Positions 1 through 64,000 of a DNA stretch of 64,000 nucleotides are shown in pieces (position 1 is the first letter of the stretch; the number at the start of each line of letters is the position of its first letter). The notes beneath the pieces are model-generated. The model saw only the letters and a program-made list of their open reading frames with translations. It was not told the origin of the DNA and searched no databases. The stretch lies in assembly GCF_002078605.1 (NCBI RefSeq), contig NZ_MSJR01000011.1, positions 1 through 64,000 of the forward strand, in the 5' to 3' direction. This DNA comes from Salegentibacter sediminis (GTDB lineage: Bacteria > Bacteroidota > Bacteroidia > Flavobacteriales > Flavobacteriaceae). The position numbers and the translations under genes are program-made.

Positions 1-154
<154 letters not shown>

Positions 155-1051
155 CTATTGATACACCGGATAGAGGATCTTTCGGCTGAGGTTTGCAAAA
201 CATTCATACAGGGAATTTGTAGTTCGGCTTAAAGCCACCATTAGCGGACTCCATTTGCCATCGATAAAAACATCCAGCGCAGGAATTCTTAAAAGTTGGG
301 ATTTCAAGTCGGTGGTTAGCTCATCAATATTTTTTTCCGCAAGCACCAATTCATAAACTAAAACATCAACATAGATACGGTAGGGTTCCATAATATCATC
401 GGCTAGGGCAAAGGCATTGTATTTGTTATGGTGAAAGATGCCCACTCCGGGTAAAAGCCCTGAACTTATAAGTGCTCTTGCGGTTATTGCCCTTAGAATC
501 GCATAACCGTAGTTTAGCAAATTGTTTGGAGGATCGCCGTGTCTATACCGGGTAAAACCATCGATATCAAAAAGGTTTTGCCAATAATGGGCTGCGGCCA
601 CGGCTTCGTGATTTTCGGTATCACCGCTTTTTACTTCTCCCGCCCAACGAGCAAGTTTTTTATGGTTTTTATTTCTACGGAAAAGATGCTGGGCCTGGTT
701 GCTTATTTTAGCGCTAACGGTTTGCTGCCATAAATTTTTCTTTAAAGGAATACTTGCGCTAAGTTGAGCTGAAAATCGTTCGGCTTGTTCGGTATGTCCC
801 ACCAGGGGTTGTAAGATAGAGCAGGGTAGGTGCTGTTTATCGCAATTTACGACCGCCGCTTTATTTTGAATGAGTTTGGTAATTAGTCCGTTGGTCAATG
901 TGATTTGCGGGTTTTCCAAAACCAACATCCCAATATCTTCAATGGGAACAGTTTTATCTTCTTTTCCTTCCCCGGGATAAGAAACTATCAGCTGCTCATT
1001 TTTAGTACTGAGATAAGCCGGATTTCCAAAAAAGAGTGTACGTTTTATCAT
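155..1051 (-). CDS. cas1: Cas1, type II CRISPR spacer integrase
   Basis: A 298-residue Cas1 of normal type II length. It has the N-terminal beta domain (MIKRTLFFGNPAYLS...) and the alpha-helical catalytic domain with Glu149 (in TENHEAVAAAHYW), His207/His208 (in GVGIFHHNKYNAF) and Asp218/Asp219 (in ALADDIMEPYR). These are the metal ligands used for nicking at the leader-repeat end and joining new spacers. It works with Cas2, and in type II also needs Cas9/tracrRNA for PAM selection. No csn2 or cas4 is seen, which fits subtype II-C. It lies between cas2 and a transposase-like gene (45 nt away) that separates it from cas9. All catalytic residues are intact, so adaptation is probably functional. 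Confidence 0.96.
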   Translation of the reverse strand: MIKRTLFFGNPAYLSTKNEQLIVSYPGEGKEDKTVPIEDIGMLVLENPQITLTNGLITKLIQNKAAVVNCDKQHLPCSILQPLVGHTEQAERFSAQLSASIPLKKNLWQQTVSAKISNQAQHLFRRNKNHKKLARWAGEVKSGDTENHEAVAAAHYWQNLFDIDGFTRYRHGDPPNNLLNYGYAILRAITARALISSGLLPGVGIFHHNKYNAFALADDIMEPYRIYVDVLVYELVLAEKNIDELTTDLKSQLLRIPALDVFIDGKWSPLMVALSRTTNSLYECFANLSRKILYPVYQ

Positions 1052-1096
1052 ATTATTAGTTTCTAATCTTCTCTCAATTGCCTAAATTATATAGGC

Positions 1097-1738
1097 TTAT
1101 TCTATTCCTGTTAATTCTGGAGGATATAGATGACAAAATTTGAAATTTTCTAAATCATCGAAATAGCTAATAACTTCCTTCTTTTGTAACTTCGTTTTCT
1201 TATTGGAAATTATGCTTCCATAAGAGGAATACTCCCAATTTTCTAAGCTATCCACAATGCCGGCCATAACCGGATTAAAATGAATGTAATGAATCACTTT
1301 TCTTAGGTAAGTTTCATCACTAATGAGTTTTCGCTTATATGGTCTTGAAAATAGATTCCCACTTCTATGGTGTTGTTTATTAAATGCTTTTGAGTAGGCA
1401 TTAAAAAAATTACTGAATTGGCGGGAGACCAGACCTGACAGGTTTTCAAAACCTGTCAGGTCTATACTGGAATCCGGGTTTTTGATTTTATCCTTAAAAA
1501 ATTCTTTTAAGACCTTCTCCTCTTTAATTCGGATTAAAAAATGAAAAAGATTAGGCATTAAGCAATAGCAAAATGTATCTGCCACCGGTGCTATGTAATT
1601 ATCATATTTACGTAGGAAATACCGATAATTCTCATTAGAAAGGAATAATAGCTCACCACCAATACCCCTATTATAGACGTGATAGGTGTGCTTTGGACTC
1701 AGTATGGCTTTATAATCTTCCAATTTTAATTTATTCAA
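1097..1738 (-). CDS. REP-associated tyrosine transposase-like (Y1_Tnp/RAYT) protein inserted between cas9 and cas1, probably catalytically dead
   Basis: A 213-residue protein of the Y1_Tnp/IS200-like fold as found in RAYT proteins. Recognisable blocks are YHVYNRGIGGELLF at the start, CYCLMPNLFHFLIRIKEE in the middle, SGNLFSRPYKRKLI, and YIHFNPVMAGIV...WEYSSYGS near the end. The family normally has MPNHFHxL, where His-x-His is the HUH metal site. Here the first His is Leu64 (codon CTT at 1547-1549, one base from CAT) while His66 remains. A 33-bp palindrome is translated in frame as residues 92-103. The gene is co-oriented with cas9 and cas1, 118 nt after cas9 and 45 nt before cas1. RAYT genes are usually single-copy chromosomal genes linked to palindromes; a place inside a cas operon is unusual. 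A role in adaptation is possible but nothing shows it. Confidence 0.85.
   Translation of the reverse strand: MNKLKLEDYKAILSPKHTYHVYNRGIGGELLFLSNENYRYFLRKYDNYIAPVADTFCYCLMPNLFHFLIRIKEEKVLKEFFKDKIKNPDSSIDLTGFENLSGLVSRQFSNFFNAYSKAFNKQHHRSGNLFSRPYKRKLISDETYLRKVIHYIHFNPVMAGIVDSLENWEYSSYGSIISNKKTKLQKKEVISYFDDLENFKFCHLYPPELTGIE
1431..1463. repeat. 33-bp perfect palindrome inside the RAYT-like coding sequence
   Basis: Two 16-bp arms, AGACCTGACAGGTTTT and its exact complement, flank a single central base at 1447. It is read in frame as the peptide IDLTGFENLSGL (residues 92-103). From memory, palindromes built on ACCTGACAGGT are dispersed in many Bacteroidota genomes, mostly between genes. Its length of 33 bp and lack of a stop keep the frame open. 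Confidence 0.9.
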
Positions 1739-1856
1739 TTAGTACACCTTGAAGTTTTATCAAAAGATTCAGTATTATTTTGCGGTATCTTAAGCCTTCA
1801 TTTGCCTATTTCTAGTTCCTAGGTAATTAGGATTTTGAAGATGAGGCAGCGTTTTA

Positions 1857-4800
1857 TCATTTAATTACTTCTTGAATATTTCCTAATCGATCAACTTTAA
1901 GTTTCCAACACAAGTTTTTTTCTTGAATAAATTCTATTTTATTTAATTGAGTAAACTCTGTTTTATTTGCAATGGATTTAGCAACGGTAACAGGAACACC
2001 ATATAGCCTCTTGTTTGTAAAACTTACTATTTTATATATATATTCTTTATTCAAATTTTCAGAAATAATATCTGAAGCTATATCTTCCTGACTTGGGGCA
2101 TATACCAAATCATTCGGAGAAAGATAAAACAAAAACTTTCCTTTTGTACGATCTATAGGAATAGGCTGTTTTTGCTTCATCGGGATGTGAGCCATTTGTT
2201 TTTGATGTTCCACCACTTCATTTAATGGAATTGTTTCAAAATTTCGTTTATTCTTTTTTTCATCCCAATACACGGCAAAATAAAGGTTGGTGCCTTTTGC
2301 GGCTTCAACGTATTTATCAGTTTTATTTCCTTGCTCACCAACGCTGAATTTACTTCCCACTTCATATTGCCTTACTTTATAAATGGGTTGATGTTTTTTC
2401 CCATTATTTAATGATTTAATATTTCTATTTAAATCGGTAATTCCCTTAGGGCTAAATGCTGCTTCGAAATCTTCTTTGCCTTTTTCATCGAAGTAATTTT
2501 TGACGTGATTTCGTAAGATTTTTTGAATGCTTTTATCAGTAATCTTATCAATATGCTTGTGATTCTTAATGTTAGAAATATTTGCTCGGGTAGCGGTTGC
2601 CACTTTTCCCTTTGGAGTAGGTATGTCAATCAACCCGGAAACGGTTTCTTTGTGAAGAGACTTTCGAATAGCAAAATTCTTACCCTTCTGGGGTTGCAAA
2701 ACTTTTTTCCATTGCCCATTTTTCTTTTCCCATTGCCAGGTCTTGTTATTTGTGCGGTTAATGACCCGAATATTCTTCTTAAAACTAATTACAATATCTT
2801 CCAAAGCATTTTTGGCATCTATAGTAAAACCTTCCCACGGTTTTTTAAAGGATTTAGCAACTATTCTTTCCTTGCCACCTAAAGTTATCTTTTTCGTTTC
2901 TCGAAGTTTCTTAACTAACCTGTGATTCTTTCTTTCTGTATTAATTGAAGTAATGTAATTAATATGATCTTTCGTGGTACAAGCAATTACCAAGGCATCT
3001 AAAGCGTGGTGGCGGTGATCTATTCGTTTTTTGCTAAAACCAGCTTCAATATCTTTTGGAACTTGTGTTCTAAAGGCATTGATTTTATTATCCCAATAGC
3101 CATAATCCCTGGAATTGGTAATTTCGTTCATCCGTTTGAAACGTGGGGCAACAAGTTCATTCCATTTATCATTCAAACCCCAATCTTGTTTTAAATCACT
3201 GGTAATCGCGCCACTTACCGGCACGAGATTTTTTACTGTTGCTTCTCTTTCATCAGATTCTCGCAGAATGTTGCTTAACAGTCCTTTGATAAATTTACTG
3301 ATATATCGGCTGTCATTGAGTTGGCGATTAATAAAACCCTCCGGGATGTCTTCGCTCAACAAATATTTGAGCTTTGTACGGTTTTTTCTGAAATAACTTT
3401 TACAGTGATTTTCATATTCTTCTACTGAAAAAATGGTGCATTCCTTTCCGTTCTTTGTTAATTCAGGTACTACGCAGCCGCGGCTATTTTTTATAAACTC
3501 GTAAGCGGTTTGGTTATCCTTGTATGGATACGGATTTATAGCACTTTCGCAAATCACTTTGTTATTGAAAGAGTCATCAAAAAATCGGGATTGAGGAATG
3601 ATGTGTTCAATTTGATAATCGGTAGTGAAAAGTTTACTCATCGGAATTATTTCCCCTGTGTATGGCGAACGATAGCCTTGTTCCAACCATAATTTATAAC
3701 GCAGTATATCTTTTTTCGAAGGAGCGTTCTTCTTGCGAATGGCTTCTATTTCGTCTTCACTAACCATATCGTATCTTGCATTAAGATACACGCCTTCTTC
3801 ATACAGTTTTAGAATTTCCTGCTGGTTGGGAGAATAAGGTTTTACGGCTTCTAAACCTTCATTTTGCAGTTCTTCCAAAAGCGCTTTAATGCGTTGATTG
3901 GTATTTTCACGTTCCGTATTCTGTTTACTTAACCGTTGTCTTTTATCTGCTGAATTTTTCATTTCCCGGCCTAGTTCAAGATGAATCTCAGAAAAAAAGT
4001 CTTTTTGGCTATTTCCGTAATGTTTCCAAATGTCCCTGACCACACGAAGCGTTTCAGTAACCACCTGTTCCACTATAGGGTTTCTAAGTAGATGCTGTTT
4101 GAAAGTTTCATTAAGATATTGATCAATATCTTTCGGCGATTTCCAGTTGATGATTTCAGTAACTTCTGAATGACGTTCGTAAACCGCATAACAAGCTTGG
4201 TAGGTATTTAATCCTTCATATGGATTTGCTTTGTCTTCAAACCTAATAAAGCTTTTCAAGACTTGCTTTTTATAAGCATCATCCGCAACAGTTTCAATTT
4301 TATCCTTTTCGAAATGTATGGTCTCGAGACGTTCTAAAATATCGTCAACACGTTGTTTAACTTCAGGAGTAACTGAATTTTCTTTCCAGTAGTTCCCCAT
4401 TCGCATTACGGGCAATAGCTTTTTAATTGCTTTTTCAGAATAAGCGCCATAATCATTAGGATAAGGCTGTATTTTCTTAAAATTTTCTACAAAATCTTCT
4501 TCCGGGAGATTCCTCTTTTTAGAAAAAGTTTCCAAAGCTTTTTCAAAGTCTTTTTTGTCTTTTACAGAATAAACAATATGCCATAATTCCTTCTCTACTT
4601 TTTTACAAAGGAAATCTTCCGGAATACCTTTAACTTTCTTCAAACGGGATAAAAAGTCCGACCTGGTTGAATTGCAAGGATATTTTTTGTCTTCTACATA
4701 ATTCCATCGGTAATCAGAGGCATCTTTTTTCTGTTTTGAAATTAATTTTAAATCTGAAAAGTATTTCAGCAATTGGGTTTGATCGATTTCTTTCCTGTTG

Positions 4801-6212
4801 TTTAAAAAATTAAACAAACGAACTACTGAATCGGAATCAGGTAATAAAGACCTGGTAACATCTTCATCAATTTTAGCTTTTTCCTTTCCATTAGCTATTT
4901 TCTTGTAGATTTTAAGGTTTTGAATAAATTGCCACAATCTAAATTCCTGATAAAGTGGGTTGGACTTTGGAATTCCTTTTAAAGGTTTTTCCTGAATTTC
5001 TCCATCCTTTTTGAAATACCTTTTTTCATAAGCGCAATTGGAGATGGTAGATTTTTTGGTCTTTAAGGGGCGTTGGTAAAAGATAATATCTTCGACAAAA
5101 AGATAGGTGAAATCCTTATCCTTTATGTTAGCTTGATGGGACTCATTTCTAGGGTATAATTCATTCAGACATTCTTGATATAAATCTTCACTTTGCAATT
5201 CTGCGTGGAAATCTTTTTGCGCTTCTAATATTTTAATTAGTTCATTTTTGTAGTATTTCCGATCGATGGTTTTTATCAAGCTCCCCCGGATTTTTTGACT
5301 AGGCCTGTCAAGTAAAGTCTCGTAAATAAACTGCCCTACTGTTTTATTGGATTCTTCAATATTTTGTTCGGTTTTCTTTTTTATTGCAATCCAATCTTGT
5401 TCAGAATCCACCTTTTTAAAAGTGCGTATGACACCCCCATCTTTATTTGTTTTTGTAGTAACAATAAATTCCCTCTCCTGGTTTTCCCAATCTTCAGTTT
5501 TGGTTATATCGCGGTCGTATTCCCAACCATTTTCAAAAACCACTTTATAGAGAGGTTTGCCTTTTACGGCTTCACCGGTATCTATTAATTCCTTTACTTT
5601 TAATAAAACATATTCCTGATTTTTATCCGCTTCTTCTTCCTCGCCACGTAACTGATAGTAACCTCGCTTCTGATTGAAATTAAGAATCACCCAGGCCAAT
5701 TCTTCTTTAGATATCTTTTTCCTTAAAGCTTTTTGACGCAGATAATATATTGTCCAGTCATACGGGATTTTTAAACCGGGGTGTTTTGATTTAAATTCCC
5801 TCGCCATCTCTTCAAAAGAATCCTGGAAAATAAAGTGATGTTTCGGACCTCCGTTTAATCTGTAATTAAGTTTTATTTCTTTTCCCGGAAGAAATTGTCC
5901 TAACTTATTGTGAAAATCAATCGCTTCAGCATAATGATGAGGAAGAAATCCTAATACATTTAATACACGATGAATACGTTGGCGGCGTAAAAGATAGCGT
6001 TCATTCAATCGGCGCATTCCCCTATACCCAGTTCTTTCTGCGGTTTGAGAAATAGAATTTCCGCTATCAAATTTTCCTAGAATATCCTGGCTCATTGGGA
6101 TTACTCTTGTGCCCATTCCTAAAATTCTACCCTCTTTTTTATCAAAATCCTGTTCTATAAGTGACCATCCAATTGAGTTTGTCCCCAAATCCAGTCCTAA
6201 AATTCTTTTCAT
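1857..6212 (-). CDS. cas9: Cas9, type II-C CRISPR effector nuclease
   Basis: A 1451-residue Cas9, within the usual size of the large Bacteroidota II-C enzymes. RuvC-I is at the N-terminus (ILGLDLGTNSIGWSL, Asp8). The arginine-rich bridge helix follows at about residues 60-83 (ERTGYRGMRRLNERYLLRRQ), then the recognition lobe. RuvC-II is HLELGREM (Glu746), the HNH site is DYQIEHIIPQS (His870) and RuvC-III is RIDHRHHALDAL (Asp1072). All catalytic residues are present. The C-terminal 300 residues carry the PAM-interacting region. It cuts DNA matching the crRNA, guided by the crRNA:tracrRNA duplex; the tracrRNA lies 80-180 bp upstream on the opposite strand. The ATG start at 6210-6212 puts the RuvC-I motif at the usual distance from the N-terminus. 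It is the first gene of the cas operon. Confidence 0.98.
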   Translation of the reverse strand: MKRILGLDLGTNSIGWSLIEQDFDKKEGRILGMGTRVIPMSQDILGKFDSGNSISQTAERTGYRGMRRLNERYLLRRQRIHRVLNVLGFLPHHYAEAIDFHNKLGQFLPGKEIKLNYRLNGGPKHHFIFQDSFEEMAREFKSKHPGLKIPYDWTIYYLRQKALRKKISKEELAWVILNFNQKRGYYQLRGEEEEADKNQEYVLLKVKELIDTGEAVKGKPLYKVVFENGWEYDRDITKTEDWENQEREFIVTTKTNKDGGVIRTFKKVDSEQDWIAIKKKTEQNIEESNKTVGQFIYETLLDRPSQKIRGSLIKTIDRKYYKNELIKILEAQKDFHAELQSEDLYQECLNELYPRNESHQANIKDKDFTYLFVEDIIFYQRPLKTKKSTISNCAYEKRYFKKDGEIQEKPLKGIPKSNPLYQEFRLWQFIQNLKIYKKIANGKEKAKIDEDVTRSLLPDSDSVVRLFNFLNNRKEIDQTQLLKYFSDLKLISKQKKDASDYRWNYVEDKKYPCNSTRSDFLSRLKKVKGIPEDFLCKKVEKELWHIVYSVKDKKDFEKALETFSKKRNLPEEDFVENFKKIQPYPNDYGAYSEKAIKKLLPVMRMGNYWKENSVTPEVKQRVDDILERLETIHFEKDKIETVADDAYKKQVLKSFIRFEDKANPYEGLNTYQACYAVYERHSEVTEIINWKSPKDIDQYLNETFKQHLLRNPIVEQVVTETLRVVRDIWKHYGNSQKDFFSEIHLELGREMKNSADKRQRLSKQNTERENTNQRIKALLEELQNEGLEAVKPYSPNQQEILKLYEEGVYLNARYDMVSEDEIEAIRKKNAPSKKDILRYKLWLEQGYRSPYTGEIIPMSKLFTTDYQIEHIIPQSRFFDDSFNNKVICESAINPYPYKDNQTAYEFIKNSRGCVVPELTKNGKECTIFSVEEYENHCKSYFRKNRTKLKYLLSEDIPEGFINRQLNDSRYISKFIKGLLSNILRESDEREATVKNLVPVSGAITSDLKQDWGLNDKWNELVAPRFKRMNEITNSRDYGYWDNKINAFRTQVPKDIEAGFSKKRIDHRHHALDALVIACTTKDHINYITSINTERKNHRLVKKLRETKKITLGGKERIVAKSFKKPWEGFTIDAKNALEDIVISFKKNIRVINRTNNKTWQWEKKNGQWKKVLQPQKGKNFAIRKSLHKETVSGLIDIPTPKGKVATATRANISNIKNHKHIDKITDKSIQKILRNHVKNYFDEKGKEDFEAAFSPKGITDLNRNIKSLNNGKKHQPIYKVRQYEVGSKFSVGEQGNKTDKYVEAAKGTNLYFAVYWDEKKNKRNFETIPLNEVVEHQKQMAHIPMKQKQPIPIDRTKGKFLFYLSPNDLVYAPSQEDIASDIISENLNKEYIYKIVSFTNKRLYGVPVTVAKSIANKTEFTQLNKIEFIQEKNLCWKLKVDRLGNIQEVIK

Positions 6213-6294
6213 ATACTATGATTTTCGGTAAGTTATAACCATCAATTTTTTGTTTCCTAATGAAAACAAGATTGCAGGTATGATTTTTTTTAGT

Positions 6295-6388
6295 TATTAT
6301 TGTATGACAATTCTGAAGCAATTCACAATAAGGATTATTCCGTTGTGAAAACATTCAAGGAGGTATATTTATATATCTCCTTTTTTTG
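6295..6388 (+). ncRNA. tracrRNA of the type II-C CRISPR system
   Basis: Divergent from cas9. It contains a likely anti-repeat (GACAATTCTGAAGCAATTCA, about 6306-6325), then the stem CACAAT...TTGTG enclosing the AAGGATTATTCC nexus (6324-6347), then GAAAACATT and a terminator hairpin with a T tract. This order and the CAATAAGGATTATTCCGTTG core agree with II-C tracrRNAs of flavobacteria as I remember them. The 5' end is not fixed by sequence; I see no convincing TAnnTTTG box at the right distance. The anti-repeat predicts that the CRISPR repeat begins close to ATTGTGAATTGCTTCAGAAT, which can be tested once the array beyond cas2 is available. Confidence 0.82.
6359..6387 (+). terminator. Rho-independent terminator of the tracrRNA
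   Basis: Stem GGAGGTATA / TATATCTCC (one G-T pair) with a 4-nt loop, followed by seven T. In II-C systems this hairpin is also the last tracrRNA stem bound by Cas9. Confidence 0.85.
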
Positions 6389-6796
6389 TGCTAAAATTTT
6401 GAACAGAAAAGTTTACAAACTTTGATCATTCCGAAAAATAGGTAGGGTGTTGTTCGAAAGGATTAACATATTTACTAAAAAAAAGCTTAAAAGACAATTA
6501 AATCTTAAAAAAAAAGTAATGTTTTTTACCCAGGAATAGCTTCTTTGAACTTTACTTGAGATAGTAAAATAAAACTTTCAGTTACTCAGCTTCCGGTAGT
6601 TTATAAATCTTAAAACATGGTCTAAATCCTCTCCAAAATACCAATCCTAAATTGTAAAGTTTCTTTAAAAAAATCCCGGTTAGTTTTTCGCCAAAAGAGC
6701 TCCCTTCAGTAGCAAGAAGAAATATAGCCTGAAACTGAAAAAATAAATTTGTGAATATCTCTTCGCAGGATACTTCTGCAGGCCTGATATTAATTC
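6389..6796. other. Intergenic stretch with no gene seen
   Basis: About 400 AT-rich bases between the tracrRNA terminator and the promoter of the DUF4494 gene. Both strands have only short or chance open frames; I see no repeat, hairpin or array-like pattern in it. Confidence 0.5.
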
Positions 6797-6804
6797 TATT
6801 TTTG
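6797..6804 (+). promoter_or_regulatory. Candidate -7 box (TATTTTTG) of the DUF4494 gene
   Basis: An exact match to the Bacteroidota -7 consensus TAnnTTTG, 19 bases before the ATG at 6824. No good TTTG -33 element stands 19-21 bp upstream, so the call rests on the -7 box alone. Confidence 0.4.
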
Positions 6805-6823
6805 GCTCCCTAAAAAAAATGAT

Positions 6824-7381
6824 ATGAGCGTAACTTGGTATGAATGTAAGGTGAAATACAAAAAAACACACGAGACAGGAGAGCAGAAAGTAAGCACCGA
6901 CACCTATTTGCTGGATGCGGTATCCTTTACAGAGGCAGAATCCAGGATCACTGAAGAAATGACCGCTTATACCAGCGAAGATTTCAGGATCATGAATATA
7001 AAAGTCGCCAATTTTTCTGAGGTTCACCCCTTCGAAAATTCCGACAGGTGGTTTAAATCAAAGGTTTCTTTAGTAGCCCTTGATGAAGAGAGCGGGAAAG
7101 AAAAGAAGACCAATATTTACCTGCTGGTACAGGCCAACGATGTGAAAGAGGCTTTTGAGAATACCACCAAAGCCATGGAAGATACCATGGGCGACTACAG
7201 CATCCCCTCGATCACCGAATCTCCCATCCTGGACGTATTCCCATATTTTACCGGGGAAGAAGAACAACTGGAGAAATTCAATGTCCTGGATTCTGAAACT
7301 TCAGAAGAAGACTTGGAAACAGAGGAAACTACAGCCATAGAAACAGAGACAACCGAAGCCCAGGAAGAACTGAAAGCCTAG
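6824..7381 (+). CDS. DUF4494 domain protein
   Basis: A 185-residue cytoplasmic protein without signal peptide or membrane segment. The first 140 residues (WYECKVKYKKTHETGEQKVS ... YLLDAVSFTEAESRITEEM ... RWFKSKVSLVALDEESGKEK) are typical of DUF4494, a Bacteroidota family of unknown function. The last 45 residues are a Glu/Thr-rich acidic tail, probably disordered. It is a single-gene unit with its own -7 box and a strong terminator. No function can be assigned from sequence. Confidence 0.85.
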   Translation: MSVTWYECKVKYKKTHETGEQKVSTDTYLLDAVSFTEAESRITEEMTAYTSEDFRIMNIKVANFSEVHPFENSDRWFKSKVSLVALDEESGKEKKTNIYLLVQANDVKEAFENTTKAMEDTMGDYSIPSITESPILDVFPYFTGEEEQLEKFNVLDSETSEEDLETEETTAIETETTEAQEELKA

Positions 7382-7412
7382 ATATTATATCAATCTTAAA
7401 TAATTTTCCTAA

Positions 7413-7446
7413 AAGGGTTTAACAGATAAAGTTAAACCCTTTTTTT
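7413..7446 (+). terminator. Rho-independent terminator after the DUF4494 gene
   Basis: Perfect 11-bp stem AAGGGTTTAAC / GTTAAACCCTT with a 7-nt loop and a run of T at 7440-7446. Confidence 0.9.
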
Positions 7447-7667
7447 ACGCCCCACCCTCAGATTCTATCCGGTATCTCATCCCAAAAAGCTAAGCTCACA
7501 GCATCGCTACTCAACGAATTAATAAACTGCGGAAACCCGCTATTTAAGAGTGACATATATCATTTTTCCTGTGCTTAATAAGGGATATATTTAATAGCAA
7601 AGTATTAGTTACCTCCCCTTGTGAACTCTGTTATTCAAATAGAACTTTTAATTCAAAACTAAGTGTC

Positions 7668-8507
7668 ATGTGGTTTAGAAAGGAGATTTTGTTGGTGCTC
7701 ATGCTTGCTGTATTGGTGGGTTTTACTTCCTGCAGCGACGATGATGATGAGCTTTCCCCAATTGTGGTGCCAACGGGTAGTTTTAGGCTTCCCGATCAAC
7801 CTCTGGATGGGGAAATTGTGATGGTAGAGGATTTGTCGGTTAGTAAAGATGGGTGGATCGTCGTAAGAAAAGACAATGGGGATAATGAGCCCTTGATGAC
7901 TGAGATAATTTCTATGCCGGAATATGTGAAGGCAGGGGATTATGAGGAATTTAGCATCCGATTAAAAAATAAGACAGAGCTCGTGGAAGGGGAAAGGCTT
8001 TGGGTTAATTTGCATGTGGATGACGGCGATATGATTTTTGAATACAGTGCGAGCAATCTGGCTGATGTCCCTGTTTTAACCTCCTCAGGAAGTATGGTGG
8101 CTCATTCTTTTATTGTTGATCTGCCGGACCCAACAGGTAGCGTGCTTGCAGAGGATCAGGAACTGGAACAGAACAGGAAACTCAATATAAGCGCTGTAGT
8201 TAATAGTCATCCCGGCTGGGTGGTGATTTATTCTGATGCAGCAGGAGCCCCCGATTTAAACAGCAGACTTTCGGTTCCCCGATATATTGAACCAGATACC
8301 TATACCGATCTTAAACTTGACCTGGAGGAAAATACGGAAATAGAAGGTAACGAATTGCTTTGGGTGGTACTCCATACCGATGATGGCGACAAAATTTTTG
8401 AATTTACTCCCGATGAGGAATTGGATCTACCGGTTTTAGCCGAAGATGATGATATAGTGAAGGACTCCTTTAGAGTTGAGCTTAGTGTAGACGATACTAC
8501 GGGATAA
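7668..8507 (+). CDS. Lipoprotein with two DUF7282-like domains
   Basis: A 279-residue secreted lipoprotein. A type II signal peptide ends in the lipobox GFTSC (Cys about 23), and the cysteine is followed by SDDDDE, an acidic stretch of the kind that sends Bacteroidota lipoproteins to the cell surface. Two repeats of about 115 residues follow (about 45-150 and 155-270). Each has a GWIVV/GWVVI strand, a P-YVKAG-Y / P-YIEPDTY segment and a closing LWVNLHVDDGDMIFEY / LWVVLHTDDGDKIFEF. This pattern is DUF7282-like, a beta domain of unknown function also found in archaeal surface proteins. It is convergent with the following stress-protein gene and shares a terminator with it. The substrate is unknown. 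Confidence 0.75.
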   Translation: MWFRKEILLVLMLAVLVGFTSCSDDDDELSPIVVPTGSFRLPDQPLDGEIVMVEDLSVSKDGWIVVRKDNGDNEPLMTEIISMPEYVKAGDYEEFSIRLKNKTELVEGERLWVNLHVDDGDMIFEYSASNLADVPVLTSSGSMVAHSFIVDLPDPTGSVLAEDQELEQNRKLNISAVVNSHPGWVVIYSDAAGAPDLNSRLSVPRYIEPDTYTDLKLDLEENTEIEGNELLWVVLHTDDGDKIFEFTPDEELDLPVLAEDDDIVKDSFRVELSVDDTTG

Positions 8508-8562
8508 GCGCTTCCTTCCGGTTAATTGAAGAAGACAGAAAACTTCTCAATTTTATAAAACT

Positions 8563-8591
8563 AAAAACACCTCCGGCCCGGAGGTGTTTTT
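8563..8591. terminator. Bidirectional terminator between convergent genes
   Basis: Near-perfect 14-bp stem AAAAACACCTCCGG / CCGGAGGTGTTTTT. Because it begins with A and ends with T, it gives a T tract on either strand, serving both the lipoprotein gene (+) and the universal stress protein gene (-). Confidence 0.88.
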
Positions 8592-8610
8592 AGTTCTTAC
8601 TCTTTGGAGA

Positions 8611-9051
8611 TTAAACTAAAGGAACGGCTAATAAAGGGACCTTTAGTTCATCAACAAGGTCTTTTTTCTTATTGGCGGTGAAGAGGCTATAGAGAAAATT
8701 CTTCTTCCGGTGCCCGGCCACCACCAGGTCTATATGATGCTCTTCTGTGATATTGCGGAGAGATTTAACTACCGGCCCTTCAATTAAAAGTCCTTCTGCT
8801 TCTACCTCCTTGTCTTTATTAATCTCTTCAACCCATTGCTGAATGGTCGCGGCTTCTTCTTTGCGTTTCTTCGATCTCTTATCATAGACATACTGCGGAC
8901 CAGCTTCCCGCGCAAGAAAATCATCCGGATCAGGTTCGGTTACATGAATGATCCAGATTTTCGCTTTTGAAAGTTTTGCGATTTCCACCGCCCGGGCTAT
9001 TAATTGTTCTGCCTCTTTTTTCCGGTCTATGGCCACTAATATGTTTTTCAT
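8611..9051 (-). CDS. Universal stress protein (UspA family)
   Basis: A 146-residue single Usp domain: MKNILVAIDRKKEAEQLI at the start, KAKIWIIHVTEP as the second strand, and IDLVVAGHRKKNFLYSLF near the end. The nucleotide-binding pattern G-x2-G-x9-G-S/T of ATP-binding Usps is not present after VVAGH, so this may be the non-ATP-binding type. These are cytoplasmic dimers induced by stress or growth arrest. The upstream small membrane-protein genes are on the same strand. The family call is firm; the stress that induces it is unknown. Confidence 0.9.
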   Translation of the reverse strand: MKNILVAIDRKKEAEQLIARAVEIAKLSKAKIWIIHVTEPDPDDFLAREAGPQYVYDKRSKKRKEEAATIQQWVEEINKDKEVEAEGLLIEGPVVKSLRNITEEHHIDLVVAGHRKKNFLYSLFTANKKKDLVDELKVPLLAVPLV

Positions 9052-9190
9052 ATAGATTGGTTTTAAGAAGCTTAAACTTAAGAAAAATAAAATACTTCTC
9101 TGAAATTAAACTTCCAGTCCGTTTTCCCCAGCTACAAATCCCCAATAAAATTGAGACCCCTCCAAAAGTGATAAGACTATGGGAATATCT

Positions 9191-9352
9191 TTATTTTTCT
9201 CTGGAAAGTTCGTAGTCCTGGCGACCATCTGCATATCCTTTCTTGAAAGATTCTACATTCTCTTCCCAATTATAGATTGTTGAAAATGCAAAAGCTGCCA
9301 GCAGGCCAAGAATAAAAAATTTAAAATCTCTGGATGTTAGTTTAAATTTCAT
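9191..9352 (-). CDS. Small single-span membrane protein (53 aa), unknown
   Basis: The complement of 9191-9352 reads ATG to TAA as 53 residues. A basic N-terminus (MKFKLTSRDFK) precedes one hydrophobic segment (FFILGLLAAFAFSTIY), followed by a charged tail (NWEENVESFKKGYADGRQDY). The tail ending in GYADGRQDYEL is often seen in small Bacteroidota membrane proteins. I do not recognise a named family. It lies on the same strand as its neighbours, 139 nt upstream of the stress-protein gene. Confidence 0.6.
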   Translation of the reverse strand: MKFKLTSRDFKFFILGLLAAFAFSTIYNWEENVESFKKGYADGRQDYELSREK

Positions 9353-9440
9353 TTTAATTTATTTTGAGTTCTCAATTTACATTTTTATAGATAATTATAG
9401 ATCAACTTTTTTAAGGGACTTGCTGGATCTTAAACCGGCT

Positions 9441-9734
9441 TTAAAATAGCTGATTCAAATAATCATTAAGGTAGATTAAAATGACTGCAGTGATTAATAT
9501 TGATATTCCCAGAATTTTTAATTCTTTATAAAATTCTTTTTGTGCATTGGCCTTTATCTGAGTCATCACTTTCTTTAATTCCTTTTCTTCCAACTCTACA
9601 AAAGGCACTGAATCTTCTCTTAACTTATCCACATGAATTTTTTCCATATAATATTCCCTGAACTTTGGCCGCTTAGAATTCAGCAAAGAATTATTGTGGT
9701 CATGCTGACTTTTAGTACCTTTTTTTATAGGCAT
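9441..9734 (-). CDS. Small C-terminally anchored membrane protein (97 aa), unknown
   Basis: The first 70 residues are polar and helical with many Lys/Glu (VELEEKELKKVMTQIKANAQKEF). Residues 73-91 form one hydrophobic span (LGISILITAVILIYLNDYL), and almost nothing follows. It therefore looks like a tail-anchored protein with a cytoplasmic helical domain. A later ATG at residue 30 (MEKIHVDK) is an alternative start. No recognised family. Confidence 0.55.
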   Translation of the reverse strand: MPIKKGTKSQHDHNNSLLNSKRPKFREYYMEKIHVDKLREDSVPFVELEEKELKKVMTQIKANAQKEFYKELKILGISILITAVILIYLNDYLNQLF

Positions 9735-9904
9735 ATTGAATCTTTAGGTTGGATGAAATCGCAATTATCACGGAATCATTAGATTATAAAACTAAGGAAT
9801 TTTAATTTGTGGTATCCATCCTGGCATTTGATATCGCTAAGGGAAGGCTCCAAGATTAGCCTGCAAGGCTTCCAAAGCCTTCAATTTGTTTTAGAAATCG
9901 GATT

Positions 9905-10585
9905 CTAATCTAAGATAAAATTAACCCCCGAAACCATAAAAAGCTCATGGGTAAGATCTCGGGTATAATTTTCCAGTCGGTATTCCAGGCTTATTTCCCA
10001 TTCCAGGTTTTTAAAGGCTTCGTTTTCCAGGCCAATGGAAAATCTTTGTTCAGCCTCGGGCTTAAAATGTTTTGCCATAGTGTAGAGGAATTCCGTATCT
10101 ATTCCAAAACTCCAAACCTGGTTAATAGGCCTGGAAAATCCCAGTTCATACCTTAGCCGATGTTCGGTTTTTTTCTTGAAACGCTGTTCCAACCTAAAGC
10201 GCTGAGAAAGGGATAATGGTGCTTTGGCGTTCTCCAGTTCTAATTGTTCAATTATCCGGAACTCATCGGCTTCAGTAGCATCAAATATTTCTTTGAATCG
10301 GTATCTCAATCCCAAACTAATGATAGCGGCTTCGGAAAAATTGTAATTGGTAAACTGGCTGAATTCTATATGACTATGTTGATATCCGGCCGTTTTCGTG
10401 CCGTTTTCTCTTCTTAATAGCATGCCCCTGTTTCCGAAGCTAAGATCTATACTCCAGTTCTTTTTTGCCGGAAAGCTTAGATCAAATTCACTTTCATAAT
10501 AAAATTCCCCCGGGGCCTGCGCCTGCCCAGCAAAACCTGCCAAAAAAACAAAGATGATTATGAACCTGAGTGTAACTTTATTCAT
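9905..10585 (-). CDS. DUF2490 outer-membrane beta-barrel-like protein
   Basis: A 226-residue protein with a signal peptide ending in GQAQA. The rest is alternating polar/aromatic strands (EFYYESEFDLSF, LSQRFRLEQRFKKKTEHRLRYELGF, EWEISLEYRLENY) and the chain ends close to the last strand, as in small barrels. It matches the DUF2490 pattern, whose function is unknown. It is the last gene of a leftward operon (PepSY-like lipoprotein, SdiA-regulated-type protein, DedA-type protein, DUF2490) with 9-27 nt gaps. The operon may be controlled by the adjacent two-component system. Confidence 0.75.
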   Translation of the reverse strand: MNKVTLRFIIIFVFLAGFAGQAQAPGEFYYESEFDLSFPAKKNWSIDLSFGNRGMLLRRENGTKTAGYQHSHIEFSQFTNYNFSEAAIISLGLRYRFKEIFDATEADEFRIIEQLELENAKAPLSLSQRFRLEQRFKKKTEHRLRYELGFSRPINQVWSFGIDTEFLYTMAKHFKPEAEQRFSIGLENEAFKNLEWEISLEYRLENYTRDLTHELFMVSGVNFILD

Positions 10586-10594
10586 AGCGAAGCT

Positions 10595-11302
10595 TTAGGA
10601 TTTTCTTTTGCGTTTATCCCAATAAACGTATAATAAGAAAAGGATAAGGCTCACCACCGAACCCCAAAGTAAACCTGTTTTTAATTCGCTGGTGCTTTCT
10701 CCTATTATTGCTATAAATAGGCTAAGAGGAGCGATTCCCACCAGGGTAGCCCCAATAAACTTCCAATAGCCCATTCTCAATATTCCTCCAACGAAACTAA
10801 TGGCATCATTTGATAAAAACGGATTCAACCGGGTGACGATAACCGCCCAAAACCCATAATCTTCAATAAAATCCCCGATCTTTTTTTCTGATTTTCTTCC
10901 AATTAACTTCTGTACTATTACCGGGCCTAAAAATCTTCCAATGGTATAGCCTACGGTAGAGGCAGCAAAAACTGCGGCTAAGATTATAAGACTACCCCAA
11001 ACAGGACCATAGGCTAAAATGGAGACTACCATTAAGGCGATGCTGGGTATCACCAATAAGAACATTTGCACTATCATAGCAATGACTAATACCAGGGGGC
11101 CGAACCATCCAAAATCTGAAACCCATGCTTTAATGCGGGCATTATCATCACTGGTTAAAACCGCCCAGGCTTCCTGTAAAAATTCCCGTACTCCGGGAAT
11201 GAAAAAATAGCCTAGCAATACGGCCGAGATAATTCCTGCGGAAATATACAGGGGCATTTTACTTTTTTTACGCGGAGCTTGCCCGGAAATCATATTACTC
11301 AT
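10595..11302 (-). CDS. TVP38/TMEM64 (DedA-like, VTT domain) membrane protein
   Basis: A 235-residue integral membrane protein. Typical features are the first span (LYISAGIISAVLLGYFFIPG), a FGWFGPLVLVIAMIVQMFLL core, the re-entrant motif YTIGRFLGPVIVQKLIG, and VTRLNPFLSNDAISFVGGIL, which corresponds to the family's R-x-x-P...N-x-x-x-G signature. VTT-domain proteins act in lipid scrambling or envelope lipid recycling. The basic C-terminus (YWDKRKRKS) faces the cytoplasm. The family call is secure; the substrate is unknown. Confidence 0.88.
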   Translation of the reverse strand: MSNMISGQAPRKKSKMPLYISAGIISAVLLGYFFIPGVREFLQEAWAVLTSDDNARIKAWVSDFGWFGPLVLVIAMIVQMFLLVIPSIALMVVSILAYGPVWGSLIILAAVFAASTVGYTIGRFLGPVIVQKLIGRKSEKKIGDFIEDYGFWAVIVTRLNPFLSNDAISFVGGILRMGYWKFIGATLVGIAPLSLFIAIIGESTSELKTGLLWGSVVSLILFLLYVYWDKRKRKS

Positions 11303-11329
11303 TCTGATAAATTTGGGGATTATTGCAGC

Positions 11330-12178
11330 TTATTTTTCGTTGATAGAAATCTTTAAAATATTGGCAGGTTTTCCTTCAGCCTCATTGGAAATATAGATGT
11401 CGCCGTCTGAACTAAAGCTAAGACCTTCCGGATTCTGAAAATCTTTGGAATCCAGCTTAAGAAGTTTTAATGCTTTTCCTGCGGAATTTGTTATCAGCAG
11501 TTTTGGGCGTGTTCCGTCTAGAATATAGATTTTTCCATCTTTTGGATGCAACTCAATTGCACCCGGACTAAACCGGTTTTTAGTCCTTCCCTTTAGATCC
11601 TTAAAGATTGGGTCTTCCAGGTTTATGCTGAAAAATGCTTCCGAAGACTGTTTTTTCGAGCCGGGTTTAAAGGAAAATACCTCCTTTCTGTCATCAGCGT
11701 CTTTACGTTCCTTAACAGCCATTAAAAGAATATTTCCGTCAGGATTGGCACTAAGACCCTCGAGGTTGATGCCGCTAATTTTGTTAGCGGGAGTGACATA
11801 TTTTTGAACCTGGGGGTTTTGCTTATAACTGGAAATTTCAAATACCAGGCCATCACTTCTAAGCACATAAAGTTTTTCATTAAAGAGATTTATATCTTCA
11901 TAATCCCCCGATTCTCCAAATTCTATTCGGTCTACTATTTGGGAGCTCTTCAGGTTATAGATAAATACTATCCCGTCTTCGTCCTGAACACAGGCGAGCA
12001 GATCATTCCCCAGCCATGTAATTCCGGAGATCTCATTTAATTCTTCGGGTAATTCCCATTTTTCCTCTATGCTGTAAGCATCAAAGCTTAAACCCTCATT
12101 CTCACCCGAAATTTTGTAAGTTAAGAGTCCCACTATGAGGAAAATAATGCCTACGATTCCAAATACTATTCTGTTCAT
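11330..12178 (-). CDS. SdiA-regulated family beta-propeller protein
   Basis: A 282-residue protein anchored or exported by an N-terminal hydrophobic segment (IVFGIVGIIFLIVGLLTY), followed by a beta-propeller. Repeats have the form EISGITWLGNDLLACVQDEDG, YEDINLFNEKLYVL, and PEGLSFSSDGDIYISNE. This is the SdiA-regulated (YjiK-like) family, of unknown biochemical role. It starts 9 nt after the PepSY-like lipoprotein gene. Placement in the same operon suggests an envelope function responding to the local two-component system; that is inference. Confidence 0.8.
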   Translation of the reverse strand: MNRIVFGIVGIIFLIVGLLTYKISGENEGLSFDAYSIEEKWELPEELNEISGITWLGNDLLACVQDEDGIVFIYNLKSSQIVDRIEFGESGDYEDINLFNEKLYVLRSDGLVFEISSYKQNPQVQKYVTPANKISGINLEGLSANPDGNILLMAVKERKDADDRKEVFSFKPGSKKQSSEAFFSINLEDPIFKDLKGRTKNRFSPGAIELHPKDGKIYILDGTRPKLLITNSAGKALKLLKLDSKDFQNPEGLSFSSDGDIYISNEAEGKPANILKISINEK

Positions 12179-12187
12179 CTCAAACCT

Positions 12188-12634
12188 TTATTTCCAGTAA
12201 TTAATATTAGGTAATGTTTTACCTTCTTTATCCAATACAATCAATTCATCTTTGAACAACCGGTCCAGTTTTACCTGGAAATAAACCCCATCTGCATTTC
12301 TTAGTATTTCGGGTTTTTTCAGTTTAACCGTATCATATGTTTTTAGCAATTCCCCGGTAACTTCTTTTGGAAATTCATTGATCGCGGTTTCGTATTTTTC
12401 TCTGCGAATACTTCCTATTTCATCAATATCTGCTTTGTAGTCTACCTCTTCAATTTCAAAAGAAACTTCATAAAGCTTATCCTTTTTTTTAAAATCTGCC
12501 TCCTGAGCCTTCGGGTAGTGCATTTCGAATTTATTTAAAACTACTGAAGGAATATTAGCATAGGGATAGTCATCGCTATCACAGGAAATCAAACCCATGG
12601 CAAAAACTATCAATAAGCTCTGATTAAACCTCAT
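12188..12634 (-). CDS. PepSY-like (DUF2874) lipoprotein
   Basis: A 148-residue lipoprotein with lipobox GLISC followed by DSDDYPY, an acidic start suggesting surface display. The body matches the PepSY-like DUF2874 fold: VVLNKFEMHYPKAQEADFKKKDKLYEVSFE ... YKADIDEIGSIRREKYET, then a second half ending TLPNINYW. A PepSY-like gene of the same family is divergently transcribed on the other side of the adjacent kinase/regulator pair. The two genes share an upstream sequence box (see 12668-12684 and 14675-14691). It heads a four-gene leftward operon. Confidence 0.78.
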   Translation of the reverse strand: MRFNQSLLIVFAMGLISCDSDDYPYANIPSVVLNKFEMHYPKAQEADFKKKDKLYEVSFEIEEVDYKADIDEIGSIRREKYETAINEFPKEVTGELLKTYDTVKLKKPEILRNADGVYFQVKLDRLFKDELIVLDKEGKTLPNINYWK

Positions 12635-12667
12635 CTTGTTATTTTTGAGCTAAGATCTAATGGAAAT

Positions 12668-12684
12668 CTGTAAAGAATTGGGAA
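12668..12684 (-). promoter_or_regulatory. Putative response-regulator box upstream of the PepSY-like lipoprotein operon
   Basis: Read on the minus strand it is TTCCCAATTCTTTACAG, starting 50 nt before the ATG at 12634. The box at 14675-14691 has the same first ten bases and matches it at 15 of 17 positions. The TTCC and TTAC half-sites are 11 bp apart, the spacing used by OmpR/PhoB-type regulators. Confidence 0.55.
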
Positions 12685-12686
12685 GT

Positions 12687-13946
12687 TTAAAATTTCACCC
12701 TGAAGAGATGTTTATCCTGTCGGAATTCATAGCTCAATTGGATCTCCAGGGCCTCTGCAATAGTTTTACTGATAGCGAGGCCTAAACCGGTAGAACTTTT
12801 CTTGTTCGACCCGGTAAAGCGCTGAAAGATGGTAGTGGGATCTAAACTTTTATTACCGGGATTTTCAAACTGTATTTCCCTGGACTTAACGCGTATGACG
12901 ATTCTACTTTCAGCAGGGGAGTGCAATATCGCATTTCTGAGAAGATTAGAGATAAGCAAGCCCGCAAGGTCCTTGTTGCTCTTATTGCTGATTTCTTCTT
13001 CCTCTTCGAACTCTATTTGCAGATTCTTAAAATTGCTGAGGTCCTTAAATTCTATTAGGAACTGCTTGATAAGATTGTTCCAGTTGATTTCTTCTGATTT
13101 ATCAAATTGCCGGTTTTCTATCCGGGACAGCAATAATAGCGACCGGTTAAGGCGGGTAAGCCTTTCTAAGCTGCTTAGGACTACAGCCAGTTCTTCCATA
13201 GCCTTTTCCGGTAGATCATTATTTTCTGCCATCAGCTCTAATTTATTAATGCTCACGGCTAAGGGAGTTTGTAATTCGTGGGAGGCATTTTCAATGAATT
13301 CTTTCTGGCTGCGGTAACTCTGCACGGTCTTATCCAGCAACCTCCCAATTTGCTTATTTAAAAGCTTAAACTCTTCAATATTGGTTTCTTCCTTTTCAAT
13401 GTTAGAATCTTTAACGATATTAAAATTTTCCAGGTTTTTCACCACTTTATAGAAAGGTTTCCAGGTGCGTTTCTGGAAATATCTGTTAAGCAATAAGATG
13501 GTTAATATCAAACCTGCATATAAATATAACAGGGAAATGAAGAGTTCTTTTCTTAGATCATCTTCCTCAACCATAGAGGTAACTACCTTAATCTTATAAT
13601 AGTTTCCATCCTGCCTGAAAACACTTTCAAGGAGTCTTACCGGTTCGTACTCCGATTCGTTTTCCATGTACATCAGGGTATCGCGGTAAGAATCTTTATA
13701 AGTTTTGCTAATGTTTGCGGTGGTAGGGGTTATGATATAATTACCGTCTTCAAATTCACTTTTTTGCAATAAAAATGGATCCTGACGTGCTTTCCTGAGA
13801 ATGAGAATTTTTTGGTTATCCAGCCCGTCATCCATACTATCATAGATCTCATCCAGTATCTCGAAATAGAAGATAACCGCCCATATCCCCAGCAAGAATA
13901 TAAGTATTACGGCTAAATGGCCGGTGGTGTAATTGAGTAATTTCAT
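12687..13946 (-). CDS. Sensor histidine kinase
   Basis: A 419-residue membrane kinase. TM1 is LAVILIFLLGIWAVIFYFEIL (about 10-30). An extracytoplasmic sensor of about 100 residues follows, then TM2 (LFISLLYLYAGLILTILLLN). The dimerisation helix holds the phospho-acceptor His in ENASHELQTPLA. The ATPase lobe has N box ISNLLRNAILHSP, G1 RIVIRV...FENPGN and G2 STGLGLAISKTIAEAL. Its ATG overlaps the stop of the response-regulator gene by 4 nt, so the two are translationally coupled and form a cognate pair. The sensor is not a known ligand domain. Confidence 0.93.
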   Translation of the reverse strand: MKLLNYTTGHLAVILIFLLGIWAVIFYFEILDEIYDSMDDGLDNQKILILRKARQDPFLLQKSEFEDGNYIITPTTANISKTYKDSYRDTLMYMENESEYEPVRLLESVFRQDGNYYKIKVVTSMVEEDDLRKELFISLLYLYAGLILTILLLNRYFQKRTWKPFYKVVKNLENFNIVKDSNIEKEETNIEEFKLLNKQIGRLLDKTVQSYRSQKEFIENASHELQTPLAVSINKLELMAENNDLPEKAMEELAVVLSSLERLTRLNRSLLLLSRIENRQFDKSEEINWNNLIKQFLIEFKDLSNFKNLQIEFEEEEEISNKSNKDLAGLLISNLLRNAILHSPAESRIVIRVKSREIQFENPGNKSLDPTTIFQRFTGSNKKSSTGLGLAISKTIAEALEIQLSYEFRQDKHLFRVKF

Positions 13947-14620
13947 AGTATTACCAGCTTATAACCTATGCCATAGACCGCCTTAATTTCGATTGTTGCC
14001 CCGGCTTCTGCCAGTTTTTTCCGAAGATTCTTTATTTGGGAATAGATAAAATCGAAGTTATCGGCCTGATCTATATAATCGCCCCAAACATGTTCTGCCA
14101 GGGCCGATTTGCTTACCAGCCGGTTCTTATTGGTGCATAAGTAAAAAAGCACATCAAATTCCTTTCGGTTCAGTTCCAGTTCCTGATCTTCAATATGCAC
14201 CAGGTGCCGCTCAGGATTGATCTTAAGATTGCCGATCTCCAGAACCTGGGCACCGTCTAATTTATTACGGCGCAAAACCGCTTTCACCCGGGCATTGAGT
14301 TCGGCCATATGAAAAGGTTTTGGAAGGTAATCGTCTGCCCCCAGGTTTAAACCATTTATTCTATCGTCTAAGGAGTCTTTTGCCGATACTATAATTAATG
14401 AATCTGTGTACCCATTCTTTTTTAAATGCTCAAAAAGCTTCAGCCCATTCCCGTCGGGAAGCCCTATATCCAGAAGGATAAGGTCGTAATTATAAACCCC
14501 GGTTCTGTTCACCGCCTCTTTATAAGTCTCAGCAGTCTCTACCAGGAACTGTTCTTTTTCCAGGGTTTCGCGCATATTGCGGCGCATCTCTTTTTCATCT
14601 TCTATAATAAGGATCTTCAT
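13943..14620 (-). CDS. OmpR/PhoB-type response regulator
   Basis: A 225-residue regulator. The receiver domain (1-115) has the acidic pair in IIEDEKEM, the phospho-acceptor Asp in YDLILLDIGLPDGNG (about 52), Ser/Thr in LIIVSAKDS and Lys in LPKPFHMAEL. The C-terminal winged-helix domain includes LELNRKEFDVLFYLCTNKNR and YSQIKNLRKKLAEAG with the final wing VYGIGYKLV. A half-copy of the TTCCCAATT box lies 21-29 nt upstream of its own start, suggesting autoregulation. It probably controls the two PepSY-like genes on either side. Confidence 0.94.
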   Translation of the reverse strand: MKILIIEDEKEMRRNMRETLEKEQFLVETAETYKEAVNRTGVYNYDLILLDIGLPDGNGLKLFEHLKKNGYTDSLIIVSAKDSLDDRINGLNLGADDYLPKPFHMAELNARVKAVLRRNKLDGAQVLEIGNLKINPERHLVHIEDQELELNRKEFDVLFYLCTNKNRLVSKSALAEHVWGDYIDQADNFDFIYSQIKNLRKKLAEAGATIEIKAVYGIGYKLVIL

Positions 14621-14640
14621 AGATACAAACCTAAATTTGA

Positions 14641-14649
14641 AATTGGGAA
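14641..14649 (-). promoter_or_regulatory. Half-copy of the TTCCCAATT box upstream of the response regulator
   Basis: On the minus strand TTCCCAATT starts 29 nt before the regulator ATG. Together with the plus-strand copy at 14675 it forms a perfect 9-bp inverted repeat with a 25-bp spacer in the divergent promoter region. Confidence 0.45.
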
Positions 14650-14674
14650 AGATTTAGGATTCCAACTTCAGCCA

Positions 14675-14691
14675 TTCCCAATTCCTTCCAG
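14675..14691 (+). promoter_or_regulatory. Putative response-regulator box upstream of the PepSY-like gene
   Basis: TTCCCAATTCCTTCCAG, 59 nt before the ATG at 14734. It holds two TTCC half-sites 11 bp apart and matches the box before the other PepSY-like gene at 15 of 17 bases. Confidence 0.55.
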
Positions 14692-14733
14692 TTTTTGAAC
14701 TTTACTTTGTCAGGAATTTAAAAAAAACAAGTT

Positions 14734-15165
14734 ATGAAAAAACTAATTGTAACAGCAGTATTCACAATTTTCTCACTGAGTGTATTTGCACAGACAAATA
14801 ATTCAAAACTCCCGGAGAAAGCCCAAAATTATATAAGTGAATATTTTTCTTCGGACTTAATAACCGAGGTTGAAGAAAATAGCCAATGGAAAGTTTGGGA
14901 AGATGAAAAATTTGAAGTTCGTCTTTCTAACGGCATCGAAATTGATTTTGATGAAAATGGTAATGCCCTGGAAATTGACAGTAAAGGAGAGGAGAGTCTT
15001 CCATTAGAGGCTCTACCTGAAAAGCTTGCTCAATATCTGCAGGAAAATTATCCCGATTCCCAGGTGAAAAGTTGGGAGAAAGACAGGAAAGCCCATGAAA
15101 TTGAACTTACTAATGATGTAGAGTTGGAATTTAACAGTGAAGGCGAATTTGTAAAAATAGATTAA
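14734..15165 (+). CDS. Periplasmic PepSY-like (DUF2874) protein
   Basis: A 143-residue protein with a cleavable signal peptide (MKKLIVTAVFTIFSLSVFAQ). Two similar DUF2874 repeats follow: PEKAQNYISEYFSSDLITEV...WKVWEDEKFEVRLSNGIEIDFDENG and PEKLAQYLQENYPDSQVKSWEKDRKAHEIELTNDVELEFNSEG. There is no lipobox, so it is probably periplasmic. It diverges from the two-component system and carries the shared box in its promoter. Proteins of this fold are often strongly induced by an adjacent two-component system in Bacteroidota, but no enzymatic role is known to me. Confidence 0.82.
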   Translation: MKKLIVTAVFTIFSLSVFAQTNNSKLPEKAQNYISEYFSSDLITEVEENSQWKVWEDEKFEVRLSNGIEIDFDENGNALEIDSKGEESLPLEALPEKLAQYLQENYPDSQVKSWEKDRKAHEIELTNDVELEFNSEGEFVKID

Positions 15166-15187
15166 GAGTTTTGCCCCTTCTAGAATG

Positions 15188-15214
15188 AAAGGTCGCCCAG
15201 GGCGGCCTTTTTTT
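15188..15214 (+). terminator. Rho-independent terminator after the PepSY-like gene
   Basis: Stem AAAGGTCGCC / GGCGGCCTTT with one T-G pair and a short loop, followed by TTTT. Confidence 0.85.
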
Positions 15215-15375
15215 ATAGGAAGAATCTTATTATTTCTAAGCTTGTGGAATCTGAGAACTCAGAATCGAAAATTTCAGGTAACCCAAAACCAACCTCAAAC
15301 CCAGAATCTCGCGAAGGCTAATATTGGCTTTTAAACTTATGCTCCAGGCAAAAAACCTATTAAGATTTTAGAAAA

Positions 15376-16470
15376 CTACCTTGACAGCTTTCTTTTCAGT
15401 TTATCCAGAATGCCTTCTTTAGCCCCGTGCCTTTCATAACCCATAAGATACCCTACAGGCTTCAGAGGTTCAGAATTGTCGAATATGATCTTAAGAATAG
15501 CGAAAATGGGCACAAATAAAATAAGTCCGGCACCACCCCATAATAAGCCTCCGGTAAATATGGCCAGGATCACAAACAGCGGACTCTGCTGAACTTCTTC
15601 TCCAATAATTATCGGTTCCAGAACATAACTTTCTATGAGTTGAATGATCATGACGATTACCGCGAAGGAAATTATTTCCAGGGCAGTATCCCCGAAAATA
15701 AACATAACCAGGATAGGCAGAAGCCCGCTTATAAAAGGTCCTATAAAAGGAATAACGGTTATAAGCGTCCCAAAAAGTACCAACAGGCCGGTAAACGGGA
15801 GCTCATAAATACTAAAGGTTATAAAATACATCACCGCCAGCAAGCTCATAACCTTAAGCCGCCCCCAAAAGTAGTGATATGAAACTTTTCGGGTTTTTTG
15901 AATGATTTTTAAGGTTTGATCCTTTTTTCCTTCGGAAGTGTACATCAAAAGAAACTCTACCAGCTTATCGCGGTTTAGTAATAGTAAAAACAGATATACG
16001 TGTACCACCAGAAGCTTTAACAGGATATCTGAAATATTGGTGAGAAAGGAGGTAAGTTCCTCCCTAATAGTGCTGAGCACACTGGTGAAATCGGCGGGAA
16101 ATACATCTACATCCTGAGACTCAAAGATCCCGGTTTTTCCAACTATGCTTTGCTGCAGGTCCTTCAAAAAATTGACAATAACATCGCGGGTATCAATTAA
16201 TTCTTTCAGGACAATCCCCAGCTGATGAACCAGTAAAAAGAGTAAGGCGCCCAAGCCGATAAAAATAACCAGCGTGCACCAAAAAGAAGATGCGGGTTTG
16301 CTCATCTTCCATTTGGTTTCTAAAAAAAGCGCCAGTGGTAAAATTAAGGCAGCAAGAAAGATCGCAAATGTAAGAGGAATTAAAACACTGGCTCCAAAGT
16401 AAAGCCCGAAAAGCACAAGCATAATAAAAATTAAAATACTGTTCACTCTATTCAAGCCGCTAATATTCAT
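15376..16470 (-). CDS. AI-2E/PerM family transporter
   Basis: A 364-residue protein with about eight membrane segments. The first pair is ILIFIMLVLFGLYFGASVLIPL and FAIFLAALILPLALFL, and the conserved C-terminal block includes GTLITVIPFIGPFISGLLPIL and ESYVLEPIIIGEEVQQSPLFVIL. These are the signatures of the AI-2E/PerM (former UPF0118) family. Members export diverse small molecules or act in ion homeostasis, so the substrate cannot be named. It stands alone between a terminator on its right side and the convergent PepSY-like gene. Confidence 0.88.
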   Translation of the reverse strand: MNISGLNRVNSILIFIMLVLFGLYFGASVLIPLTFAIFLAALILPLALFLETKWKMSKPASSFWCTLVIFIGLGALLFLLVHQLGIVLKELIDTRDVIVNFLKDLQQSIVGKTGIFESQDVDVFPADFTSVLSTIREELTSFLTNISDILLKLLVVHVYLFLLLLNRDKLVEFLLMYTSEGKKDQTLKIIQKTRKVSYHYFWGRLKVMSLLAVMYFITFSIYELPFTGLLVLFGTLITVIPFIGPFISGLLPILVMFIFGDTALEIISFAVIVMIIQLIESYVLEPIIIGEEVQQSPLFVILAIFTGGLLWGGAGLILFVPIFAILKIIFDNSEPLKPVGYLMGYERHGAKEGILDKLKRKLSR

Positions 16471-16652
16471 TGTTTCAGACTACTTTAATTCTAAATTTAC
16501 ACAAATATTATTATTCCCATTTCCGATTTTTAACCAGCTAATAGAGAAAGAGACATTCTAAGGTAAGAAGAAAATTATTAGTTTCCGGCTTCGGGGAAGC
16601 GGCTTAGACTAAAAGGATTTAACCTACTGGACAGGAATTTTTTTAAGTAAGA

Positions 16653-16675
16653 GCGGAGGTGTTCCATACCTCCGC
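16653..16675 (-). terminator. Hairpin downstream of the PLP-enzyme gene
   Basis: Perfect 8-bp GC-rich stem GCGGAGGT / ACCTCCGC starting 6 nt after the stop. No clean T run follows on the minus strand, so termination is likely but not certain. Confidence 0.5.
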
Positions 16676-16680
16676 AAGGA

Positions 16681-18525
16681 TTAAATTTGCTCAACAAAGT
16701 CTGAAAAGACTTTTTTATGCTGCTCCAGGTCCAAATCAGGAGATACTGAAACCCGGGCGATATAATCTTTATCGTCTTCTTTGGTGGTTCCCTGGGTAGA
16801 TGTGGCGGGTATCGTCCAATAACATCCTTTTAACTGTCCATAACTCACACAATATTTGCTTTCATTGGGAATTTCCGTAATCATCATGTTGATGAGTTTT
16901 TGGTTTAAAGCTCTTTTATAAGCCTCCCTCTCTTCAGCTGTATTCCCTTTTGTAGGTAGGTCCAGTGAAAACACAGAAGGTGTAAATCCCTGTTGAGCCA
17001 AGTCTTCTGAAACAAAATTAATCTTTGCAGCAGGTAGTATCTCTTTGATGAAGTTTACAAATTCACGGGTATTCTTATAAGCAGCCTCAATCCTCTGATT
17101 CATGGAAGGTAACTGTTCTGCCAGTATTTCTACCTGAAGAGCTGTAGCTTCATTATCGCAAAGTTTTAGATGTTTTTCGATGGATGACATTAAGCTTTCA
17201 GCCTTTTCATTGGCCACACAATAACCGGCAGTACATTTCCCGCCGCTTGGAAATTTAGATCCACTTACATATGAAATGGTCCTGATCTCTGAGAATATTC
17301 CGTCTGGTTTTAAAAATTGTAGGTTAGGGCAAAATGTTTGATCCAAAATAAAAACGGGAGCGATAGCATTTTCACCGGTTTTAGTTTTTCGGCTTTTGCT
17401 TAAAACAGCTCTTAACTTTTCCAGGTCGGGAACTTCAACTCTGGGGTTGGTTGGAATTTCAGCAATAATGTATGGTACGGCACCTTCCTTTGCAACCTGG
17501 GCCAGCACCTGATCGGTACTCTGAACCATATCCTTATCCCCATCAACCGGTAGATCCATCACTTCTACATTTTTTAAGCAGGCAGCAACACGCCTTGCCT
17601 GGTCGTTTGTTCCGCCATAACAGTTTGGGGGAACAATAAATTTGATTTCTTTTCCCTGGTGCTTTTCCAGTGCTTCGTCAATAAGCCCCATCATGATAGC
17701 ATATTGAACAGAGAGCCCACAGGAACCAAGCAGCACTTTTGAATTTGTTGCGGTAATCTTCTGAACCGAACCTACAACCTTTGCTTTGTTGGTCTCTGCA
17801 TTACTTTTCTTTTTAGCTGAAGGGGATTCTCCAACGAGCTGCTGCAGCGCCGAAAAAGAATCGGCCGGGGTCATCGCAATGCTCTCTCTTCTTCGTACAT
17901 GCTGAATTTCTGAAACATAAGTTTCATTTTGTTTCCCGTTTACCATTATCACACTTCCCAGGGGAGGGTGCAGGCTTATGACAAAGTCAATTCTTGGATT
18001 AAGCTCAGCCCTGCCCATGTTGGCCTGTTGGGAAATGAAAATTGTACTGCCGTTAAAATCGGAGATATCTTCGGCATTATCCACCTGCTTTAATTCAAAA
18101 TCGTATCCATAAACACGGCGCACTGCTTCAATATCAAAATAATTGGGTAATTCGCCGGAATAGACAATTTGTGTGTTTTTATGCTCGAAGAGATTCTTTC
18201 TTAGCACGGCTAATACCGGCATGGTCATCGAGGAAAAACCGATCACGTTTTCCGGTTTTAGATCATTTAATTGAGCAATACCCCATTCCAGTACCGAAGA
18301 TAAGGGGTGGCCTAAGCGGATATAGTCGAAAGCAGTAGGTAATTTACATAGAGCCGATGTATTTGAATTATTGACCCGGTACAGGGCCTCAAACTCTTCC
18401 AGGAATTGAGTCTTGGCTAAACTTTCATCGTAAATATCCAGTCTGTGAGTGGTTAGCTTCAACCAGTCGGTCGGTATATTTTTTAAAACATCTTTGATAT
18501 AATGGATCACTTTATCGTCTTTCAT
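16681..18525 (-). CDS. Cys/Met-metabolism PLP-dependent enzyme with an extra N-terminal domain
   Basis: A 614-residue protein, long for the cystathionine gamma-synthase/beta-lyase family (about 380-400). Residues from about 250 on form the PLP domain: IKFIVPPNCYGGTNDQARR, PYIIAEIPTNPRVEVPDLEKL, APVFILDQTFCPNLQF, and the Schiff-base Lys424 in SYVSGSKFPSGGKC. The first 240 residues resemble the front half of the same fold (IRLGHPLSSVLEWGIAQL, VIGFSSMTMPVLAVLR), suggesting an internal partial duplication or an embedded cofactor-less domain joined by a Lys/Ser-rich linker (about 238-250). The reaction is likely elimination or replacement on a sulfur-containing amino acid. The substrate is not clear and no sulfur-pathway gene is adjacent. 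Confidence 0.75.
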   Translation of the reverse strand: MKDDKVIHYIKDVLKNIPTDWLKLTTHRLDIYDESLAKTQFLEEFEALYRVNNSNTSALCKLPTAFDYIRLGHPLSSVLEWGIAQLNDLKPENVIGFSSMTMPVLAVLRKNLFEHKNTQIVYSGELPNYFDIEAVRRVYGYDFELKQVDNAEDISDFNGSTIFISQQANMGRAELNPRIDFVISLHPPLGSVIMVNGKQNETYVSEIQHVRRRESIAMTPADSFSALQQLVGESPSAKKKSNAETNKAKVVGSVQKITATNSKVLLGSCGLSVQYAIMMGLIDEALEKHQGKEIKFIVPPNCYGGTNDQARRVAACLKNVEVMDLPVDGDKDMVQSTDQVLAQVAKEGAVPYIIAEIPTNPRVEVPDLEKLRAVLSKSRKTKTGENAIAPVFILDQTFCPNLQFLKPDGIFSEIRTISYVSGSKFPSGGKCTAGYCVANEKAESLMSSIEKHLKLCDNEATALQVEILAEQLPSMNQRIEAAYKNTREFVNFIKEILPAAKINFVSEDLAQQGFTPSVFSLDLPTKGNTAEEREAYKRALNQKLINMMITEIPNESKYCVSYGQLKGCYWTIPATSTQGTTKEDDKDYIARVSVSPDLDLEQHKKVFSDFVEQI

Positions 18526-18743
18526 GAGCTTTGCTTTTCAAAAGCTCGAAAATAAAGATTTATTAGGTTTAAATAAAATGCCTGGACAAGATGTTTAAGC
18601 AGTTGTGTAAAGCAGATATAGCATAGGCTATTAAAGGCATAGGCTCTTTATAATAGGGATTTGGTGGAGTAGGGCACAGCCTGATGCGTCTGGAGTCTGG
18701 TGGATTGGAAGGCTATGCTCTTTGTTGCCAATATTTTATTAGA

Positions 18744-19586
18744 TCAAAGTCTGCCTGGCCAGATGTCAGGCAATTCACCGCTGAAACCCATTTCGGGGAG
18801 CTTGTTGATTTGTTCCATTTCTGTTTTAGTCAGATCAAAATCGAAGAGATTGATATTTTCTTTAATCCTTTCCGGAGAAGTGGATTTTGGAATGGCAATT
18901 ACCTCATGTTGAATAATCCACCTCAGGCACACCTGGGCAACAGATTTGTTGTGTTTTTTGGCAATTGCCTGCAAGGTTTCATTCCCAAATACCTTTCCTC
19001 TTGCCAAAGGCGACCATGCCTGGACTACAATATTTTGACTCTTACAAAATGCTACTAAATCCTTTTGCCAGTAACCCGGGTGAAATTCTATTTGATTAAT
19101 AGCCGGTATCACCCTGGCGGTTTGAAATAAAGCTTCTAAATGTTCCTGGAAGAAATTGCTTACTCCTATTGATCTTATTTTCCCTTCGGCTTGCAATTCC
19201 TCCATTGCCCGCCAGGTATCAGCATTGGTTTTTTGCCAGTTGTCGTAATTTTTAGCATTTGCCGGCCAATGTATTAAGTATAAATCAAGGTAATCTATCT
19301 TGAGTCGCTTGAGAGATTTTTCAAACTCTATTTTAGTCGATCTATATCCCAGATTTTCACGCCATAATTTAGTGGTTATAAAAATATCTTCTCTGGGAAC
19401 ACCACTGGCTTTAATTCCTTTTCCAACCGCCTCTTCATTTACGTATTTTGCTGCGGTATCGATTAGACGATAGCCATTTGAGATTGCGGTGGAGACTGCT
19501 TCAATGCCCTCCTTTGCTGTAGCTTTATAGGTTCCGAATCCTACCATCGGTAATTCAATCCCATTATTTAAGATGATACTTTTCAT
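18744..19586 (-). CDS. Aldo/keto reductase
   Basis: A 280-residue NADPH-dependent (beta/alpha)8-barrel oxidoreductase of the 2,5-diketo-D-gluconate reductase-like subgroup. The tetrad is visible: Asp and Tyr in RLIDTAAKYVNEEAVG, Lys in IFITTKLWREN and His in YLDLYLIHWPAN. Cofactor-binding elements include IGVSNF, AWSPLARGK and the C-terminal AIPKSTSPERIKEN. It reduces aldehydes or ketones; the physiological substrate is unknown. It is divergent from the uvrA-like gene with a 340-bp gap. A 218-bp spacer separates it from the upstream start of the PLP-enzyme gene. Confidence 0.92.
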   Translation of the reverse strand: MKSIILNNGIELPMVGFGTYKATAKEGIEAVSTAISNGYRLIDTAAKYVNEEAVGKGIKASGVPREDIFITTKLWRENLGYRSTKIEFEKSLKRLKIDYLDLYLIHWPANAKNYDNWQKTNADTWRAMEELQAEGKIRSIGVSNFFQEHLEALFQTARVIPAINQIEFHPGYWQKDLVAFCKSQNIVVQAWSPLARGKVFGNETLQAIAKKHNKSVAQVCLRWIIQHEVIAIPKSTSPERIKENINLFDFDLTKTEMEQINKLPEMGFSGELPDIWPGRL

Positions 19587-19926
19587 AATATTAATGTCAT
19601 TATTTTAAAGATGTCTTTTCTAAAGCTGGCTTACTGTCTTGTAGTACCCAGGTAGGTAGTGTAGGGATGCCAGTTTAGATCTTGTTTATTGAGGAAGTTA
19701 ATTATTTTCTTTCAAACTTTACCGCCCTTCTGTGCGTATTCCTATAGATTTCAATTATTATTTTAGCAGAATTTCTCTCGTCATCTTACTATCCTTAGTT
19801 TTGCTTATTGCTGAAAAAATTGAGTTAAGGAAAGATGAATCTTATGCTTTGTTTTCCTGAAAAATCACTTTGAAGCCTTAATATCTTTCTATATTTATTT
19901 TTCAAAAAAAGAAACAACAAGCCTTT
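19587..19926. other. Divergent intergenic region, no gene seen
   Basis: 340 bases between the divergent aldo/keto reductase and uvrA-like genes. It must contain both promoters, but I find only imperfect -7 candidates (for example TATATTTA about 40 bp before the uvrA-like ATG). No conserved operator or small ORF was recognised. Confidence 0.4.
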
Positions 19927-22900
19927 ATGCATATAGTTAATGCCCATCAAAATAATCTTAAAAACATTGATTTAAGTATTCCTGAAAATCAACTGATTGT
20001 GGTGACGGGGCTATCGGGATCGGGGAAATCATCTCTGGCAATGGACATTATTGCGAATGAAGGCTACCGCTATTTTTTAGAGAGTCTTCCTGCCTTTAAC
20101 CAGCAAAATGCTCAATTAATACCCACCGCTGAAGTAGATGATATTCAAGACCTCCCACCGGTAATCAAGGTGGAGCAGTCGAAACGCTTTCAGTCTATCA
20201 GTACTACTTTTGGTACACTCTCTGAGCTTACAGCTGTCTTCAGAATTTTATTTGCGCGCTATTCGGCTGCCGAAACTATGAGTAAGTCATTATTTTCTTT
20301 CAATCACCCGAGAGGAGCCTGTGAGCTATGCCGTGGCATTGGAGAGGCGGAATATATCGACCTTGATAAATTGGTGGGAGATGAAAATAAAAGCCTTAGG
20401 GAAGGTGCTATTACCACAACCCTGCCCAATGGCTATATTGTCTATTCCCAGATCACCGTAGAAGAATTAAATAAGGTTTGTGAGGCGCACGGTTTTAACG
20501 TGGATATACCGTGGAAGGAACTCACAGCCGAACAACAGGATGTGGTCTTAAACGGAAGTGACCGCATAAAAGTATTTTTTGGCAAACACGGCCTGGAATC
20601 CAGGCTTAGATGGAAAGGAATTAAAGCAAAGCCCCGTGAAGAAGGATTTTATAAAGGAATGCTTCCTATAATGCAAGACATTTTAAGAAGGGATAGAAAT
20701 CCTAATATCCTGAAATTTGCCAGTTCCAAAACTTGTCCCGCTTGTAAAGGAGCCCGTATTAAGGCAGAACATCTAAAATATGAATGGAAAGGTCTCAATT
20801 TTAAGGACTGGATGGAGCTTTCCTTGGGCGAATTATATGATAGGCTGAAATCTCAGGATTACACAGCCGGGGAAAAGGTATTAGTCGATAAGGCCTGCAC
20901 CCAATTGTACGACCTGATACAACTTGGAATGGAAGAATATCGCTTGAGTACTCCGAGTACTGATATTTCTTCCGGTGATGCCCAGCGTATCAAATTGATC
21001 AGGCAGGTAAACAGCAGCCTGCAAGGTATCCTTTATGTATTTGATGAACCCTCTATCGGTTTGTCTTTAGACTATCAAAAATATCTACTCCATATTCTGC
21101 ACCGACTCATTCGAAGAGGAAATACGGTTATGGTGGTGGGGCATGACTTAGATTTTATAAAGTCTGCAGATTGGATAGTGGAATTAGGCCCGGAAGCAGG
21201 GGTGCACGGGGGAGAATTGATCTTTAATGGACCCGTCCAGGACTTTTTAAATAAGGAAGAATTATCGAGTTACACCTTAGCCGAATTGCACAAAGAAACA
21301 TCCCAATCTGAGAAGCAACCAAAACAGCAAACAGCAGATTCATTTCAGCCTCAACCGGGGGAGTTGATTGTAGTGAGTAGAAAAACGCTTCAGATTATTG
21401 AAAGCCTCACCCGTTTTGGTAAAAAGATGGACTTGAGTCTTCTCACGGTATCAGATCAACCGATTGGAAAAACCCCTCGAAGCAATCCTGCTACCTATAC
21501 AGGCTTAGCCAATAAAATAAGGGATCTACTGGCGAAAACACCGGAAGCGAAAGCCTTGAATCTTGGCAAAGGAGCCTTTTCTTTTAATAATAAAACCGGT
21601 AGATGCGAGGCCTGTGAAGGGGCTGGCGTTATCACTCTTTCTATGAATGTGATGGGCACAATTAACCAGGTTTGTCCTACCTGTAATGGTAAGCGTTTTA
21701 AGCCTGAGGTGCTGAGAGTACAATGGAGTAAAAAAAATATCGCCGACATTTATAATCTAAGCATTGAAGAAGCTTATGATTTTTTTTCCGGGGAAAAGAA
21801 AATCAAAGAAATCCTGTCTTTAATGCTGCAGTTAGGACTTGGTTATATCAAACTGGGACAAGCCTCCAACACCTTGTCTGGAGGGGAAGCGCAGCGGATT
21901 AAACTTACAAAGCATTTTGCTAAACAATCAAAAAAAACACTTTTATTGCTGGAAGAGCCCAGCATTGGTTTGCATCAGCAAAATGTGAGACAGCTGCTGG
22001 AGGCTTTGCACCAACTGAAGCAACAAACAGCAGGTATTATTTGTTTTGAAAATCATCCACTTTTTCAAGCTTCCTGCGATATCCTGGTGGATAATGCTTT
22101 AAAAGCTGAGTTGCCTGAACTGAAAGAAGTGCCAAATCAGCGCAGGGATATGATCTCCATAAGGGGGGCTCGCACGCATCATCTCAAAGACCTCAATTTA
22201 GATTTGCCCAGGCATCATCTTAGCGTGGTCACTGGAATTTCCGGTTCTGGTAAATCTTCATTGGTAATTGATACGCTGCACGGTTTCGGGCTGCAGGAAA
22301 TGACCAAACAGTTTTCGAGTTATCAGCAATCCAGGGTAGGCGTGAATTTTCAGCTAGAGGTTAATCATATTGAAGGGCTTACGCCTACCATTTGCATAAC
22401 GCGGAAGGAAAAGAGCTTTACAGAGCGTTCTGATATAGCAAAGCAAACGGGGATTGATAAGATCTTGCGCTTTGCCTTTTCGAGAAAGGCGCAGTATGAA
22501 GGTCAGGAATTATCAGCCAGTCATTTTTCTAATAATCACGAATTGGGGAAATGTACAGTTTGCGAGGGATTTGGACAGGAACTCCTGCCCCACCTCAACA
22601 AACTCGTATTGGATGAGAATAAAAGCATTGCCAACGGACTCTTTGCGCACAATAAAGTAGTGGGGTATTACGGTGACCCGGCAGGTAAACATATGGCGAT
22701 CTTAAAAAAAGTGGGTGAAGAATATGGGTTTACTTTAGAAACCCCTTTTAAGGAAATGAGCGACTCACAAAAAGAAATTTTACTACACGGGGCAGGTGAA
22801 AAAGTATGGAAAACCAACTGGCTTTATAAGACGAAAACACGGGAAGGTACGCAAGCCTTAAGTATGAAGTGGGAAGGCCTTTACCACTACTTGCAAGACG

Positions 22901-24417
22901 AATATTTCAAGACCCGGAAGAATAAAAATATAAGTCAGCTCACCGCACTCTTTTCTAATAGAGAATGCAGTCATTGCAAGGCTAGTGGATTAAAACCGGA
23001 ACGACTGGCCTTTCAAATTGGAGGAAAATCTATTCACGATATAAAGTCAATGGATTTTAAGGCTTTGGAATACTGGCTTTCTGCTAATGATTGTCAGGAG
23101 GAAGTGGATCAAAAACTCATCTCCAGCATTCAGACTTATTTAATCAATACCATCAAGCGAGCAAAGCAATTGCACATAGATCACCTGCAACTAACCCGAA
23201 AATCATCCACCCTTTCCGGCGGGGAAAACCAACGGGTAGCGCTTATCAAGCAATTAAATTCTCCGCTTAAAGGTATTACCTATCTGTTAGATGAGCCTTC
23301 AGCAGGATTATCTAATGATAATATCCCCGACCTGATCAATATTCTAAAAGAACTTATTGAAAAAGGGAATACGGTCATCGTGATTGAGCACAACAAGGAG
23401 ATCATTCTGTCGGCGGATAGGTTGGTGGAGCTCGGTCCTCAAGCCGGTAAGTTGGGAGGATATATTACGTACCAGGGGACTCCTCAGGATTTTTTGAAAC
23501 AACCCGATTGTCATCCATTTTTGAAAGCACCTACCCAGGCGGTTGACCTTAAAGAGGGGAGTGAGCTCATTACCATTAGAAAGCTTGCCAGGCATACGCT
23601 GGTCAGGGATTCATTAAACCTTCCCATTGGAGGCATCACGGGCCTAACAGGAAAATCAGGTATAGGAAAAACCACCCTGGTGAAAGAGATCCTGATTCCC
23701 AGTATTGAGACTGGGCAGCCTGTGAATTGTAAAAGCATAGACTTTCCTAAAAACTATGCAGGTGTGCAATATTTTGAGCCTAAAAAGCTAAATACTCATG
23801 CGGCCACTTTACTGGTTTCATACTTAGATATATTGAAGGACATCAGCAAAATCTTTGCAGCTGAATCCGGATTGAAAGTCAAAGATTTCTCCTATAAAAC
23901 GAAGAGCAGTCAGTGCCTAAACTGCAAAGGCAAAGGCTATGTGGAGACCAGTCTTGACATTGCCGCCAATGCCATTGAAAAATGTGAAGTATGCAAAGGG
24001 CAACGCTATCAGGCACATATATTGGCGCATACTGTTGAAACGAAAAATATAGCAGAAGTACTTGCCTTTAATGTCATAGAATTAAAAGAATGGCTGAAGA
24101 AGGCTAAACTACCTGCTAAAAGCCTCCAACTCCTGGATCAGTTAGAGGAAATCGGGTTGGCGCATCTTAGTTTAGAACAGCCCGTACAATCTCTTTCTTC
24201 CGGGGAGAAACAACGCTTATTATTGTTGAACTGGCTGCAGGCCGAAGTTACCGATTCGCTTTATATTTTAGATGAACCCAGCACAGGACTGCATTACGCC
24301 GATATTGATCTATTGTATGCGATCCTCCAAAAACTTAGTGAAGCCAATGATATTCTGATCATTGATCATAACCCATATTTATTAGGTAAAATAGGGGTTG
24401 GGGTAGTTTTAGAGTAA
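19927..24417 (+). CDS. UvrA-like protein with four ABC cassettes (tandem-fused UvrA paralogue)
   Basis: A 1496-residue protein, about 1.6 times normal UvrA length. Four ABC signature motifs occur: ISSGDAQR (about 347), LSGGEAQR (650), LSGGENQR (1096) and LSSGEKQR (1423). Each has a Walker B: VFDEPSIGL, LLEEPSIGL, LLDEPSAGL and ILDEPSTGL. Only three P-loops are seen: GLSGSGKSS (28), GISGSGKSS (770) and GKSGIGKTT (1242). In cassette 2 the P-loop is gone although DQPIGKTPRSNPATYTG, the UvrA block after it, remains. Zinc-type CxxC pairs occur at CELC, CPAC, CEAC/CPTC, CTVC, CSHC and CLNC/CEVC. The distance from the first P-loop to the first CxxC (about 100 residues) leaves no room for a UvrB-binding domain. 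A role in damage or drug-adduct tolerance is likely, rather than standard excision repair; this is inference. Confidence 0.9.
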   Translation: MHIVNAHQNNLKNIDLSIPENQLIVVTGLSGSGKSSLAMDIIANEGYRYFLESLPAFNQQNAQLIPTAEVDDIQDLPPVIKVEQSKRFQSISTTFGTLSELTAVFRILFARYSAAETMSKSLFSFNHPRGACELCRGIGEAEYIDLDKLVGDENKSLREGAITTTLPNGYIVYSQITVEELNKVCEAHGFNVDIPWKELTAEQQDVVLNGSDRIKVFFGKHGLESRLRWKGIKAKPREEGFYKGMLPIMQDILRRDRNPNILKFASSKTCPACKGARIKAEHLKYEWKGLNFKDWMELSLGELYDRLKSQDYTAGEKVLVDKACTQLYDLIQLGMEEYRLSTPSTDISSGDAQRIKLIRQVNSSLQGILYVFDEPSIGLSLDYQKYLLHILHRLIRRGNTVMVVGHDLDFIKSADWIVELGPEAGVHGGELIFNGPVQDFLNKEELSSYTLAELHKETSQSEKQPKQQTADSFQPQPGELIVVSRKTLQIIESLTRFGKKMDLSLLTVSDQPIGKTPRSNPATYTGLANKIRDLLAKTPEAKALNLGKGAFSFNNKTGRCEACEGAGVITLSMNVMGTINQVCPTCNGKRFKPEVLRVQWSKKNIADIYNLSIEEAYDFFSGEKKIKEILSLMLQLGLGYIKLGQASNTLSGGEAQRIKLTKHFAKQSKKTLLLLEEPSIGLHQQNVRQLLEALHQLKQQTAGIICFENHPLFQASCDILVDNALKAELPELKEVPNQRRDMISIRGARTHHLKDLNLDLPRHHLSVVTGISGSGKSSLVIDTLHGFGLQEMTKQFSSYQQSRVGVNFQLEVNHIEGLTPTICITRKEKSFTERSDIAKQTGIDKILRFAFSRKAQYEGQELSASHFSNNHELGKCTVCEGFGQELLPHLNKLVLDENKSIANGLFAHNKVVGYYGDPAGKHMAILKKVGEEYGFTLETPFKEMSDSQKEILLHGAGEKVWKTNWLYKTKTREGTQALSMKWEGLYHYLQDEYFKTRKNKNISQLTALFSNRECSHCKASGLKPERLAFQIGGKSIHDIKSMDFKALEYWLSANDCQEEVDQKLISSIQTYLINTIKRAKQLHIDHLQLTRKSSTLSGGENQRVALIKQLNSPLKGITYLLDEPSAGLSNDNIPDLINILKELIEKGNTVIVIEHNKEIILSADRLVELGPQAGKLGGYITYQGTPQDFLKQPDCHPFLKAPTQAVDLKEGSELITIRKLARHTLVRDSLNLPIGGITGLTGKSGIGKTTLVKEILIPSIETGQPVNCKSIDFPKNYAGVQYFEPKKLNTHAATLLVSYLDILKDISKIFAAESGLKVKDFSYKTKSSQCLNCKGKGYVETSLDIAANAIEKCEVCKGQRYQAHILAHTVETKNIAEVLAFNVIELKEWLKKAKLPAKSLQLLDQLEEIGLAHLSLEQPVQSLSSGEKQRLLLLNWLQAEVTDSLYILDEPSTGLHYADIDLLYAILQKLSEANDILIIDHNPYLLGKIGVGVVLE

Positions 24418-24511
24418 GTTCAATTTAATGGAAACTTAGAATTCTTGCTGGAAACTAATTTTTTCTGGTATCCAACATTTTTAACTAAGATACTAGTATC
24501 CATCTTAATAA

Positions 24512-24543
24512 AACTGCCTCGTAAGCTGGCTCACGAGGCAGTT
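24512..24543. terminator. Terminator hairpin between convergent genes
   Basis: Perfect 11-bp stem AACTGCCTCGT / ACGAGGCAGTT with a 10-nt loop. A short T run follows on the minus strand only. It probably serves both the uvrA-like gene and the S9 peptidase gene. Confidence 0.75.
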
Positions 24544-24603
24544 GTATTAACAATTATTTTAATTCCGAGGCAAATTCCCAGGCATTAAAATATTGTATTA
24601 ACC

Positions 24604-26487
24604 TTATAAGGTTTCATCCAACCATTTAAAGAATTCTCTTTGCCAGATGATCCCATTTTGAGCGCTTAAGATCCAGTGGTTTTCCATTGGAAAATAAAGC
24701 AATTTACTTTTTAAACCTTTTAGTTGTGCGGCCTGAAAGGCTTCAAGACCCTGCCCAATTGGAACCCTATAATCCTTACCGCCCTGAATAATCAAGATGG
24801 GAGCGTTCCATTTATTAACATAATTAATAGGATTAAATTCGGTATAGGCTTTGGGAGTTGGATTTTGCCAGTATGCACCATCAAGATCTTTGTTTACAAA
24901 AAACAGTTCTTCTGTGGTACCATACATGCTACGGGTATTAAAGATTCCATCATGAGCAATAAAGGTTTTAAAACGATTGTCATGGTGACCGGCAAGATAA
25001 AAAGCCGAGTACCCGCCGTAACTTGCACCTACAGCTCCCAGTCTGTCTTTATCTACAAAAGTTTCTTTACTCACTTCATCTATGGCTGAAAGGTAATCTT
25101 CCATATTTTGTCCTCCCCAGTCGCCGCTTATTTGCTCGTTCCATTCTACACCATAACCGGGCATCCCTCTTCGGTTGGGAGCAACAATAATATAACCTTT
25201 AGCAGCCATCAACTGAAAGTTCCATCTGAAGGAATAAAATTGAGATAAAGGAGCTTGAGGTCCACCCTGTAAGTAAAGAAGAGTAGGATATTTTTTGTTT
25301 GGGTCAAAGTCTGGTGGGTAGATCACCCAGGTTAGCATTTCTTTCCCATCGGTGGTAGGAATCATTCTTTTTTCCACCTTGCTCAGTTTAATTCCGTCAT
25401 AAAAACTATCGTTCGCGTGGCTAACCTGATCCATTTCTCCGGTTTTCAGATCTACCAGATAAATCTCTGAAGCGTGATTCATATCTGTTCTGGTCACCAC
25501 CATGCTGTTATCTGCCTGGCCTGCCATTCCGGTAATATCAAACTGACCACTGGTGATTTGTTTAACTTCAGCCGAAGCTTTTTTCGGAAGTTTTACTTCG
25601 AATAATTGTTTGGTCCCCATAGTAGGAGCTATAAAGAAAAGCTTCTTCCCATCCTTACTCCACAGAAAGCTACTCACAGTTCCATCCCAATCTTTGGTGA
25701 GATTCAGTTTTTGGCCATCTCTCAAAACTATGATATCATTTTTATCAGATTCATATCCGGGTTCGTCCATTTGCAACCAGGCAAGAGTACCGTCTTTAGA
25801 AACTGCAGGCGCAGTATCATAGCCTTCATTGTCGTCAGTTAGATTGGTTGTGGTTTTTGAAGCCAGGTCATAGGAATAGATATCGGTATTTGTGCTTATT
25901 GCATAATCTTTTCCTTTTACTTTTTTAGAAACATAATAAACCTTGCTGCCATCAGTGCTCCAGATATAATCTTCTGAACCGCCAAATGGTTTTTGCGGGG
26001 TATCGTGGGGTTCTCCTTCCATCATATCCCATTCTTCTTCTGAAGAAAGATTCTTTATGAATAAATGGCTGTACTTTCCGTCTTCCCAGGTATCCCAGTG
26101 CCTGTAGTTGAGATCATCATAAATATAAACTTCAGATTTTTTCATTTCAGGATAAAAATCCTCCCCGCTAACCGGCTCGACTTTTATTTCTTTAGACACT
26201 AATTTAAATTCGCCTGAAGGTGATACTTTAGGATCTGTATAAATACTGTCGTAGGATTTTATTTGAGTGGGTTCCCCGCCTTTAAGAGAAAGTACAAAAG
26301 TTTTAGAATTACTGGTGTTGGTATTGATATCGTAAGAGCTGCTGGAAAAAATCACCTGCTCCCCATCATCGGTTAAACCTATTGGAGAAACTCGTTCAAG
26401 CTCCCACAATTTTTCGGGAGTTATTGTTTGGGCTTTAGCAGAAAGACAAAATCCTGAAAGTATCAGGAAAAAATATAGCTTTTTCAT
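24604..26487 (-). CDS. S9 family prolyl-oligopeptidase-type serine peptidase
   Basis: A 627-residue secreted protein (signal peptide FFLILSGFCLSAKAQ). The first 370 residues form a WD40/TolB-like propeller (repeats such as IWSTDGSKVYYVSKK and LWSKDGKKLFFIAP). The C-terminal alpha/beta-hydrolase domain has the nucleophile Ser in GASYGGYSAFY, the Asp in LIIQGGKDYRVP and the His in PMENHWIL. This is the dipeptidyl-peptidase/acylaminoacyl-peptidase-like S9 type, acting on short peptides in the periplasm. It is a single gene, convergent with the uvrA-like gene and separated by a terminator from the fhs unit. Confidence 0.93.
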   Translation of the reverse strand: MKKLYFFLILSGFCLSAKAQTITPEKLWELERVSPIGLTDDGEQVIFSSSSYDINTNTSNSKTFVLSLKGGEPTQIKSYDSIYTDPKVSPSGEFKLVSKEIKVEPVSGEDFYPEMKKSEVYIYDDLNYRHWDTWEDGKYSHLFIKNLSSEEEWDMMEGEPHDTPQKPFGGSEDYIWSTDGSKVYYVSKKVKGKDYAISTNTDIYSYDLASKTTTNLTDDNEGYDTAPAVSKDGTLAWLQMDEPGYESDKNDIIVLRDGQKLNLTKDWDGTVSSFLWSKDGKKLFFIAPTMGTKQLFEVKLPKKASAEVKQITSGQFDITGMAGQADNSMVVTRTDMNHASEIYLVDLKTGEMDQVSHANDSFYDGIKLSKVEKRMIPTTDGKEMLTWVIYPPDFDPNKKYPTLLYLQGGPQAPLSQFYSFRWNFQLMAAKGYIIVAPNRRGMPGYGVEWNEQISGDWGGQNMEDYLSAIDEVSKETFVDKDRLGAVGASYGGYSAFYLAGHHDNRFKTFIAHDGIFNTRSMYGTTEELFFVNKDLDGAYWQNPTPKAYTEFNPINYVNKWNAPILIIQGGKDYRVPIGQGLEAFQAAQLKGLKSKLLYFPMENHWILSAQNGIIWQREFFKWLDETL

Positions 26488-26630
26488 TAGTGTGGAAGAT
26501 AGATTAATTAAAAACGATTATAAAGATAAGGAGGAAGGCCGAAAAATCTTAAAATAACACAAAAATATTGTAATATCATTTCTCTGGTTTCCGGATAAAA
26601 AATTAAATCACAACCTTATTTTTTAGGATT

Positions 26631-26660
26631 AAAAAGCGGAACTTTTTAGGTTCCGCTTTT
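26631..26660 (-). terminator. Rho-independent terminator after the formate-THF ligase gene
   Basis: On the minus strand: stem AAAAGCGGAAC / GTTCCGCTTTT with a 7-nt loop, followed by further T. It lies 26 nt after the stop. Confidence 0.88.
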
Positions 26661-26686
26661 GTTTAGAAGAAAATAATTCTTGCCCT

Positions 26687-28372
26687 TTAAATCAGCCCCG
26701 AAATATTTCCTTCCATATCAATATCAATTCTTTCTGAGGCAGGTACACCAGGTAATCCGGGCATACGCATCATATCTCCTGTAATGGGGATCAAAAATCC
26801 TGCGCCTGAGGCTATTTCGATCTCCCTCACGTTTAAGGTAAAACCTTTAGGTCTTCCCAGGAGCGAAGGATTATCTGAAAGAGATTTTTGGGTCTTGGCA
26901 ATGCACACGGGCAGATTTTCCATTCCCAAATCATAGATTTTCTTAAGATCCTTTCTGGCTTTAGAACCAAATTCAACTTTTTCGGCCCCATAGATCTTTT
27001 TAGCGATGCTTTCTATTTTAGAGATCACTGCCGAGTCCCATTCGTAAAGCGGAGTGAATTTTTCTTTGTTGCCTTCTACTACTTCAATGACTTTTTGTGC
27101 CAGCTCTAAAGCGCCTTCTCCACCTTTCGCCCATCCATCGGCAAGAGCGACTTTAACTCCTAATTTATCTGCCAGATCTTTAATAATCTGAATTTCCTCC
27201 TCACTGTCTGAGATGAACCTGTTGATGGCGATAACCGGAGTAAGGTTGAAGACTTTTGCATTTTCAAGGTGTTTTTCCAGGTTAGGAAGACCTTTTTTCA
27301 AGGCTTCCACATCAGGGATGGTTAAACTGCTCAAACTGGCACCTCCGTGATATTTTAAAGCACGAATAGTGGTGGTAATCACTACGGCTTTTGGAGAAAG
27401 ACCGGCGCTTTGGCACTTGATGTCCAGAAACTTTTCTGCTCCCAGGTCAAAACCGAATCCGGCTTCTGTAACGGTATAGTCTGAAAGGCTCATGCCCATC
27501 CTTGTAGCAATCACCGAGTTGGTTCCTTGTGCAATATTGGCAAAGGGACCGAGGTGAATGATAGCAGGGTTTCCTTCAATTGTCTGCACCAGGTTAGGTT
27601 TGATCGCCTCTTTTAAAAGTGCAGCCATCGCCCCTTCAGCATTTAGATCACGAGCGAAGACAGGTTTCTTGTCGAAGGTGTATCCTATAAAAATGTTTCC
27701 CAGTCTTCTTTTAAGATCTGAAAGGTCTTCAGCAAGACACATGATAGCCATGATCTCTGAAGCAGCCGTAATATCAAAACCGCTTTCCCTGGGGATTCCC
27801 GAGCCTGTACCCCCCAGACCAATAACTATATTTCTAAGAGCTCTGTCATTAACGTCCATCACCCTTTTAAGGGAAATGGTACGCGCATCAAGTCCCAGGT
27901 TTCTTGTTTTGCTCTGCAAATTATTATCCACAATTGCGGCTAAAAGATTATGAGCCTTTTCTATTGCAGAAAAATCTCCGGTAAAGTGGAGGTTGATATC
28001 TTCCATGGGTAGTACTTGTGAAAAGCCGCCTCCGGTGGCACCACCCTTGATCCCGAAGACAGGGCCTAAAGAAGGCTCTCTTAGCACTACGGTGGTTTTC
28101 TTTCCTAAACGGTTCAGGGCTTCCGAAAGACCTATTGAAACAGTGGTTTTTCCTTCTCCTGCAGGGGTAGGGGAAATCGCCGAAACCAGGATGAGGTTTG
28201 CTGTTTTTACCTTTTCTTTATCGATCTTGTCCAGTGGGATCTTAGCCTTGTAATTCCCGTACATTTCGATTTCGTTAGGTCTCAAACCCATTTTTTCAGC
28301 GATGTTTGAAATATGGCGCAATTCTACTTTTTGTGCTATTTCCAAATCACCCAGAGGTGCAGTATTCTTCAT
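26687..28372 (-). CDS. fhs: Formate-tetrahydrofolate ligase
   Basis: A 561-residue protein of normal family length. The ATP-binding loop is TPAGEGKTTVSIGLSEAL, followed by REPSLGPVFGIKGGATGGGF and HFTGDFSAIEKAHNLLAA. DVNDRALRNIVIGLGGTGSG and the C-terminal GFTLNVREIEIASGAGFLIP block also match. It makes 10-formyl-THF from formate, ATP and THF in one-carbon metabolism, feeding purine synthesis. It is a single-gene unit with its own terminator. Identification is secure. Confidence 0.98.
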   Translation of the reverse strand: MKNTAPLGDLEIAQKVELRHISNIAEKMGLRPNEIEMYGNYKAKIPLDKIDKEKVKTANLILVSAISPTPAGEGKTTVSIGLSEALNRLGKKTTVVLREPSLGPVFGIKGGATGGGFSQVLPMEDINLHFTGDFSAIEKAHNLLAAIVDNNLQSKTRNLGLDARTISLKRVMDVNDRALRNIVIGLGGTGSGIPRESGFDITAASEIMAIMCLAEDLSDLKRRLGNIFIGYTFDKKPVFARDLNAEGAMAALLKEAIKPNLVQTIEGNPAIIHLGPFANIAQGTNSVIATRMGMSLSDYTVTEAGFGFDLGAEKFLDIKCQSAGLSPKAVVITTTIRALKYHGGASLSSLTIPDVEALKKGLPNLEKHLENAKVFNLTPVIAINRFISDSEEEIQIIKDLADKLGVKVALADGWAKGGEGALELAQKVIEVVEGNKEKFTPLYEWDSAVISKIESIAKKIYGAEKVEFGSKARKDLKKIYDLGMENLPVCIAKTQKSLSDNPSLLGRPKGFTLNVREIEIASGAGFLIPITGDMMRMPGLPGVPASERIDIDMEGNISGLI

Positions 28373-28570
28373 AGTTAAAGCTTTTTTATTTCCGATCTTA
28401 AGAAAAGGTTTTCGTTATTGATTTTGATAGTATAAAATTCGGAAGAAAGAACGGTTATAATTATGATCGTTATCAGCTTAGTTGAAGAAAAATGATCCAG
28501 TATGAAGGCTTACTCAAGTGATTTGGGCATTTCTGGAAGCACAGAAAAGCGATCTATCAAATACTATTAT

Positions 28571-29722
28571 TTAAAAACTGTATCGTATCCTTAAGAAGAA
28601 ACTATTCCCCAGGGTCTTGTAATCTTTGAATTCCAAGAATGACTGACCTGTTAGGTTTAGTTCCCAGTTGGTCGCCAGGGAATAAACAAGAGAGGGCATA
28701 AAAATCACGGAATGTCTCGTGGGAGAATAGATGAAATTAGTCGCCCCGGAAAAAATGGGAGTAAATTCCTTTGAAAGTTGAATGAAAAATGAATATTTGA
28801 AAGGCATCAGGTTTTTAGCATTTATCCTGGCCAGGATGAGATCTTCTATTGTTGAAAGGGAGTTATTCGTAGAGCTATTATAGAGCACAGAACTATTCAC
28901 GTACAAACCTTTCTCAAAAGCATAATCTACCGAAATGGAAGCGCTCATTACATTTTCACTCCCGGGATATTCTTCATAGGGTACAAAATAGGAGATCTCA
29001 CCTTTAAATCCAGCTTCTTTAAGGTTCCCTGCCCATCCTGTTCCTATAATCAGGTCCTTTTGATACACCCCGGTCAAAAACTGGATATCGTAGGTCCATT
29101 TATTGAATTTGTACATCCCGGCGGCAATAAAGTCATCATTTTGTTCTCCTCTCTTTGCGGTTAGTTCGATCTTGCTGAAATCTCCGGTATAATACTGGAT
29201 CCTTATAGCATCACTTCCGGGGCGCTCTTCATAATCAAAATCCAGAAAATTATAAGTATTGAAGATGTCATTTGGGTTCCATGCAAGGTTCATCCCCCAG
29301 TTAATTCGTTGCCGGCCAAGGCTAATATCCCAATTAGCCTTTGTATAATTAACCAGTGCCCTATCAATAAGAGTATTAAAAACAAGCTTATCTTCGTCAA
29401 ATATGTTAACCGAAAGATCTACCAGGCCAGGATCATAGTCCAGGTTTTTAGAAAAGCCTGGAAAATTTCTTACACCATCTCCGTAGTAAACTCGATTTCT
29501 TACTTCCAGTCTTATACTGAATTCATCACTCGGGAAGTATTCAAAATTAAGTCGGTTATGAATAAGACTTGTCCATTGTAGTTGGTCCAGCCTGTCAATA
29601 AAGCTGAATTCATGGAGGTTTTTAATATACCCCTGTAAAGAGATCCTGGGCGAATCTTCCTGTGAATTCACATTGAATGATACCAGTATCATCAAAACCA
29701 GAAATAATCTCCATTTTTCCAT
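28571..29722 (-). CDS. Outer-membrane beta-barrel protein of the LolA-like/ABC operon
   Basis: The reading frame is open from 29749, but an ATG at 29722 gives the natural signal peptide MEKWRLFLVLMILVSFNVNSQ and avoids overlapping the ATPase gene; I chose it (383 aa). The mature part is amphipathic strands ending in an aromatic C-terminus (SFFLRIRYSF), typical of outer-membrane barrels. The segment GMNLAWNPNDIFNTYNFLDFDYEERPGSDAIRIQYY is shared with DUF1302-like/alginate-porin-like proteins. It is the last gene of a five-gene operon with a LolA-like protein and an FtsX-type ABC exporter. It may therefore be the outer-membrane endpoint of an envelope export path; that is inference. Confidence 0.72.
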   Translation of the reverse strand: MEKWRLFLVLMILVSFNVNSQEDSPRISLQGYIKNLHEFSFIDRLDQLQWTSLIHNRLNFEYFPSDEFSIRLEVRNRVYYGDGVRNFPGFSKNLDYDPGLVDLSVNIFDEDKLVFNTLIDRALVNYTKANWDISLGRQRINWGMNLAWNPNDIFNTYNFLDFDYEERPGSDAIRIQYYTGDFSKIELTAKRGEQNDDFIAAGMYKFNKWTYDIQFLTGVYQKDLIIGTGWAGNLKEAGFKGEISYFVPYEEYPGSENVMSASISVDYAFEKGLYVNSSVLYNSSTNNSLSTIEDLILARINAKNLMPFKYSFFIQLSKEFTPIFSGATNFIYSPTRHSVIFMPSLVYSLATNWELNLTGQSFLEFKDYKTLGNSFFLRIRYSF

Positions 29723-29726
29723 GATT

Positions 29727-30425
29727 TTATGTTGGAATTTGCTCCTCATCGGAATCTACCCGCCCGTCAACAAGGGTGATTACCCTTCTTGCCTTCTTAA
29801 TAACTCGGGGGTCGTGAGTGGAGAACAGAAAAGTAATATTCTCTTCCCGGTTCAGTTTTGCCATGGTCTCCATTAGTTTATTAGCCGAAATCGAGTCTAA
29901 GTTTGCAGTGGGTTCATCGGCAAGCACGATTTTGGGTTTCGAAGCCAGAGCCCTTGCCACGGCAACTCTTTGCTGTTGCCCGCCTGATAATTCACCCGGC
30001 TTATTGTCCATTTTATCTTCGAGCCCTATCTCTTTTAGCAACTCCATTACTCGCTGTCTTCTTTTTTTCTTCGGAACATTTTGAAGTTGAAGTACAAAAC
30101 CTATATTTTCCTTTGAAGTAAGTACCGGGATCAGGTTAAAAGATTGAAATACGAAACCAATATTGTGAAGCCTTAAATCGATCAATTTATTTTCTGATAA
30201 TTTGGTAATCTCAATATTATCAATAATTACCGTGCCCAAAGTAGGCTTATCCAATCCTCCCATCATATTAAGCAGGGTGGATTTTCCTGACCCAGATGGG
30301 CCAACCAAAGCAACAAATTCACCTGCTTCAATATGTACATGTACATCCTGCAGCGCTTTCACCGGCACCATTTTCTTATTGTAAATTTTACTGATGTTAT
30401 GCGCATCTATTATCGTTTTAGCCAT
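29727..30425 (-). CDS. ABC transporter ATP-binding protein (LolD/MacB type)
   Basis: A 232-residue ATPase with Walker A GPSGSGKSTLL, Q-loop FVFQSFNLIPVLTS, signature LSGGQQQRVAVARAL, Walker B KIVLADEPTANLD and the switch His in FSTHD. The FQSFNLIP and ADEPTANLDS pattern places it with LolD/MacB/FtsE-type exporters that pull lipids, lipoproteins or hydrophobic molecules out of the inner membrane. It follows the two permease genes by 12 nt and precedes the barrel gene by 4 nt. Confidence 0.95.
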   Translation of the reverse strand: MAKTIIDAHNISKIYNKKMVPVKALQDVHVHIEAGEFVALVGPSGSGKSTLLNMMGGLDKPTLGTVIIDNIEITKLSENKLIDLRLHNIGFVFQSFNLIPVLTSKENIGFVLQLQNVPKKKRRQRVMELLKEIGLEDKMDNKPGELSGGQQQRVAVARALASKPKIVLADEPTANLDSISANKLMETMAKLNREENITFLFSTHDPRVIKKARRVITLVDGRVDSDEEQIPT

Positions 30426-30437
30426 ATTCTTATATCT

Positions 30438-31655
30438 TTAAATTTTTCTAATCGCTTCTGAAGGATTTAATTGAAGCGCTTTATACGACGGGTAAATCGC
30501 TGAGAGCAAGGCCGTGATCAAACACATAACCGCTACAATTACGTAATTCCGGCCGTCTAAAGCCGGATAGATCATAGGACTAAAACCATAAGTAGTGAGT
30601 CCTTCAGAGAACATGGAAATGTTTATCCCGTAATTCCCTAGTAATTTTACTGTCAACCAACCTATCAAAAGCCCTATGGGACAGCCTATTAAAGAAAGAT
30701 AAAGGGTTTCCAGCATAATCATCAGGAATATTTTTAGCTTATTGAGGCCAATTGCCATGAGCATCCCTAACTCCCGAACGCGCTCAAGGACCGACATAAG
30801 CATGGTATTGACTATTCCAAAAGTTAAGGCTAGAAGAATGATTCCCGTAATAATATAGGTATAGAGATTAAAAGATTCTATGACCAGTCTTAACTCCGGC
30901 GCCATTTCTTTCCAATCTTCCACCTTCAAACCGTGAGCGATACTTTTGGCAAATTCTTTAACCTGTGTAAGGACTGATTCATTCTTTAGCAGGATCGCAA
31001 TTTCATTTGTTTCATTTTTACTCAAGCCTAAAATTTCTCTAAATGGAGGTCGCAAAACATAAACATTCACCTCATCTAAAGAAAGATTTCCTGAACGGTA
31101 TATTCCGCCAACTCTATAAGCTCCGGAAATAATTTCAGAATTCACATCAGTGAAGGTGAGCACCACTTTGCTTTTTAACTTAAGCTTTAATTTTTTGGCC
31201 AGTTTTTCTCCAATCAAAATCTCATTTTCTTTCCCTGTTTCAAAATAATCTCCCTGCCAGACAATTTCATGGAGCTTGACCTGTTTCTTTTCAGAAGCAG
31301 GATCTATACCTATAATCTTAACTCCTCGTGCAGTGGTAGTAGAAGAGATCATTCCTGAAGTGATTACCCGGGAACTCACCGCTGAAACCTGTGCCTGACT
31401 TTTAAGTTTTTCTACAATTTCGTTTGATTGGGGGACAATGAATTTGGCATCATTCTCCTGGGAAAATAAAGGATGGTGAATTTGAAGATGAGAAAGTTGT
31501 TTAAAAACTGTTTCATCAATATTATTCTTATACATACCCCAGGCGAAAGCCAGGATAAAAATACCTGCCCATAAGCCAATGGCAATAGAACTTATTACAA
31601 TAAGACTTCGGGTTTTATTGCGCCAAATATTCCGCCAGGCAAGTTGTACCAACAT
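30438..31655 (-). CDS. FtsX/MacB-type ABC permease (second)
   Basis: A 405-residue protein with the 1+3 membrane layout of FtsX-like permeases. TM1 follows LAWRNIWRNKTRSLIVIS, a MacB-like periplasmic domain spans about 45-265, and three C-terminal spans follow, with the coupling segment VRELGMLMAIGLNKLKIFLM. It is paralogous to the permease gene just upstream (2-nt gap), so the pair probably forms a heterodimer driven by the adjacent ATPase. Confidence 0.92.
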   Translation of the reverse strand: MLVQLAWRNIWRNKTRSLIVISSIAIGLWAGIFILAFAWGMYKNNIDETVFKQLSHLQIHHPLFSQENDAKFIVPQSNEIVEKLKSQAQVSAVSSRVITSGMISSTTTARGVKIIGIDPASEKKQVKLHEIVWQGDYFETGKENEILIGEKLAKKLKLKLKSKVVLTFTDVNSEIISGAYRVGGIYRSGNLSLDEVNVYVLRPPFREILGLSKNETNEIAILLKNESVLTQVKEFAKSIAHGLKVEDWKEMAPELRLVIESFNLYTYIITGIILLALTFGIVNTMLMSVLERVRELGMLMAIGLNKLKIFLMIMLETLYLSLIGCPIGLLIGWLTVKLLGNYGINISMFSEGLTTYGFSPMIYPALDGRNYVIVAVMCLITALLSAIYPSYKALQLNPSEAIRKI

Positions 31656-31657
31656 CT

Positions 31658-32881
31658 TTAACTATTTATGGCTTCTATTGGTTTAAGCCTCATTATTTTT
31701 ATCCCCGGATACAAAGCCAGGATAACCGATAGAAACATGACTATTGCGGTTTGAGTAATTAAAATCTGGTGATCTTCAGAAAAAAAGATAATAGGTTCTA
31801 TTCCATAATTCTGATACACTTCCTTTAGCTCTCCTGTAAAATAAATAGGGTATTTTGTGAACCACCTGATCACCAGGCTTGCCCCAATCACACCAAGAAA
31901 GCAACCGATAAGAGAAATCATAACCGATTCTAACAGCAGTATAAATCCTAGGAGCTGTTTTTTCATGCCTATAGCTATGAGAATCCCGAATTCCCTTAAT
32001 CTTTCGAAAGTCATCATGAGCAGGGTTCCGAAAAGCCCGAAAGAAATTATTAAATAAAGAATTCCTATTATAATTAAATGCCCGGTACTATCAGCTTCAA
32101 TAAACTGGTCGATTTCCGGCATCATTTCCTTCCAGGTCATAATCTCATATTTTGCCGGATCAAGCCGGGGCTCAAGCTTCGATTTTAGGTCTCTAAGATC
32201 TGCCGATTTCTTTAGCATTATAGAGATAGCGGTGAGACGATTTTCAGCTCCATACATTGCCTGGGTTTGTTTAATAGGCATATAGACAATATTGTCATTC
32301 AAATCAGGTGAGCCCAAACTTATAACCCCTTTTATACTGTACTTTCCTGCGGCACTACTGGCATGATATCCCTGGCCAAGTACTACAAGACTATCGCCAA
32401 TATTTAAATGAAGATATGAGGCCATGCCTTCCCCAATTACAACGGCATTTTCCTTTTCATTTTCAAGAAACCGCCCTTCAATAATTTTCTCATGGAGGTT
32501 ATTAACCGTTTTTTCCTTTTGAGGATCGACTCCTAAAATCATAACTCCTTTGGTTCTATCCTTAAAAGAGGCTAGAGCAAAGCTCTCCAGACGTGGCATT
32601 ATTTGGATGACTCCGGGTTGTTGCAGTAAGTTTTGGTTCAGCTCAGGATCTAGCTCAAAAGTGTTGTCTATGGATTGTTCCTCCCAATAACCTTTTTGGT
32701 GAACCTGAAGATAACCTGAAGAATAACTCACCATATTCCTAATCATGTTTTCATACACTCCAATGGTGACAGATCTTGTTAGGATAGCAAGCAATACGGC
32801 GAAGAATACCGAGGTTGCGGTAATAAGGGTTCGTCGTTTATTCCGCCAGATATTCAGCCATGCGATCTTTAAAAACATCAC
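31658..32881 (-). CDS. FtsX/MacB-type ABC permease (first)
   Basis: A 407-residue protein. TM1 follows AWLNIWRNKRRTLITATSV, a large extracytoplasmic domain includes VMILGVDPQKEKTVN, and three C-terminal spans follow, with RLREFGILIAIGMKKQLLGF as coupling region. Its ATG overlaps the stop of the LolA-like gene (ATGA), so the two are translationally coupled. With the second permease and the ATPase it makes a LolCDE-like exporter. Confidence 0.92.
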   Translation of the reverse strand: MMFLKIAWLNIWRNKRRTLITATSVFFAVLLAILTRSVTIGVYENMIRNMVSYSSGYLQVHQKGYWEEQSIDNTFELDPELNQNLLQQPGVIQIMPRLESFALASFKDRTKGVMILGVDPQKEKTVNNLHEKIIEGRFLENEKENAVVIGEGMASYLHLNIGDSLVVLGQGYHASSAAGKYSIKGVISLGSPDLNDNIVYMPIKQTQAMYGAENRLTAISIMLKKSADLRDLKSKLEPRLDPAKYEIMTWKEMMPEIDQFIEADSTGHLIIIGILYLIISFGLFGTLLMMTFERLREFGILIAIGMKKQLLGFILLLESVMISLIGCFLGVIGASLVIRWFTKYPIYFTGELKEVYQNYGIEPIIFFSEDHQILITQTAIVMFLSVILALYPGIKIMRLKPIEAINS

Positions 32882-33648
32882 TTCAATTGTTTCATGTTAC
32901 GAGTGGTAAAGAAGTTGTCTTCGATCTCTTTATCGAAAACAATATCCCTGTAAATAATCAGGGTTTTGTAACCTGGTTTATCCACCGGGAGCATTTCAAT
33001 TTTCGAGGTGACCTTTCTGCCTCCTAAGATTTTGATATCTTCTGTATTCATCACGTTTACCAATTCCCCGTCTTCATCATAGAACTCTGCTTTTAACTGT
33101 AAAAAGTCCAGGGTATCTATCCAAACAATTACCTTTTCCCAGACTATAGCCGCATCCGGTTTTGGGACCATCTCGATTTTATAGGTTTCCTTAGTCCTTA
33201 AATTCTCCAGGCCCAAAAGGCTATGATCATAATCCTCTACGGCTGAGGCTTCTTTCACAAGGTCGTCATTCGTGAAATCGGTGCCCATCCAGCTTTGTGA
33301 CATCATGGAGGGTGGTAATTTTATAGTTCGCTCAATTGAAGGAATCCAGTTCCAAACCTCTTTCTTTCTCTTTAAAAAGGCAGTGCCTTTTTCTTTGGCA
33401 GGAGATTTCACCAGGATCATGGAAAAGTCATCCCCCTTGCTCCAGGCTTTCATATTCATTTCCCGCTTCCAGGTAGGCCTGATGATCTGAATATCGATAT
33501 CGGCCACTGAGGTCTTTCCCCGCATGTTTTCATCGGCCATTTTAACGATCTCCTTAGCAGTAAGATTCTGTTGCGCTTGTAAGGAAAGCGAGGCAAAAAT
33601 GAAAAGTGTGGCTGTGACCAGCAATGTTAAAGGTGAATGATTTGTCAT
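32878..33648 (-). CDS. LolA-like outer-membrane lipoprotein-sorting protein
   Basis: A 256-residue periplasmic protein with signal peptide (VTATLFIFASLSLQAQ). It has the LolA_like pattern: AKEIVKMADENMRGKTSVADIDIQIIRP, KEKGTAFLKRKKEVWNWIPSIERTIKLPPSMMSQSWMGTDFTNDDLVKEAS, and WIDTLDFLQLKAEFYDEDGELV. The fold is a half-barrel that carries acyl chains. As first gene of the operon it would accept cargo from the FtsX-type exporter and deliver it toward the barrel protein. The cargo (lipoprotein, lipid or drug) is unknown, and this set is distinct from the housekeeping Lol system. Confidence 0.88.
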   Translation of the reverse strand: MTNHSPLTLLVTATLFIFASLSLQAQQNLTAKEIVKMADENMRGKTSVADIDIQIIRPTWKREMNMKAWSKGDDFSMILVKSPAKEKGTAFLKRKKEVWNWIPSIERTIKLPPSMMSQSWMGTDFTNDDLVKEASAVEDYDHSLLGLENLRTKETYKIEMVPKPDAAIVWEKVIVWIDTLDFLQLKAEFYDEDGELVNVMNTEDIKILGGRKVTSKIEMLPVDKPGYKTLIIYRDIVFDKEIEDNFFTTRNMKQLK

Positions 33649-33740
33649 ACTTAAAACTAATTATTGTTCTATTCAAAAAAAATGACAAATCTCACCCCTG
33701 GGTTTAAAGGTTCTTTAACTAGAACTTTTATGACACGAGG

Positions 33741-34138
33741 ATGGGGACACCAAAAGTGCGTTCGTTTGTATTACCCAAAGAGGAAGTTCAGAATATTGAA
33801 GATTGGAACACTATGGGTTTAAAAGCTTCAGTCACTCATTATTTTGAAGAAAAAAAAGCTTTAATTCCTAAGCGCTTTAGTTTTATCTAAAGTAAATTTT
33901 ATCAGTCACAGGACATTTTTAAAATTCCATTTTCAGCATTTGCCGATCTCAGGCTTTGGATTAATTATATAGAGATGGCCGAACATTTTTAGGAAATAAC
34001 CAATTCTGAAAAATCTTTGGATAGCTCAAAAACTTAGAAAAAAAAGTATCACTATAGCAAATAAGAAAGTCACCGGATATTCAGAAAATATTGAAGAAAG
34101 GATCGCCGGCCAGCTGCTAAACCCTATGAATTAAAGAA
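33741..34138 (+). pseudogene. Decayed gene remnants, unidentified
   Basis: A 49-codon frame at 33741-33890 (MGTPKVRSFVLPKEEVQNIE...FSFI) is followed by coding-looking pieces in shifted frames: FYQSQDIFKIPFSAFADLRL from about 33900, and KSITIANKKVTGYSENIEER in a piece ending LLNPMN with stop at about 34135. Several stops and frameshifts break them. I do not recognise the family. The impression of coding is based on amino-acid texture only; it could be non-coding. Confidence 0.3.
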
Positions 34139-34330
34139 ATTTGGTATCATTTTATATCATTTGGCACCAAGTAAAATGTATAATTTACTTTCCAATACAG
34201 AAGTTATCAGTTCCCATAAATACTAAGATTTTGATTTTTTGAGGTGTAAACTAGGTACATGACTGTTTTCAACATCTCAAAATAAATGAGAAAATATTAT
34301 TAAATATGTAATTTTTGGTGAGCTCACCGG

Positions 34331-34510
34331 TTAATTGCACACTAATTTTTCTTCAATGTCTCCAAGTTCAGTTATGTCCATAAGGTCATTTTGGAATTCC
34401 TGTCTTTGGTTTCGCTCTATTTTAATTGGAATCAAAGTTTCTCCCAAGTTTTCCGATTTTTCTGCCAGTTGAGGAACAAAAGTAGCTTTTCCAAGAAAAG
34501 GTCGGGTTCT
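34331..34510 (-). pseudogene. C-terminal fragment of an unidentified gene
   Basis: An open minus-strand frame of 59 codons without a proper start. It runs RTRPFLGKATFVPQLAEKSE then NLGETLIPIKIERNQRQEFQ, ends EEKLVCN at a TAA (34331-34333), and is closed upstream by an in-frame stop at 34511. The composition is that of a real protein tail. The rest of the gene is missing, replaced by the GC-richer repeat-like region to its right. No family recognised; a mobile-element protein is possible. Confidence 0.4.
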
Positions 34511-35059
34511 TTACCGGATGACCAGATTTAAAAGTTTGATTTGTGGCTTTACCCGGTGACCCGTCGGGTGAAGCAGGAAACCAGGATAGTTGCAAAAAAA
34601 GATTGGGGAGATCGGAGTTTATCAGTTTTGAGAGCTGATCAACGGGTTTATTCAGGTGCATTAAGCAGATGACTTTTTTTGACATTGCGAAAGGCCCGCA
34701 GGGCGCGGAAGCATGGAGGAAGGCATTTTTTTGAGGAAATGGGTTTTGGAGCGCAGCGGAGGAACTCTTTTTCTCAAAAAAGAATGCCTGGAGCACGGGG
34801 CCGGAGCTTTGTGAAATTGATGACAAATTAATTTTGGCGCTATTTTCTCAGGGAAAATGGTGCCGAAATTAAAGGGGTTTTATTTGTAGCGAAGCGGAGA
34901 AAAAAATACCGGTTTTGGCGGCAATTTTGTGCAAAGCTTTGGCAAGCGTGCACCGCTTTACCTGCCGTTATTTTTAAGTACTGAAGTTTTGATTTTAGAC
35001 CTGTCTTATTGGAAACTCAAGATTTTTGCTTTTAATAGGATTTGGTGATGTACACTTGA
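34511..35059. other. Repeat-like non-coding region
   Basis: A stretch with short GC-rich self-similar pieces (for example CCCGGTGACCCGTCGGGTGA and GGCCCGCAGGGCGCGGAAGC) and one half of a 47-bp dispersed repeat. An open minus-strand frame crosses part of it but has the poor, Ser/Pro/Lys-biased content of chance translation. It looks like debris of an inserted element. Confidence 0.45.
34923..34969 (+). repeat. 47-bp dispersed repeat, copy 1
   Basis: Begins AATTTTGTGCAAAGCTTTGG and includes GTGCACCGCTTTACC. Copy 2 at 39266-39312 has the same length and orientation with about six differences. Confidence 0.8.
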
Positions 35060-35584
35060 TTAATTGTTCCAATTCTGCCTGTCTATTCGGAAAATATTGA
35101 AAGATCCCAGCCTTTTTTCGAAAGTCATACAATTTTTTAAGGCCACTTTTTCAGAGCTTAAGTTATCGATATGTATGGTAGAAATCAGGGAATCGGCGAA
35201 TTGATTCTCAAAAGCGTAATTCTTACATTTGGTTGCTGATTCAGATGCAAAACCCTGATTCCAAAATTCAGGAAGGATTGCGTAACCTACCTCCAACCTC
35301 TCAATCTCTTCAACAGTTTGAACCAGAAGTCCACATTGCCCCACAAGTTTGTTTGTCTTTTTGTTAATAAGAACGTTCATTCCTCCCAAATCATTTTCAT
35401 ATCTGTGAAATACTTTATCGAACCATTTCTTACACAATTCAGATTCTGAAAGATGGATGTCAAGATCTAAATATTTGGCAATATTCTTTGCCTTAAATAA
35501 ACCCATCCAAGAATCAAAATCTTCCGGTTTCAATAGTCTAAATTTTAATCTTTCGGTTTCCTGCCCGGTGAGGAGATATTTCAT
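35060..35584 (-). CDS. GNAT N-acetyltransferase (RimJ/RimL type)
   Basis: A 174-residue protein with the ribosomal-protein-acetyltransferase-like layout: TERLKFRLLKPEDFDSWMGLF at the start, LVGQCGLL (strand 4), LEVGYAILPEFWNQGFASES with a QGFASE variant of the acetyl-CoA loop, and a final strand MTFEKRLGSFNIFRID. It acetylates an amine on a small molecule or protein N-terminus; the substrate is unknown. It belongs to a leftward series of small accessory genes. Confidence 0.88.
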   Translation of the reverse strand: MKYLLTGQETERLKFRLLKPEDFDSWMGLFKAKNIAKYLDLDIHLSESELCKKWFDKVFHRYENDLGGMNVLINKKTNKLVGQCGLLVQTVEEIERLEVGYAILPEFWNQGFASESATKCKNYAFENQFADSLISTIHIDNLSSEKVALKNCMTFEKRLGSFNIFRIDRQNWNN

Positions 35585-35621
35585 TTTTCAGTTTGTCAAT
35601 TTTTAATTCAGACTCATAAAT

Positions 35622-35984
35622 CTACACTTCTTGTTTCGGATGAAATAGTTGTGGTTTCCTAATATAAGAAGCAAATATCGTCGCCATTACAAGTAAAATC
35701 GCTACTTCATAAGGTTTTCCTTTGTACATATGAATAAATACTATAAAAGTCATATAAAGGGCTAATAGAGAGGTTCCGATTAGTATTGTTTTCTTGTATA
35801 AGAACATTGCTGTTGAAACTAAAAGAAAGATCCCAGTAGCAATCATTATACTACTATTAGTTACAATTTTATCCGTTTGATTTGAGTTAAGCATTTTATC
35901 CAAAGCGTTTGGAATATAAAACAAGGTAATTATCACTGAAGGTAACCACATCAATAATATTCTTAAAATTTTATTCATTTTCAT
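35622..35984 (-). CDS. DoxX-like small membrane protein
   Basis: A 120-residue protein with four hydrophobic segments (LLMWLPSVIITLFYIPNALDKM, IMIATGIFLLVSTAMFL, ILIGTSLLALYMTFIVFIHM, EVAILLVMATIFASYI). The LFYIPNALDKML segment resembles the start of DoxX-like proteins. Function unknown. It lies 37 nt upstream of the acetyltransferase start on the same strand. A long imperfect inverted repeat begins about 30 bp upstream of its start. Confidence 0.6.
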   Translation of the reverse strand: MKMNKILRILLMWLPSVIITLFYIPNALDKMLNSNQTDKIVTNSSIMIATGIFLLVSTAMFLYKKTILIGTSLLALYMTFIVFIHMYKGKPYEVAILLVMATIFASYIRKPQLFHPKQEV

Positions 35985-36013
35985 TCAGTGATATTTTATT
36001 ATTCGGTTCGTTT

Positions 36014-36154
36014 AATGTTGACCAACGGGCAAGTATAAGTGTAGTGCGGGATTAGAAGCACTTCACTTTCAGTCTAACTTTTGTTTGTTAATATTCCATT
36101 CGGTTAAATTTAGCACTTTCGCCCGCATTACGCTTATAGAGTGTGGTACCACGT
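36014..36154. repeat. Long imperfect inverted repeat between cassette-like genes
   Basis: The arm TATAAGTGTAGTGCGGG (36034-36050) pairs with CCCGCATTACGCTTATA (36122-36138) at 15 of 17 positions. Weaker pairing continues outward to GTGGTACCAC next to the stop of the peptidase gene. The element fills the whole gap between the two genes, as attC sites do in integron cassettes, but I do not see the GTTRRRY core sites. Confidence 0.55.
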
Positions 36155-37329
36155 TATTCTTGTATTCGATTATATTTCTTCAGCGTTTCAATTAGTAAAT
36201 CGTGAGGTAATGCATACGCTTTATTTTCATTAATTCCTTCCATTGTTTCAGCAGCTACCATTGCATTGATAATTGCTTCTTCAACAGCCTGAACAGTTGC
36301 TTCAAAAACAGGCATTAGCAGGTCATTCGACATTGATTCTACGGTTGTTGCTTCATCCCGATTAAATGCATTCTCATTAGCCGTAGAAAATGCTAAAAAG
36401 ATATCTCCAGAACCATTACTTCCTCGTCCGCCTACAATTCCAACACCTAATGGAATTCTTTGTGCTATTCTTTTTAATTGGTGAGGTAAAAGTGGAACAT
36501 CAGTTGCAACAATAACTATAATTGAACCGTCTCCTTCTTGTCGTCTTGATTTAGGTGGCGCATTAAATACGTAATTTAAGGTGTCTTTTAATTCAATTCC
36601 AACTGGGACACCAGCGATTGATAAGTTTCTTTTGGCTCCAAAATTGGATTGAACAATTGCTCCAAGGGTATACGTTGAATCCTTAATTTTAAAAACTCTG
36701 GAAGAAGTTCCTGTACCTCCTTTAAAGCCTAAGCACATCATTCCAGTTCCACCACCAACATTTCCCTCGGCAATCTTTCCGCTCGATGAATTTTTTATGG
36801 CTTCTAAAACATTTTCTTCTTTGACGTGAAACCCATAAATGTCATTTAAGAAACCATCATAAGTTTCAGCTACAACAGGATAGGTGTACCACCAATCGTC
36901 TCCGTTATACCAATCCGTATCTACATACCACTTTAATATTGCATCTCTAACAACTCCAACACTGTTTGTATTGGTTATCATAATTGGGGTTTCTAAAAAA
37001 CCCGATTCAGTTACCCAAGTTGTACCTGTCATTTCTCCATTTCCATTGAGACTGTACCAATTAGCAAAAACCGGACTAAATTTTTTGGCTTTTCCTCTCG
37101 GAAATATTGCAGTAACTCCAGTTCTTACAGGACCCTTACCTACTATATTTTCTCCATTCCCAGAAATAATAGTGCTATATCCAACCTCGACTCCTTTAAC
37201 ATCTGTAATAGCATTAAATTCTCCAGTTGCCCCCACAAATGGAACACCCAAATCTCTGGCTCTTGGTTTTTGTCCGTATGATTGATAGGTAACGAACAGT
37301 ATTACAAAAAATAGAATTGTTCTTTTCAT
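36154..37329 (-). CDS. P1 (S58, DmpA-type) aminopeptidase
   Basis: A 391-residue protein with a signal peptide (TILFFVILFVTYQSYGQ). It has the features of the self-processing DmpA/P1 family: RARDLGVPFVG at the start, ITDVKGVEVGYSTI, GNVGGGTGMMCLGFKGGTG, and the processing site GRGSNGSGDIFLAFSTAN, where cleavage before a Ser or Thr creates the N-terminal nucleophile of the beta chain. It releases N-terminal amino acids from small peptides or amides in the periplasm. Its stop codon abuts the inverted repeat at 36014-36154. Confidence 0.92.
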   Translation of the reverse strand: MKRTILFFVILFVTYQSYGQKPRARDLGVPFVGATGEFNAITDVKGVEVGYSTIISGNGENIVGKGPVRTGVTAIFPRGKAKKFSPVFANWYSLNGNGEMTGTTWVTESGFLETPIMITNTNSVGVVRDAILKWYVDTDWYNGDDWWYTYPVVAETYDGFLNDIYGFHVKEENVLEAIKNSSSGKIAEGNVGGGTGMMCLGFKGGTGTSSRVFKIKDSTYTLGAIVQSNFGAKRNLSIAGVPVGIELKDTLNYVFNAPPKSRRQEGDGSIIVIVATDVPLLPHQLKRIAQRIPLGVGIVGGRGSNGSGDIFLAFSTANENAFNRDEATTVESMSNDLLMPVFEATVQAVEEAIINAMVAAETMEGINENKAYALPHDLLIETLKKYNRIQE

Positions 37330-37486
37330 TTTATTTGTTTTTAATGTGGTACAACTTGATATATCACTATAAAGATAGTAGAATATATCAGTAGTATCCG
37401 GGATAAGGAAGATTGCAAAAGTGACGAGTAAAAATAGAAAGGGGAAGTGATCTGGCCTAAAATGGGTAGAAATTGCTTAGCAGGTT

Positions 37487-38968
37487 TCAATCTACCAGCT
37501 TAATAAAATTAAATTCTGTACGATCGAAAACTCTGATCTTAAATGATCCCGGTTCCTGGAATTCATAAAATACTTGCGGAGAAATGGCAAATGGAGTGGA
37601 TTTATTGATATAGCCAGGTGCGAATATATCAGGTTTTAGATTTACCAGTCTTTCACTCCATGAGTCCAAATCGCTACTGATATGTGCCTGAAGATGCCCT
37701 TCCTGATTATCAATTACAGCGGACCAATGAATACTGTCCAGAGTTATGGCTCTGTATTTTCCTATATATTTTCTTAGGGTAGCATCATTTGGTTGGTTAG
37801 GCAATTTTGGTAATTCTTTTTGAATATCAAATGGGCCCGGGTGTTCGAGAATCCCTGAATATGCCAGTACTTCATAAAATTCTGCGATTTTTGGTGCGTT
37901 GTAGGTTTGGGTTAGATACACAACAATCGCATTATCATTTTGATAACCTGATGCCGATGTCCCATACCATCCAGCATGTCCAAAAAGATCAGCTTTAATT
38001 GGGGATTGAGGCACAAACCAATGTAAACCTATAGCTTTGCCCTTGTTATCCAATGCCAGGTCGACGGTAGTTTCCTGGAGAATACGAGTTCCGTTTAATT
38101 CGCCTTTATTTAACCAAAGCTGTAAAAATTTAGCATAATCATGAGCTGTTGTGGCTGCCCCTGTTGCTCCACGAAAGAACGGATACATAGAAGGATCAGA
38201 ACCTGGTATCCAATACACCTCTGGAATCCCATTTTTTACTCCATAGGTTTTAGGTATTTTCTTAAACCAGTCGGCTTGTGGATCTTCCAATAAATAGGTG
38301 TCATTCATTTTTAAAGGTTGAAGAATATTTTCTTTTAAAAAGAATTCGGCAGGCATTCCTGAACTTACTTCAATAATTCGGGAAAGCAAAATGGTATTTA
38401 ATGAACTATACTCTTCAAAACCTAGAGGGTAGACTGGTTCACGGGCTGCTAAAATGTCTACCACTTCCTGAATATTATTTAGTTTTCTAAGTTCCTCCCC
38501 ATAATCTTTCCATATCTGAAATTCCCCATAGCCGGAAGTATGTCTTAGCAAATGCTCAATAGTAATTGAATCTTCAGCTATTTTTTTAAAGGCAGGAATG
38601 TATTTAGAGATTTTGTCATTAAGTTGAAGTTTACCTCTTTCTTTTAAAATTAAAATACCAGTTGCAGTTATAGGTTTTGTCATAGAGGCCACTCTGAAAA
38701 TTGAATTAATTTCAAGAGGGACATTAGATTCCAAATCTTTAAAACCAAATGCCTTATGATATAATACTTTTTCATTTTTAATGATCAGTGCTTCAACGCC
38801 TACCGGTGTATGTGAATTTGTCCAGGAGTGTAGAGAATCGCTTATTTGTTGGAAAGAATTATCATAGGTAAAGCCTGGTTGTTTCTCAGGTTTGTGTATA
38901 CATGAAAATGAAAGCAAAATTGATAAACCGGTAATTAAACCAGGTAATTTTAAATTGTTTATCATCAT
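37487..38968 (-). CDS. Serine beta-lactamase-like hydrolase (class C/EstB-like) lipoprotein
   Basis: A 493-residue protein with lipobox LSFSC. The penicillin-binding fold has the nucleophile motif SMTK in IFRVASMTKPITATG, a Tyr motif in EYSSLNTILLSRII (usual Y-x-N appears as YSS), and HAG in LFGHAGWYGTS in the place of the K-T/S-G box. The C-terminal 110 residues form an added beta domain. Such proteins are often esterases or D-amino-acid peptidases rather than antibiotic-degrading enzymes. It is a single leftward gene with a 157-bp gap to the P1 peptidase. Confidence 0.85.
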   Translation of the reverse strand: MMINNLKLPGLITGLSILLSFSCIHKPEKQPGFTYDNSFQQISDSLHSWTNSHTPVGVEALIIKNEKVLYHKAFGFKDLESNVPLEINSIFRVASMTKPITATGILILKERGKLQLNDKISKYIPAFKKIAEDSITIEHLLRHTSGYGEFQIWKDYGEELRKLNNIQEVVDILAAREPVYPLGFEEYSSLNTILLSRIIEVSSGMPAEFFLKENILQPLKMNDTYLLEDPQADWFKKIPKTYGVKNGIPEVYWIPGSDPSMYPFFRGATGAATTAHDYAKFLQLWLNKGELNGTRILQETTVDLALDNKGKAIGLHWFVPQSPIKADLFGHAGWYGTSASGYQNDNAIVVYLTQTYNAPKIAEFYEVLAYSGILEHPGPFDIQKELPKLPNQPNDATLRKYIGKYRAITLDSIHWSAVIDNQEGHLQAHISSDLDSWSERLVNLKPDIFAPGYINKSTPFAISPQVFYEFQEPGSFKIRVFDRTEFNFIKLVD

Positions 38969-39188
38969 TTTTTAAAGCATTAATCTCCTGATCTAATTAC
39001 AGGTACTTAAATATAATAGAAAATCCCTATTGGTATGAAATAAATGTAGATCGAAATTATTAAAAGTGGATTAGGAAAAATTCAAAAAGAGAGTATAAAT
39101 GGAAGTGTTTTTAAAGTCCGAAGTAAACAACCCAAGTTATTATCTACTTCCATAGTAAGAACCAAATCAAGTGATTCTCCTTTAACCA
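38969..39188. other. Intergenic region without recognised content
   Basis: Between the hydrolase start and the first 39-bp repeat I see no gene, hairpin or known motif. The promoter of the hydrolase must lie here. Confidence 0.4.
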
Positions 39189-39227
39189 GGCGGACGGCGG
39201 TGCGAAGCGGGAGAGCCGTCTCGCCGG
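39189..39227 (+). repeat. 39-bp REP-like palindromic element, copy 1
   Basis: Form GGCGGACGGC - 18 nt - GCCGTCTCGCC. The ends pair as a hairpin with one bulged base, and a small GC-GAA-GC stem lies inside the loop. This copy has GGGAGA where copies 4 and 5 have GAGAGA. Confidence 0.9.
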
Positions 39228-39265
39228 GAATTTGAGACGGCAGTTTTGGACTTTAGACAGGGATT

Positions 39266-39312
39266 AATTTTGTGCAAAACTTTGACAAACGTGCACCGCT
39301 TTACCGGCTGTT
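39266..39312 (+). repeat. 47-bp dispersed repeat, copy 2
   Basis: AATTTTGTGCAAAACTTTGA ... GTGCACCGCTTTACC, same orientation as the copy at 34923. It lies 38 bp after a 39-bp REP-like element. Confidence 0.8.
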
Positions 39313-39391
39313 GTTGACAGTACATATTTCACACATTTTATAACGAAAGTGCAAAGAAGCCTCTTCAAAAATTATTTAGCTGAGTTATCTA

Positions 39392-39415
39392 CTATTCAAT
39401 AAAGTAATTGAATAG
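39392..39415. promoter_or_regulatory. ArsR-type operator (perfect inverted repeat)
   Basis: CTATTCAAT - AAAGTA - ATTGAATAG: 9-bp arms with a 6-bp spacer, the form of ArsR/SmtB operators. It overlaps the -33 element, so binding would block RNA polymerase. The half-site CTATTCAA recurs at 39438 in the 5' leader. Confidence 0.8.
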
Positions 39416-39436
39416 ATTGGCTTTTTTGTATATTTG
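39408..39436 (+). promoter_or_regulatory. Promoter of the ArsR-rhodanese operon
   Basis: -33 TTG at 39408-39410, an 18-bp spacer, and -7 TATATTTG at 39429-39436, an exact match to TAnnTTTG. The ATG follows 20 bp after the -7 box. Confidence 0.75.
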
Positions 39437-39454
39437 CCTATTCAAAGAAATAGG
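39437..39454. promoter_or_regulatory. Second inverted repeat in the leader
   Basis: CCTATT - CAAAGA - AATAGG, just after the -7 box and 2 bp before the ATG. It shares the CTATTCAA half-site with the operator upstream, so it may be a second, weaker regulator site. Confidence 0.5.
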
Positions 39455-39456
39455 GT

Positions 39457-40122
39457 ATGGATAAAAGAGTTTTTAAGGATCAGGCTTATAATGAGTTAGC
39501 CAAGATAACTAAGGCATTGGGCAACCCCCGGAGATTGGAGATCGTAGATCTATTAGCACAAGGGCCTTTTTCGGTTGAAAAAATAGCTGAGCAAACCAGT
39601 TTAAGCATTGCTAATGCTTCTCAGCATTTACAGGTTTTAAAAGGTGCGCGTCTTGTGGAAATTGATAAGAAAGGAAATTTTATTTATTACAGGCTTACCA
39701 ATGATGAGGTTTTTAAAACCTGGCGTGCTCTGCGAGATTTGGGATTTAGGTTGAATGCGGAGGCTGAAAAATTAGTTAATAATTTTTATCGCTCAGGACA
39801 GAAACCTACACCTATTCCTATGGAGGATTTATATAATGGAAATTATGATAAGGATACTTTGATCCTGGATGTTCGTCCCGGAGAAGAATATCATCGGGGA
39901 CATATTGCAAATGCTATTTCAATTCCTATAAATGAACTATCTGAACGGCTTGGAGAACTTCCTTCAGACGTAAAAATCATAGCCTATTGTCGTGGCCCTT
40001 TATGTGTTTATGCTGATGAGGCAGTAAACTTATTAAGAAAAAACGGAATTGATGCCAGAAGATTAAAAGAAGGCTTTCCTGATTGGAAATCCCAAGGTTT
40101 TTCTGTTGAAATGAGTAATTAA
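39457..40122 (+). CDS. ArsR-family repressor fused to a rhodanese domain
   Basis: A 221-residue protein. Residues 1-95 are an ArsR winged helix (ITKALGNPRRLEIVDLLAQGPFSVEKIAEQTSLSIANASQHLQVL). Residues 120-218 are a rhodanese domain (LILDVRPGEEYHRGHIANAISIPINEL) with the active-site loop CRGPLC (Cys178, Cys183). Such fusions are thought to sense reactive sulfur or metal/oxyanion stress through the catalytic cysteine; the signal here is inference. It is the first gene of an operon with a methyltransferase (15 nt later) and an MFS transporter (15 nt later), under a clear operator. The promoter layout implies autoregulation. Confidence 0.93.
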   Translation: MDKRVFKDQAYNELAKITKALGNPRRLEIVDLLAQGPFSVEKIAEQTSLSIANASQHLQVLKGARLVEIDKKGNFIYYRLTNDEVFKTWRALRDLGFRLNAEAEKLVNNFYRSGQKPTPIPMEDLYNGNYDKDTLILDVRPGEEYHRGHIANAISIPINELSERLGELPSDVKIIAYCRGPLCVYADEAVNLLRKNGIDARRLKEGFPDWKSQGFSVEMSN

Positions 40123-40137
40123 TACAAACAGCTATTT

Positions 40138-40764
40138 ATGGAACAAATTCAAGCATTCAATTGGGCGGCAGAGGATTATGATCACTGGTTTGATATACAC
40201 GCAAAGTGGTTCTATTCTGAATTAGAAGCCGTTAGAGTCGCTATTCCAAATAGCGGAAAGGCTGTTGAAATCGGGGTAGGTACCGGCAGGTTTGCAGAGT
40301 CTCTTGGAATTAAATATGGTTTAGAACCTTCGGAAAATATGGCTGCTATAGCAATGAGTCGTGGTATTGATGTCCAGATTGGAAGAGGGGGAAATATGCC
40401 TTATCCTGATGCCTCTTTTGACTTTAGTTTAATGGTTACGGTAGATTGTTTTCTGCAAAATATAGAACAGGTTTTTAGAGAAGCCTGGCGAATCACCAAA
40501 CCAGGAGGGACGATAATCATCGGAATGATCGATAAGTCAAGTCCGTTAGGTAAAAAATATCAGAAGCATAAAAATAATAACCCGTATTACAAGTCGGCTC
40601 ATTTCCATGAGGTTCCAGAAATAACCAAACTACTGGAAAAAGCAGGTTTTAGTGAATTCAAATACTGGCAAACACTTTTAAACCTTGAGGAGGAAAAATT
40701 TGAAGAGCCTCAGAAGGGATATGGCAATGGAGGTTTTGTGGTAATAAGAGCTCACAAAAAATAA
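40138..40764 (+). CDS. Class I SAM-dependent methyltransferase
   Basis: A 208-residue protein with motif I VEIGVGTGRFAESLG, motif II/III LEPSENMAAIAMSRG, MPYPDASFDFSLMV, and motif IV KPGGTIIIGMI. It has only one cysteine in the catalytic region, so it is not an ArsM-type arsenite methyltransferase. The operon partners (thiol-sensing repressor, MFS pump) suggest methylation of a toxic thiol, sulfide-type or metalloid compound before export; this is inference. Confidence 0.88.
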   Translation: MEQIQAFNWAAEDYDHWFDIHAKWFYSELEAVRVAIPNSGKAVEIGVGTGRFAESLGIKYGLEPSENMAAIAMSRGIDVQIGRGGNMPYPDASFDFSLMVTVDCFLQNIEQVFREAWRITKPGGTIIIGMIDKSSPLGKKYQKHKNNNPYYKSAHFHEVPEITKLLEKAGFSEFKYWQTLLNLEEEKFEEPQKGYGNGGFVVIRAHKK

Positions 40765-40779
40765 ATACACAGAGAAAAT

Positions 40780-42036
40780 ATGAAAACAGATACTATAGAA
40801 CACGGCTTAAGAGAAAATTGGAAGCAGTTTACTCTTTTGGTAATTGTTAATGCCTTTGTTGGGGGTATGGTGGGCCTAGAACGCAGTATTCTTCCTGAAA
40901 TTGCAGAAAAAGAATTTGGCATAGCTGCCACCAGTGCCATACTTTCATTTATTGTGGTTTTCGGTATTGTTAAGGCTATAGCTAATTACTATGCGGGGGC
41001 TTTAGCCAACAGATTCGGACGTAAAAAGCTTCTTGTTTTAGGTTGGATTTTTGCCATTCCTATTCCTTTTATTCTAATGTTTGCAGAAAACTGGAATTGG
41101 ATTGTAGCTGCCAATGTATTATTAGGGATAAATCAAGGTTTGGCCTGGTCGAGTACTGTTGTGATGAAAATTGACCTGGTAGGGGAACGGCAGCGTGGCT
41201 TTGCCATGGGCCTTAATGAATTTGCGGGGTATCTGGCTGTTGGGGTAGTTGCCTATTTAACCGGTTGGATAGCAGATGTCTATGGACTAAGACCTTATCC
41301 TTTTTACCTGGGAATTGGTTTAATGATCATGGGACTTTTAGCCAGTATATTCCTTATTAAGGACACCCATGGCCATGCCAAAAAAGAGGGAGCTACCAGT
41401 GAGGTTTCATTACTGAAGAACATTTTTTGGGATACCACGTGGAAAGATAAAAACCTGGGGTCTGTTACGCAGGCAGGGCTTATCAATAACCTTAATGATG
41501 GTATGGCCTGGGGGCTATTCCCGATCTTGCTGGCCACCAGAGGCTTTAGCCTGGAGCAAATAGGAATTGTGGTAGCTGTTTATCCGGCGGTTTGGGGTAT
41601 AGGACAATTATTTACGGGAAGGATGGCCGATAAATTTTGTAAAAAAGACATGCTATTTGTTGGGATGCTATTACAAGCCCTTGTCTTAATTGGATTAGTA
41701 TGGGCTAATAGCATGTGGCTGTTTGTTGGTTTAATGAGCCTCCTTGGCTGGGGAACAGCTATGGTATACCCGACCTTTCTGGCTACCATAGCTGAAAATA
41801 CTCACCCCAGGGACAGGGCAAAAAGTATTGGGATTTTTCGGTTATGGCGGGATTTAGGATATGCAGTAGGAGCTATTCTCACAGGGGTTATTTCTGACCT
41901 TATAAATATAGAGATGGCCGTCTTACTAGTAGGGTTGTTAACCTTCTTCTCTGCCGGAGTGATCTATGTTAGGATGAGATGTGGCGAAGGCAGCTCAGTA
42001 CGATTATTCTCATTAGTATCCAGGGGGACCTGTTAA
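40780..42036 (+). CDS. Major facilitator superfamily transporter
   Basis: A 418-residue, 12-helix MFS protein. The first loop motif is GALANRFGRKKLLVLGW, the middle has TGRMADKFCKKDML, and the last helices are rich in Gly/Ala. It has no substrate-specific signature; efflux is likely because of the operon. It is the third gene after the ArsR-rhodanese repressor, 15 nt from the methyltransferase gene. The last 15 residues (CGEGSSVRLFSLVSRGTC) look unlike a normal MFS tail, which may mean a late frameshift. Confidence 0.88.
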   Translation: MKTDTIEHGLRENWKQFTLLVIVNAFVGGMVGLERSILPEIAEKEFGIAATSAILSFIVVFGIVKAIANYYAGALANRFGRKKLLVLGWIFAIPIPFILMFAENWNWIVAANVLLGINQGLAWSSTVVMKIDLVGERQRGFAMGLNEFAGYLAVGVVAYLTGWIADVYGLRPYPFYLGIGLMIMGLLASIFLIKDTHGHAKKEGATSEVSLLKNIFWDTTWKDKNLGSVTQAGLINNLNDGMAWGLFPILLATRGFSLEQIGIVVAVYPAVWGIGQLFTGRMADKFCKKDMLFVGMLLQALVLIGLVWANSMWLFVGLMSLLGWGTAMVYPTFLATIAENTHPRDRAKSIGIFRLWRDLGYAVGAILTGVISDLINIEMAVLLVGLLTFFSAGVIYVRMRCGEGSSVRLFSLVSRGTC

Positions 42037-42353
42037 ATGAATGGTTAATATGTGTTTTTGACTACTATGGATAGTTTGAAATCTTTTATATCAGTGATTT
42101 TTTACAAATAATAACTTTAAATTTGATTAATATCTTTTTCAACACGTTTATAAAATTGTAGGATTGCTTTTCTTGAATACCAAATTGAGTATTATCTATT
42201 ATTTATTCCCAGGCATCTATACCCAAGTATGAAATACATTCTAGAAAGCTAGCCTGGCTGGTTGGGATACACAGGAGAACCTTTTTTTTTGAAAGATTTT
42301 ACCATTTGCAGTGGGTGGTGAAATTAAAAAATGGGTAAGATTTTAGATAAATC
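42037..42353. other. Convergent intergenic region, nothing recognised
   Basis: 317 AT-rich bases between the MFS gene and the convergent receiver-domain gene. No clear terminator hairpin, repeat or small ORF was found. Confidence 0.4.
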
Positions 42354-42749
42354 TCAGGCACTTAAGCTTGTCTCCCAGGAATTGGTGTATATATGTTTTA
42401 ATTTAGGTACTGAAAGAGGTTTGCAGATGTAATCTCTTACCAATTTATGGTTTTCTGCCTTATTTATATCGAACCTGGCTATTGAGGAGGAAAGAATATT
42501 GGTTTTAAATTCATTCTGATTACCAAGATAATCCAGGAATTGCCACGCATTCATTTCAGGCATATTGATGTCTAAAAATATGATGTATTCCCCGGTCTTA
42601 TAAAAAGGAATCGTATTGAGATATTCGAGGGCTTTCTCCGGATTCAAGAAGGTAGTGATAGTATTCACCTTATCTCCACAGGCTATTTGAATAATCTTTT
42701 TGTTGATTAGATTCGTTACCGGATCATCATCGATTAAAATGAAATTCAT
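42354..42749 (-). CDS. Single-domain response regulator (CheY-like receiver)
   Basis: A 131-residue receiver domain with the acidic pocket in FILIDDDPVTNLINKK, phospho-acceptor Asp in YIIFLDINMPEMNAWQFL (about 62) and Ser in NILSSSIARFD, then YICKPLSVPKL with the conserved Lys. It has no output domain, so it probably passes a signal by protein contact or phosphotransfer. The IDDDxxxNLINKKII start is common in stand-alone Bacteroidota receivers. No kinase is adjacent. Confidence 0.9.
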   Translation of the reverse strand: MNFILIDDDPVTNLINKKIIQIACGDKVNTITTFLNPEKALEYLNTIPFYKTGEYIIFLDINMPEMNAWQFLDYLGNQNEFKTNILSSSIARFDINKAENHKLVRDYICKPLSVPKLKHIYTNSWETSLSA

Positions 42750-43041
42750 AGCAATTTTTTTACTGAAGAAATAGTCTTCTTATCAAAATGTATAAAAGAC
42801 TGATCTTCACATTTATACTCAAACCAGGCCATAAAGATATAAAAAACAAACAAATCTTAAATAAAAGTTAATAAAAATGATAAAACTTTACAGGAAAACG
42901 TCAATATGAGGTTTGTAACGGGACTTCAAACACAAGTATTAAGTTGTTATTTAGGGTGTTAACCTGGATTTGAAATTTATCAAAGAGAATTATTAATGTT
43001 CTTGTAGCCTAAATAAAATCTTAAAATAAACTTAAAATTAT
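42750..43041. other. Divergent intergenic region
   Basis: About 290 AT-rich bases holding the upstream regions of the receiver gene (-) and the small membrane-protein gene (+). Apart from the -7 box at 43042 nothing specific is seen. Confidence 0.4.
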
Positions 43042-43049
43042 TATCTTTG
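43042..43049 (+). promoter_or_regulatory. -7 box TATCTTTG of the small membrane-protein gene
   Basis: An exact match to TAnnTTTG, 34 bp before the ATG at 43084. No -33 TTTG at the ideal distance. Confidence 0.5.
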
Positions 43050-43083
43050 TAATTCTAAAGTTCAACAATATATTTTTCTGATT

Positions 43084-43218
43084 ATGGGGAATTGGAAGAA
43101 TTTCTGGAGTCTGACCGGGCCTAAAGCTAAAAACGCGCCGAGAATTATTTTCATATTGTTCTTATCATTTTACCTGTTGGGGGTTCTACTTGTGGCCTAC
43201 TGGATATTCAATAGCTAA
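43084..43218 (+). CDS. Small membrane protein (44 aa), unknown
   Basis: ATG to TAA, 44 residues: MGNWKNFWSLTGPKAKNAPR, then one hydrophobic span of about 20 residues (IIFILFLSFYLLGVLLVAYW) and IFNS. A Trp-rich amphipathic start, a basic turn and a single span suggest a real small membrane protein. The -7 box upstream supports expression. No family recognised. Confidence 0.6.
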   Translation: MGNWKNFWSLTGPKAKNAPRIIFILFLSFYLLGVLLVAYWIFNS

Positions 43219-43287
43219 ACAGGTTTTCGAGAATAAAGTTAGATTGTATTGAACCCTGAAATCCAGTTTTTTTATTGGTAAAGTTAA

Positions 43288-43326
43288 GGCGGACGGCGGT
43301 GCGAAGCGAGGAAGCCGTCTCGCCGG
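43288..43326 (+). repeat. 39-bp REP-like palindromic element, copy 2
   Basis: Same length, orientation and ends as copy 1. The internal part reads GCGAAGCGAGGAA, with two differences from the majority. Confidence 0.9.
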
Positions 43327-43495
43327 TTCTTTCAGCCTCACTAGTCTTTAGTTTTTAGACGCTGGGATTTTAGGAAAGGGTAATGTCTTATTTACTTCCT
43401 GGAGATTCTAGCCCTTCAAGCCTGTGGGAAATATTGCTGTCGAGGGTATGATTTAGGTGAACGTCAATAGAAAATCTCTTGAATTTAGTTAGAGA

Positions 43496-44785
43496 TTAAT
43501 TTTTGTGTGCGGCTTTCAATCTTAAAGCAATTGAATGCCAAATCAAACCTGCACCTAGTAATACAAGACCACCAATCCAAAAAGTGGGCTCAATCCAAAA
43601 AGCGAGAAACAAGCATCCAAATAATCCTAAAGCCGGAATCCAACTAGGATATAAGCGTAATTCTGAGGGCATCCTCAGAGCTGAAAGATTGGTAATGGCG
43701 TAATAGATCAATACAGTGAATGCACTAAATGACCAGGTGAATACAACATCTCCGCTTAATACCAGCAAGCCAATAATTCCTCCGGTTACCCAGACAGCTA
43801 TAGCAGGGCTTTGATTTCTGGTATTTATTTTCCCCAGTTTAGAGGGTAGATCTTTTCTACGTGCCATACTTAGTATCACCCGGGACAGACCTAGCAGTAA
43901 ATTAAGTAATACCCCTAACATGGCAGTAATGGCAGCGATAGTGACTACAGATCCAATTATGGGTACTGAAAGTGCCTGAGCAACGAGCATCAGGGGTGCT
44001 GCTTTTCCCTCGACGGTTTGTCCAAATGCTTCGGCTCCCATCACCTGAATGGCTGTAAGTGAAACGCTAAGGTAGAGTATTACAATAATTAGCATGGCCA
44101 GAATGATAGCTTTGGGAATGGTAGTACGGGGTTGGGATACTTCTTCCCCCAGCGTTGCAATTCGACCATAACCGGTATATGCAACAAACATAAGGGCGGA
44201 CCCATATAGAATTGAAGTAATGGAGGTATCATTTACAGAATCAATAATAGGTTGAACTGGAAAACCCTTAACAAAGAAGCTGACGATTACAAGCAAAGCG
44301 AGACCTAATAGGGTGGCTGAAACAATTAGTATGTTAGCCTGATTGCTTCGTTTAATGCCACCGGAAACAAGTAATGTCATCAGAAAAAGCAGCAAAAGTC
44401 CTGCCCCTATGATGAGCACTTGATCGGCGTTTACATCCAATGCATAAAATAAATAGCCGATACACCCCAATACGGCTGTTGCAGCAGAGGCTGACTTTGC
44501 TATCAAAAACATCCATCCGGCAGCAAATCCAAAATAAGAGTTTAGGAAGCGGTTTCCGTATTCATAAGTACCTCGACTCACCGGGTGTGCGGCCGCTAGT
44601 TGTGCACTGCTTAAGCCATTGAGAGCTGCAAGAACAGCAGCGATTATGACTGCGATAATAATGCCGCTACCTGCAATTTGGGTAGCAATGGCAATACTTA
44701 CAAAAATGCCTGTCCCAACTATTGAACCCAAGCCCATTAAAATGGCTCCCGGTGTTTTTAACTCCCGTTTTAGTTCGTTCTCCAT
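43496..44785 (-). CDS. APC-family amino acid permease
   Basis: A 429-residue, 12-helix permease. The N-terminus LKTPGAILMGLGSIVGTGIFVSI holds the conserved G-S-I-V/I-G-T-G-I substrate loop, followed by AALNGLSSAQLAAAHPVSRGTYEYG, and TGYGRIATLGEEVSQPRTTIPKAI in the middle. It takes up an amino acid or amine with H+ or by exchange; which one is unknown. It lies on the minus strand just downstream of a truncated DoxX gene. Confidence 0.92.
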   Translation of the reverse strand: MENELKRELKTPGAILMGLGSIVGTGIFVSIAIATQIAGSGIIIAVIIAAVLAALNGLSSAQLAAAHPVSRGTYEYGNRFLNSYFGFAAGWMFLIAKSASAATAVLGCIGYLFYALDVNADQVLIIGAGLLLLFLMTLLVSGGIKRSNQANILIVSATLLGLALLVIVSFFVKGFPVQPIIDSVNDTSITSILYGSALMFVAYTGYGRIATLGEEVSQPRTTIPKAIILAMLIIVILYLSVSLTAIQVMGAEAFGQTVEGKAAPLMLVAQALSVPIIGSVVTIAAITAMLGVLLNLLLGLSRVILSMARRKDLPSKLGKINTRNQSPAIAVWVTGGIIGLLVLSGDVVFTWSFSAFTVLIYYAITNLSALRMPSELRLYPSWIPALGLFGCLFLAFWIEPTFWIGGLVLLGAGLIWHSIALRLKAAHKN

Positions 44786-44807
44786 TATTAACTTCTGCTA
44801 TGAAATA

Positions 44808-44996
44808 TCAAGTCCATCGACCATTTACCAGCTCCTTTGATGACCTAAACAGACTCCGCAACCAGCCAGGGCCACGCATGGTAGGAAACAGGAATTTTTG
44901 AATGCCTTCTGAAAGAAAAACCACACCTACCATTAAACGAATGATGATGGTGGTTTGGGAATGGTCTGTATTGATCAATTCTTGGAAAATACTCAT
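44808..44996 (-). pseudogene. Truncated DoxX-family gene
   Basis: The 62-codon frame starts like a full DoxX protein (TTIIIRLMVGVVFLSEGIQKFLFPTMRGPG, residues 16-45). It then loses similarity (WLRSLFRSSKELVNGRWT) and stops, where DoxX normally continues for about 80 residues with three more membrane spans. The permease gene follows at once, so the 3' part has been deleted. Confidence 0.65.
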
Positions 44997-45056
44997 TTGG
45001 AAAATTAATGAATAGGCAGAGCCCTTTATTCTATTAGCAGTGTTTTTATTTTTTTA

Positions 45057-45866
45057 TTAAGTCAGGTTCAAAATACCTGATGTAAATATGACTGCATTAC
45101 TTCTAATTAGTACTGAATTTTCTAGTAATTCAACATCCATACTTCCTGTGCGTTTTGAGCATTGAAAAGCTTTCATCTTTGTTTTTTTTAGTTTGTCGGA
45201 CCAATATTTTGCCAAGAAACTTTGAACTCCACCTGTTACAGGGTCTTCATCTGCTCCAGACCAGGGGAAGAAATATCGATATTCATAGTCAAAGTCTTCA
45301 CGTACAGACTTTGCCGTTACAAGCACTCCGCTTAGAGATGTTTTAGTATTACGCAAGACGGAAAAGTTCGGCTGTAGGTTTTCGAGTTCCCTGCTGCTTT
45401 CTATTTCCAGCAATAGCATATTGTGAAATGTATTATATCCGGAATTGTAGATTTCATTTAATCCAAGAGCTTTTCTTATTTCATTATTATACTCAGTAGG
45501 CTCTATTTGGTGTAAAGGAAATTTCATTTCAATTTTTCCATTGGTCTGACTTATTTCCAGGGTGTCTCCAAAATGGGTTTGGAAAATGATTCTGGACAGT
45601 TCTTTAAACTCTGTAAAAATTGCTTTGGAGGAAGCCAAAGTAGCGTGTCCGCATAATGGAATTTCTTTTACTGGTGAAAAGTAGCGAATGGAAAAGGAAG
45701 CTGTGTTTTGCTTTATAACAAAAGCCGTTTCCGAAAACCCAAATTCCCTGGCTATATTGAGCATTGTTGTTTCATCCAGTTCATTTTCAAGTAAACAAAC
45801 AGCTGCTTGATTTCCCTTGAAAAGCTCAGTTGTAAATGCGTCAATTATATAAGTCTTTATGTTCAT
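45057..45866 (-). CDS. PhzF-family isomerase/epimerase-like protein
   Basis: Taken from the ATG at 45866 (MNIKTYIIDAFTTELFKGNQAAVCLL). An in-frame ATG 18 nt earlier is possible but would overlap the RidA gene. It has 269 residues, with the PhzF hallmarks GNQAAVC, the catalytic Glu in EFGFSETAFVI, PLCGHATLASS and, near the end, DEDPVTGGVQSFLAKYW. The fold is a diaminopimelate-epimerase-like double domain; PhzF enzymes isomerise small acids, and the substrate is not known here. It follows the RidA gene with a 1-nt gap, so the pair is co-translated. Confidence 0.9.
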   Translation of the reverse strand: MNIKTYIIDAFTTELFKGNQAAVCLLENELDETTMLNIAREFGFSETAFVIKQNTASFSIRYFSPVKEIPLCGHATLASSKAIFTEFKELSRIIFQTHFGDTLEISQTNGKIEMKFPLHQIEPTEYNNEIRKALGLNEIYNSGYNTFHNMLLLEIESSRELENLQPNFSVLRNTKTSLSGVLVTAKSVREDFDYEYRYFFPWSGADEDPVTGGVQSFLAKYWSDKLKKTKMKAFQCSKRTGSMDVELLENSVLIRSNAVIFTSGILNLT

Positions 45867-45867
45867 T

Positions 45868-46335
45868 TTAATCTTCAATTTCAACGATTAATTCAACTTC
45901 TACGGCAAAATTCAGAGGCAAGGTATGCATACTTACTGCACTTCTTGCGTGTCGACCTTTTTCACCAAAAACAGAAAACATTAAATCGCTATATCCATTA
46001 ATCACCTTCGCCTGGTCAACGAAATCACTGGTGCAATTTACCATACCGAAAGCTTTCACGATCCGTTTTACTTTACTCAAGTCTCTCAATTCGTCTTTTA
46101 AAACTGCAATATGATCAATTGCCACTAATCGAGCAGCTTCATTTCCTTGTTCAACAGTCAAGTCTTTTCCTACTTTTCCTGTCACATAGGTTTTATCTTT
46201 TTTAATTGGTCCTTTACCTGAAAGGAATAATAAATTTCCTGTTCGTACGCAGTTTACATAGCTTGCAATGGGTTGTGAAACTTCATTTAAGGTAATTGAA
46301 AGGTCCTTTAGATTTTGTTCAGGGGTTTTATCCAT
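45868..46335 (-). CDS. RidA/YjgF-family protein
   Basis: A 155-residue trimeric-fold protein of the YjgF/YER057c/UK114 superfamily: PIASYVNCVRTGNLLFLSGKGP, EAARLVAIDHIAVLKDEL, and the C-terminal HARSAVSMHTLPLNFAVEVELIVEIE with the ligand-binding Arg and Glu. RidA proteins hydrolyse reactive enamines/imines from PLP enzymes. The length (about 155) is that of the YjgH/Rid2-like branch rather than the 128-residue archetype. Coupling with a PhzF-like gene suggests a small amino-acid derivative as substrate. Confidence 0.9.
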   Translation of the reverse strand: MDKTPEQNLKDLSITLNEVSQPIASYVNCVRTGNLLFLSGKGPIKKDKTYVTGKVGKDLTVEQGNEAARLVAIDHIAVLKDELRDLSKVKRIVKAFGMVNCTSDFVDQAKVINGYSDLMFSVFGEKGRHARSAVSMHTLPLNFAVEVELIVEIED

Positions 46336-46508
46336 TTTATATAATTTTTGTTCGTGATGGTAATTCTTGTTGTGTTTTTTTCGATTCCGAGGATGTGCCC
46401 TCCAAAATACAGAATTAACACAATTTATCCCCCGTATAGAGGTAAGTTTTTATAAGGTAGGGTTATAGTTGTATTTTAAAGGAAGCTTATTTTTTTTTTC
46501 TAAATTCA

Positions 46509-46547
46509 GACGGACGGCGGTGCGAAGCGAGAGAACCGTTTTGCCGG
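46509..46547 (+). repeat. 39-bp REP-like palindromic element, copy 3
   Basis: Same orientation. The 3' arm has changed to ACCGTTTTGCCGG, so the stem is weaker than in the other copies. It lies upstream of the yegP-like gene and begins the segment duplicated at 62335. Confidence 0.85.
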
Positions 46548-46711
46548 ATTGGTTAGTTGGTAGTCTTTAGCCGGTAGCTTTTTTTGGTTGCGAATATGAA
46601 GCGGATTTAGTCTACAGTCTAATTGGTAAGTTTGGATCAAAGCATTGGCAATGATTTTAATTTACTCAATTTTATTATCTTTAAAAAGAATATTAAAAAC
46701 CAATTACTACT

Positions 46712-47038
46712 ATGGGTAAATTTGAGATTAAAAAAGACAAAGCGGGGGAATTCCGTTTTAACCTAAAGGCCGGAAATGGCCAGGTTATTTTAAGCAGTGA
46801 AGGCTACAAAGCAAAACCTTCGTGTATGAATGGGATAGAATCTGTTCGTACCAATTCCCAGTCTGATGATCGCTTTGAACGCAAAGAAACATCCACAGGT
46901 CATAAATTTAACCTGAAGTCGACCAATGGCCAGGTAATAGGCACCAGCGAGGTGTATACTAGCGTATCTGCTATGGAAAACGGAATCGCATCGGTAAAAA
47001 AGAATGCTCCCGATGCCACAATAGATGATAATTCTTAA
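46712..47038 (+). CDS. YegP-family (DUF1508) protein with two repeats
   Basis: A 108-residue protein of two DUF1508 repeats: FEIKKDKAGEFRFNLKAGNGQVILSSEGY...NGIESVRTNS, and ERKETSTGHKFNLKSTNGQVIGTSEVY...NGIASVKKNA. Each repeat is a small alpha/beta unit of unknown function, widespread and often present as several paralogues. A TATCTTTA sequence 28-36 bp upstream may be the -7 box. Two terminators follow. A decayed copy of its promoter and first nine codons lies at 62374-62570, on the far side of the fructan locus. Confidence 0.92.
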   Translation: MGKFEIKKDKAGEFRFNLKAGNGQVILSSEGYKAKPSCMNGIESVRTNSQSDDRFERKETSTGHKFNLKSTNGQVIGTSEVYTSVSAMENGIASVKKNAPDATIDDNS

Positions 47039-47061
47039 GTTTTAATTTAGGGGTTGATGAT

Positions 47062-47104
47062 AAGTAGTGCTGCTTAATTATATACTGGTAGCACTACTTT
47101 TTTT
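47062..47104 (+). terminator. Rho-independent terminator of the yegP-like gene
   Basis: Perfect 10-bp stem AAGTAGTGCT / AGCACTACTT with an 18-nt loop and a run of seven T. Confidence 0.85.
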
Positions 47105-47112
47105 ATTCAAAT

Positions 47113-47143
47113 AAAAAGGTCGGGATTGCTCCAGACCTTTTTT
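47113..47143 (+). terminator. Second terminator hairpin, at the left edge of the 86-bp direct repeat
   Basis: Stem AAAAAGGTC / GACCTTTTT with a 12-nt loop. The downstream arm belongs to the 86-bp direct repeat, while the upstream arm is missing at the right-hand copy. Confidence 0.75.
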
Positions 47144-47207
47144 CATGCAACTTGTTTCAAATATTTTAGGCGGACGACGGTGCGAAGCGAGAGAGCCGTC
47201 TCGCCGG
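47122..47207 (+). repeat. 86-bp direct repeat, left copy (contains 39-bp element copy 4 at 47169-47207)
   Basis: Begins GGGATTGCTCCAGACC and ends with the 39-bp REP-like element. It matches 62288-62373 at 84 of 86 positions (differences at 47158 C/T and at one base in GGACGACGG/GGACGGCGG). Confidence 0.93.
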
Positions 47208-47400
47208 GAATGTGGTTTTAATTTAAATTATTTGATAAATTAAATGGGGGAGATTGTTTTTTATTTTTCGCATTGAAATCAGCGTATTTGAGAGGGATGT
47301 ATTTTAATTGTTATAAAAAAATTAAATTCAATACCTTTCAATTCTATCTTACGGCTTTTCGTGGGAGCTGGTTTTTGATTTAATTTTATATCCGTTTAAT

Positions 47401-50124
47401 ATGAAGTATGTTTTTAAGGTTGTTTTAATAGCCTTGTTTTTCCTTTCAATTTCCTGTACCGATAATAAAAGCCAAAATCAGAAATATTCCATAGGCTTTT
47501 CCCAGGCCATGACTACCGATAATTGGCGGAAACAAATGAATAGATCCATGCAGGTGGAAGCCTCAATGCATCCTGAGATTGAACTTGAAATAAGCGATGC
47601 CGGAAACAATGTTGAGAAGCAAATTGAACAAATTGAAAAATTCATAGAAGCCGGGGTAGATATCCTTATTGTTTCTCCCATCCAGTCCGTACCAATAACT
47701 CCGGTAATTGATAAGGCCATGGTTGCCGGGATTCCCACTATAATTATAGACCGAAAGATTGAAGGCAGTAATTATACGGCCTATCTAGGTGCCGATAATT
47801 TTGAAATTGGTTCAAATGCAGCCCGGTATATCCTATCTGGCGAGGAAAGCGGTGCTGAAATTTTTGAGCTTACCGGTGCCGAAGGGTCATCTCCGGCTCA
47901 TGAGAGGAGTAAGGGTTTTAGAGATATTATAAACGCCACCAAAGATTTTAAAATTACCCATAGGATTAAGGGCGATTGGGAAAAATCTTCTATTACCAGT
48001 GCTTTAGCTGCACTTTTTGAAGATGAAGTAATTCCCGATTTTATCTTTGCTCATAATGATCGAATGGCCTTGGGGGCCTGGGAGGTAGCGCGGGACTACT
48101 CCCTTGAGGACCAAATAAAAATTATAGGGGTGGATGGTCTTTTTGGACCAAGTGGAGGAATTCAATTAGTGAAGGAGGGAATTTTGGATGCCACAATACT
48201 TTATCCCACGGGGGGTGCAGAAGCTATAAAACTAGCGCAACAAATTTTAGACGGGGACAGCGTTGGCAAAAATAATATTTTGCGAACTGTGGTTATCGAT
48301 TCAGTGAATGTTGGGATAATGCAGAATCAATTTGATAAAATTAACCAACAACAGAACGATATTGCGCGCCAACAATACACCATTAAAGAGCAAATTGCTA
48401 CCTATAATTCCCAGAACAATCTTGTGAAAATTATGATGGGTCTGGCGGCTATTCTCTTTTTCCTAATGCTTTGGAGTATTTACCTTCTATATAAAAACAA
48501 GAAAAGCAAGAAAAGGCTGGAGTTGAACAACCAGAAAATTATAGTGCAGAGAAACCAAATCGAAGATTTTGCTCAGAAACTAAAAGAATCTAACGAAAGT
48601 AAGATCAATTTTTTTACCGCACTTTCCCATGAATTCAAAACACCGCTTACTTTAATTACCAGTTCTATAGAGAATATCGCGAAAAATTCTTCCGGGAGTC
48701 TGAAAGCTTTTGATTATGAAACCAAGTTAATAATCAATAATTCCAAACGTTTATTAAGATTGATAAATGAATTGCTGGATTTTAGGAAACTGGAAGGTGA
48801 TTCATTCAGATTAAAACCGGTAAGAACAAATCTCCACGATTTCATTGAAAGTATTTATTCCGATTTCAAAAGTGAAGCGCTAAGAAAATCTATTACACTT
48901 GAACTTACATCCAATGTTAAAGATCCTGTTGCTTATATAGACAGGGATATGATGGATAAGGTTTTTTTTAATCTTCTCTCGAATGCATTTAGATTTACCC
49001 CCAAAAACGGGAATATTTCTATTAAGCTTTCTGAAACTGAAAAGCTTTTTGAGATCACTATTAAAGATTCAGGACTGGGGATTCCTAAGGAGGAATATCA
49101 TCGCATCTTTGATCCTTTTACCCAAGCTACCAATAATGGAAAAGTTAGTTCGGGACTGGGCCTTTATATCACTAAGCAGTTTGTTGAATTACATAAGGGA
49201 CAGATTAGTGTGACTTCCCGTCAAGGTGCTGAATTTAAGGTGTCACTGCAGAAAGGTAAAGATCACCTTACAGATTATGAGGTGTCTGAAAAGGAATTAT
49301 CCTTAAAAACAGGCCAGGGGGATTCGATCCTTAATGAGGAAATTGAAAATCTTGAATTCCCTATACCGGTAGAAGATGAGAACAAGGAGTGTCTTTTGAT
49401 TATTGAAGATAATTCTGATCTTTCCCAACTTTTATATAAAAAATTTCATCCTTTTTTCAGGGTATATTTATCGGACGGTACCGACGGAATAGAAAAGGCC
49501 CTGGAAATAATTCCCGATGTGATAATCTGTGATCTGAATTTACCTGAAAAATCCGGTTTTGAAATATGTCACGAACTTAAAAACGATTTACGAACTTCCC
49601 ATATTCCCACGCTCATTTTAACAGCGCTTAGTGACGAAGAATCCCGTTTAAAAGCCCTGAAAGCGGGTGCCGATATGTATATTACCAAACCTTTTAATTT
49701 TGAAGTTCTTGAGCAATCAATTATTTCAGTGTTATATAACAGAGAAAAATTACGGTATTACTACACCAATAAAATCGATGAGGTTAAGGATGAAGAATTC
49801 AACACCTCTGAACAGAATTTTCTCAAAGATTTAAATTCATTAATTGAAAAAAATATTGCCCAACCCAATTTTAGCGTTGAAGACCTCGCCCAGCAACTTC
49901 ACATTTCCAGGGTTCAGCTTTACCGAAAAGTAAAGGCCATATTAGGAATAAGCATTAGTGAATATATAAATTCCCAAAAACTGGCTAAAGCTAAAAATTT
50001 GCTTCAGGATTCTAGTCTGAATATTTCTGAAATTGCTTATCAATTAGGTTATTCTTCTCCCGGATATTTCTCCACTTCTTTCAAGAATAAATACGGAGTT
50101 TCTCCAAAACAATATAGAAGTTAA
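47401..50124 (+). CDS. Hybrid two-component system with periplasmic sugar-binding sensor and AraC output
   Basis: A 907-residue single-chain regulator. A signal/lipobox-like start (FFLSISC) precedes a LacI-type periplasmic binding domain (about 28-310; YSIGFSQAMTTDNWRKQM, IFAHNDRMALGAWEVARDY, IKIIGVDGLFGPSGG). A membrane span follows at 342-362, then the kinase core with His410 (FFTALSHEFKTPLTLI) and ATPase lobe (NLLSNAFRFTPKNG, SSGLGLYITKQFVELH). The receiver has Asp711 (VIICDLNLPEKSGFE) and the C-terminal AraC helix-turn-helix (SVEDLAQQLHISRVQLYRK ... EIAYQLGYSSPGYFSTSFK). The same layout is known from the fructose-binding BT1754 sensor of Bacteroides thetaiotaomicron. It precedes the fructan genes and probably activates them when periplasmic fructose binds. 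Confidence 0.95.
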   Translation: MKYVFKVVLIALFFLSISCTDNKSQNQKYSIGFSQAMTTDNWRKQMNRSMQVEASMHPEIELEISDAGNNVEKQIEQIEKFIEAGVDILIVSPIQSVPITPVIDKAMVAGIPTIIIDRKIEGSNYTAYLGADNFEIGSNAARYILSGEESGAEIFELTGAEGSSPAHERSKGFRDIINATKDFKITHRIKGDWEKSSITSALAALFEDEVIPDFIFAHNDRMALGAWEVARDYSLEDQIKIIGVDGLFGPSGGIQLVKEGILDATILYPTGGAEAIKLAQQILDGDSVGKNNILRTVVIDSVNVGIMQNQFDKINQQQNDIARQQYTIKEQIATYNSQNNLVKIMMGLAAILFFLMLWSIYLLYKNKKSKKRLELNNQKIIVQRNQIEDFAQKLKESNESKINFFTALSHEFKTPLTLITSSIENIAKNSSGSLKAFDYETKLIINNSKRLLRLINELLDFRKLEGDSFRLKPVRTNLHDFIESIYSDFKSEALRKSITLELTSNVKDPVAYIDRDMMDKVFFNLLSNAFRFTPKNGNISIKLSETEKLFEITIKDSGLGIPKEEYHRIFDPFTQATNNGKVSSGLGLYITKQFVELHKGQISVTSRQGAEFKVSLQKGKDHLTDYEVSEKELSLKTGQGDSILNEEIENLEFPIPVEDENKECLLIIEDNSDLSQLLYKKFHPFFRVYLSDGTDGIEKALEIIPDVIICDLNLPEKSGFEICHELKNDLRTSHIPTLILTALSDEESRLKALKAGADMYITKPFNFEVLEQSIISVLYNREKLRYYYTNKIDEVKDEEFNTSEQNFLKDLNSLIEKNIAQPNFSVEDLAQQLHISRVQLYRKVKAILGISISEYINSQKLAKAKNLLQDSSLNISEIAYQLGYSSPGYFSTSFKNKYGVSPKQYRS

Positions 50125-50201
50125 GAAAATGTTACTTTTTACCTTTTAATTCTATTGATATAAGGTAACAAAAATGGAAAGTGTGTATCAAATTTATAAC
50201 T

Positions 50202-50211
50202 ATAACGTTAT
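50202..50211. promoter_or_regulatory. 10-bp palindrome upstream of the fructan operon
   Basis: ATAACGTTAT, perfectly self-complementary, in the 241-bp gap between the sensor gene and the transporter gene; GTTATCGTTA overlaps it. A possible AraC-output binding site, on position only. Confidence 0.3.
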
Positions 50212-50365
50212 CGTTAATTTTTAATCTAAGATATAAACAGCTTTAATCCAGTTAGTTATAAGCTTATTTGCTCTTCCTTAACGATTTTATAACTTTTTGA
50301 TTAGATCTTAGAATTTCCCGGGTCATTTTAAATATACTTTAGTAATCACGATAATAAATTGAGAT

Positions 50366-51712
50366 ATGAACAAGATATTTGCCTGGTCGATAAGTGCAGC
50401 TTTAGCCGGTTTTTTATTCGGATTTGATACCGTGGTGATTTCCGGGGCCGATAAACAACTTCAGGCACTTTGGGGGACCTCCGATGCCTTCCACGGTTCG
50501 GTAGTAATGGCTATGGCCTTATGGGGAACAGTAGTAGGAGCAATTTTTGGCGGGATTCCCACCAATAAATTCGGAAGGAAAAATACTCTTTTAATAATAG
50601 GAGTGCTTTATTTTATTTCGGCACTTGGATCGGCGCTTGCTAATGATCCTATCACTTTTGCTGCTTTACGGTTTATTGGTGGTTTAGGGGTTGGGGCTTC
50701 TACTATTGCGGCTCCCACTTATATTTCTGAAATAGCACCCGCAAAACACCGAGGCAGGCTGGTTTCTATGTACCAGTTCAATATTGTTTTAGGGATTTTA
50801 ATCGCTTTTCTTTCTAACTATTTACTAAGAAATACCGGGGAGGAACCCTGGCGATGGATGGTTGGAATTGAAGCAGTTCCTGCTTTTATTTACTTCCTTT
50901 TTGTGCTTTTTATTCCCAAAAGCCCAAGGTGGCTTATCTCCAGATCAAGAAATTCCGAAGCAGCTGATATTTTGCAGTCGATAAACCCCGATACAGACCT
51001 GGAGACGAAAATGCAGGAAATAAAACAGCAGTCAGAGACTAAAGTTTCGGGAGAGAACATTTTTATGAAAAAATATCGGTTTCCGCTCATTTTGGCATTC
51101 TTGGTGGCTTTTTTCAACCAGCTTTCCGGGATAAATGCTTTCCTTTATTATGCACCCAGAATTTTCGAAGAAGCCGGCCTTGGTGCAAGTACAGCTTTAT
51201 TAAGCAGTATTGGAATAGGGGTGGTGAACCTGCTGTTTACATTATTAGGAGTTTTTTTAATAGACAAGCTTGGGAGAAAGCAATTAATGTTTTTAGGTTC
51301 GATAGGTTATATTATTTCTCTCTCACTGGTGGCAGCCGCATTTTTCCTTAATTGGGGTGGACTTTGGGTGCCTATATTCCTCTTCCTGTTTATTGCGGCA
51401 CACGCCATTGGCCAGGGAGCAGTGATTTGGGTTTTTATTTCAGAAATTTTTCCGAATCATTTACGGGCATCGGGACAAGCTTTCGGCTCTTCAACACATT
51501 GGGTGCTGGCGGCCATAATTCCTTCGCTTATACCGTTCCTGTTTTCCACTATTGGAGCGGGTTACGTATTTGCATTTTTCGCCTTTATGATGGTGCTACA
51601 GCTTCTCTTTGTGATCTTTATGATGCCGGAAACCAAAGGTAAATCTCTGGAAGAATTAAGCGAAGAACTGGCATTAAAAGATAACGGGGAACTTTCATAT
51701 AAAAATCAATAA
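50366..51712 (+). CDS. Sugar porter family MFS transporter (probable fructose/H+ symporter)
   Basis: A 448-residue, 12-helix sugar porter: FAWSISAALAGFLFGFDTVVISGA in helix 1, NKFGRKNTLLIIGVLYFISA after helix 2, and the SP signatures FIPKSPRWLIS and FLIDKLGRKQLMF, plus MMPETKGKSLEEL at the end. It is the first gene of the operon (GH32 gene 14 nt later). The operon content (two fructosidases, fructokinase) points to fructose as substrate. It would bring monosaccharide across the inner membrane. Confidence 0.92.
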   Translation: MNKIFAWSISAALAGFLFGFDTVVISGADKQLQALWGTSDAFHGSVVMAMALWGTVVGAIFGGIPTNKFGRKNTLLIIGVLYFISALGSALANDPITFAALRFIGGLGVGASTIAAPTYISEIAPAKHRGRLVSMYQFNIVLGILIAFLSNYLLRNTGEEPWRWMVGIEAVPAFIYFLFVLFIPKSPRWLISRSRNSEAADILQSINPDTDLETKMQEIKQQSETKVSGENIFMKKYRFPLILAFLVAFFNQLSGINAFLYYAPRIFEEAGLGASTALLSSIGIGVVNLLFTLLGVFLIDKLGRKQLMFLGSIGYIISLSLVAAAFFLNWGGLWVPIFLFLFIAAHAIGQGAVIWVFISEIFPNHLRASGQAFGSSTHWVLAAIIPSLIPFLFSTIGAGYVFAFFAFMMVLQLLFVIFMMPETKGKSLEELSEELALKDNGELSYKNQ

Positions 51713-51726
51713 TCAAAGCAGAAATC

Positions 51727-53316
51727 ATGAAATATATTTATCAAAGCTTACTTTTCTTTTTCCTGGGAGGCATGCTCTTCACGTCTTGCAAAAATCGCGA
51801 GACCGGGAAGTCTCCCTCAGAAAATGATACAGTAGTACAGGCCGACGAAGATTTTCGTCCCGATTTCCATTTCACACCAAAATCTGGATGGATGAATGAT
51901 CCTAACGGGATGTTTTACCTCGACGGGACTTATCATCTCTTTTTTCAGCATAATCCCGATGATAATGTTTGGGGGCCTATGCACTGGGGTCATGCCACCA
52001 GTACCGATATGATAAACTGGGAAGAGCAGCCTATTGCCCTGGAACCCGATGAAAACGGAACTATTTTTTCGGGTAGTGCGGTTGTAGACCACGATAATAC
52101 TTCCGGTCTGGGAGACGGGGAAACCCCGCCGGTTATTGCGATTTTCACCTATCACAATGCTGAAAGAGAGCAGGAGGGAGAAGATGATTTTCAAACCCAG
52201 GGAATCGGCTATAGCCTGGACGCTGGTGAAACCTGGACCAAATATGAAGATAATCCTGTTCTGGGTAATCCTGGAATCAGGGATTTCAGGGATCCTAAGG
52301 TGATTTGGTATGAAGAAGAAAATAAATGGATTATGTCCCTGGCAGTTCAGGATCGAATCAGTTTTTTTTCATCTCCTAACCTTCTAGATTGGGAACACGA
52401 AAGCGATTTCGGACAGGACCTGGGAGGCCACGGCGGAGTTTGGGAGTGCCCAGATCTTTTCAAAATGGAAGTAGATAACACCGATGAAGAAAAATGGGTG
52501 CTTTTGGTAAGCATTAATCCCGGTGGACCAAACGGCGGCTCTGCCACGCAGTATTTTGTTGGAGATTTTGATGGTTCCACTTTTACTCCCGATGAATCTA
52601 TTGCCAACATGGGAGAAGAGCACAACTATTGGTTAGACTTCGGAAAAGATAATTATGCCGGGGTAACCTGGTCAAATATTCCGGAAGAGGATGGTCGCCA
52701 CCTTTTTATCGGCTGGATGTCTAACTGGCAATACGCCAATGAAGTTCCTACCGAAACCTGGAGGAGTGCCATGACCCTTCCACGGGATCTTAAGCTTACA
52801 CAACAGGAGAATACATACCGAATTGTTTCAACGCCGGTACGTGAACTTGAAAAATATAGTACTGAAGGAATTTCAGAAAGTTCGGTAGAGATTAAGGACA
52901 GCACCAGCCTGGCTACGTCAGCAGATCTGGATTTAAGCCAAGCTGAAATACTTTTTGAAATCCCAGAATTGCAGGAGAAGAAATACACATTCTCTCTTAG
53001 CAATGAAAAAGGTGATGTTTTGAAGTTTGGTTACGACCACGGGAAGGAAGAATTCTTTATCGATAGAAGTAATTCCGGATTAGTGGATTTCAACGAAAAT
53101 TTTGCCAATAAGATTTCTACTGCTCCAAGATTTTCGGATGCCGAAAATCTCGAAGTTCGGGCAATAATAGACAATATGTCTATTGAACTTTTCTTTGATG
53201 GTGGTCACACGGTTATGACCGAAATCTTTTTTCCGCAGCAGGCCTTTAATAACTTTTCTGCTGAAGGCGATAATAAATTTACCCTTGAAAACCTTCAGAT
53301 AAATCAAATAAATTAA
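51727..53316 (+). CDS. GH32 glycoside hydrolase lipoprotein (fructan beta-fructosidase)
   Basis: A 529-residue lipoprotein with lipobox MLFTSC and KNRETGK after the cysteine, so no acidic export signal. The five-bladed propeller holds the GH32 residues Asp58 (nucleophile, GWMNDPNGM), Asp189 (DFRDPKVIW) and Glu240 (acid/base, VWECPDLF). The C-terminal beta sandwich (about 375-529) includes FFIDRSNSGLVDF and IDNMSIELFFDGGHTVMTEIFF. It cleaves beta-fructosyl bonds (levan, inulin or sucrose). Lack of an acidic signal suggests a periplasmic location, but that is inference. It is closely similar to the second GH32 of the locus. Confidence 0.95.
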   Translation: MKYIYQSLLFFFLGGMLFTSCKNRETGKSPSENDTVVQADEDFRPDFHFTPKSGWMNDPNGMFYLDGTYHLFFQHNPDDNVWGPMHWGHATSTDMINWEEQPIALEPDENGTIFSGSAVVDHDNTSGLGDGETPPVIAIFTYHNAEREQEGEDDFQTQGIGYSLDAGETWTKYEDNPVLGNPGIRDFRDPKVIWYEEENKWIMSLAVQDRISFFSSPNLLDWEHESDFGQDLGGHGGVWECPDLFKMEVDNTDEEKWVLLVSINPGGPNGGSATQYFVGDFDGSTFTPDESIANMGEEHNYWLDFGKDNYAGVTWSNIPEEDGRHLFIGWMSNWQYANEVPTETWRSAMTLPRDLKLTQQENTYRIVSTPVRELEKYSTEGISESSVEIKDSTSLATSADLDLSQAEILFEIPELQEKKYTFSLSNEKGDVLKFGYDHGKEEFFIDRSNSGLVDFNENFANKISTAPRFSDAENLEVRAIIDNMSIELFFDGGHTVMTEIFFPQQAFNNFSAEGDNKFTLENLQINQIN

Positions 53317-53326
53317 ATCCTAACAC

Positions 53327-56300
53327 ATGAATTATAAGCTATTAATCTTTTTTTTCTTACCCCTTTCTGTATGGGCACAAGAAATAGACATTTCGGGAAC
53401 AGTAATTTCCCAGGATGACCAAATGCCTTTGCCGGGTGTATCCATTCAGGTGGAAGGTACCACCAAAGGTGTAATAACTGACTTTGATGGAAATTATTCA
53501 ATTGAAAATGTTGATGCACAAAGTGTTTTAGTTTTCAGCTATTTGGGTTTTCAGGCCCAAAGAATAGAAGTGAATGGACAAACAAGTATTGATGTTTCGT
53601 TAATTATGGATGCAGAGCAATTAGAAGATATTGTTGTAACCGGATATACATCTCAAAGGAGAACTGATATAACCGGGGCCGTCTCTGTAGTTGATATGGA
53701 TGAGTTGAATAAACAGCCAGAACCAAACCCCGTAAGAGGTTTGCAAGGAAGACTTCCCGGAGTTCAAATAACTTCAGATGGTTCTCCTAGTGGATCTAAT
53801 ACCCAGGTTGTAATCCGTGGAGTTGGTACTCTTAACAATACAGACCCATTGTATGTAATTGACGGAGTCCCTACTAAAGCTGGTATGCACGAGTTGAATC
53901 CCAATGATATTGAATCTATTCAGGTTTTAAAAGATGCCGCTTCTGCCAGTATTTATGGTTCAAGGGCATCTAACGGGGTAATTATAGTTACCACTAAAAA
54001 GGGAAAAGAAGGAAGAATGCAGGTTAATCTTAATACCTACTTGTCTTCTTCCACCTATGCCAACCGGCAGGAAGTTCTTAACGCTGAGCAATATGGACGG
54101 GTTTTATGGCAATCACAGGTGAACGATGGTATAGATCCTAATACTAATAATTTGAGATATCAGTTTGACTGGGATTATAATAATAATGGTGAGGCGGTAC
54201 TTAACAATATAATTGTGCCCGAATACCTGGATGAGGAACAGACCTTAAGGTCTTCAGATACTGATTGGTTTGATGAGATTTCCCAAACAGGCTTTGCTCA
54301 ATCCTATGATTTATCGGTTACTAATGGAACCGAAAAAGGGAATTATCTTTTTTCCCTGGGCTATTATGACAATGAAGGGATCGTAAAGACAACGGAATTT
54401 AACAGAATCTCGGCACGGATGAATAGCAGTTATAAATTCTTTGATGAGCGATTAGAAATAGGGGAAAACTTTACATTCAATAAAACCCACGAAGTTACTA
54501 ATCCAGGTGTTCTTGACCTTGCATTAAAAGCATCTCCAATTATTCCTGTTCGAACTGTAGATGGAGAAGGTTGGGGAGGACCAGTTGGAGGAATGAATGA
54601 CAGACAAAATCCTGTTCGTTTATTGGAATATAATAAAGACAATGGTTATGATTATCATAGGGTATTTGGAAATGCCTTTGCAGATTTAGAGATTATAGAA
54701 GATCTGCATTTAAGGACGAATTTTGGTTTGGACTATAGCAATTTTTATAAACGATCTCTTCAGAGAAGTTATAAATCTGGTTATTTACAAAATAATGAGA
54801 CAGCGGTAAATGTTGAGGACTGGAGAAGTCTAAAATGGACCTGGACGAATACAGCTACTTATGAATTTAATCTGGAAGACCATGATTTCAGCTTACTTGC
54901 CGGTACAGAGATGTTCAGGGATGATTATAAAAATATTAATTTAAGGAGAGAGGGTTTTATACTCGAAACTCCGGAATATATGTATCCGGATGCTGGTAGT
55001 GGAGAAGCCTATAATGGCGGTTCTGCTACTTCATATAGCTTACTGTCATTCTTCGGTAAGTTAGATTACGTCTTTGATCGAAAATACCTCTTTTCTGCTA
55101 CTTTGCGACGTGATGGCTCTTCAAGATTTGGGGAAAATAATCGTTTTGGAACTTTTCCTGCCTTTTCTGCGGGTTGGCGAATAAGTGAAGAGAACTTTAT
55201 ACAAGACAATTATTCATTTTTATCGGATTTAAAACTTCGTCTAGGATGGGGGCAAACTGGTAATCAGGAAATTGATAATAATGCTATTTATTCTTTATAC
55301 GTATCAGATTATGCGGGTGGGGATCCCACCTGGGGAACATCTTATGGAACGGCTTACGACCTGACAGGCGCAGGTTCCGGTTTATTGCCATCGGGTTTCA
55401 GGGGCATTCAAATTGGGAACGACAACCTGAAATGGGAAACTACTACTCAAACCAATGTTGGACTTGATTTTGGTTTTTTTGGGTATAAACTATTTGGAAA
55501 TATTGAATATTACTTTAAAGAAACTGAAGATATACTAGTACTTCCTCCTTATTTAGGAACAATTGGTGAAGGTGGAAACAGATGGGTGAATGGAGCTTCT
55601 ATGGAAAATGAAGGTTGGGAATTTGCATTGACCTACAGGGATAAAACAGAAGGGGATTTCAGTTATGAAATTTCAGCCAATATTTCAATGAACAGAAATG
55701 AAATCACTTATCTTCCAGAGGAAGTTCAGAATAATTATGGTGGAGATGGAGGTGAGGATAATATCTTAGGTAGGCCTATAAATTCAATGTACGGTTATGT
55801 TGCTGATGGTATATTTTCTACAGAAGAGGAGGTGCTCAATTCTGCGGAACAACAAGGGAAAGGTCTTGGCCGTATCAGATATCGCGATTTAGATGGGGAC
55901 GGAGTTATTACAGATGATGACCGAACATGGATTGGAGTGCCACATCCCGATTTCAGTTACGGGTTTAATTTCACCTTAGGTTATAAGAACTTTGACTTTA
56001 CCTCATTCTGGCAAGGAGTTGGAAGGGTTGATGTAGTAAATAGTCGAAAATTCCAAACAGACTTCTGGAGTGTGGATGATGTAGGGTCGAATAAGGGCAC
56101 CCGACTTTTGGATGCCTGGACCCCGGAGAATTCCAATTCCTCTATTCCGGCCTTAACTACCACAGACAGAAATGCCGAATCCCGCTTTTCAACCTATTTT
56201 GTAGAGAATGGACAATATCTAAAGCTTAGAAATCTACAGGTAGGATATAGTCTTTCGGAAGATCTCCTTGAAAGACTAAAATTCAGCAATGCCAGATTTT

Positions 56301-56425
56301 ACGTGAGTGGTCAAAATTTACTCATGATAACTTCATCTGATTTTACAGGGGTTGATCCTGAAAATGCCGGATGGGGTTATCCCCAGCCTCTTACGCTAAC
56401 TCTAGGTTTAAACTTATCACTTTAA
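53327..56425 (+). CDS. SusC-type TonB-dependent outer-membrane transporter
   Basis: A 1032-residue protein. A signal peptide ends at VWAQ, followed by a carboxypeptidase-D-like N domain (ISGTVISQDDQMPLPGVSIQVEGTTKG). The plug has the TonB-box region DIVVTGYTSQRR and the SusC hallmarks GVQITSDGSPSGSNTQVVIRGVGTLNNTDPLYVIDGVP and LKDAASASIYGSRASNGVIIVTTKKG. The barrel ends in LTLGLNLSL. Together with SusD (15 nt downstream) it imports oligosaccharides, here expected to be fructo-oligosaccharides. The start lies 10 nt after the GH32 gene. Confidence 0.97.
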   Translation: MNYKLLIFFFLPLSVWAQEIDISGTVISQDDQMPLPGVSIQVEGTTKGVITDFDGNYSIENVDAQSVLVFSYLGFQAQRIEVNGQTSIDVSLIMDAEQLEDIVVTGYTSQRRTDITGAVSVVDMDELNKQPEPNPVRGLQGRLPGVQITSDGSPSGSNTQVVIRGVGTLNNTDPLYVIDGVPTKAGMHELNPNDIESIQVLKDAASASIYGSRASNGVIIVTTKKGKEGRMQVNLNTYLSSSTYANRQEVLNAEQYGRVLWQSQVNDGIDPNTNNLRYQFDWDYNNNGEAVLNNIIVPEYLDEEQTLRSSDTDWFDEISQTGFAQSYDLSVTNGTEKGNYLFSLGYYDNEGIVKTTEFNRISARMNSSYKFFDERLEIGENFTFNKTHEVTNPGVLDLALKASPIIPVRTVDGEGWGGPVGGMNDRQNPVRLLEYNKDNGYDYHRVFGNAFADLEIIEDLHLRTNFGLDYSNFYKRSLQRSYKSGYLQNNETAVNVEDWRSLKWTWTNTATYEFNLEDHDFSLLAGTEMFRDDYKNINLRREGFILETPEYMYPDAGSGEAYNGGSATSYSLLSFFGKLDYVFDRKYLFSATLRRDGSSRFGENNRFGTFPAFSAGWRISEENFIQDNYSFLSDLKLRLGWGQTGNQEIDNNAIYSLYVSDYAGGDPTWGTSYGTAYDLTGAGSGLLPSGFRGIQIGNDNLKWETTTQTNVGLDFGFFGYKLFGNIEYYFKETEDILVLPPYLGTIGEGGNRWVNGASMENEGWEFALTYRDKTEGDFSYEISANISMNRNEITYLPEEVQNNYGGDGGEDNILGRPINSMYGYVADGIFSTEEEVLNSAEQQGKGLGRIRYRDLDGDGVITDDDRTWIGVPHPDFSYGFNFTLGYKNFDFTSFWQGVGRVDVVNSRKFQTDFWSVDDVGSNKGTRLLDAWTPENSNSSIPALTTTDRNAESRFSTYFVENGQYLKLRNLQVGYSLSEDLLERLKFSNARFYVSGQNLLMITSSDFTGVDPENAGWGYPQPLTLTLGLNLSL

Positions 56426-56440
56426 TAAAAAATCTTAATC

Positions 56441-58135
56441 ATGAAGAAATTAAAATATTTACTAGGCATAGTGGTTCTGACGATCTCCTCAGCCTGTTCA
56501 GATTTTCTGGAGGAGGAACCTTATGCAGTTTTATCAGAGGATCAATTGGTGACTCCTGAAAATATCGATGGCTTCGTAACATCAGCTTATGCTGCCCTGG
56601 GAAATGATCATTATGATATTCCTTTTAGCCTATGGCCATATGGGAATGTACGTTCTGATGATGCCTATAAAGGAGGTAGTGGTACAAATGATATTCAAGT
56701 ATTTCACTTTTTTGAAGTCTCAGAAAATATTCGACCAGATTTTGGAGAATTGGATGCCTTCTGGTATAACAGTTTTATTGCTATCTCCAGGGTTAATAAG
56801 GCTTTGGCTGCTTTAAATCAAATTGATGAGGCTGAGTTCCCGGATAAGCAATCACGGATTTCAGAAATGAAATTTTTAAGGGGCCATTTTTATTTCATGC
56901 TTAAAATCATGTACAAATATGTGCCATACATTACAGAAGACATTCCCGTTGAGGAATACGGAACTATTTCGAATAGATTTTTAAGTAATGATGAATTATG
57001 GAATGCCATCGCTACTGATTTTGAAGCCGCAGCAGAAGGTCTTCCAATAGAACAGCCGGAAGTTGGCCGTGCGGATAAAACGGCAGCCTATGCATATTTG
57101 GCGAAAACAAGGCTCTATCAGGCTTATGAACAAGATGAGAGTCATAACGTTATAAATATTAATCAACAAACCCTACAGCAGGTTTTAGATGCTACAGATC
57201 AAGTGATTGGGCAGCATCAGTTAGAAGCAGATTTTGCACATAATTTTCTTCCGGGAAGTTATGAGAATGGAACTGAAGCGGTTTTTTCTATTCAATTTTC
57301 TAACAATGATGGGACGCTTCATGGTAGACTGAATTATTCAGATGTTCTAGCAACACCCCAGGGAATTGGGTGTTGTGATTTTCATAAGCCCAGTCAAAAC
57401 CTCGTAAATGCATTTAAGGTTAGCGAGGAGGGTATACCACTTTTTTCGAGCTATAATGATACCAATGTCGATTTTAATAATTTAGATAATTATGATGTAG
57501 ACCCCAGATTGTATCATACCGTGGCTATCCCAGGATTACCATGGAAGTATGATAATGAGGATATTTATAGAGAAGACTGGGTTAGGTCTCCAAGTACATA
57601 TGGTTATACTGCCTCTTTAAAAGAGAATGTTACAGCAGATTCAGAATACCTGGTAAACATAGATCCCTTTTACGGAAATTCAAAAAATCGAATTGAAATC
57701 CGTTATGCGGATGTATTATTGATGAGGGCTGAAGCTTTAATTGAAATCGGCCGCCACAATGAAGCTTTACCTTTAATAAATGAGGTTAGAGAAAGAGCAG
57801 CACAGAGTACTTCCCTAATATCGTCGTATGCAACCAATTCAGCGATTAGACCTTATATAGATGGAGACAACGTTAATTGGACACCGGAAGTTGCGCGAGA
57901 GGCTTTACGCTGGGAACGAAGACTGGAACTTGCCATGGAAGGAAATAGATTTTTTGATCTTGTAAGATGGGGGATTGCAGGTGAAACTCTTAACAGGTAC
58001 TACGAGGAAGAGGCGGAAGAGATAAGTTATTACGATGGAGCCTTTTTTGATGAGGGTCGTGAAGAATATCTACCTATTCCACAGGCACAGATTAACTTCA
58101 GTCAAGATGTATATGTTCAAAATGCAGGGTACTAA
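56441..58135 (+). CDS. SusD-type surface glycan-binding lipoprotein
   Basis: A 564-residue lipoprotein (lipobox ISSAC, then SDFLEEEPYAV). It has SusD/RagB helices with the TPR-like scaffold: GFVTSAYAALGNDHY, RGHFYFMLKIMYKYVPYITED, YAYLAKTRLYQAYE, EIRYADVLLMRAEALIEIGRHNEALPLINEVRERA, and the closing LRWERRLELAMEGNRFFDLVRWG ... YLPIPQAQINFSQD. It forms the lid of the SusC pore and binds the glycan. It is the normal partner of the gene just upstream. Confidence 0.97.
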   Translation: MKKLKYLLGIVVLTISSACSDFLEEEPYAVLSEDQLVTPENIDGFVTSAYAALGNDHYDIPFSLWPYGNVRSDDAYKGGSGTNDIQVFHFFEVSENIRPDFGELDAFWYNSFIAISRVNKALAALNQIDEAEFPDKQSRISEMKFLRGHFYFMLKIMYKYVPYITEDIPVEEYGTISNRFLSNDELWNAIATDFEAAAEGLPIEQPEVGRADKTAAYAYLAKTRLYQAYEQDESHNVININQQTLQQVLDATDQVIGQHQLEADFAHNFLPGSYENGTEAVFSIQFSNNDGTLHGRLNYSDVLATPQGIGCCDFHKPSQNLVNAFKVSEEGIPLFSSYNDTNVDFNNLDNYDVDPRLYHTVAIPGLPWKYDNEDIYREDWVRSPSTYGYTASLKENVTADSEYLVNIDPFYGNSKNRIEIRYADVLLMRAEALIEIGRHNEALPLINEVRERAAQSTSLISSYATNSAIRPYIDGDNVNWTPEVAREALRWERRLELAMEGNRFFDLVRWGIAGETLNRYYEEEAEEISYYDGAFFDEGREEYLPIPQAQINFSQDVYVQNAGY

Positions 58136-58147
58136 AAAACTTTAATT

Positions 58148-59560
58148 ATGATCAACTATAACAGAATAAAGAGATTTGCCCTTATAACGGTTATTCTAGG
58201 AGTTGTTACTTCTTGTACCTACGACAGGGAAATTGACCAAGGAGCTAAATCCACGATTCCTAAAGTGGAGAATCTCCAAGTAGAATTAGTAGGAGATACT
58301 GCTAAGGTAACCTGGGAGCAACCATCATACGAAGGGAACCTTACAACTCGGGTAAATTATAATGGTGGTATTGAAAATATTAATACTTCGGTTAGTGAGT
58401 TTGAATATGGGATTATTGACGTAAATACGGATTATTATTTTACAGTAAAGTTACACGATGATAATGGTAATTATTCATTAGGAGAAACAGTAAGCTTATT
58501 CAGGGAGGGACCTCAAGCTGTTACAAACTTTAGAGGAGTACAGGAAGGGACCAACGTGAATTTAAGTTGGACTTTGCCTGATGAAAATATTTCAGGTATT
58601 CGATTAAGAGTCAATTCCGAAGAAATTAATCTACCGGCAGATGCCACCTCCTATACTTATGAAAATGAAGAATACGGTACTTATCGTTTTCAAATAAATG
58701 CGATGGATGCAGACGGAAATTCATCTCCTTCCAAATACCTTAACTTCACCGTGGGCACTACTAAAATAGGTTACCTTGGAACTGCTCCAGATATATCTTC
58801 TATTAATGATGACGATGAAGCAGCTTCTGCAGCCTGGCTGTTTGAGAACTATCCTGATGCTGAATATATCCAATTTTCAGATATAGAGGAAGGCCTCGAT
58901 CTAAGCGAATTCAGAGTACTGTGGTGGCATTATGATAAATCTGATAATAATCCGGGACTTCCGGCTGAAGCTACTAGTGCAGAAGTGGTTTCTGCAATTA
59001 CTGAATTCCATAAAAACGGAGGGGCGCTCTTACTTAATACACATGCCGTTCCCTATCTATGGACTATAGGACGTATGACCACCAATTTCGGTACGGTAAT
59101 AGGCGCCGGCGAAGGATTTGACAATCCAGACACCTGGGGAGTAAATGTTAATATTGGCCGGGTTCATGACAAATCTTCCCATCCGCTTTATGAAGGCTTG
59201 AATCCCAGTAATGTGGATGGACGTAAAATTATTCCACTTATCGGCCCGGGCTGGAAAGAAGATCATAATTATGTATTTGTGGACCTACCCTCTTATTATG
59301 GTTTTGGTAATGGAGATGAAGCTGCCTATGCAGCAATTAGTGAGGAAAGTAATTTAAATATTCTAGGTACCTGGGATGGAATTGCCGATTATTATATGAT
59401 GGGAATTTTCGAAACACTTCCAAATGATGAGTTCGATGGTACTGCAATCGGGATAGGATTAGGTTCCTTTGAGTGGAATCAAAATAATGGAGAAAATCAA
59501 TATCAGGATAATATAGAAGTAATCACCAAAAATGCACTTGACTATTTGAGGGTGCAATAA
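58148..59560 (+). CDS. DUF4960 surface glycan-binding protein candidate
   Basis: A 470-residue lipoprotein (lipobox VVTSC, then TYDREIDQ). Two Fn3-like domains follow (about 35-120 KVENLQVELVGDTAKVTWEQ, and 120-200 AVTNFRGVQEGTNVNLSWTL). A C-terminal DUF4960 domain (about 205-470) resembles a glutamine-amidotransferase-like flavodoxin fold (KIGYLGTAPDISSINDDDE, FRVLWWHYDK, NGGALLLNTHAVPYLW, AIGIGLGSFEWNQ). In Bacteroides levan loci a gene at this position encodes the levan-binding surface protein; I infer the same role. It is 12 nt after susD. Confidence 0.82.
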   Translation: MINYNRIKRFALITVILGVVTSCTYDREIDQGAKSTIPKVENLQVELVGDTAKVTWEQPSYEGNLTTRVNYNGGIENINTSVSEFEYGIIDVNTDYYFTVKLHDDNGNYSLGETVSLFREGPQAVTNFRGVQEGTNVNLSWTLPDENISGIRLRVNSEEINLPADATSYTYENEEYGTYRFQINAMDADGNSSPSKYLNFTVGTTKIGYLGTAPDISSINDDDEAASAAWLFENYPDAEYIQFSDIEEGLDLSEFRVLWWHYDKSDNNPGLPAEATSAEVVSAITEFHKNGGALLLNTHAVPYLWTIGRMTTNFGTVIGAGEGFDNPDTWGVNVNIGRVHDKSSHPLYEGLNPSNVDGRKIIPLIGPGWKEDHNYVFVDLPSYYGFGNGDEAAYAAISEESNLNILGTWDGIADYYMMGIFETLPNDEFDGTAIGIGLGSFEWNQNNGENQYQDNIEVITKNALDYLRVQ

Positions 59561-59574
59561 AATTATAAAAAGGC

Positions 59575-61089
59575 ATGATCAAAAAAAATGGTTTAATAAT
59601 ACTGATACTCTCATTAATTATAATAGGGTGTTCCAATGAAGATGATTTGAATGAACCTTCAGTGGTTACAGTGGGTGATAGCAATTACAGACCGGAGTAT
59701 CATTTTACTCCTGAAGAGAACTGGATGAACGATCCGAATGGAATGGTCTATTATAAGGGAGAATACCATTTGTTTTTTCAATACAACCCAAACGCGAATG
59801 TTTGGGGACCAATGCATTGGGGTCATGCCGTAAGTAATGATCTTGTAAACTGGGAAGAACTGCCGGTGGCATTATATCCTGATAATTTAGGAAATATATT
59901 TTCCGGAAGTGCGGTTGTTGACACGCATAATACGACTGGATTCAAAACCGGCGAAGAAGATGTATTAGTTTCTATTTTCACACATCAGAATCCCGAGACG
60001 AATGAGCAATACCAAAGTCTGGCATTTAGTAATGACCGGGGGCGTACCTGGGATAAGTATGAGGGAAATCCCGTACTGGTTAATGAAGAGAAGACAGATT
60101 TCCGGGATCCAAAGGTGATTTGGCATGATGACACTCAGCAGTGGATAATGGTAGTAGCTGCTGGCCAGGAGATCTTGTTTTATTCTTCTCCTAATCTTAA
60201 GGAATGGAAATTTCTGCAAAGTTTTGGTCAGGGATTGGGAGCTCATGGAGGGGTATGGGAATGTCCAGACCTTTTTATGGTGGAAAATGAAAATGGCGAT
60301 GAGAAATGGGCACTGCTGGTAAGTATCAATCCAGGAGGACCTAATGGAGGCTCCGGAACCCAGTATTTTCTTGGGTCTTTCGATGGGAAAACTTTTCAGA
60401 CCAATCAAACAGAAACTAAATGGCTTGATCACGGCCCGGATAATTACGCCGGGGTAACCTGGAGCAATGAGCCTAATGGTAGGAACCTGTTTATTGGATG
60501 GATGAGTAATTGGGCATACGCACAGGATGTTCCTACCAAAGCGTGGAGAAGCGCAATGACTTTGCCACGAAGGCTTAAATTATCTCAGGACGAGGATCTG
60601 ATCATAAGTAGACCTGCGGAAGAGATGAATTCAGTGGTAACTACTGACTTGGTAGAATTTAAATCAACCGGTGTGGAGATTCAGGATAATCCGGTTGTTA
60701 AAGGAGGAAGTTTTAAGTTGAAAACTAAATTAGATTTTTCAGAAGTAAATACTGCCCAAATTTCCTATGGAAATAGGACTTCCGGGGTGACGCTTCAATA
60801 TGATAAAGGAGCTTCTGAAATTTTCATAGATCGTAGTGATGCCGGATTTGATTTTAATAATCTCAACAATAATAATATTCGGGTTCCGTACGTGCTACCG
60901 GAGAATAATGAGTTGGATTTAGAAATTTGGGTGGATAAGTCCTCAGTGGAGGTTTTTGTTAATAGCGGGGAACGTGTAATTACCTTCCTTGTTTTCCCCG
61001 GTACTCCGTTTGATGAACTTCGCATTCATTCTTCCAAAGAAGGGGAATTCATAAAGTCTCTTGAACTTAACAAAGTAGATTCAGAATAG
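59575..61089 (+). CDS. GH32 glycoside hydrolase lipoprotein (second; probably surface exposed)
   Basis: A 504-residue lipoprotein with lipobox IIIGC followed by SNEDDLNE, an acidic stretch fitting surface export. Catalytic residues are Asp53 (NWMNDPNGM), Asp178 (DFRDPKVIW) and Glu229 (VWECPDLF). The C-terminal sandwich has EIFIDRSDAGFDF and WVDKSSVEVFVNSGERVITF. Most of the chain can be aligned with the first GH32 (for example NPGGPNGGS and GWMSNW in both), so the two are a local duplication with probable division of labour outside and inside the outer membrane. Whether it is endo- or exo-acting cannot be read from the sequence. Confidence 0.95.
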   Translation: MIKKNGLIILILSLIIIGCSNEDDLNEPSVVTVGDSNYRPEYHFTPEENWMNDPNGMVYYKGEYHLFFQYNPNANVWGPMHWGHAVSNDLVNWEELPVALYPDNLGNIFSGSAVVDTHNTTGFKTGEEDVLVSIFTHQNPETNEQYQSLAFSNDRGRTWDKYEGNPVLVNEEKTDFRDPKVIWHDDTQQWIMVVAAGQEILFYSSPNLKEWKFLQSFGQGLGAHGGVWECPDLFMVENENGDEKWALLVSINPGGPNGGSGTQYFLGSFDGKTFQTNQTETKWLDHGPDNYAGVTWSNEPNGRNLFIGWMSNWAYAQDVPTKAWRSAMTLPRRLKLSQDEDLIISRPAEEMNSVVTTDLVEFKSTGVEIQDNPVVKGGSFKLKTKLDFSEVNTAQISYGNRTSGVTLQYDKGASEIFIDRSDAGFDFNNLNNNNIRVPYVLPENNELDLEIWVDKSSVEVFVNSGERVITFLVFPGTPFDELRIHSSKEGEFIKSLELNKVDSE

Positions 61090-61133
61090 AAAAATTGCAA
61101 AGATTCCTTTTAAATAAATGATTAGTTGAAAAA

Positions 61134-62021
61134 ATGGCAAATAATAGAGCAGTTTGTTTTGGTGAAGTTCTCTTTGATGTGTTCCCCGATGGGGAACGCA
61201 TAGGAGGGGCACCTTTAAATGTCGCTTCCCGGTTAAGTAGCCTGGGGGTACAAACCGAAATGATAAGTAGTATAGGGAATGATGAAAGAGGAAATAAAAT
61301 AATGGGCTGTCTTCAGGAAAAGAACATTTCTACAAAAAATATTACAACTAAAGAAGATTACCCAACCGGGTTAGTACATGTAACGCTTTCTGAAAGTGGT
61401 TCAGCTACCTATGAGATTGATTATCCTGCTGCCTGGGATAAAATAGAGGTTTCAGAGGCTATGAATACCTCTGTATCAGATAGTAATATTTTTATTTTCG
61501 GGAGTTTAGTTTGTCGTGATGAAATAAGTCGAAGTACTTTATTTGACTTATTGGAAGTTGCGAAATATAAAGTGTTTGATATTAATTTACGTCCTCCATA
61601 CTTTGATAAAAATTTACTAATTGCGCTAATGGAAAAAGCTAATTTCATTAAATTCAATGACGACGAGCTCTTCGAAATCGCCGAAATGTTGGGGTCTCCA
61701 TTTCATTCCCTAGAACAAAATATTCACTTTCTCGCCGAAAAGACCAACACCAGGGATATTTGTGTGACAAAGGGCCGGCACGGGGCAGTTTTATTGAAAG
61801 ATGAAAAATTATATTATAACAGCGGGTTCAAAATAGAAGTGAAGGATACTGTGGGGGCAGGAGATTCCTTCCTGGCTTCTCTTTTAGCCAAATTACTTCA
61901 AGATGAAGAGCCTCAGCAGGCCTTGAATTTTGCGTGTGCGGTAGGAGCTTTGGTTGCTTCAGAAGAAGGAGCAAATCCAGATATTCCGAATGCTAAAATA
62001 AGTGCATTTATGAATGTATAG
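61134..62021 (+). CDS. Fructokinase (PfkB family)
   Basis: A 295-residue ribokinase-fold sugar kinase: CFGEVLFDVFPDGERIGGAPLNVASRLSSLG at the substrate site, FDINLRPPYF, FIKFNDDELFEIAEML, and the ATP/anion-hole signature DTVGAGDSFLASLLAKLL with the catalytic Asp. The FGE(V/I)L-D motif and the operon context indicate fructose as substrate, giving fructose 6-phosphate in the cytoplasm. It is the last gene of the operon, 44 nt after the second GH32. Confidence 0.93.
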   Translation: MANNRAVCFGEVLFDVFPDGERIGGAPLNVASRLSSLGVQTEMISSIGNDERGNKIMGCLQEKNISTKNITTKEDYPTGLVHVTLSESGSATYEIDYPAAWDKIEVSEAMNTSVSDSNIFIFGSLVCRDEISRSTLFDLLEVAKYKVFDINLRPPYFDKNLLIALMEKANFIKFNDDELFEIAEMLGSPFHSLEQNIHFLAEKTNTRDICVTKGRHGAVLLKDEKLYYNSGFKIEVKDTVGAGDSFLASLLAKLLQDEEPQQALNFACAVGALVASEEGANPDIPNAKISAFMNV

Positions 62022-62155
62022 TTATCCGATTTGAAAGGACTGAGATTTTTATTTTTCTAATTATAATTTAAATCGGCACTATAATTTGATATTTAGCCAT
62101 ATTTGAATTTGCAATTTATGAAGAGTGGGGAAGAATAGGAATTTTGGAGTTACAT
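62022..62155. other. Downstream region of the fructan operon
   Basis: AT-rich and without a clear terminator hairpin; no gene recognised. Confidence 0.35.
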
Positions 62156-62295
62156 AGAGATCTCCGCCTTTACCGAAGTGAATTCGGGATAAGCTGCGGA
62201 GATGACGAACAGCTGGAGAAATAATTTGAGATCTCCGCCTCCGCGGAGATGACATTTTGTTATTTAGTGAATTCGGGACAAGCTGTGGGGATTGC
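62156..62295. repeat. Second palindromic repeat family (two imperfect copies) at the right edge of the locus
   Basis: The core AGATCTCCGCCTCCGCGGAG (copy B, 62227-62253, self-pairing ATCTCCGC/GCGGAGAT) recurs at 62156-62206 with an insert containing GTGAATTCGGGATAAGCTG. That insert recurs at 62267 as GTGAATTCGGGACAAGCTG, running directly into the 86-bp direct repeat. Two nested fragments of the same element appear to have been joined here. Confidence 0.7.
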
Positions 62296-62373
62296 TCCAG
62301 ACCTTTTTTCATGCAACTTGTTTTAAATATTTTAGGCGGACGGCGGTGCGAAGCGAGAGAGCCGTCTCGCCGG
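62288..62373 (+). repeat. 86-bp direct repeat, right copy (contains 39-bp element copy 5 at 62335-62373)
   Basis: 84 of 86 bases match the left copy at 47122-47207. Left of it the terminator arm AAAAAGGT present at 47113 is absent, so similarity starts sharply at GGGATTGC. Confidence 0.93.
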
Positions 62374-62570
62374 GTTGGTTAGTTGGTAGTCTTTAGTCTT
62401 TAGCCGGTAACTTTTTGGCTGGGAGTGCCAAGTGGATCTTATCTATTGTCCAATTGGTAAGTTTGGATCAAAATATATTCAATGAATTAACTTTAATTCG
62501 ATTTTATTATCTTTAAAAAGAACATTAAAAAACACCTACTAGCATGGGTGAATTTGAAATTAAGAAGGAC
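62374..62570 (+). pseudogene. Decayed duplicate of the yegP-like promoter and gene start
   Basis: The stretch from TTGGTTAGTTGGTAGTC through AATTGGTAAGTTTGGATCAA and TTTTATTATCTTTAAAAAGA matches the region 46548-46711 upstream of the yegP-like gene. The ATG at 62544 is followed by MGEFEIKKD (functional copy: MGKFEIKKD). A stop at 62571-62573 stands where Lys10 should be, and similarity then fades. Confidence 0.85.
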
Positions 62571-62632
62571 TAAGCTGGAGTTGATCCCTTTGGGAGCCTG
62601 AGATTCCAAATTTTGATTAATCTAATTTTTAA

Positions 62633-63127
62633 ATGAAGTTCGGGAAGGAAGAAAAACGATTCTGGAAAACTAAATTTTCGTTTGGATTAAATAACATTCC
62701 ATATGAAGTTGAGCATTTAAGCTTCAGGGATGAATATTTGACCAACGAGGAGCTTTGCTTTATCACTTCCAGAATCAAACGAATAGAAAGATTGGATCTG
62801 GATAGTACTTCTATTGACGATGACGGAATTCCATGCCTTTTGGAAATGGATTATATAGGAGAACTTAGGCTGGTAAATCTTGATATTACAGATAAGTCTA
62901 TTAATACACTACTAAAGCTTCAGTCGCTAAAGTTCCTTCATCTTGGCTCTACACAGGTAAGTTGTGATGGAGTCTTAAAACTAGCCGACCTGCCTAATTT
63001 AAAAGAACTATTTGCAAGTCCTGAAAAAGTAGAGAAAGATAAACTGGATAACTTTATAAAACGTTCGTCAGATTGTGAGCTAATCATTAATAGTAAGCCT
63101 TATTCTAAAATTAGTTATGGGTTTTGA
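62633..63127 (+). CDS. Leucine-rich-repeat-like cytoplasmic protein, unknown
   Basis: A 164-residue protein without signal peptide. From about residue 47 it shows LRR-like repeats: RIKRIERLDLDSTSIDDDGI, IGELRLVNLDITDKSINTL, QSLKFLHLGSTQVSCDGVLKL, PNLKELFASPEKV. The spacing and the (L)xLxxTxIxDxGI pattern are those of RNase-inhibitor/cysteine-containing-type LRRs, so it is likely a small protein-binding domain. It follows the decayed yegP copy. Its partner is unknown. Confidence 0.65.
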   Translation: MKFGKEEKRFWKTKFSFGLNNIPYEVEHLSFRDEYLTNEELCFITSRIKRIERLDLDSTSIDDDGIPCLLEMDYIGELRLVNLDITDKSINTLLKLQSLKFLHLGSTQVSCDGVLKLADLPNLKELFASPEKVEKDKLDNFIKRSSDCELIINSKPYSKISYGF

Positions 63128-63228
63128 CAAGTGTTGGTTTCAATAATTGAAATCAGAATTTTCATTTTTCAACCGGTTGCGGGCAGTAAGGAGTAATAGA
63201 TTCAGGGTTCCCGTATTTGTATCGATCC

Positions 63229-63435
63229 CTATAGGTTTCCGATTAAATAACCTGCACTAAAAAAACCAATAAGTGTTAATATCCATTTCAAAGTTTCAGA
63301 GTTACTTTTTTGAAGTTTTAAAGCGGTGAGCTGTTGCTGCTGGAGGATGTTATTTTTCTTTTGAAGTATAATCTGGAAGTCTTTGGTTTGGTTGGTTTTT
63401 TCCAGGTTTTTTACAAGGGAAGTTAGAGTGGCTAT
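63229..63435 (-). pseudogene. C-terminal fragment of a coiled-coil, tail-anchored protein (uncertain)
   Basis: On the minus strand the part LVKNLEKTNQTKDFQIILQK...QQQQLTALKLQKSNSE is coiled-coil-like. It is followed by one hydrophobic span (LKWILTLIGFFSAGYLIG) and a stop. The frame continues to 63483, but the added N-terminal residues overlap the MIT_C-like fragment on the other strand, so the original start has probably been lost. It may still be a real small protein. Confidence 0.4.
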
Positions 63436-63756
63436 AAGTTGCTTGCAGATAAAAAAGAATCGGATACCGAAGTCAAGCTTCATTTGGTTACTACCTGTGA
63501 TGAAGAATATCTGGAAACCACTACAGAAGCATTTGATAGTATGGCATATTCTGTAGAAAGCATGGGAATTATTTTAACCTATGAATTCGATAATTACATA
63601 CACGACCGCTATATCGCATTGGACAATGGCTGGAAGATCATCCTGGGGCGCGGTCTTGATATCTGGCAGAAAACCGGCGGATGGTATGACATCAATGAAT
63701 ATGTGCAAGAGAAGCGGCTTTGTAAGAGTTGTGAGGTTACGTTTTTGAAAATTTAA
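63427..63756 (+). pseudogene. MIT_C (phospholipase-D-like C-terminal) domain fragment
   Basis: The open frame lacks an ATG at its head (TTG at 63439; in-frame stop at 63424). Its 105 residues match the C-terminal domain first described in human MITD1: VKLHLVTTCDEEY, then YIHDRYIALDNGWKIILGRG and LDIWQKTGGWYDI, with RLCKSCEVTFLKI at the end. In bacteria this domain is the tail of larger proteins, some proposed (from memory) to act in conflict systems. The N-terminal part is missing, so it is probably a remnant. Confidence 0.6.
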
Positions 63757-63773
63757 TAAAAGCGCAATATTTT

Positions 63774-63977
63774 TTAATACCGTAATTCCGGTGGCTTCTT
63801 TCTCATAATTGGCGGCATCTCGTGAGGATAGCGTTCTATTTTCCTGTCTTCTTCTTTTTTCTTACAGGTGCGACAAAGGACCATCAACCTATCAGGGTGG
63901 GAGACTTGGTTTTTAAAATTCGTTTTTAGTGGATTGATCGGGAAGGATTGCTTTTTGTTTTCGGAATATTGGTTCAA
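63774..63977 (-). CDS. Hypothetical protein with one CxxC (67 aa), doubtful
   Basis: The minus-strand frame has VSHPDRLMVLCRTCKKKEED then RKIERYPHEMPPIMRKKPPE. The CRTC pair and basic tail could be a small zinc-binding piece. No start context or family supports it, and it lies at the window end. Listed because its composition differs from the chance frames nearby. Confidence 0.3.
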   Translation of the reverse strand: MNQYSENKKQSFPINPLKTNFKNQVSHPDRLMVLCRTCKKKEEDRKIERYPHEMPPIMRKKPPELRY

Positions 63978-64000
63978 GATACTTTTTAGGAGTTTTCTTT

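Follow-up and report, generated by a model that had tools for sequence, protein, structure and literature searches.

The question raised by the window, i.e., the whole stretch of 64,000 nucleotides analysed here, is how a set of fructan utilization genes came to lie between two near-identical repeats and by which route such a polysaccharide utilization locus (PUL) may be gained or lost. Its eight genes are all encoded on the plus strand, starting with a hybrid two-component sensor (47401..50124) that combines a sugar-binding periplasmic domain, kinase, receiver and AraC-type HTH, followed by a sugar transporter (Sugar_tr/MFS, 50366..51712), a GH32 enzyme (51727..53316), a SusC-like TonB-dependent receptor (53327..56425), a SusD-like protein (56441..58135), a protein with DUF4960, fn3 and DUF4945 domains (58148..59560), a second GH32 enzyme (59575..61089) and a PfkB-family kinase (61134..62021), assigned as fructokinase by context. 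The same kinds of genes (hybrid sensor with sugar-binding domain, GH32, SusC/D, sugar kinase and transporter) presumably make up the Bacteroides fructan PUL of the BT1754 type, whereby the likeness is one of gene kinds.

The repeats were found as an earlier note on this DNA had described them. The left copy (R1, 47122..47207) and the right copy (R2, 62288..62373) agree in 84 of their 86 bases and lie on the same (plus) strand, the mismatches being C/T at 47158 and A/G at 47177; their starts are 15,166 bp apart, and the sensor-to-kinase set is exactly bracketed, as the sensor start (47401) and the kinase end (62021) both fall between them. The repeats are not spread over unrelated sites, as R1 and R2 are the sole full-length copies in the entire genome sequence (22 contigs; 3,264,253 bases, i.e., 3.26 Mb), where the 86-bp query retrieved itself with an expectation value of 3.1e-39 and the other copy with 1.6e-36. 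The full repeat was absent from 98 other genomes, the longest partial match covering 38 of its 86 bases (38 bases in G002, 28 and 24 in G003, and 34 each in G085 and G094), a search against plasmids returned one match alone (query bases 17-46, expectation value 0.2), and two patterns tried on viral contigs gave no exact match. The right-hand half of the repeat is a GC-rich palindrome of 43 bp, hereafter E, located at 47165-47207 in R1 and at 62331-62373 in R2.

To the left of R1 lies an intact yegP-like gene coding for a DUF1508 protein (46712..47038, plus strand), while R2 is followed on the same strand by a spacer and the opening codons, now decayed, of another yegP-like gene (together 62374..62578), a remnant which ends after MGEFEIKKD-stop. 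Owing to this decayed second start, the pre-insertion order yegP-86bp-yegP' can be read, and the flanks at the yegP junction are consistent with an insertion into such an arrangement. The spacer is present 3' of R2 and 3' of the E copy at 46505, and by eye no such spacer follows R1; R1 in turn forms a hairpin with the yegP downstream flank, and R2, likewise by eye, is missing the left arm of this structure. Consequently, it is the PUL that looks like the insert. Positions 62331-62578 and 46505-46746, each comprising E, spacer and first yegP codons, are 79% identical as compared to 98% for R1 and R2, hence the duplication of yegP appears to predate the repeat pair. Gene conversion could also account for the 98% identity of R1 and R2.

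The empty site that had been predicted, i.e., yegP, a single 86-bp repeat and the LRR gene (62633..63127, plus strand) without the PUL, was found in none of the 98 other genomes. The search via yegP led to three candidate loci, distributed over two other genomes, all of which lack E and an adjoining PUL; via the LRR gene, C. echinicola and Gramella sp. KN1008 match the window at this place only over the LRR stretch, with the C. echinicola homology starting at 62584 and C. echinicola additionally matching, beside its LRR gene, the att arm described below. The yegP and LRR genes of the relatives have other surroundings, from which the repeat is absent. A related PUL proved to be accessory, its sensor occurring in 11 of 15 genomes of the genus (this one included), and to have no one fixed site, as in ten relatives it never lies beside the genes flanking the PUL in the window. 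A conserved ancestral site is ruled out for these ten. Extended common flanks were identified for the pairs G007/G008 and G001/G010 only (several flanks being cut by contig ends), and minor sharing involves two genes in the case of G005, G007 and G011, two for G009/G011, and one gene each for G005/G009 and G003/G013.

Concerning the route of transfer, the PUL was found to lie within a putative island in the 3' end of mnmE (also named trmE), which extends from 34185 to the window end at 64000 and on to contig position 75834, amounting to 41,650 bp including both attachment cores. These cores are 18 bp long, identical at 16 positions and equally oriented, one at each island end: the distal core (TTACTTTCCAATACAGAA) at 34185..34202 on the plus strand shows two mismatches to the mnmE 3'-end core, located beyond the window at contig positions 75817-75834. 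Simulated contigs (n = 40) yielded no core match with up to two mismatches, and a reversed control att pattern matched nowhere. Adjoining mnmE, the island encodes a tyrosine-type integrase (PF00589 with 80 bits, plus SAM-like and arm domains) in which the catalytic residues Arg...His-x-x-Arg...Tyr are present as read by eye. Further products are a MobA/VirD2-type relaxase (PF03432, 101 bits), a NikA-like accessory mobilization protein (PF21983, 68 bits), and proteins with Toprim, VapE-like, HipA_C, HipA N-terminal and AbiEi domains; no conjugation-pore gene was detected among the island proteins scanned, which represent part of the island's open reading frames. The G+C content differs weakly (0.377 for the island, 0.389 for its left side, 0.416 for the mnmE side), and positions 34000-47121 gave no match to plasmids. 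Movement of the PUL by its own transposase was considered and rejected, as no transposase domain was found in the eight PUL proteins. The claim that the locus has no integrase was not supported, since the enclosing island does have one. The proposed non-integrative route was not supported either, since integrase, relaxase and two cores surround the PUL; lying inside an island with integrase and transfer gene, its mobility is better explained by this known route than by the repeats alone.

The island's distal end is common to four genomes of the same genus (G014, G012, G009 and G007) and to C. echinicola, with 69-75% identity, whereby the arm 34185-34336 matches, in whole or in part, second-core sites in the former four and a core in C. 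echinicola. The second core lies in the same orientation as that of mnmE at a distance of 47.0 kb in G007 and 35.4 kb in G012; in G009 it is 15.7 kb away with the mnmE core diverged, and in G014 the two cores are found on separate contigs. Additional second or third att-pattern matches were obtained for G001, G002, G006, G008 and G012. In G006, G010 and G002, where no integrase was recognised at the locus, the 10 kb following mnmE contained none of the genes located left of 34185, and thus the left boundary of the island rests on att sequence rather than on chromosomal synteny. As the PUL is distant from the mnmE island in G007, G009 and G012, its carriage by such an island is known only here. 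On the outer side of the distal core, an arm resembling the integrase-side end is present (34140..34184, plus strand), and 34140-34206 aligns with the mnmE/integrase junction of G007 at 78% identity. This arm may be a remnant of an older accreted element, whose far end was not found on the contig, the next-best core at 12531 showing four mismatches.

Considering this, the reading judged best, to which a probability of about 75% is assigned, is that the PUL is a cargo module carried within a 41.65-kb integrative and mobilizable element (IME) in the mnmE 3' end, with the 86-bp pair being a scar formed within the island. The whole island would be excised at its cores by the integrase, and a conjugative helper might mobilize it in trans. 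In a later step within the island, the PUL DNA would have been inserted between yegP and the second yegP copy, whereby 86 bp became duplicated; the geometry is that of a single homologous crossover between the resident 86 bp and a circular DNA bearing the same 86 bp. Recombination between the repeats could putatively remove the PUL again. No donor, empty site or excision product was encountered in the genomes searched. The alternatives are partly compatible with this reading, the exchange of the PUL via its repeats competing with it on the transfer route.

The odd part of the locus is E. Five full copies exist in the genome, all on the plus strand, intergenic and within 23.2 kb of this one island: next to those in R1 and R2, copy 1 (39185..39227) lies between the start of a minus-strand gene (38968) and that of a plus-strand gene (39457), copy 2 (43284..43326) between 42749 and 43496, and copy 3 (46505..46547), which is decayed and has lost the stable hairpin, between 46335 and 46712; contig C1 holds a partial match of 24 bases. 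As the adjoining genes run both ways, transcription does not account for the fixed orientation of E. Of the five copies, three have an intact palindrome, one has a palindrome with a single mismatch and one a decayed palindrome. Folding is weakly better than that of shuffled sequences (z of -1.6 to -2.0 for two intact copies, 0.44 for the decayed one), with a loop of 16 bases. A terminator function was considered and rejected, as divergent genes flank two of the five copies and by eye no T-run follows E. An Rfam search of 38900-62800 gave no match up to an expectation value of 1.

Among the alternatives, a sizeable though clearly less than even chance is given to E being an ordinary REP- or MITE-like repeat that was multiplied locally, with the 86-bp pair resulting from local duplication or template switching around E while the island was rearranged, and the bracketing of the PUL being incidental. 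This idea is favoured by the one Y1_Tnp gene of the genome (contig C22), by another repeat pair within the island (50 bp at 88%, positions 34923 and 39266) and by a single E with three mismatches in G002, located in a variable-looking region outside any such island recognised here. However, REP families are normally scattered across a genome, and RAYT-type systems comprise a RAYT gene with repeat copies adjoining, whereas E lacks such dispersal and has no match on C22; moreover, the REP foot sequence GTAG/GGAG was not seen at E by eye. The designation "REP-like" describes no more than a resemblance, all five full copies being confined to one island. It is rather improbable that the 15.2-kb PUL itself is the gain/loss module, entering and leaving via recombination of the 86-bp repeats independently of an integrase. 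The uniqueness of the pair, its exact bracketing, the readable arrangement before insertion and the related PULs at several differing sites in ten relatives would fit, but the other 98 genomes hold at most parts of the repeat, so no partner site for such an exchange is known, an integrase-bearing island already surrounds the PUL, and no comparable direct repeat flanks the PULs of the ten relatives within the 1.5 kb searched per side (the best repeat, in G001 and G003, had 14/14 bases and an expectation value of 0.023; the longest, in G011, spanned 40 columns at 75%).

Slightly more doubtful still is that E serves as a dedicated junction element, at which modules were added stepwise by homologous recombination or a trans-acting recombinase, with the PUL as the latest and largest: the restriction of the equally oriented copies to one island, although adjoining genes run both ways, and the lack of E at the 17 loci of relatives that were inspected for the corresponding gene units speak for it, but no recombinase is linked to E, the decay and weak folding of the palindrome and the G002 copy argue against it, and the homology of the units to relatives does not end exactly at E or the repeat but 6 to about 230 bp away. 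Here E is likened to att sites between accreted elements and to attC sites between integron cassettes; attC sites are folded palindromes with RYYYAAC/GTTRRRY boxes, which were not seen by eye in the E alignment, E lacks the core triplets of attC sites as well, and 16 bases are long for the loop of a tyrosine-recombinase core. The generalization that E marks the junction site of module accretion in Bacteroidota islands, whereby whole operons as large as a 15-kb PUL are gained and lost at E within an IME, is the least likely of all; if true, an IME with directly repeated, hairpin-forming E sites would constitute an operon-scale cassette array. With all E elements of this genome sitting in a single island, between gene units, the separate question arises of how such islands gain their cargo.

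Returning to the PUL as cargo of the mnmE island, an integrated element with ends shared by several genomes of the same genus is a candidate vehicle for the spread of a fructan locus, and as its ends, its integrase and the scar of the insertion inside it can all be read from one sequence, simple PCR would suffice to check transfer, excision and loss of the PUL one by one. A search of a literature library returned no paper joining the terms polysaccharide utilization, mnmE and integrative. According to PMC5704250, the Bacteroidota IMEs NBU1, NBU2, Tn4555 and cLV25 possess an integrase and a relaxase, some also an accessory mobilization protein, and depend on a helper. The island shares the site-specific integrase and relaxase with these four and the accessory mobilization protein with some of them, but differs in that its cargo includes a PUL and in targeting the mnmE 3' end, the Bacteroidota IMEs listed there having other or undetermined sites. 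The situation at 34185 is similar to the CIME-IME tandem accretion described in PMC5704250, as the distal arm faces an integrase-side-like arm without an integrase there, with the difference that the older element's far end is missing from this contig. SGI1-family islands of the Gammaproteobacteria, i.e., of another phylum, likewise target the 3' end of trmE, the likeness being the target gene end. For gut Bacteroidetes, 47 loci with SusC and SusD were reported to be borne by mobile elements in PMC6907783; compared with these mobile PULs, the element described here sits in mnmE, and the 86-bp repeats that bracket its PUL are internal.

The 86-bp direct repeats claimed in the earlier note were borne out, as 47122-47207 (R1) and 62288-62373 (R2) are identical at 84 of 86 positions on the same strand with a spacing of 15,166 bp, and these two are the only full-length copies within the 3,264,253 bases of the genome searched. 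The claimed bracketing of the sensor-to-kinase set likewise held, all eight genes of the fructan utilisation locus (PUL) being located between the repeats; they encode a hybrid two-component sensor with a sugar-binding domain, a sugar transporter, a GH32 protein, SusC, SusD, a DUF4960 protein, a second GH32 protein and a PfkB kinase. That the locus has no integrase or transposase of its own is correct for its content, since a domain scan identified neither domain in any of the eight proteins, but it does not extend to the surrounding DNA, where a tyrosine integrase is encoded within an island that encloses the PUL. Mobility of the PUL neither requires nor is shown to use any route besides an integrative element.

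This integrase gene (74450-75592) adjoins the 3' end of mnmE, which is located beyond the window at contig positions 75817-77268 and is followed by chromosomal genes whose order beside mnmE is the same in the relatives' loci compared. The final 18 bases of mnmE are repeated at 34185 in the same orientation with two mismatches, and 40 simulated contigs (first-order Markov) yielded zero core matches with up to two mismatches. The island thus delimited, from 34185 to 75834, comprises 41,650 bp including both cores and carries, deeper inside, VapE-like, Toprim, NikA-like and relaxase proteins, HipA domains and an AbiEi protein. The AbiEi-type gene and the HipA ORFs reside at 7935-9711 and 912-2224 of locus L034; the HipA N- and C-terminal domains are on two adjacent ORFs, and the neighbour of the AbiEi protein appears by eye to be nucleotidyltransferase-like. 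A search of the 10 kb downstream of mnmE in three relatives (G006, G010, G002) did not turn up the genes that lie left of 34185, leaving the left end unconfirmed by chromosomal synteny. On the outer side of this end, 34140-34206 resembles the integrase-side end (78% to relative G007), and the island therefore appears to border on an older element that lacks an integrase. Left of the island, 33735-34184 may represent remains of an older element, with 33735-34110 matching part of contig C13 in relative G003 at 88% identity and 34140-34184 being similar to an integrase-side att arm. Near the contig start, 1857-6212 is a 1451-aa ORF that is by eye Cas9-like from its first residues.

Searching the 15 genus genomes with the att-core pattern gave matches in 13, the reversed control giving none. 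A second core, oriented as that of mnmE, was identified 47.0 kb away in G007 and 35.4 kb away in G012, while in G009 the mnmE core is diverged and another core lies 15.7 kb from it, and G014 has the two cores on separate contigs; further single matches (up to two mismatches) were found in G001, G002, G006, G008 and G012. Just inward of the distal core, a 150-bp stretch matches G007, G012, G009, G014 and C. echinicola across 114-155 bp (69-75%), the C. echinicola stretch compared not including mnmE itself. Next to the second core of the single-contig genome G012, C1:846890-848349 matches the integrase region at 73%, suggesting tandem islands at mnmE. In C. echinicola, an att core (one mismatch) and the distal arm are located around 7486 of locus L017, 2.5 kb from its LRR gene, so that this gene, too, may belong to the cargo of an island of this kind.

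The PUL sensor was found in 11 of the 15 genus genomes including the source (E-values up to 1e-100). In the stretches compared around the PUL of the ten other sensor-bearing genomes, none of the window's flanking genes and no comparable flanking repeats were found, nor do the ten share a common PUL site; in G007, G009 and G012 a long distance separates the PUL from the mnmE island. Protein identities are mosaic, with the transporter 97% identical to G013, SusC 89.5% to G001 and the sensor at most 71%. The kinase gene (61134-62021) itself appears mosaic: at the DNA level, 348 bp within its 3' part are 86% identical to G003, as against 69% for the whole protein. Upstream of the sensor, 47301-47384 has a 79% match in the G003 PUL, where the matching sequence follows the kinase gene. 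Among the flanking units, yegP was found at three loci in two relatives, and the LRR gene, among the 15 genus genomes, in the source genome only, and in addition in C. echinicola and Gramella sp. KN1008.

The right 43 bp of the 86-bp repeat form a GC-rich palindromic element (E), and 62331-62578, which starts with the E of R2, is 79% identical to 46505-46746, which runs from E through a spacer into the opening codons of the yegP-like gene; the counterpart at 62331-62578 ends in a stop. By eye, R1, which adjoins yegP, forms a hairpin with a left arm in the yegP downstream flank, R2 is devoid of this arm, and the spacer that follows both R2 and the E at 46505 is missing after the E of R1. From this geometry, the order before arrival of the PUL was likely yegP, 86 bp, spacer and the decayed start of a second yegP-like gene. 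At 98% identity, the two repeats appear more recent than the yegP duplication (79%), provided that gene conversion is not maintaining their similarity. In the alignment with relatives' loci, the homology of the yegP unit tails off at approximately 47117, just left of R1; a separate match search is in agreement, although its query ended at 47121.

Three further full copies of E were identified (39185, 43284, 46505), all five being intergenic and on the plus strand. Three copies have an intact palindrome, another carries a single mismatch (at 47177), and that at 46505 is decayed. A terminator function is ruled out, as the copies at 39185 and 46505, two of the five, sit between divergent genes. 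As single-stranded DNA, E folds only weakly better than shuffled sequences (z of -1.6 on one strand and -2.0 on the other for 62328-62376, -2.0 for 39185-39230 and 0.44 for the decayed copy). A covariance model built on the five copies and one from G002 matched, under strict filters, the five source copies and none of the other 396 family genomes sampled, G002 possibly being outside this sample. Elsewhere in the genus, a single E with three mismatches is present in G002, and partial copies occur in G003 and on contig C1 of the source genome. Allowing up to 13 mismatches in 39, E is absent from all 17 relatives' unit loci examined (ten PUL, three yegP, two LRR, the G003 ArsR-MFS unit and the G001 RidA unit). 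The MFS gene alone also has matches in other genomes, outside this set. No recombinase linkable to E was found. Being confined in the source genome to one island, between gene units, E deserves another look. Approximately 40 bp from one E lies 39266-39315, which with 34923-34972 constitutes a second direct repeat pair (50 bp, 88%) within this island, enclosing a further gene set for a GNAT acetyltransferase, an S58 peptidase and a beta-lactamase-fold protein.

Most likely, the island as a whole would be moved by its own integrase with a conjugative helper, as reasoned from known integrative mobilizable elements (IMEs), and the PUL would have entered it by a recombination that duplicated the 86 bp; repeat-mediated loss of the PUL is possible. 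The literature searched contained no paper in which the terms polysaccharide utilization, mnmE and integrative co-occur. Gammaproteobacteria are reported to have islands at trmE. PMC6907783 reports that mobile elements in gut bacteria carry 47 PULs containing SusC and SusD, and PMC5704250 describes IMEs with examples from Bacteroidota and tandem accretion with decayed elements.
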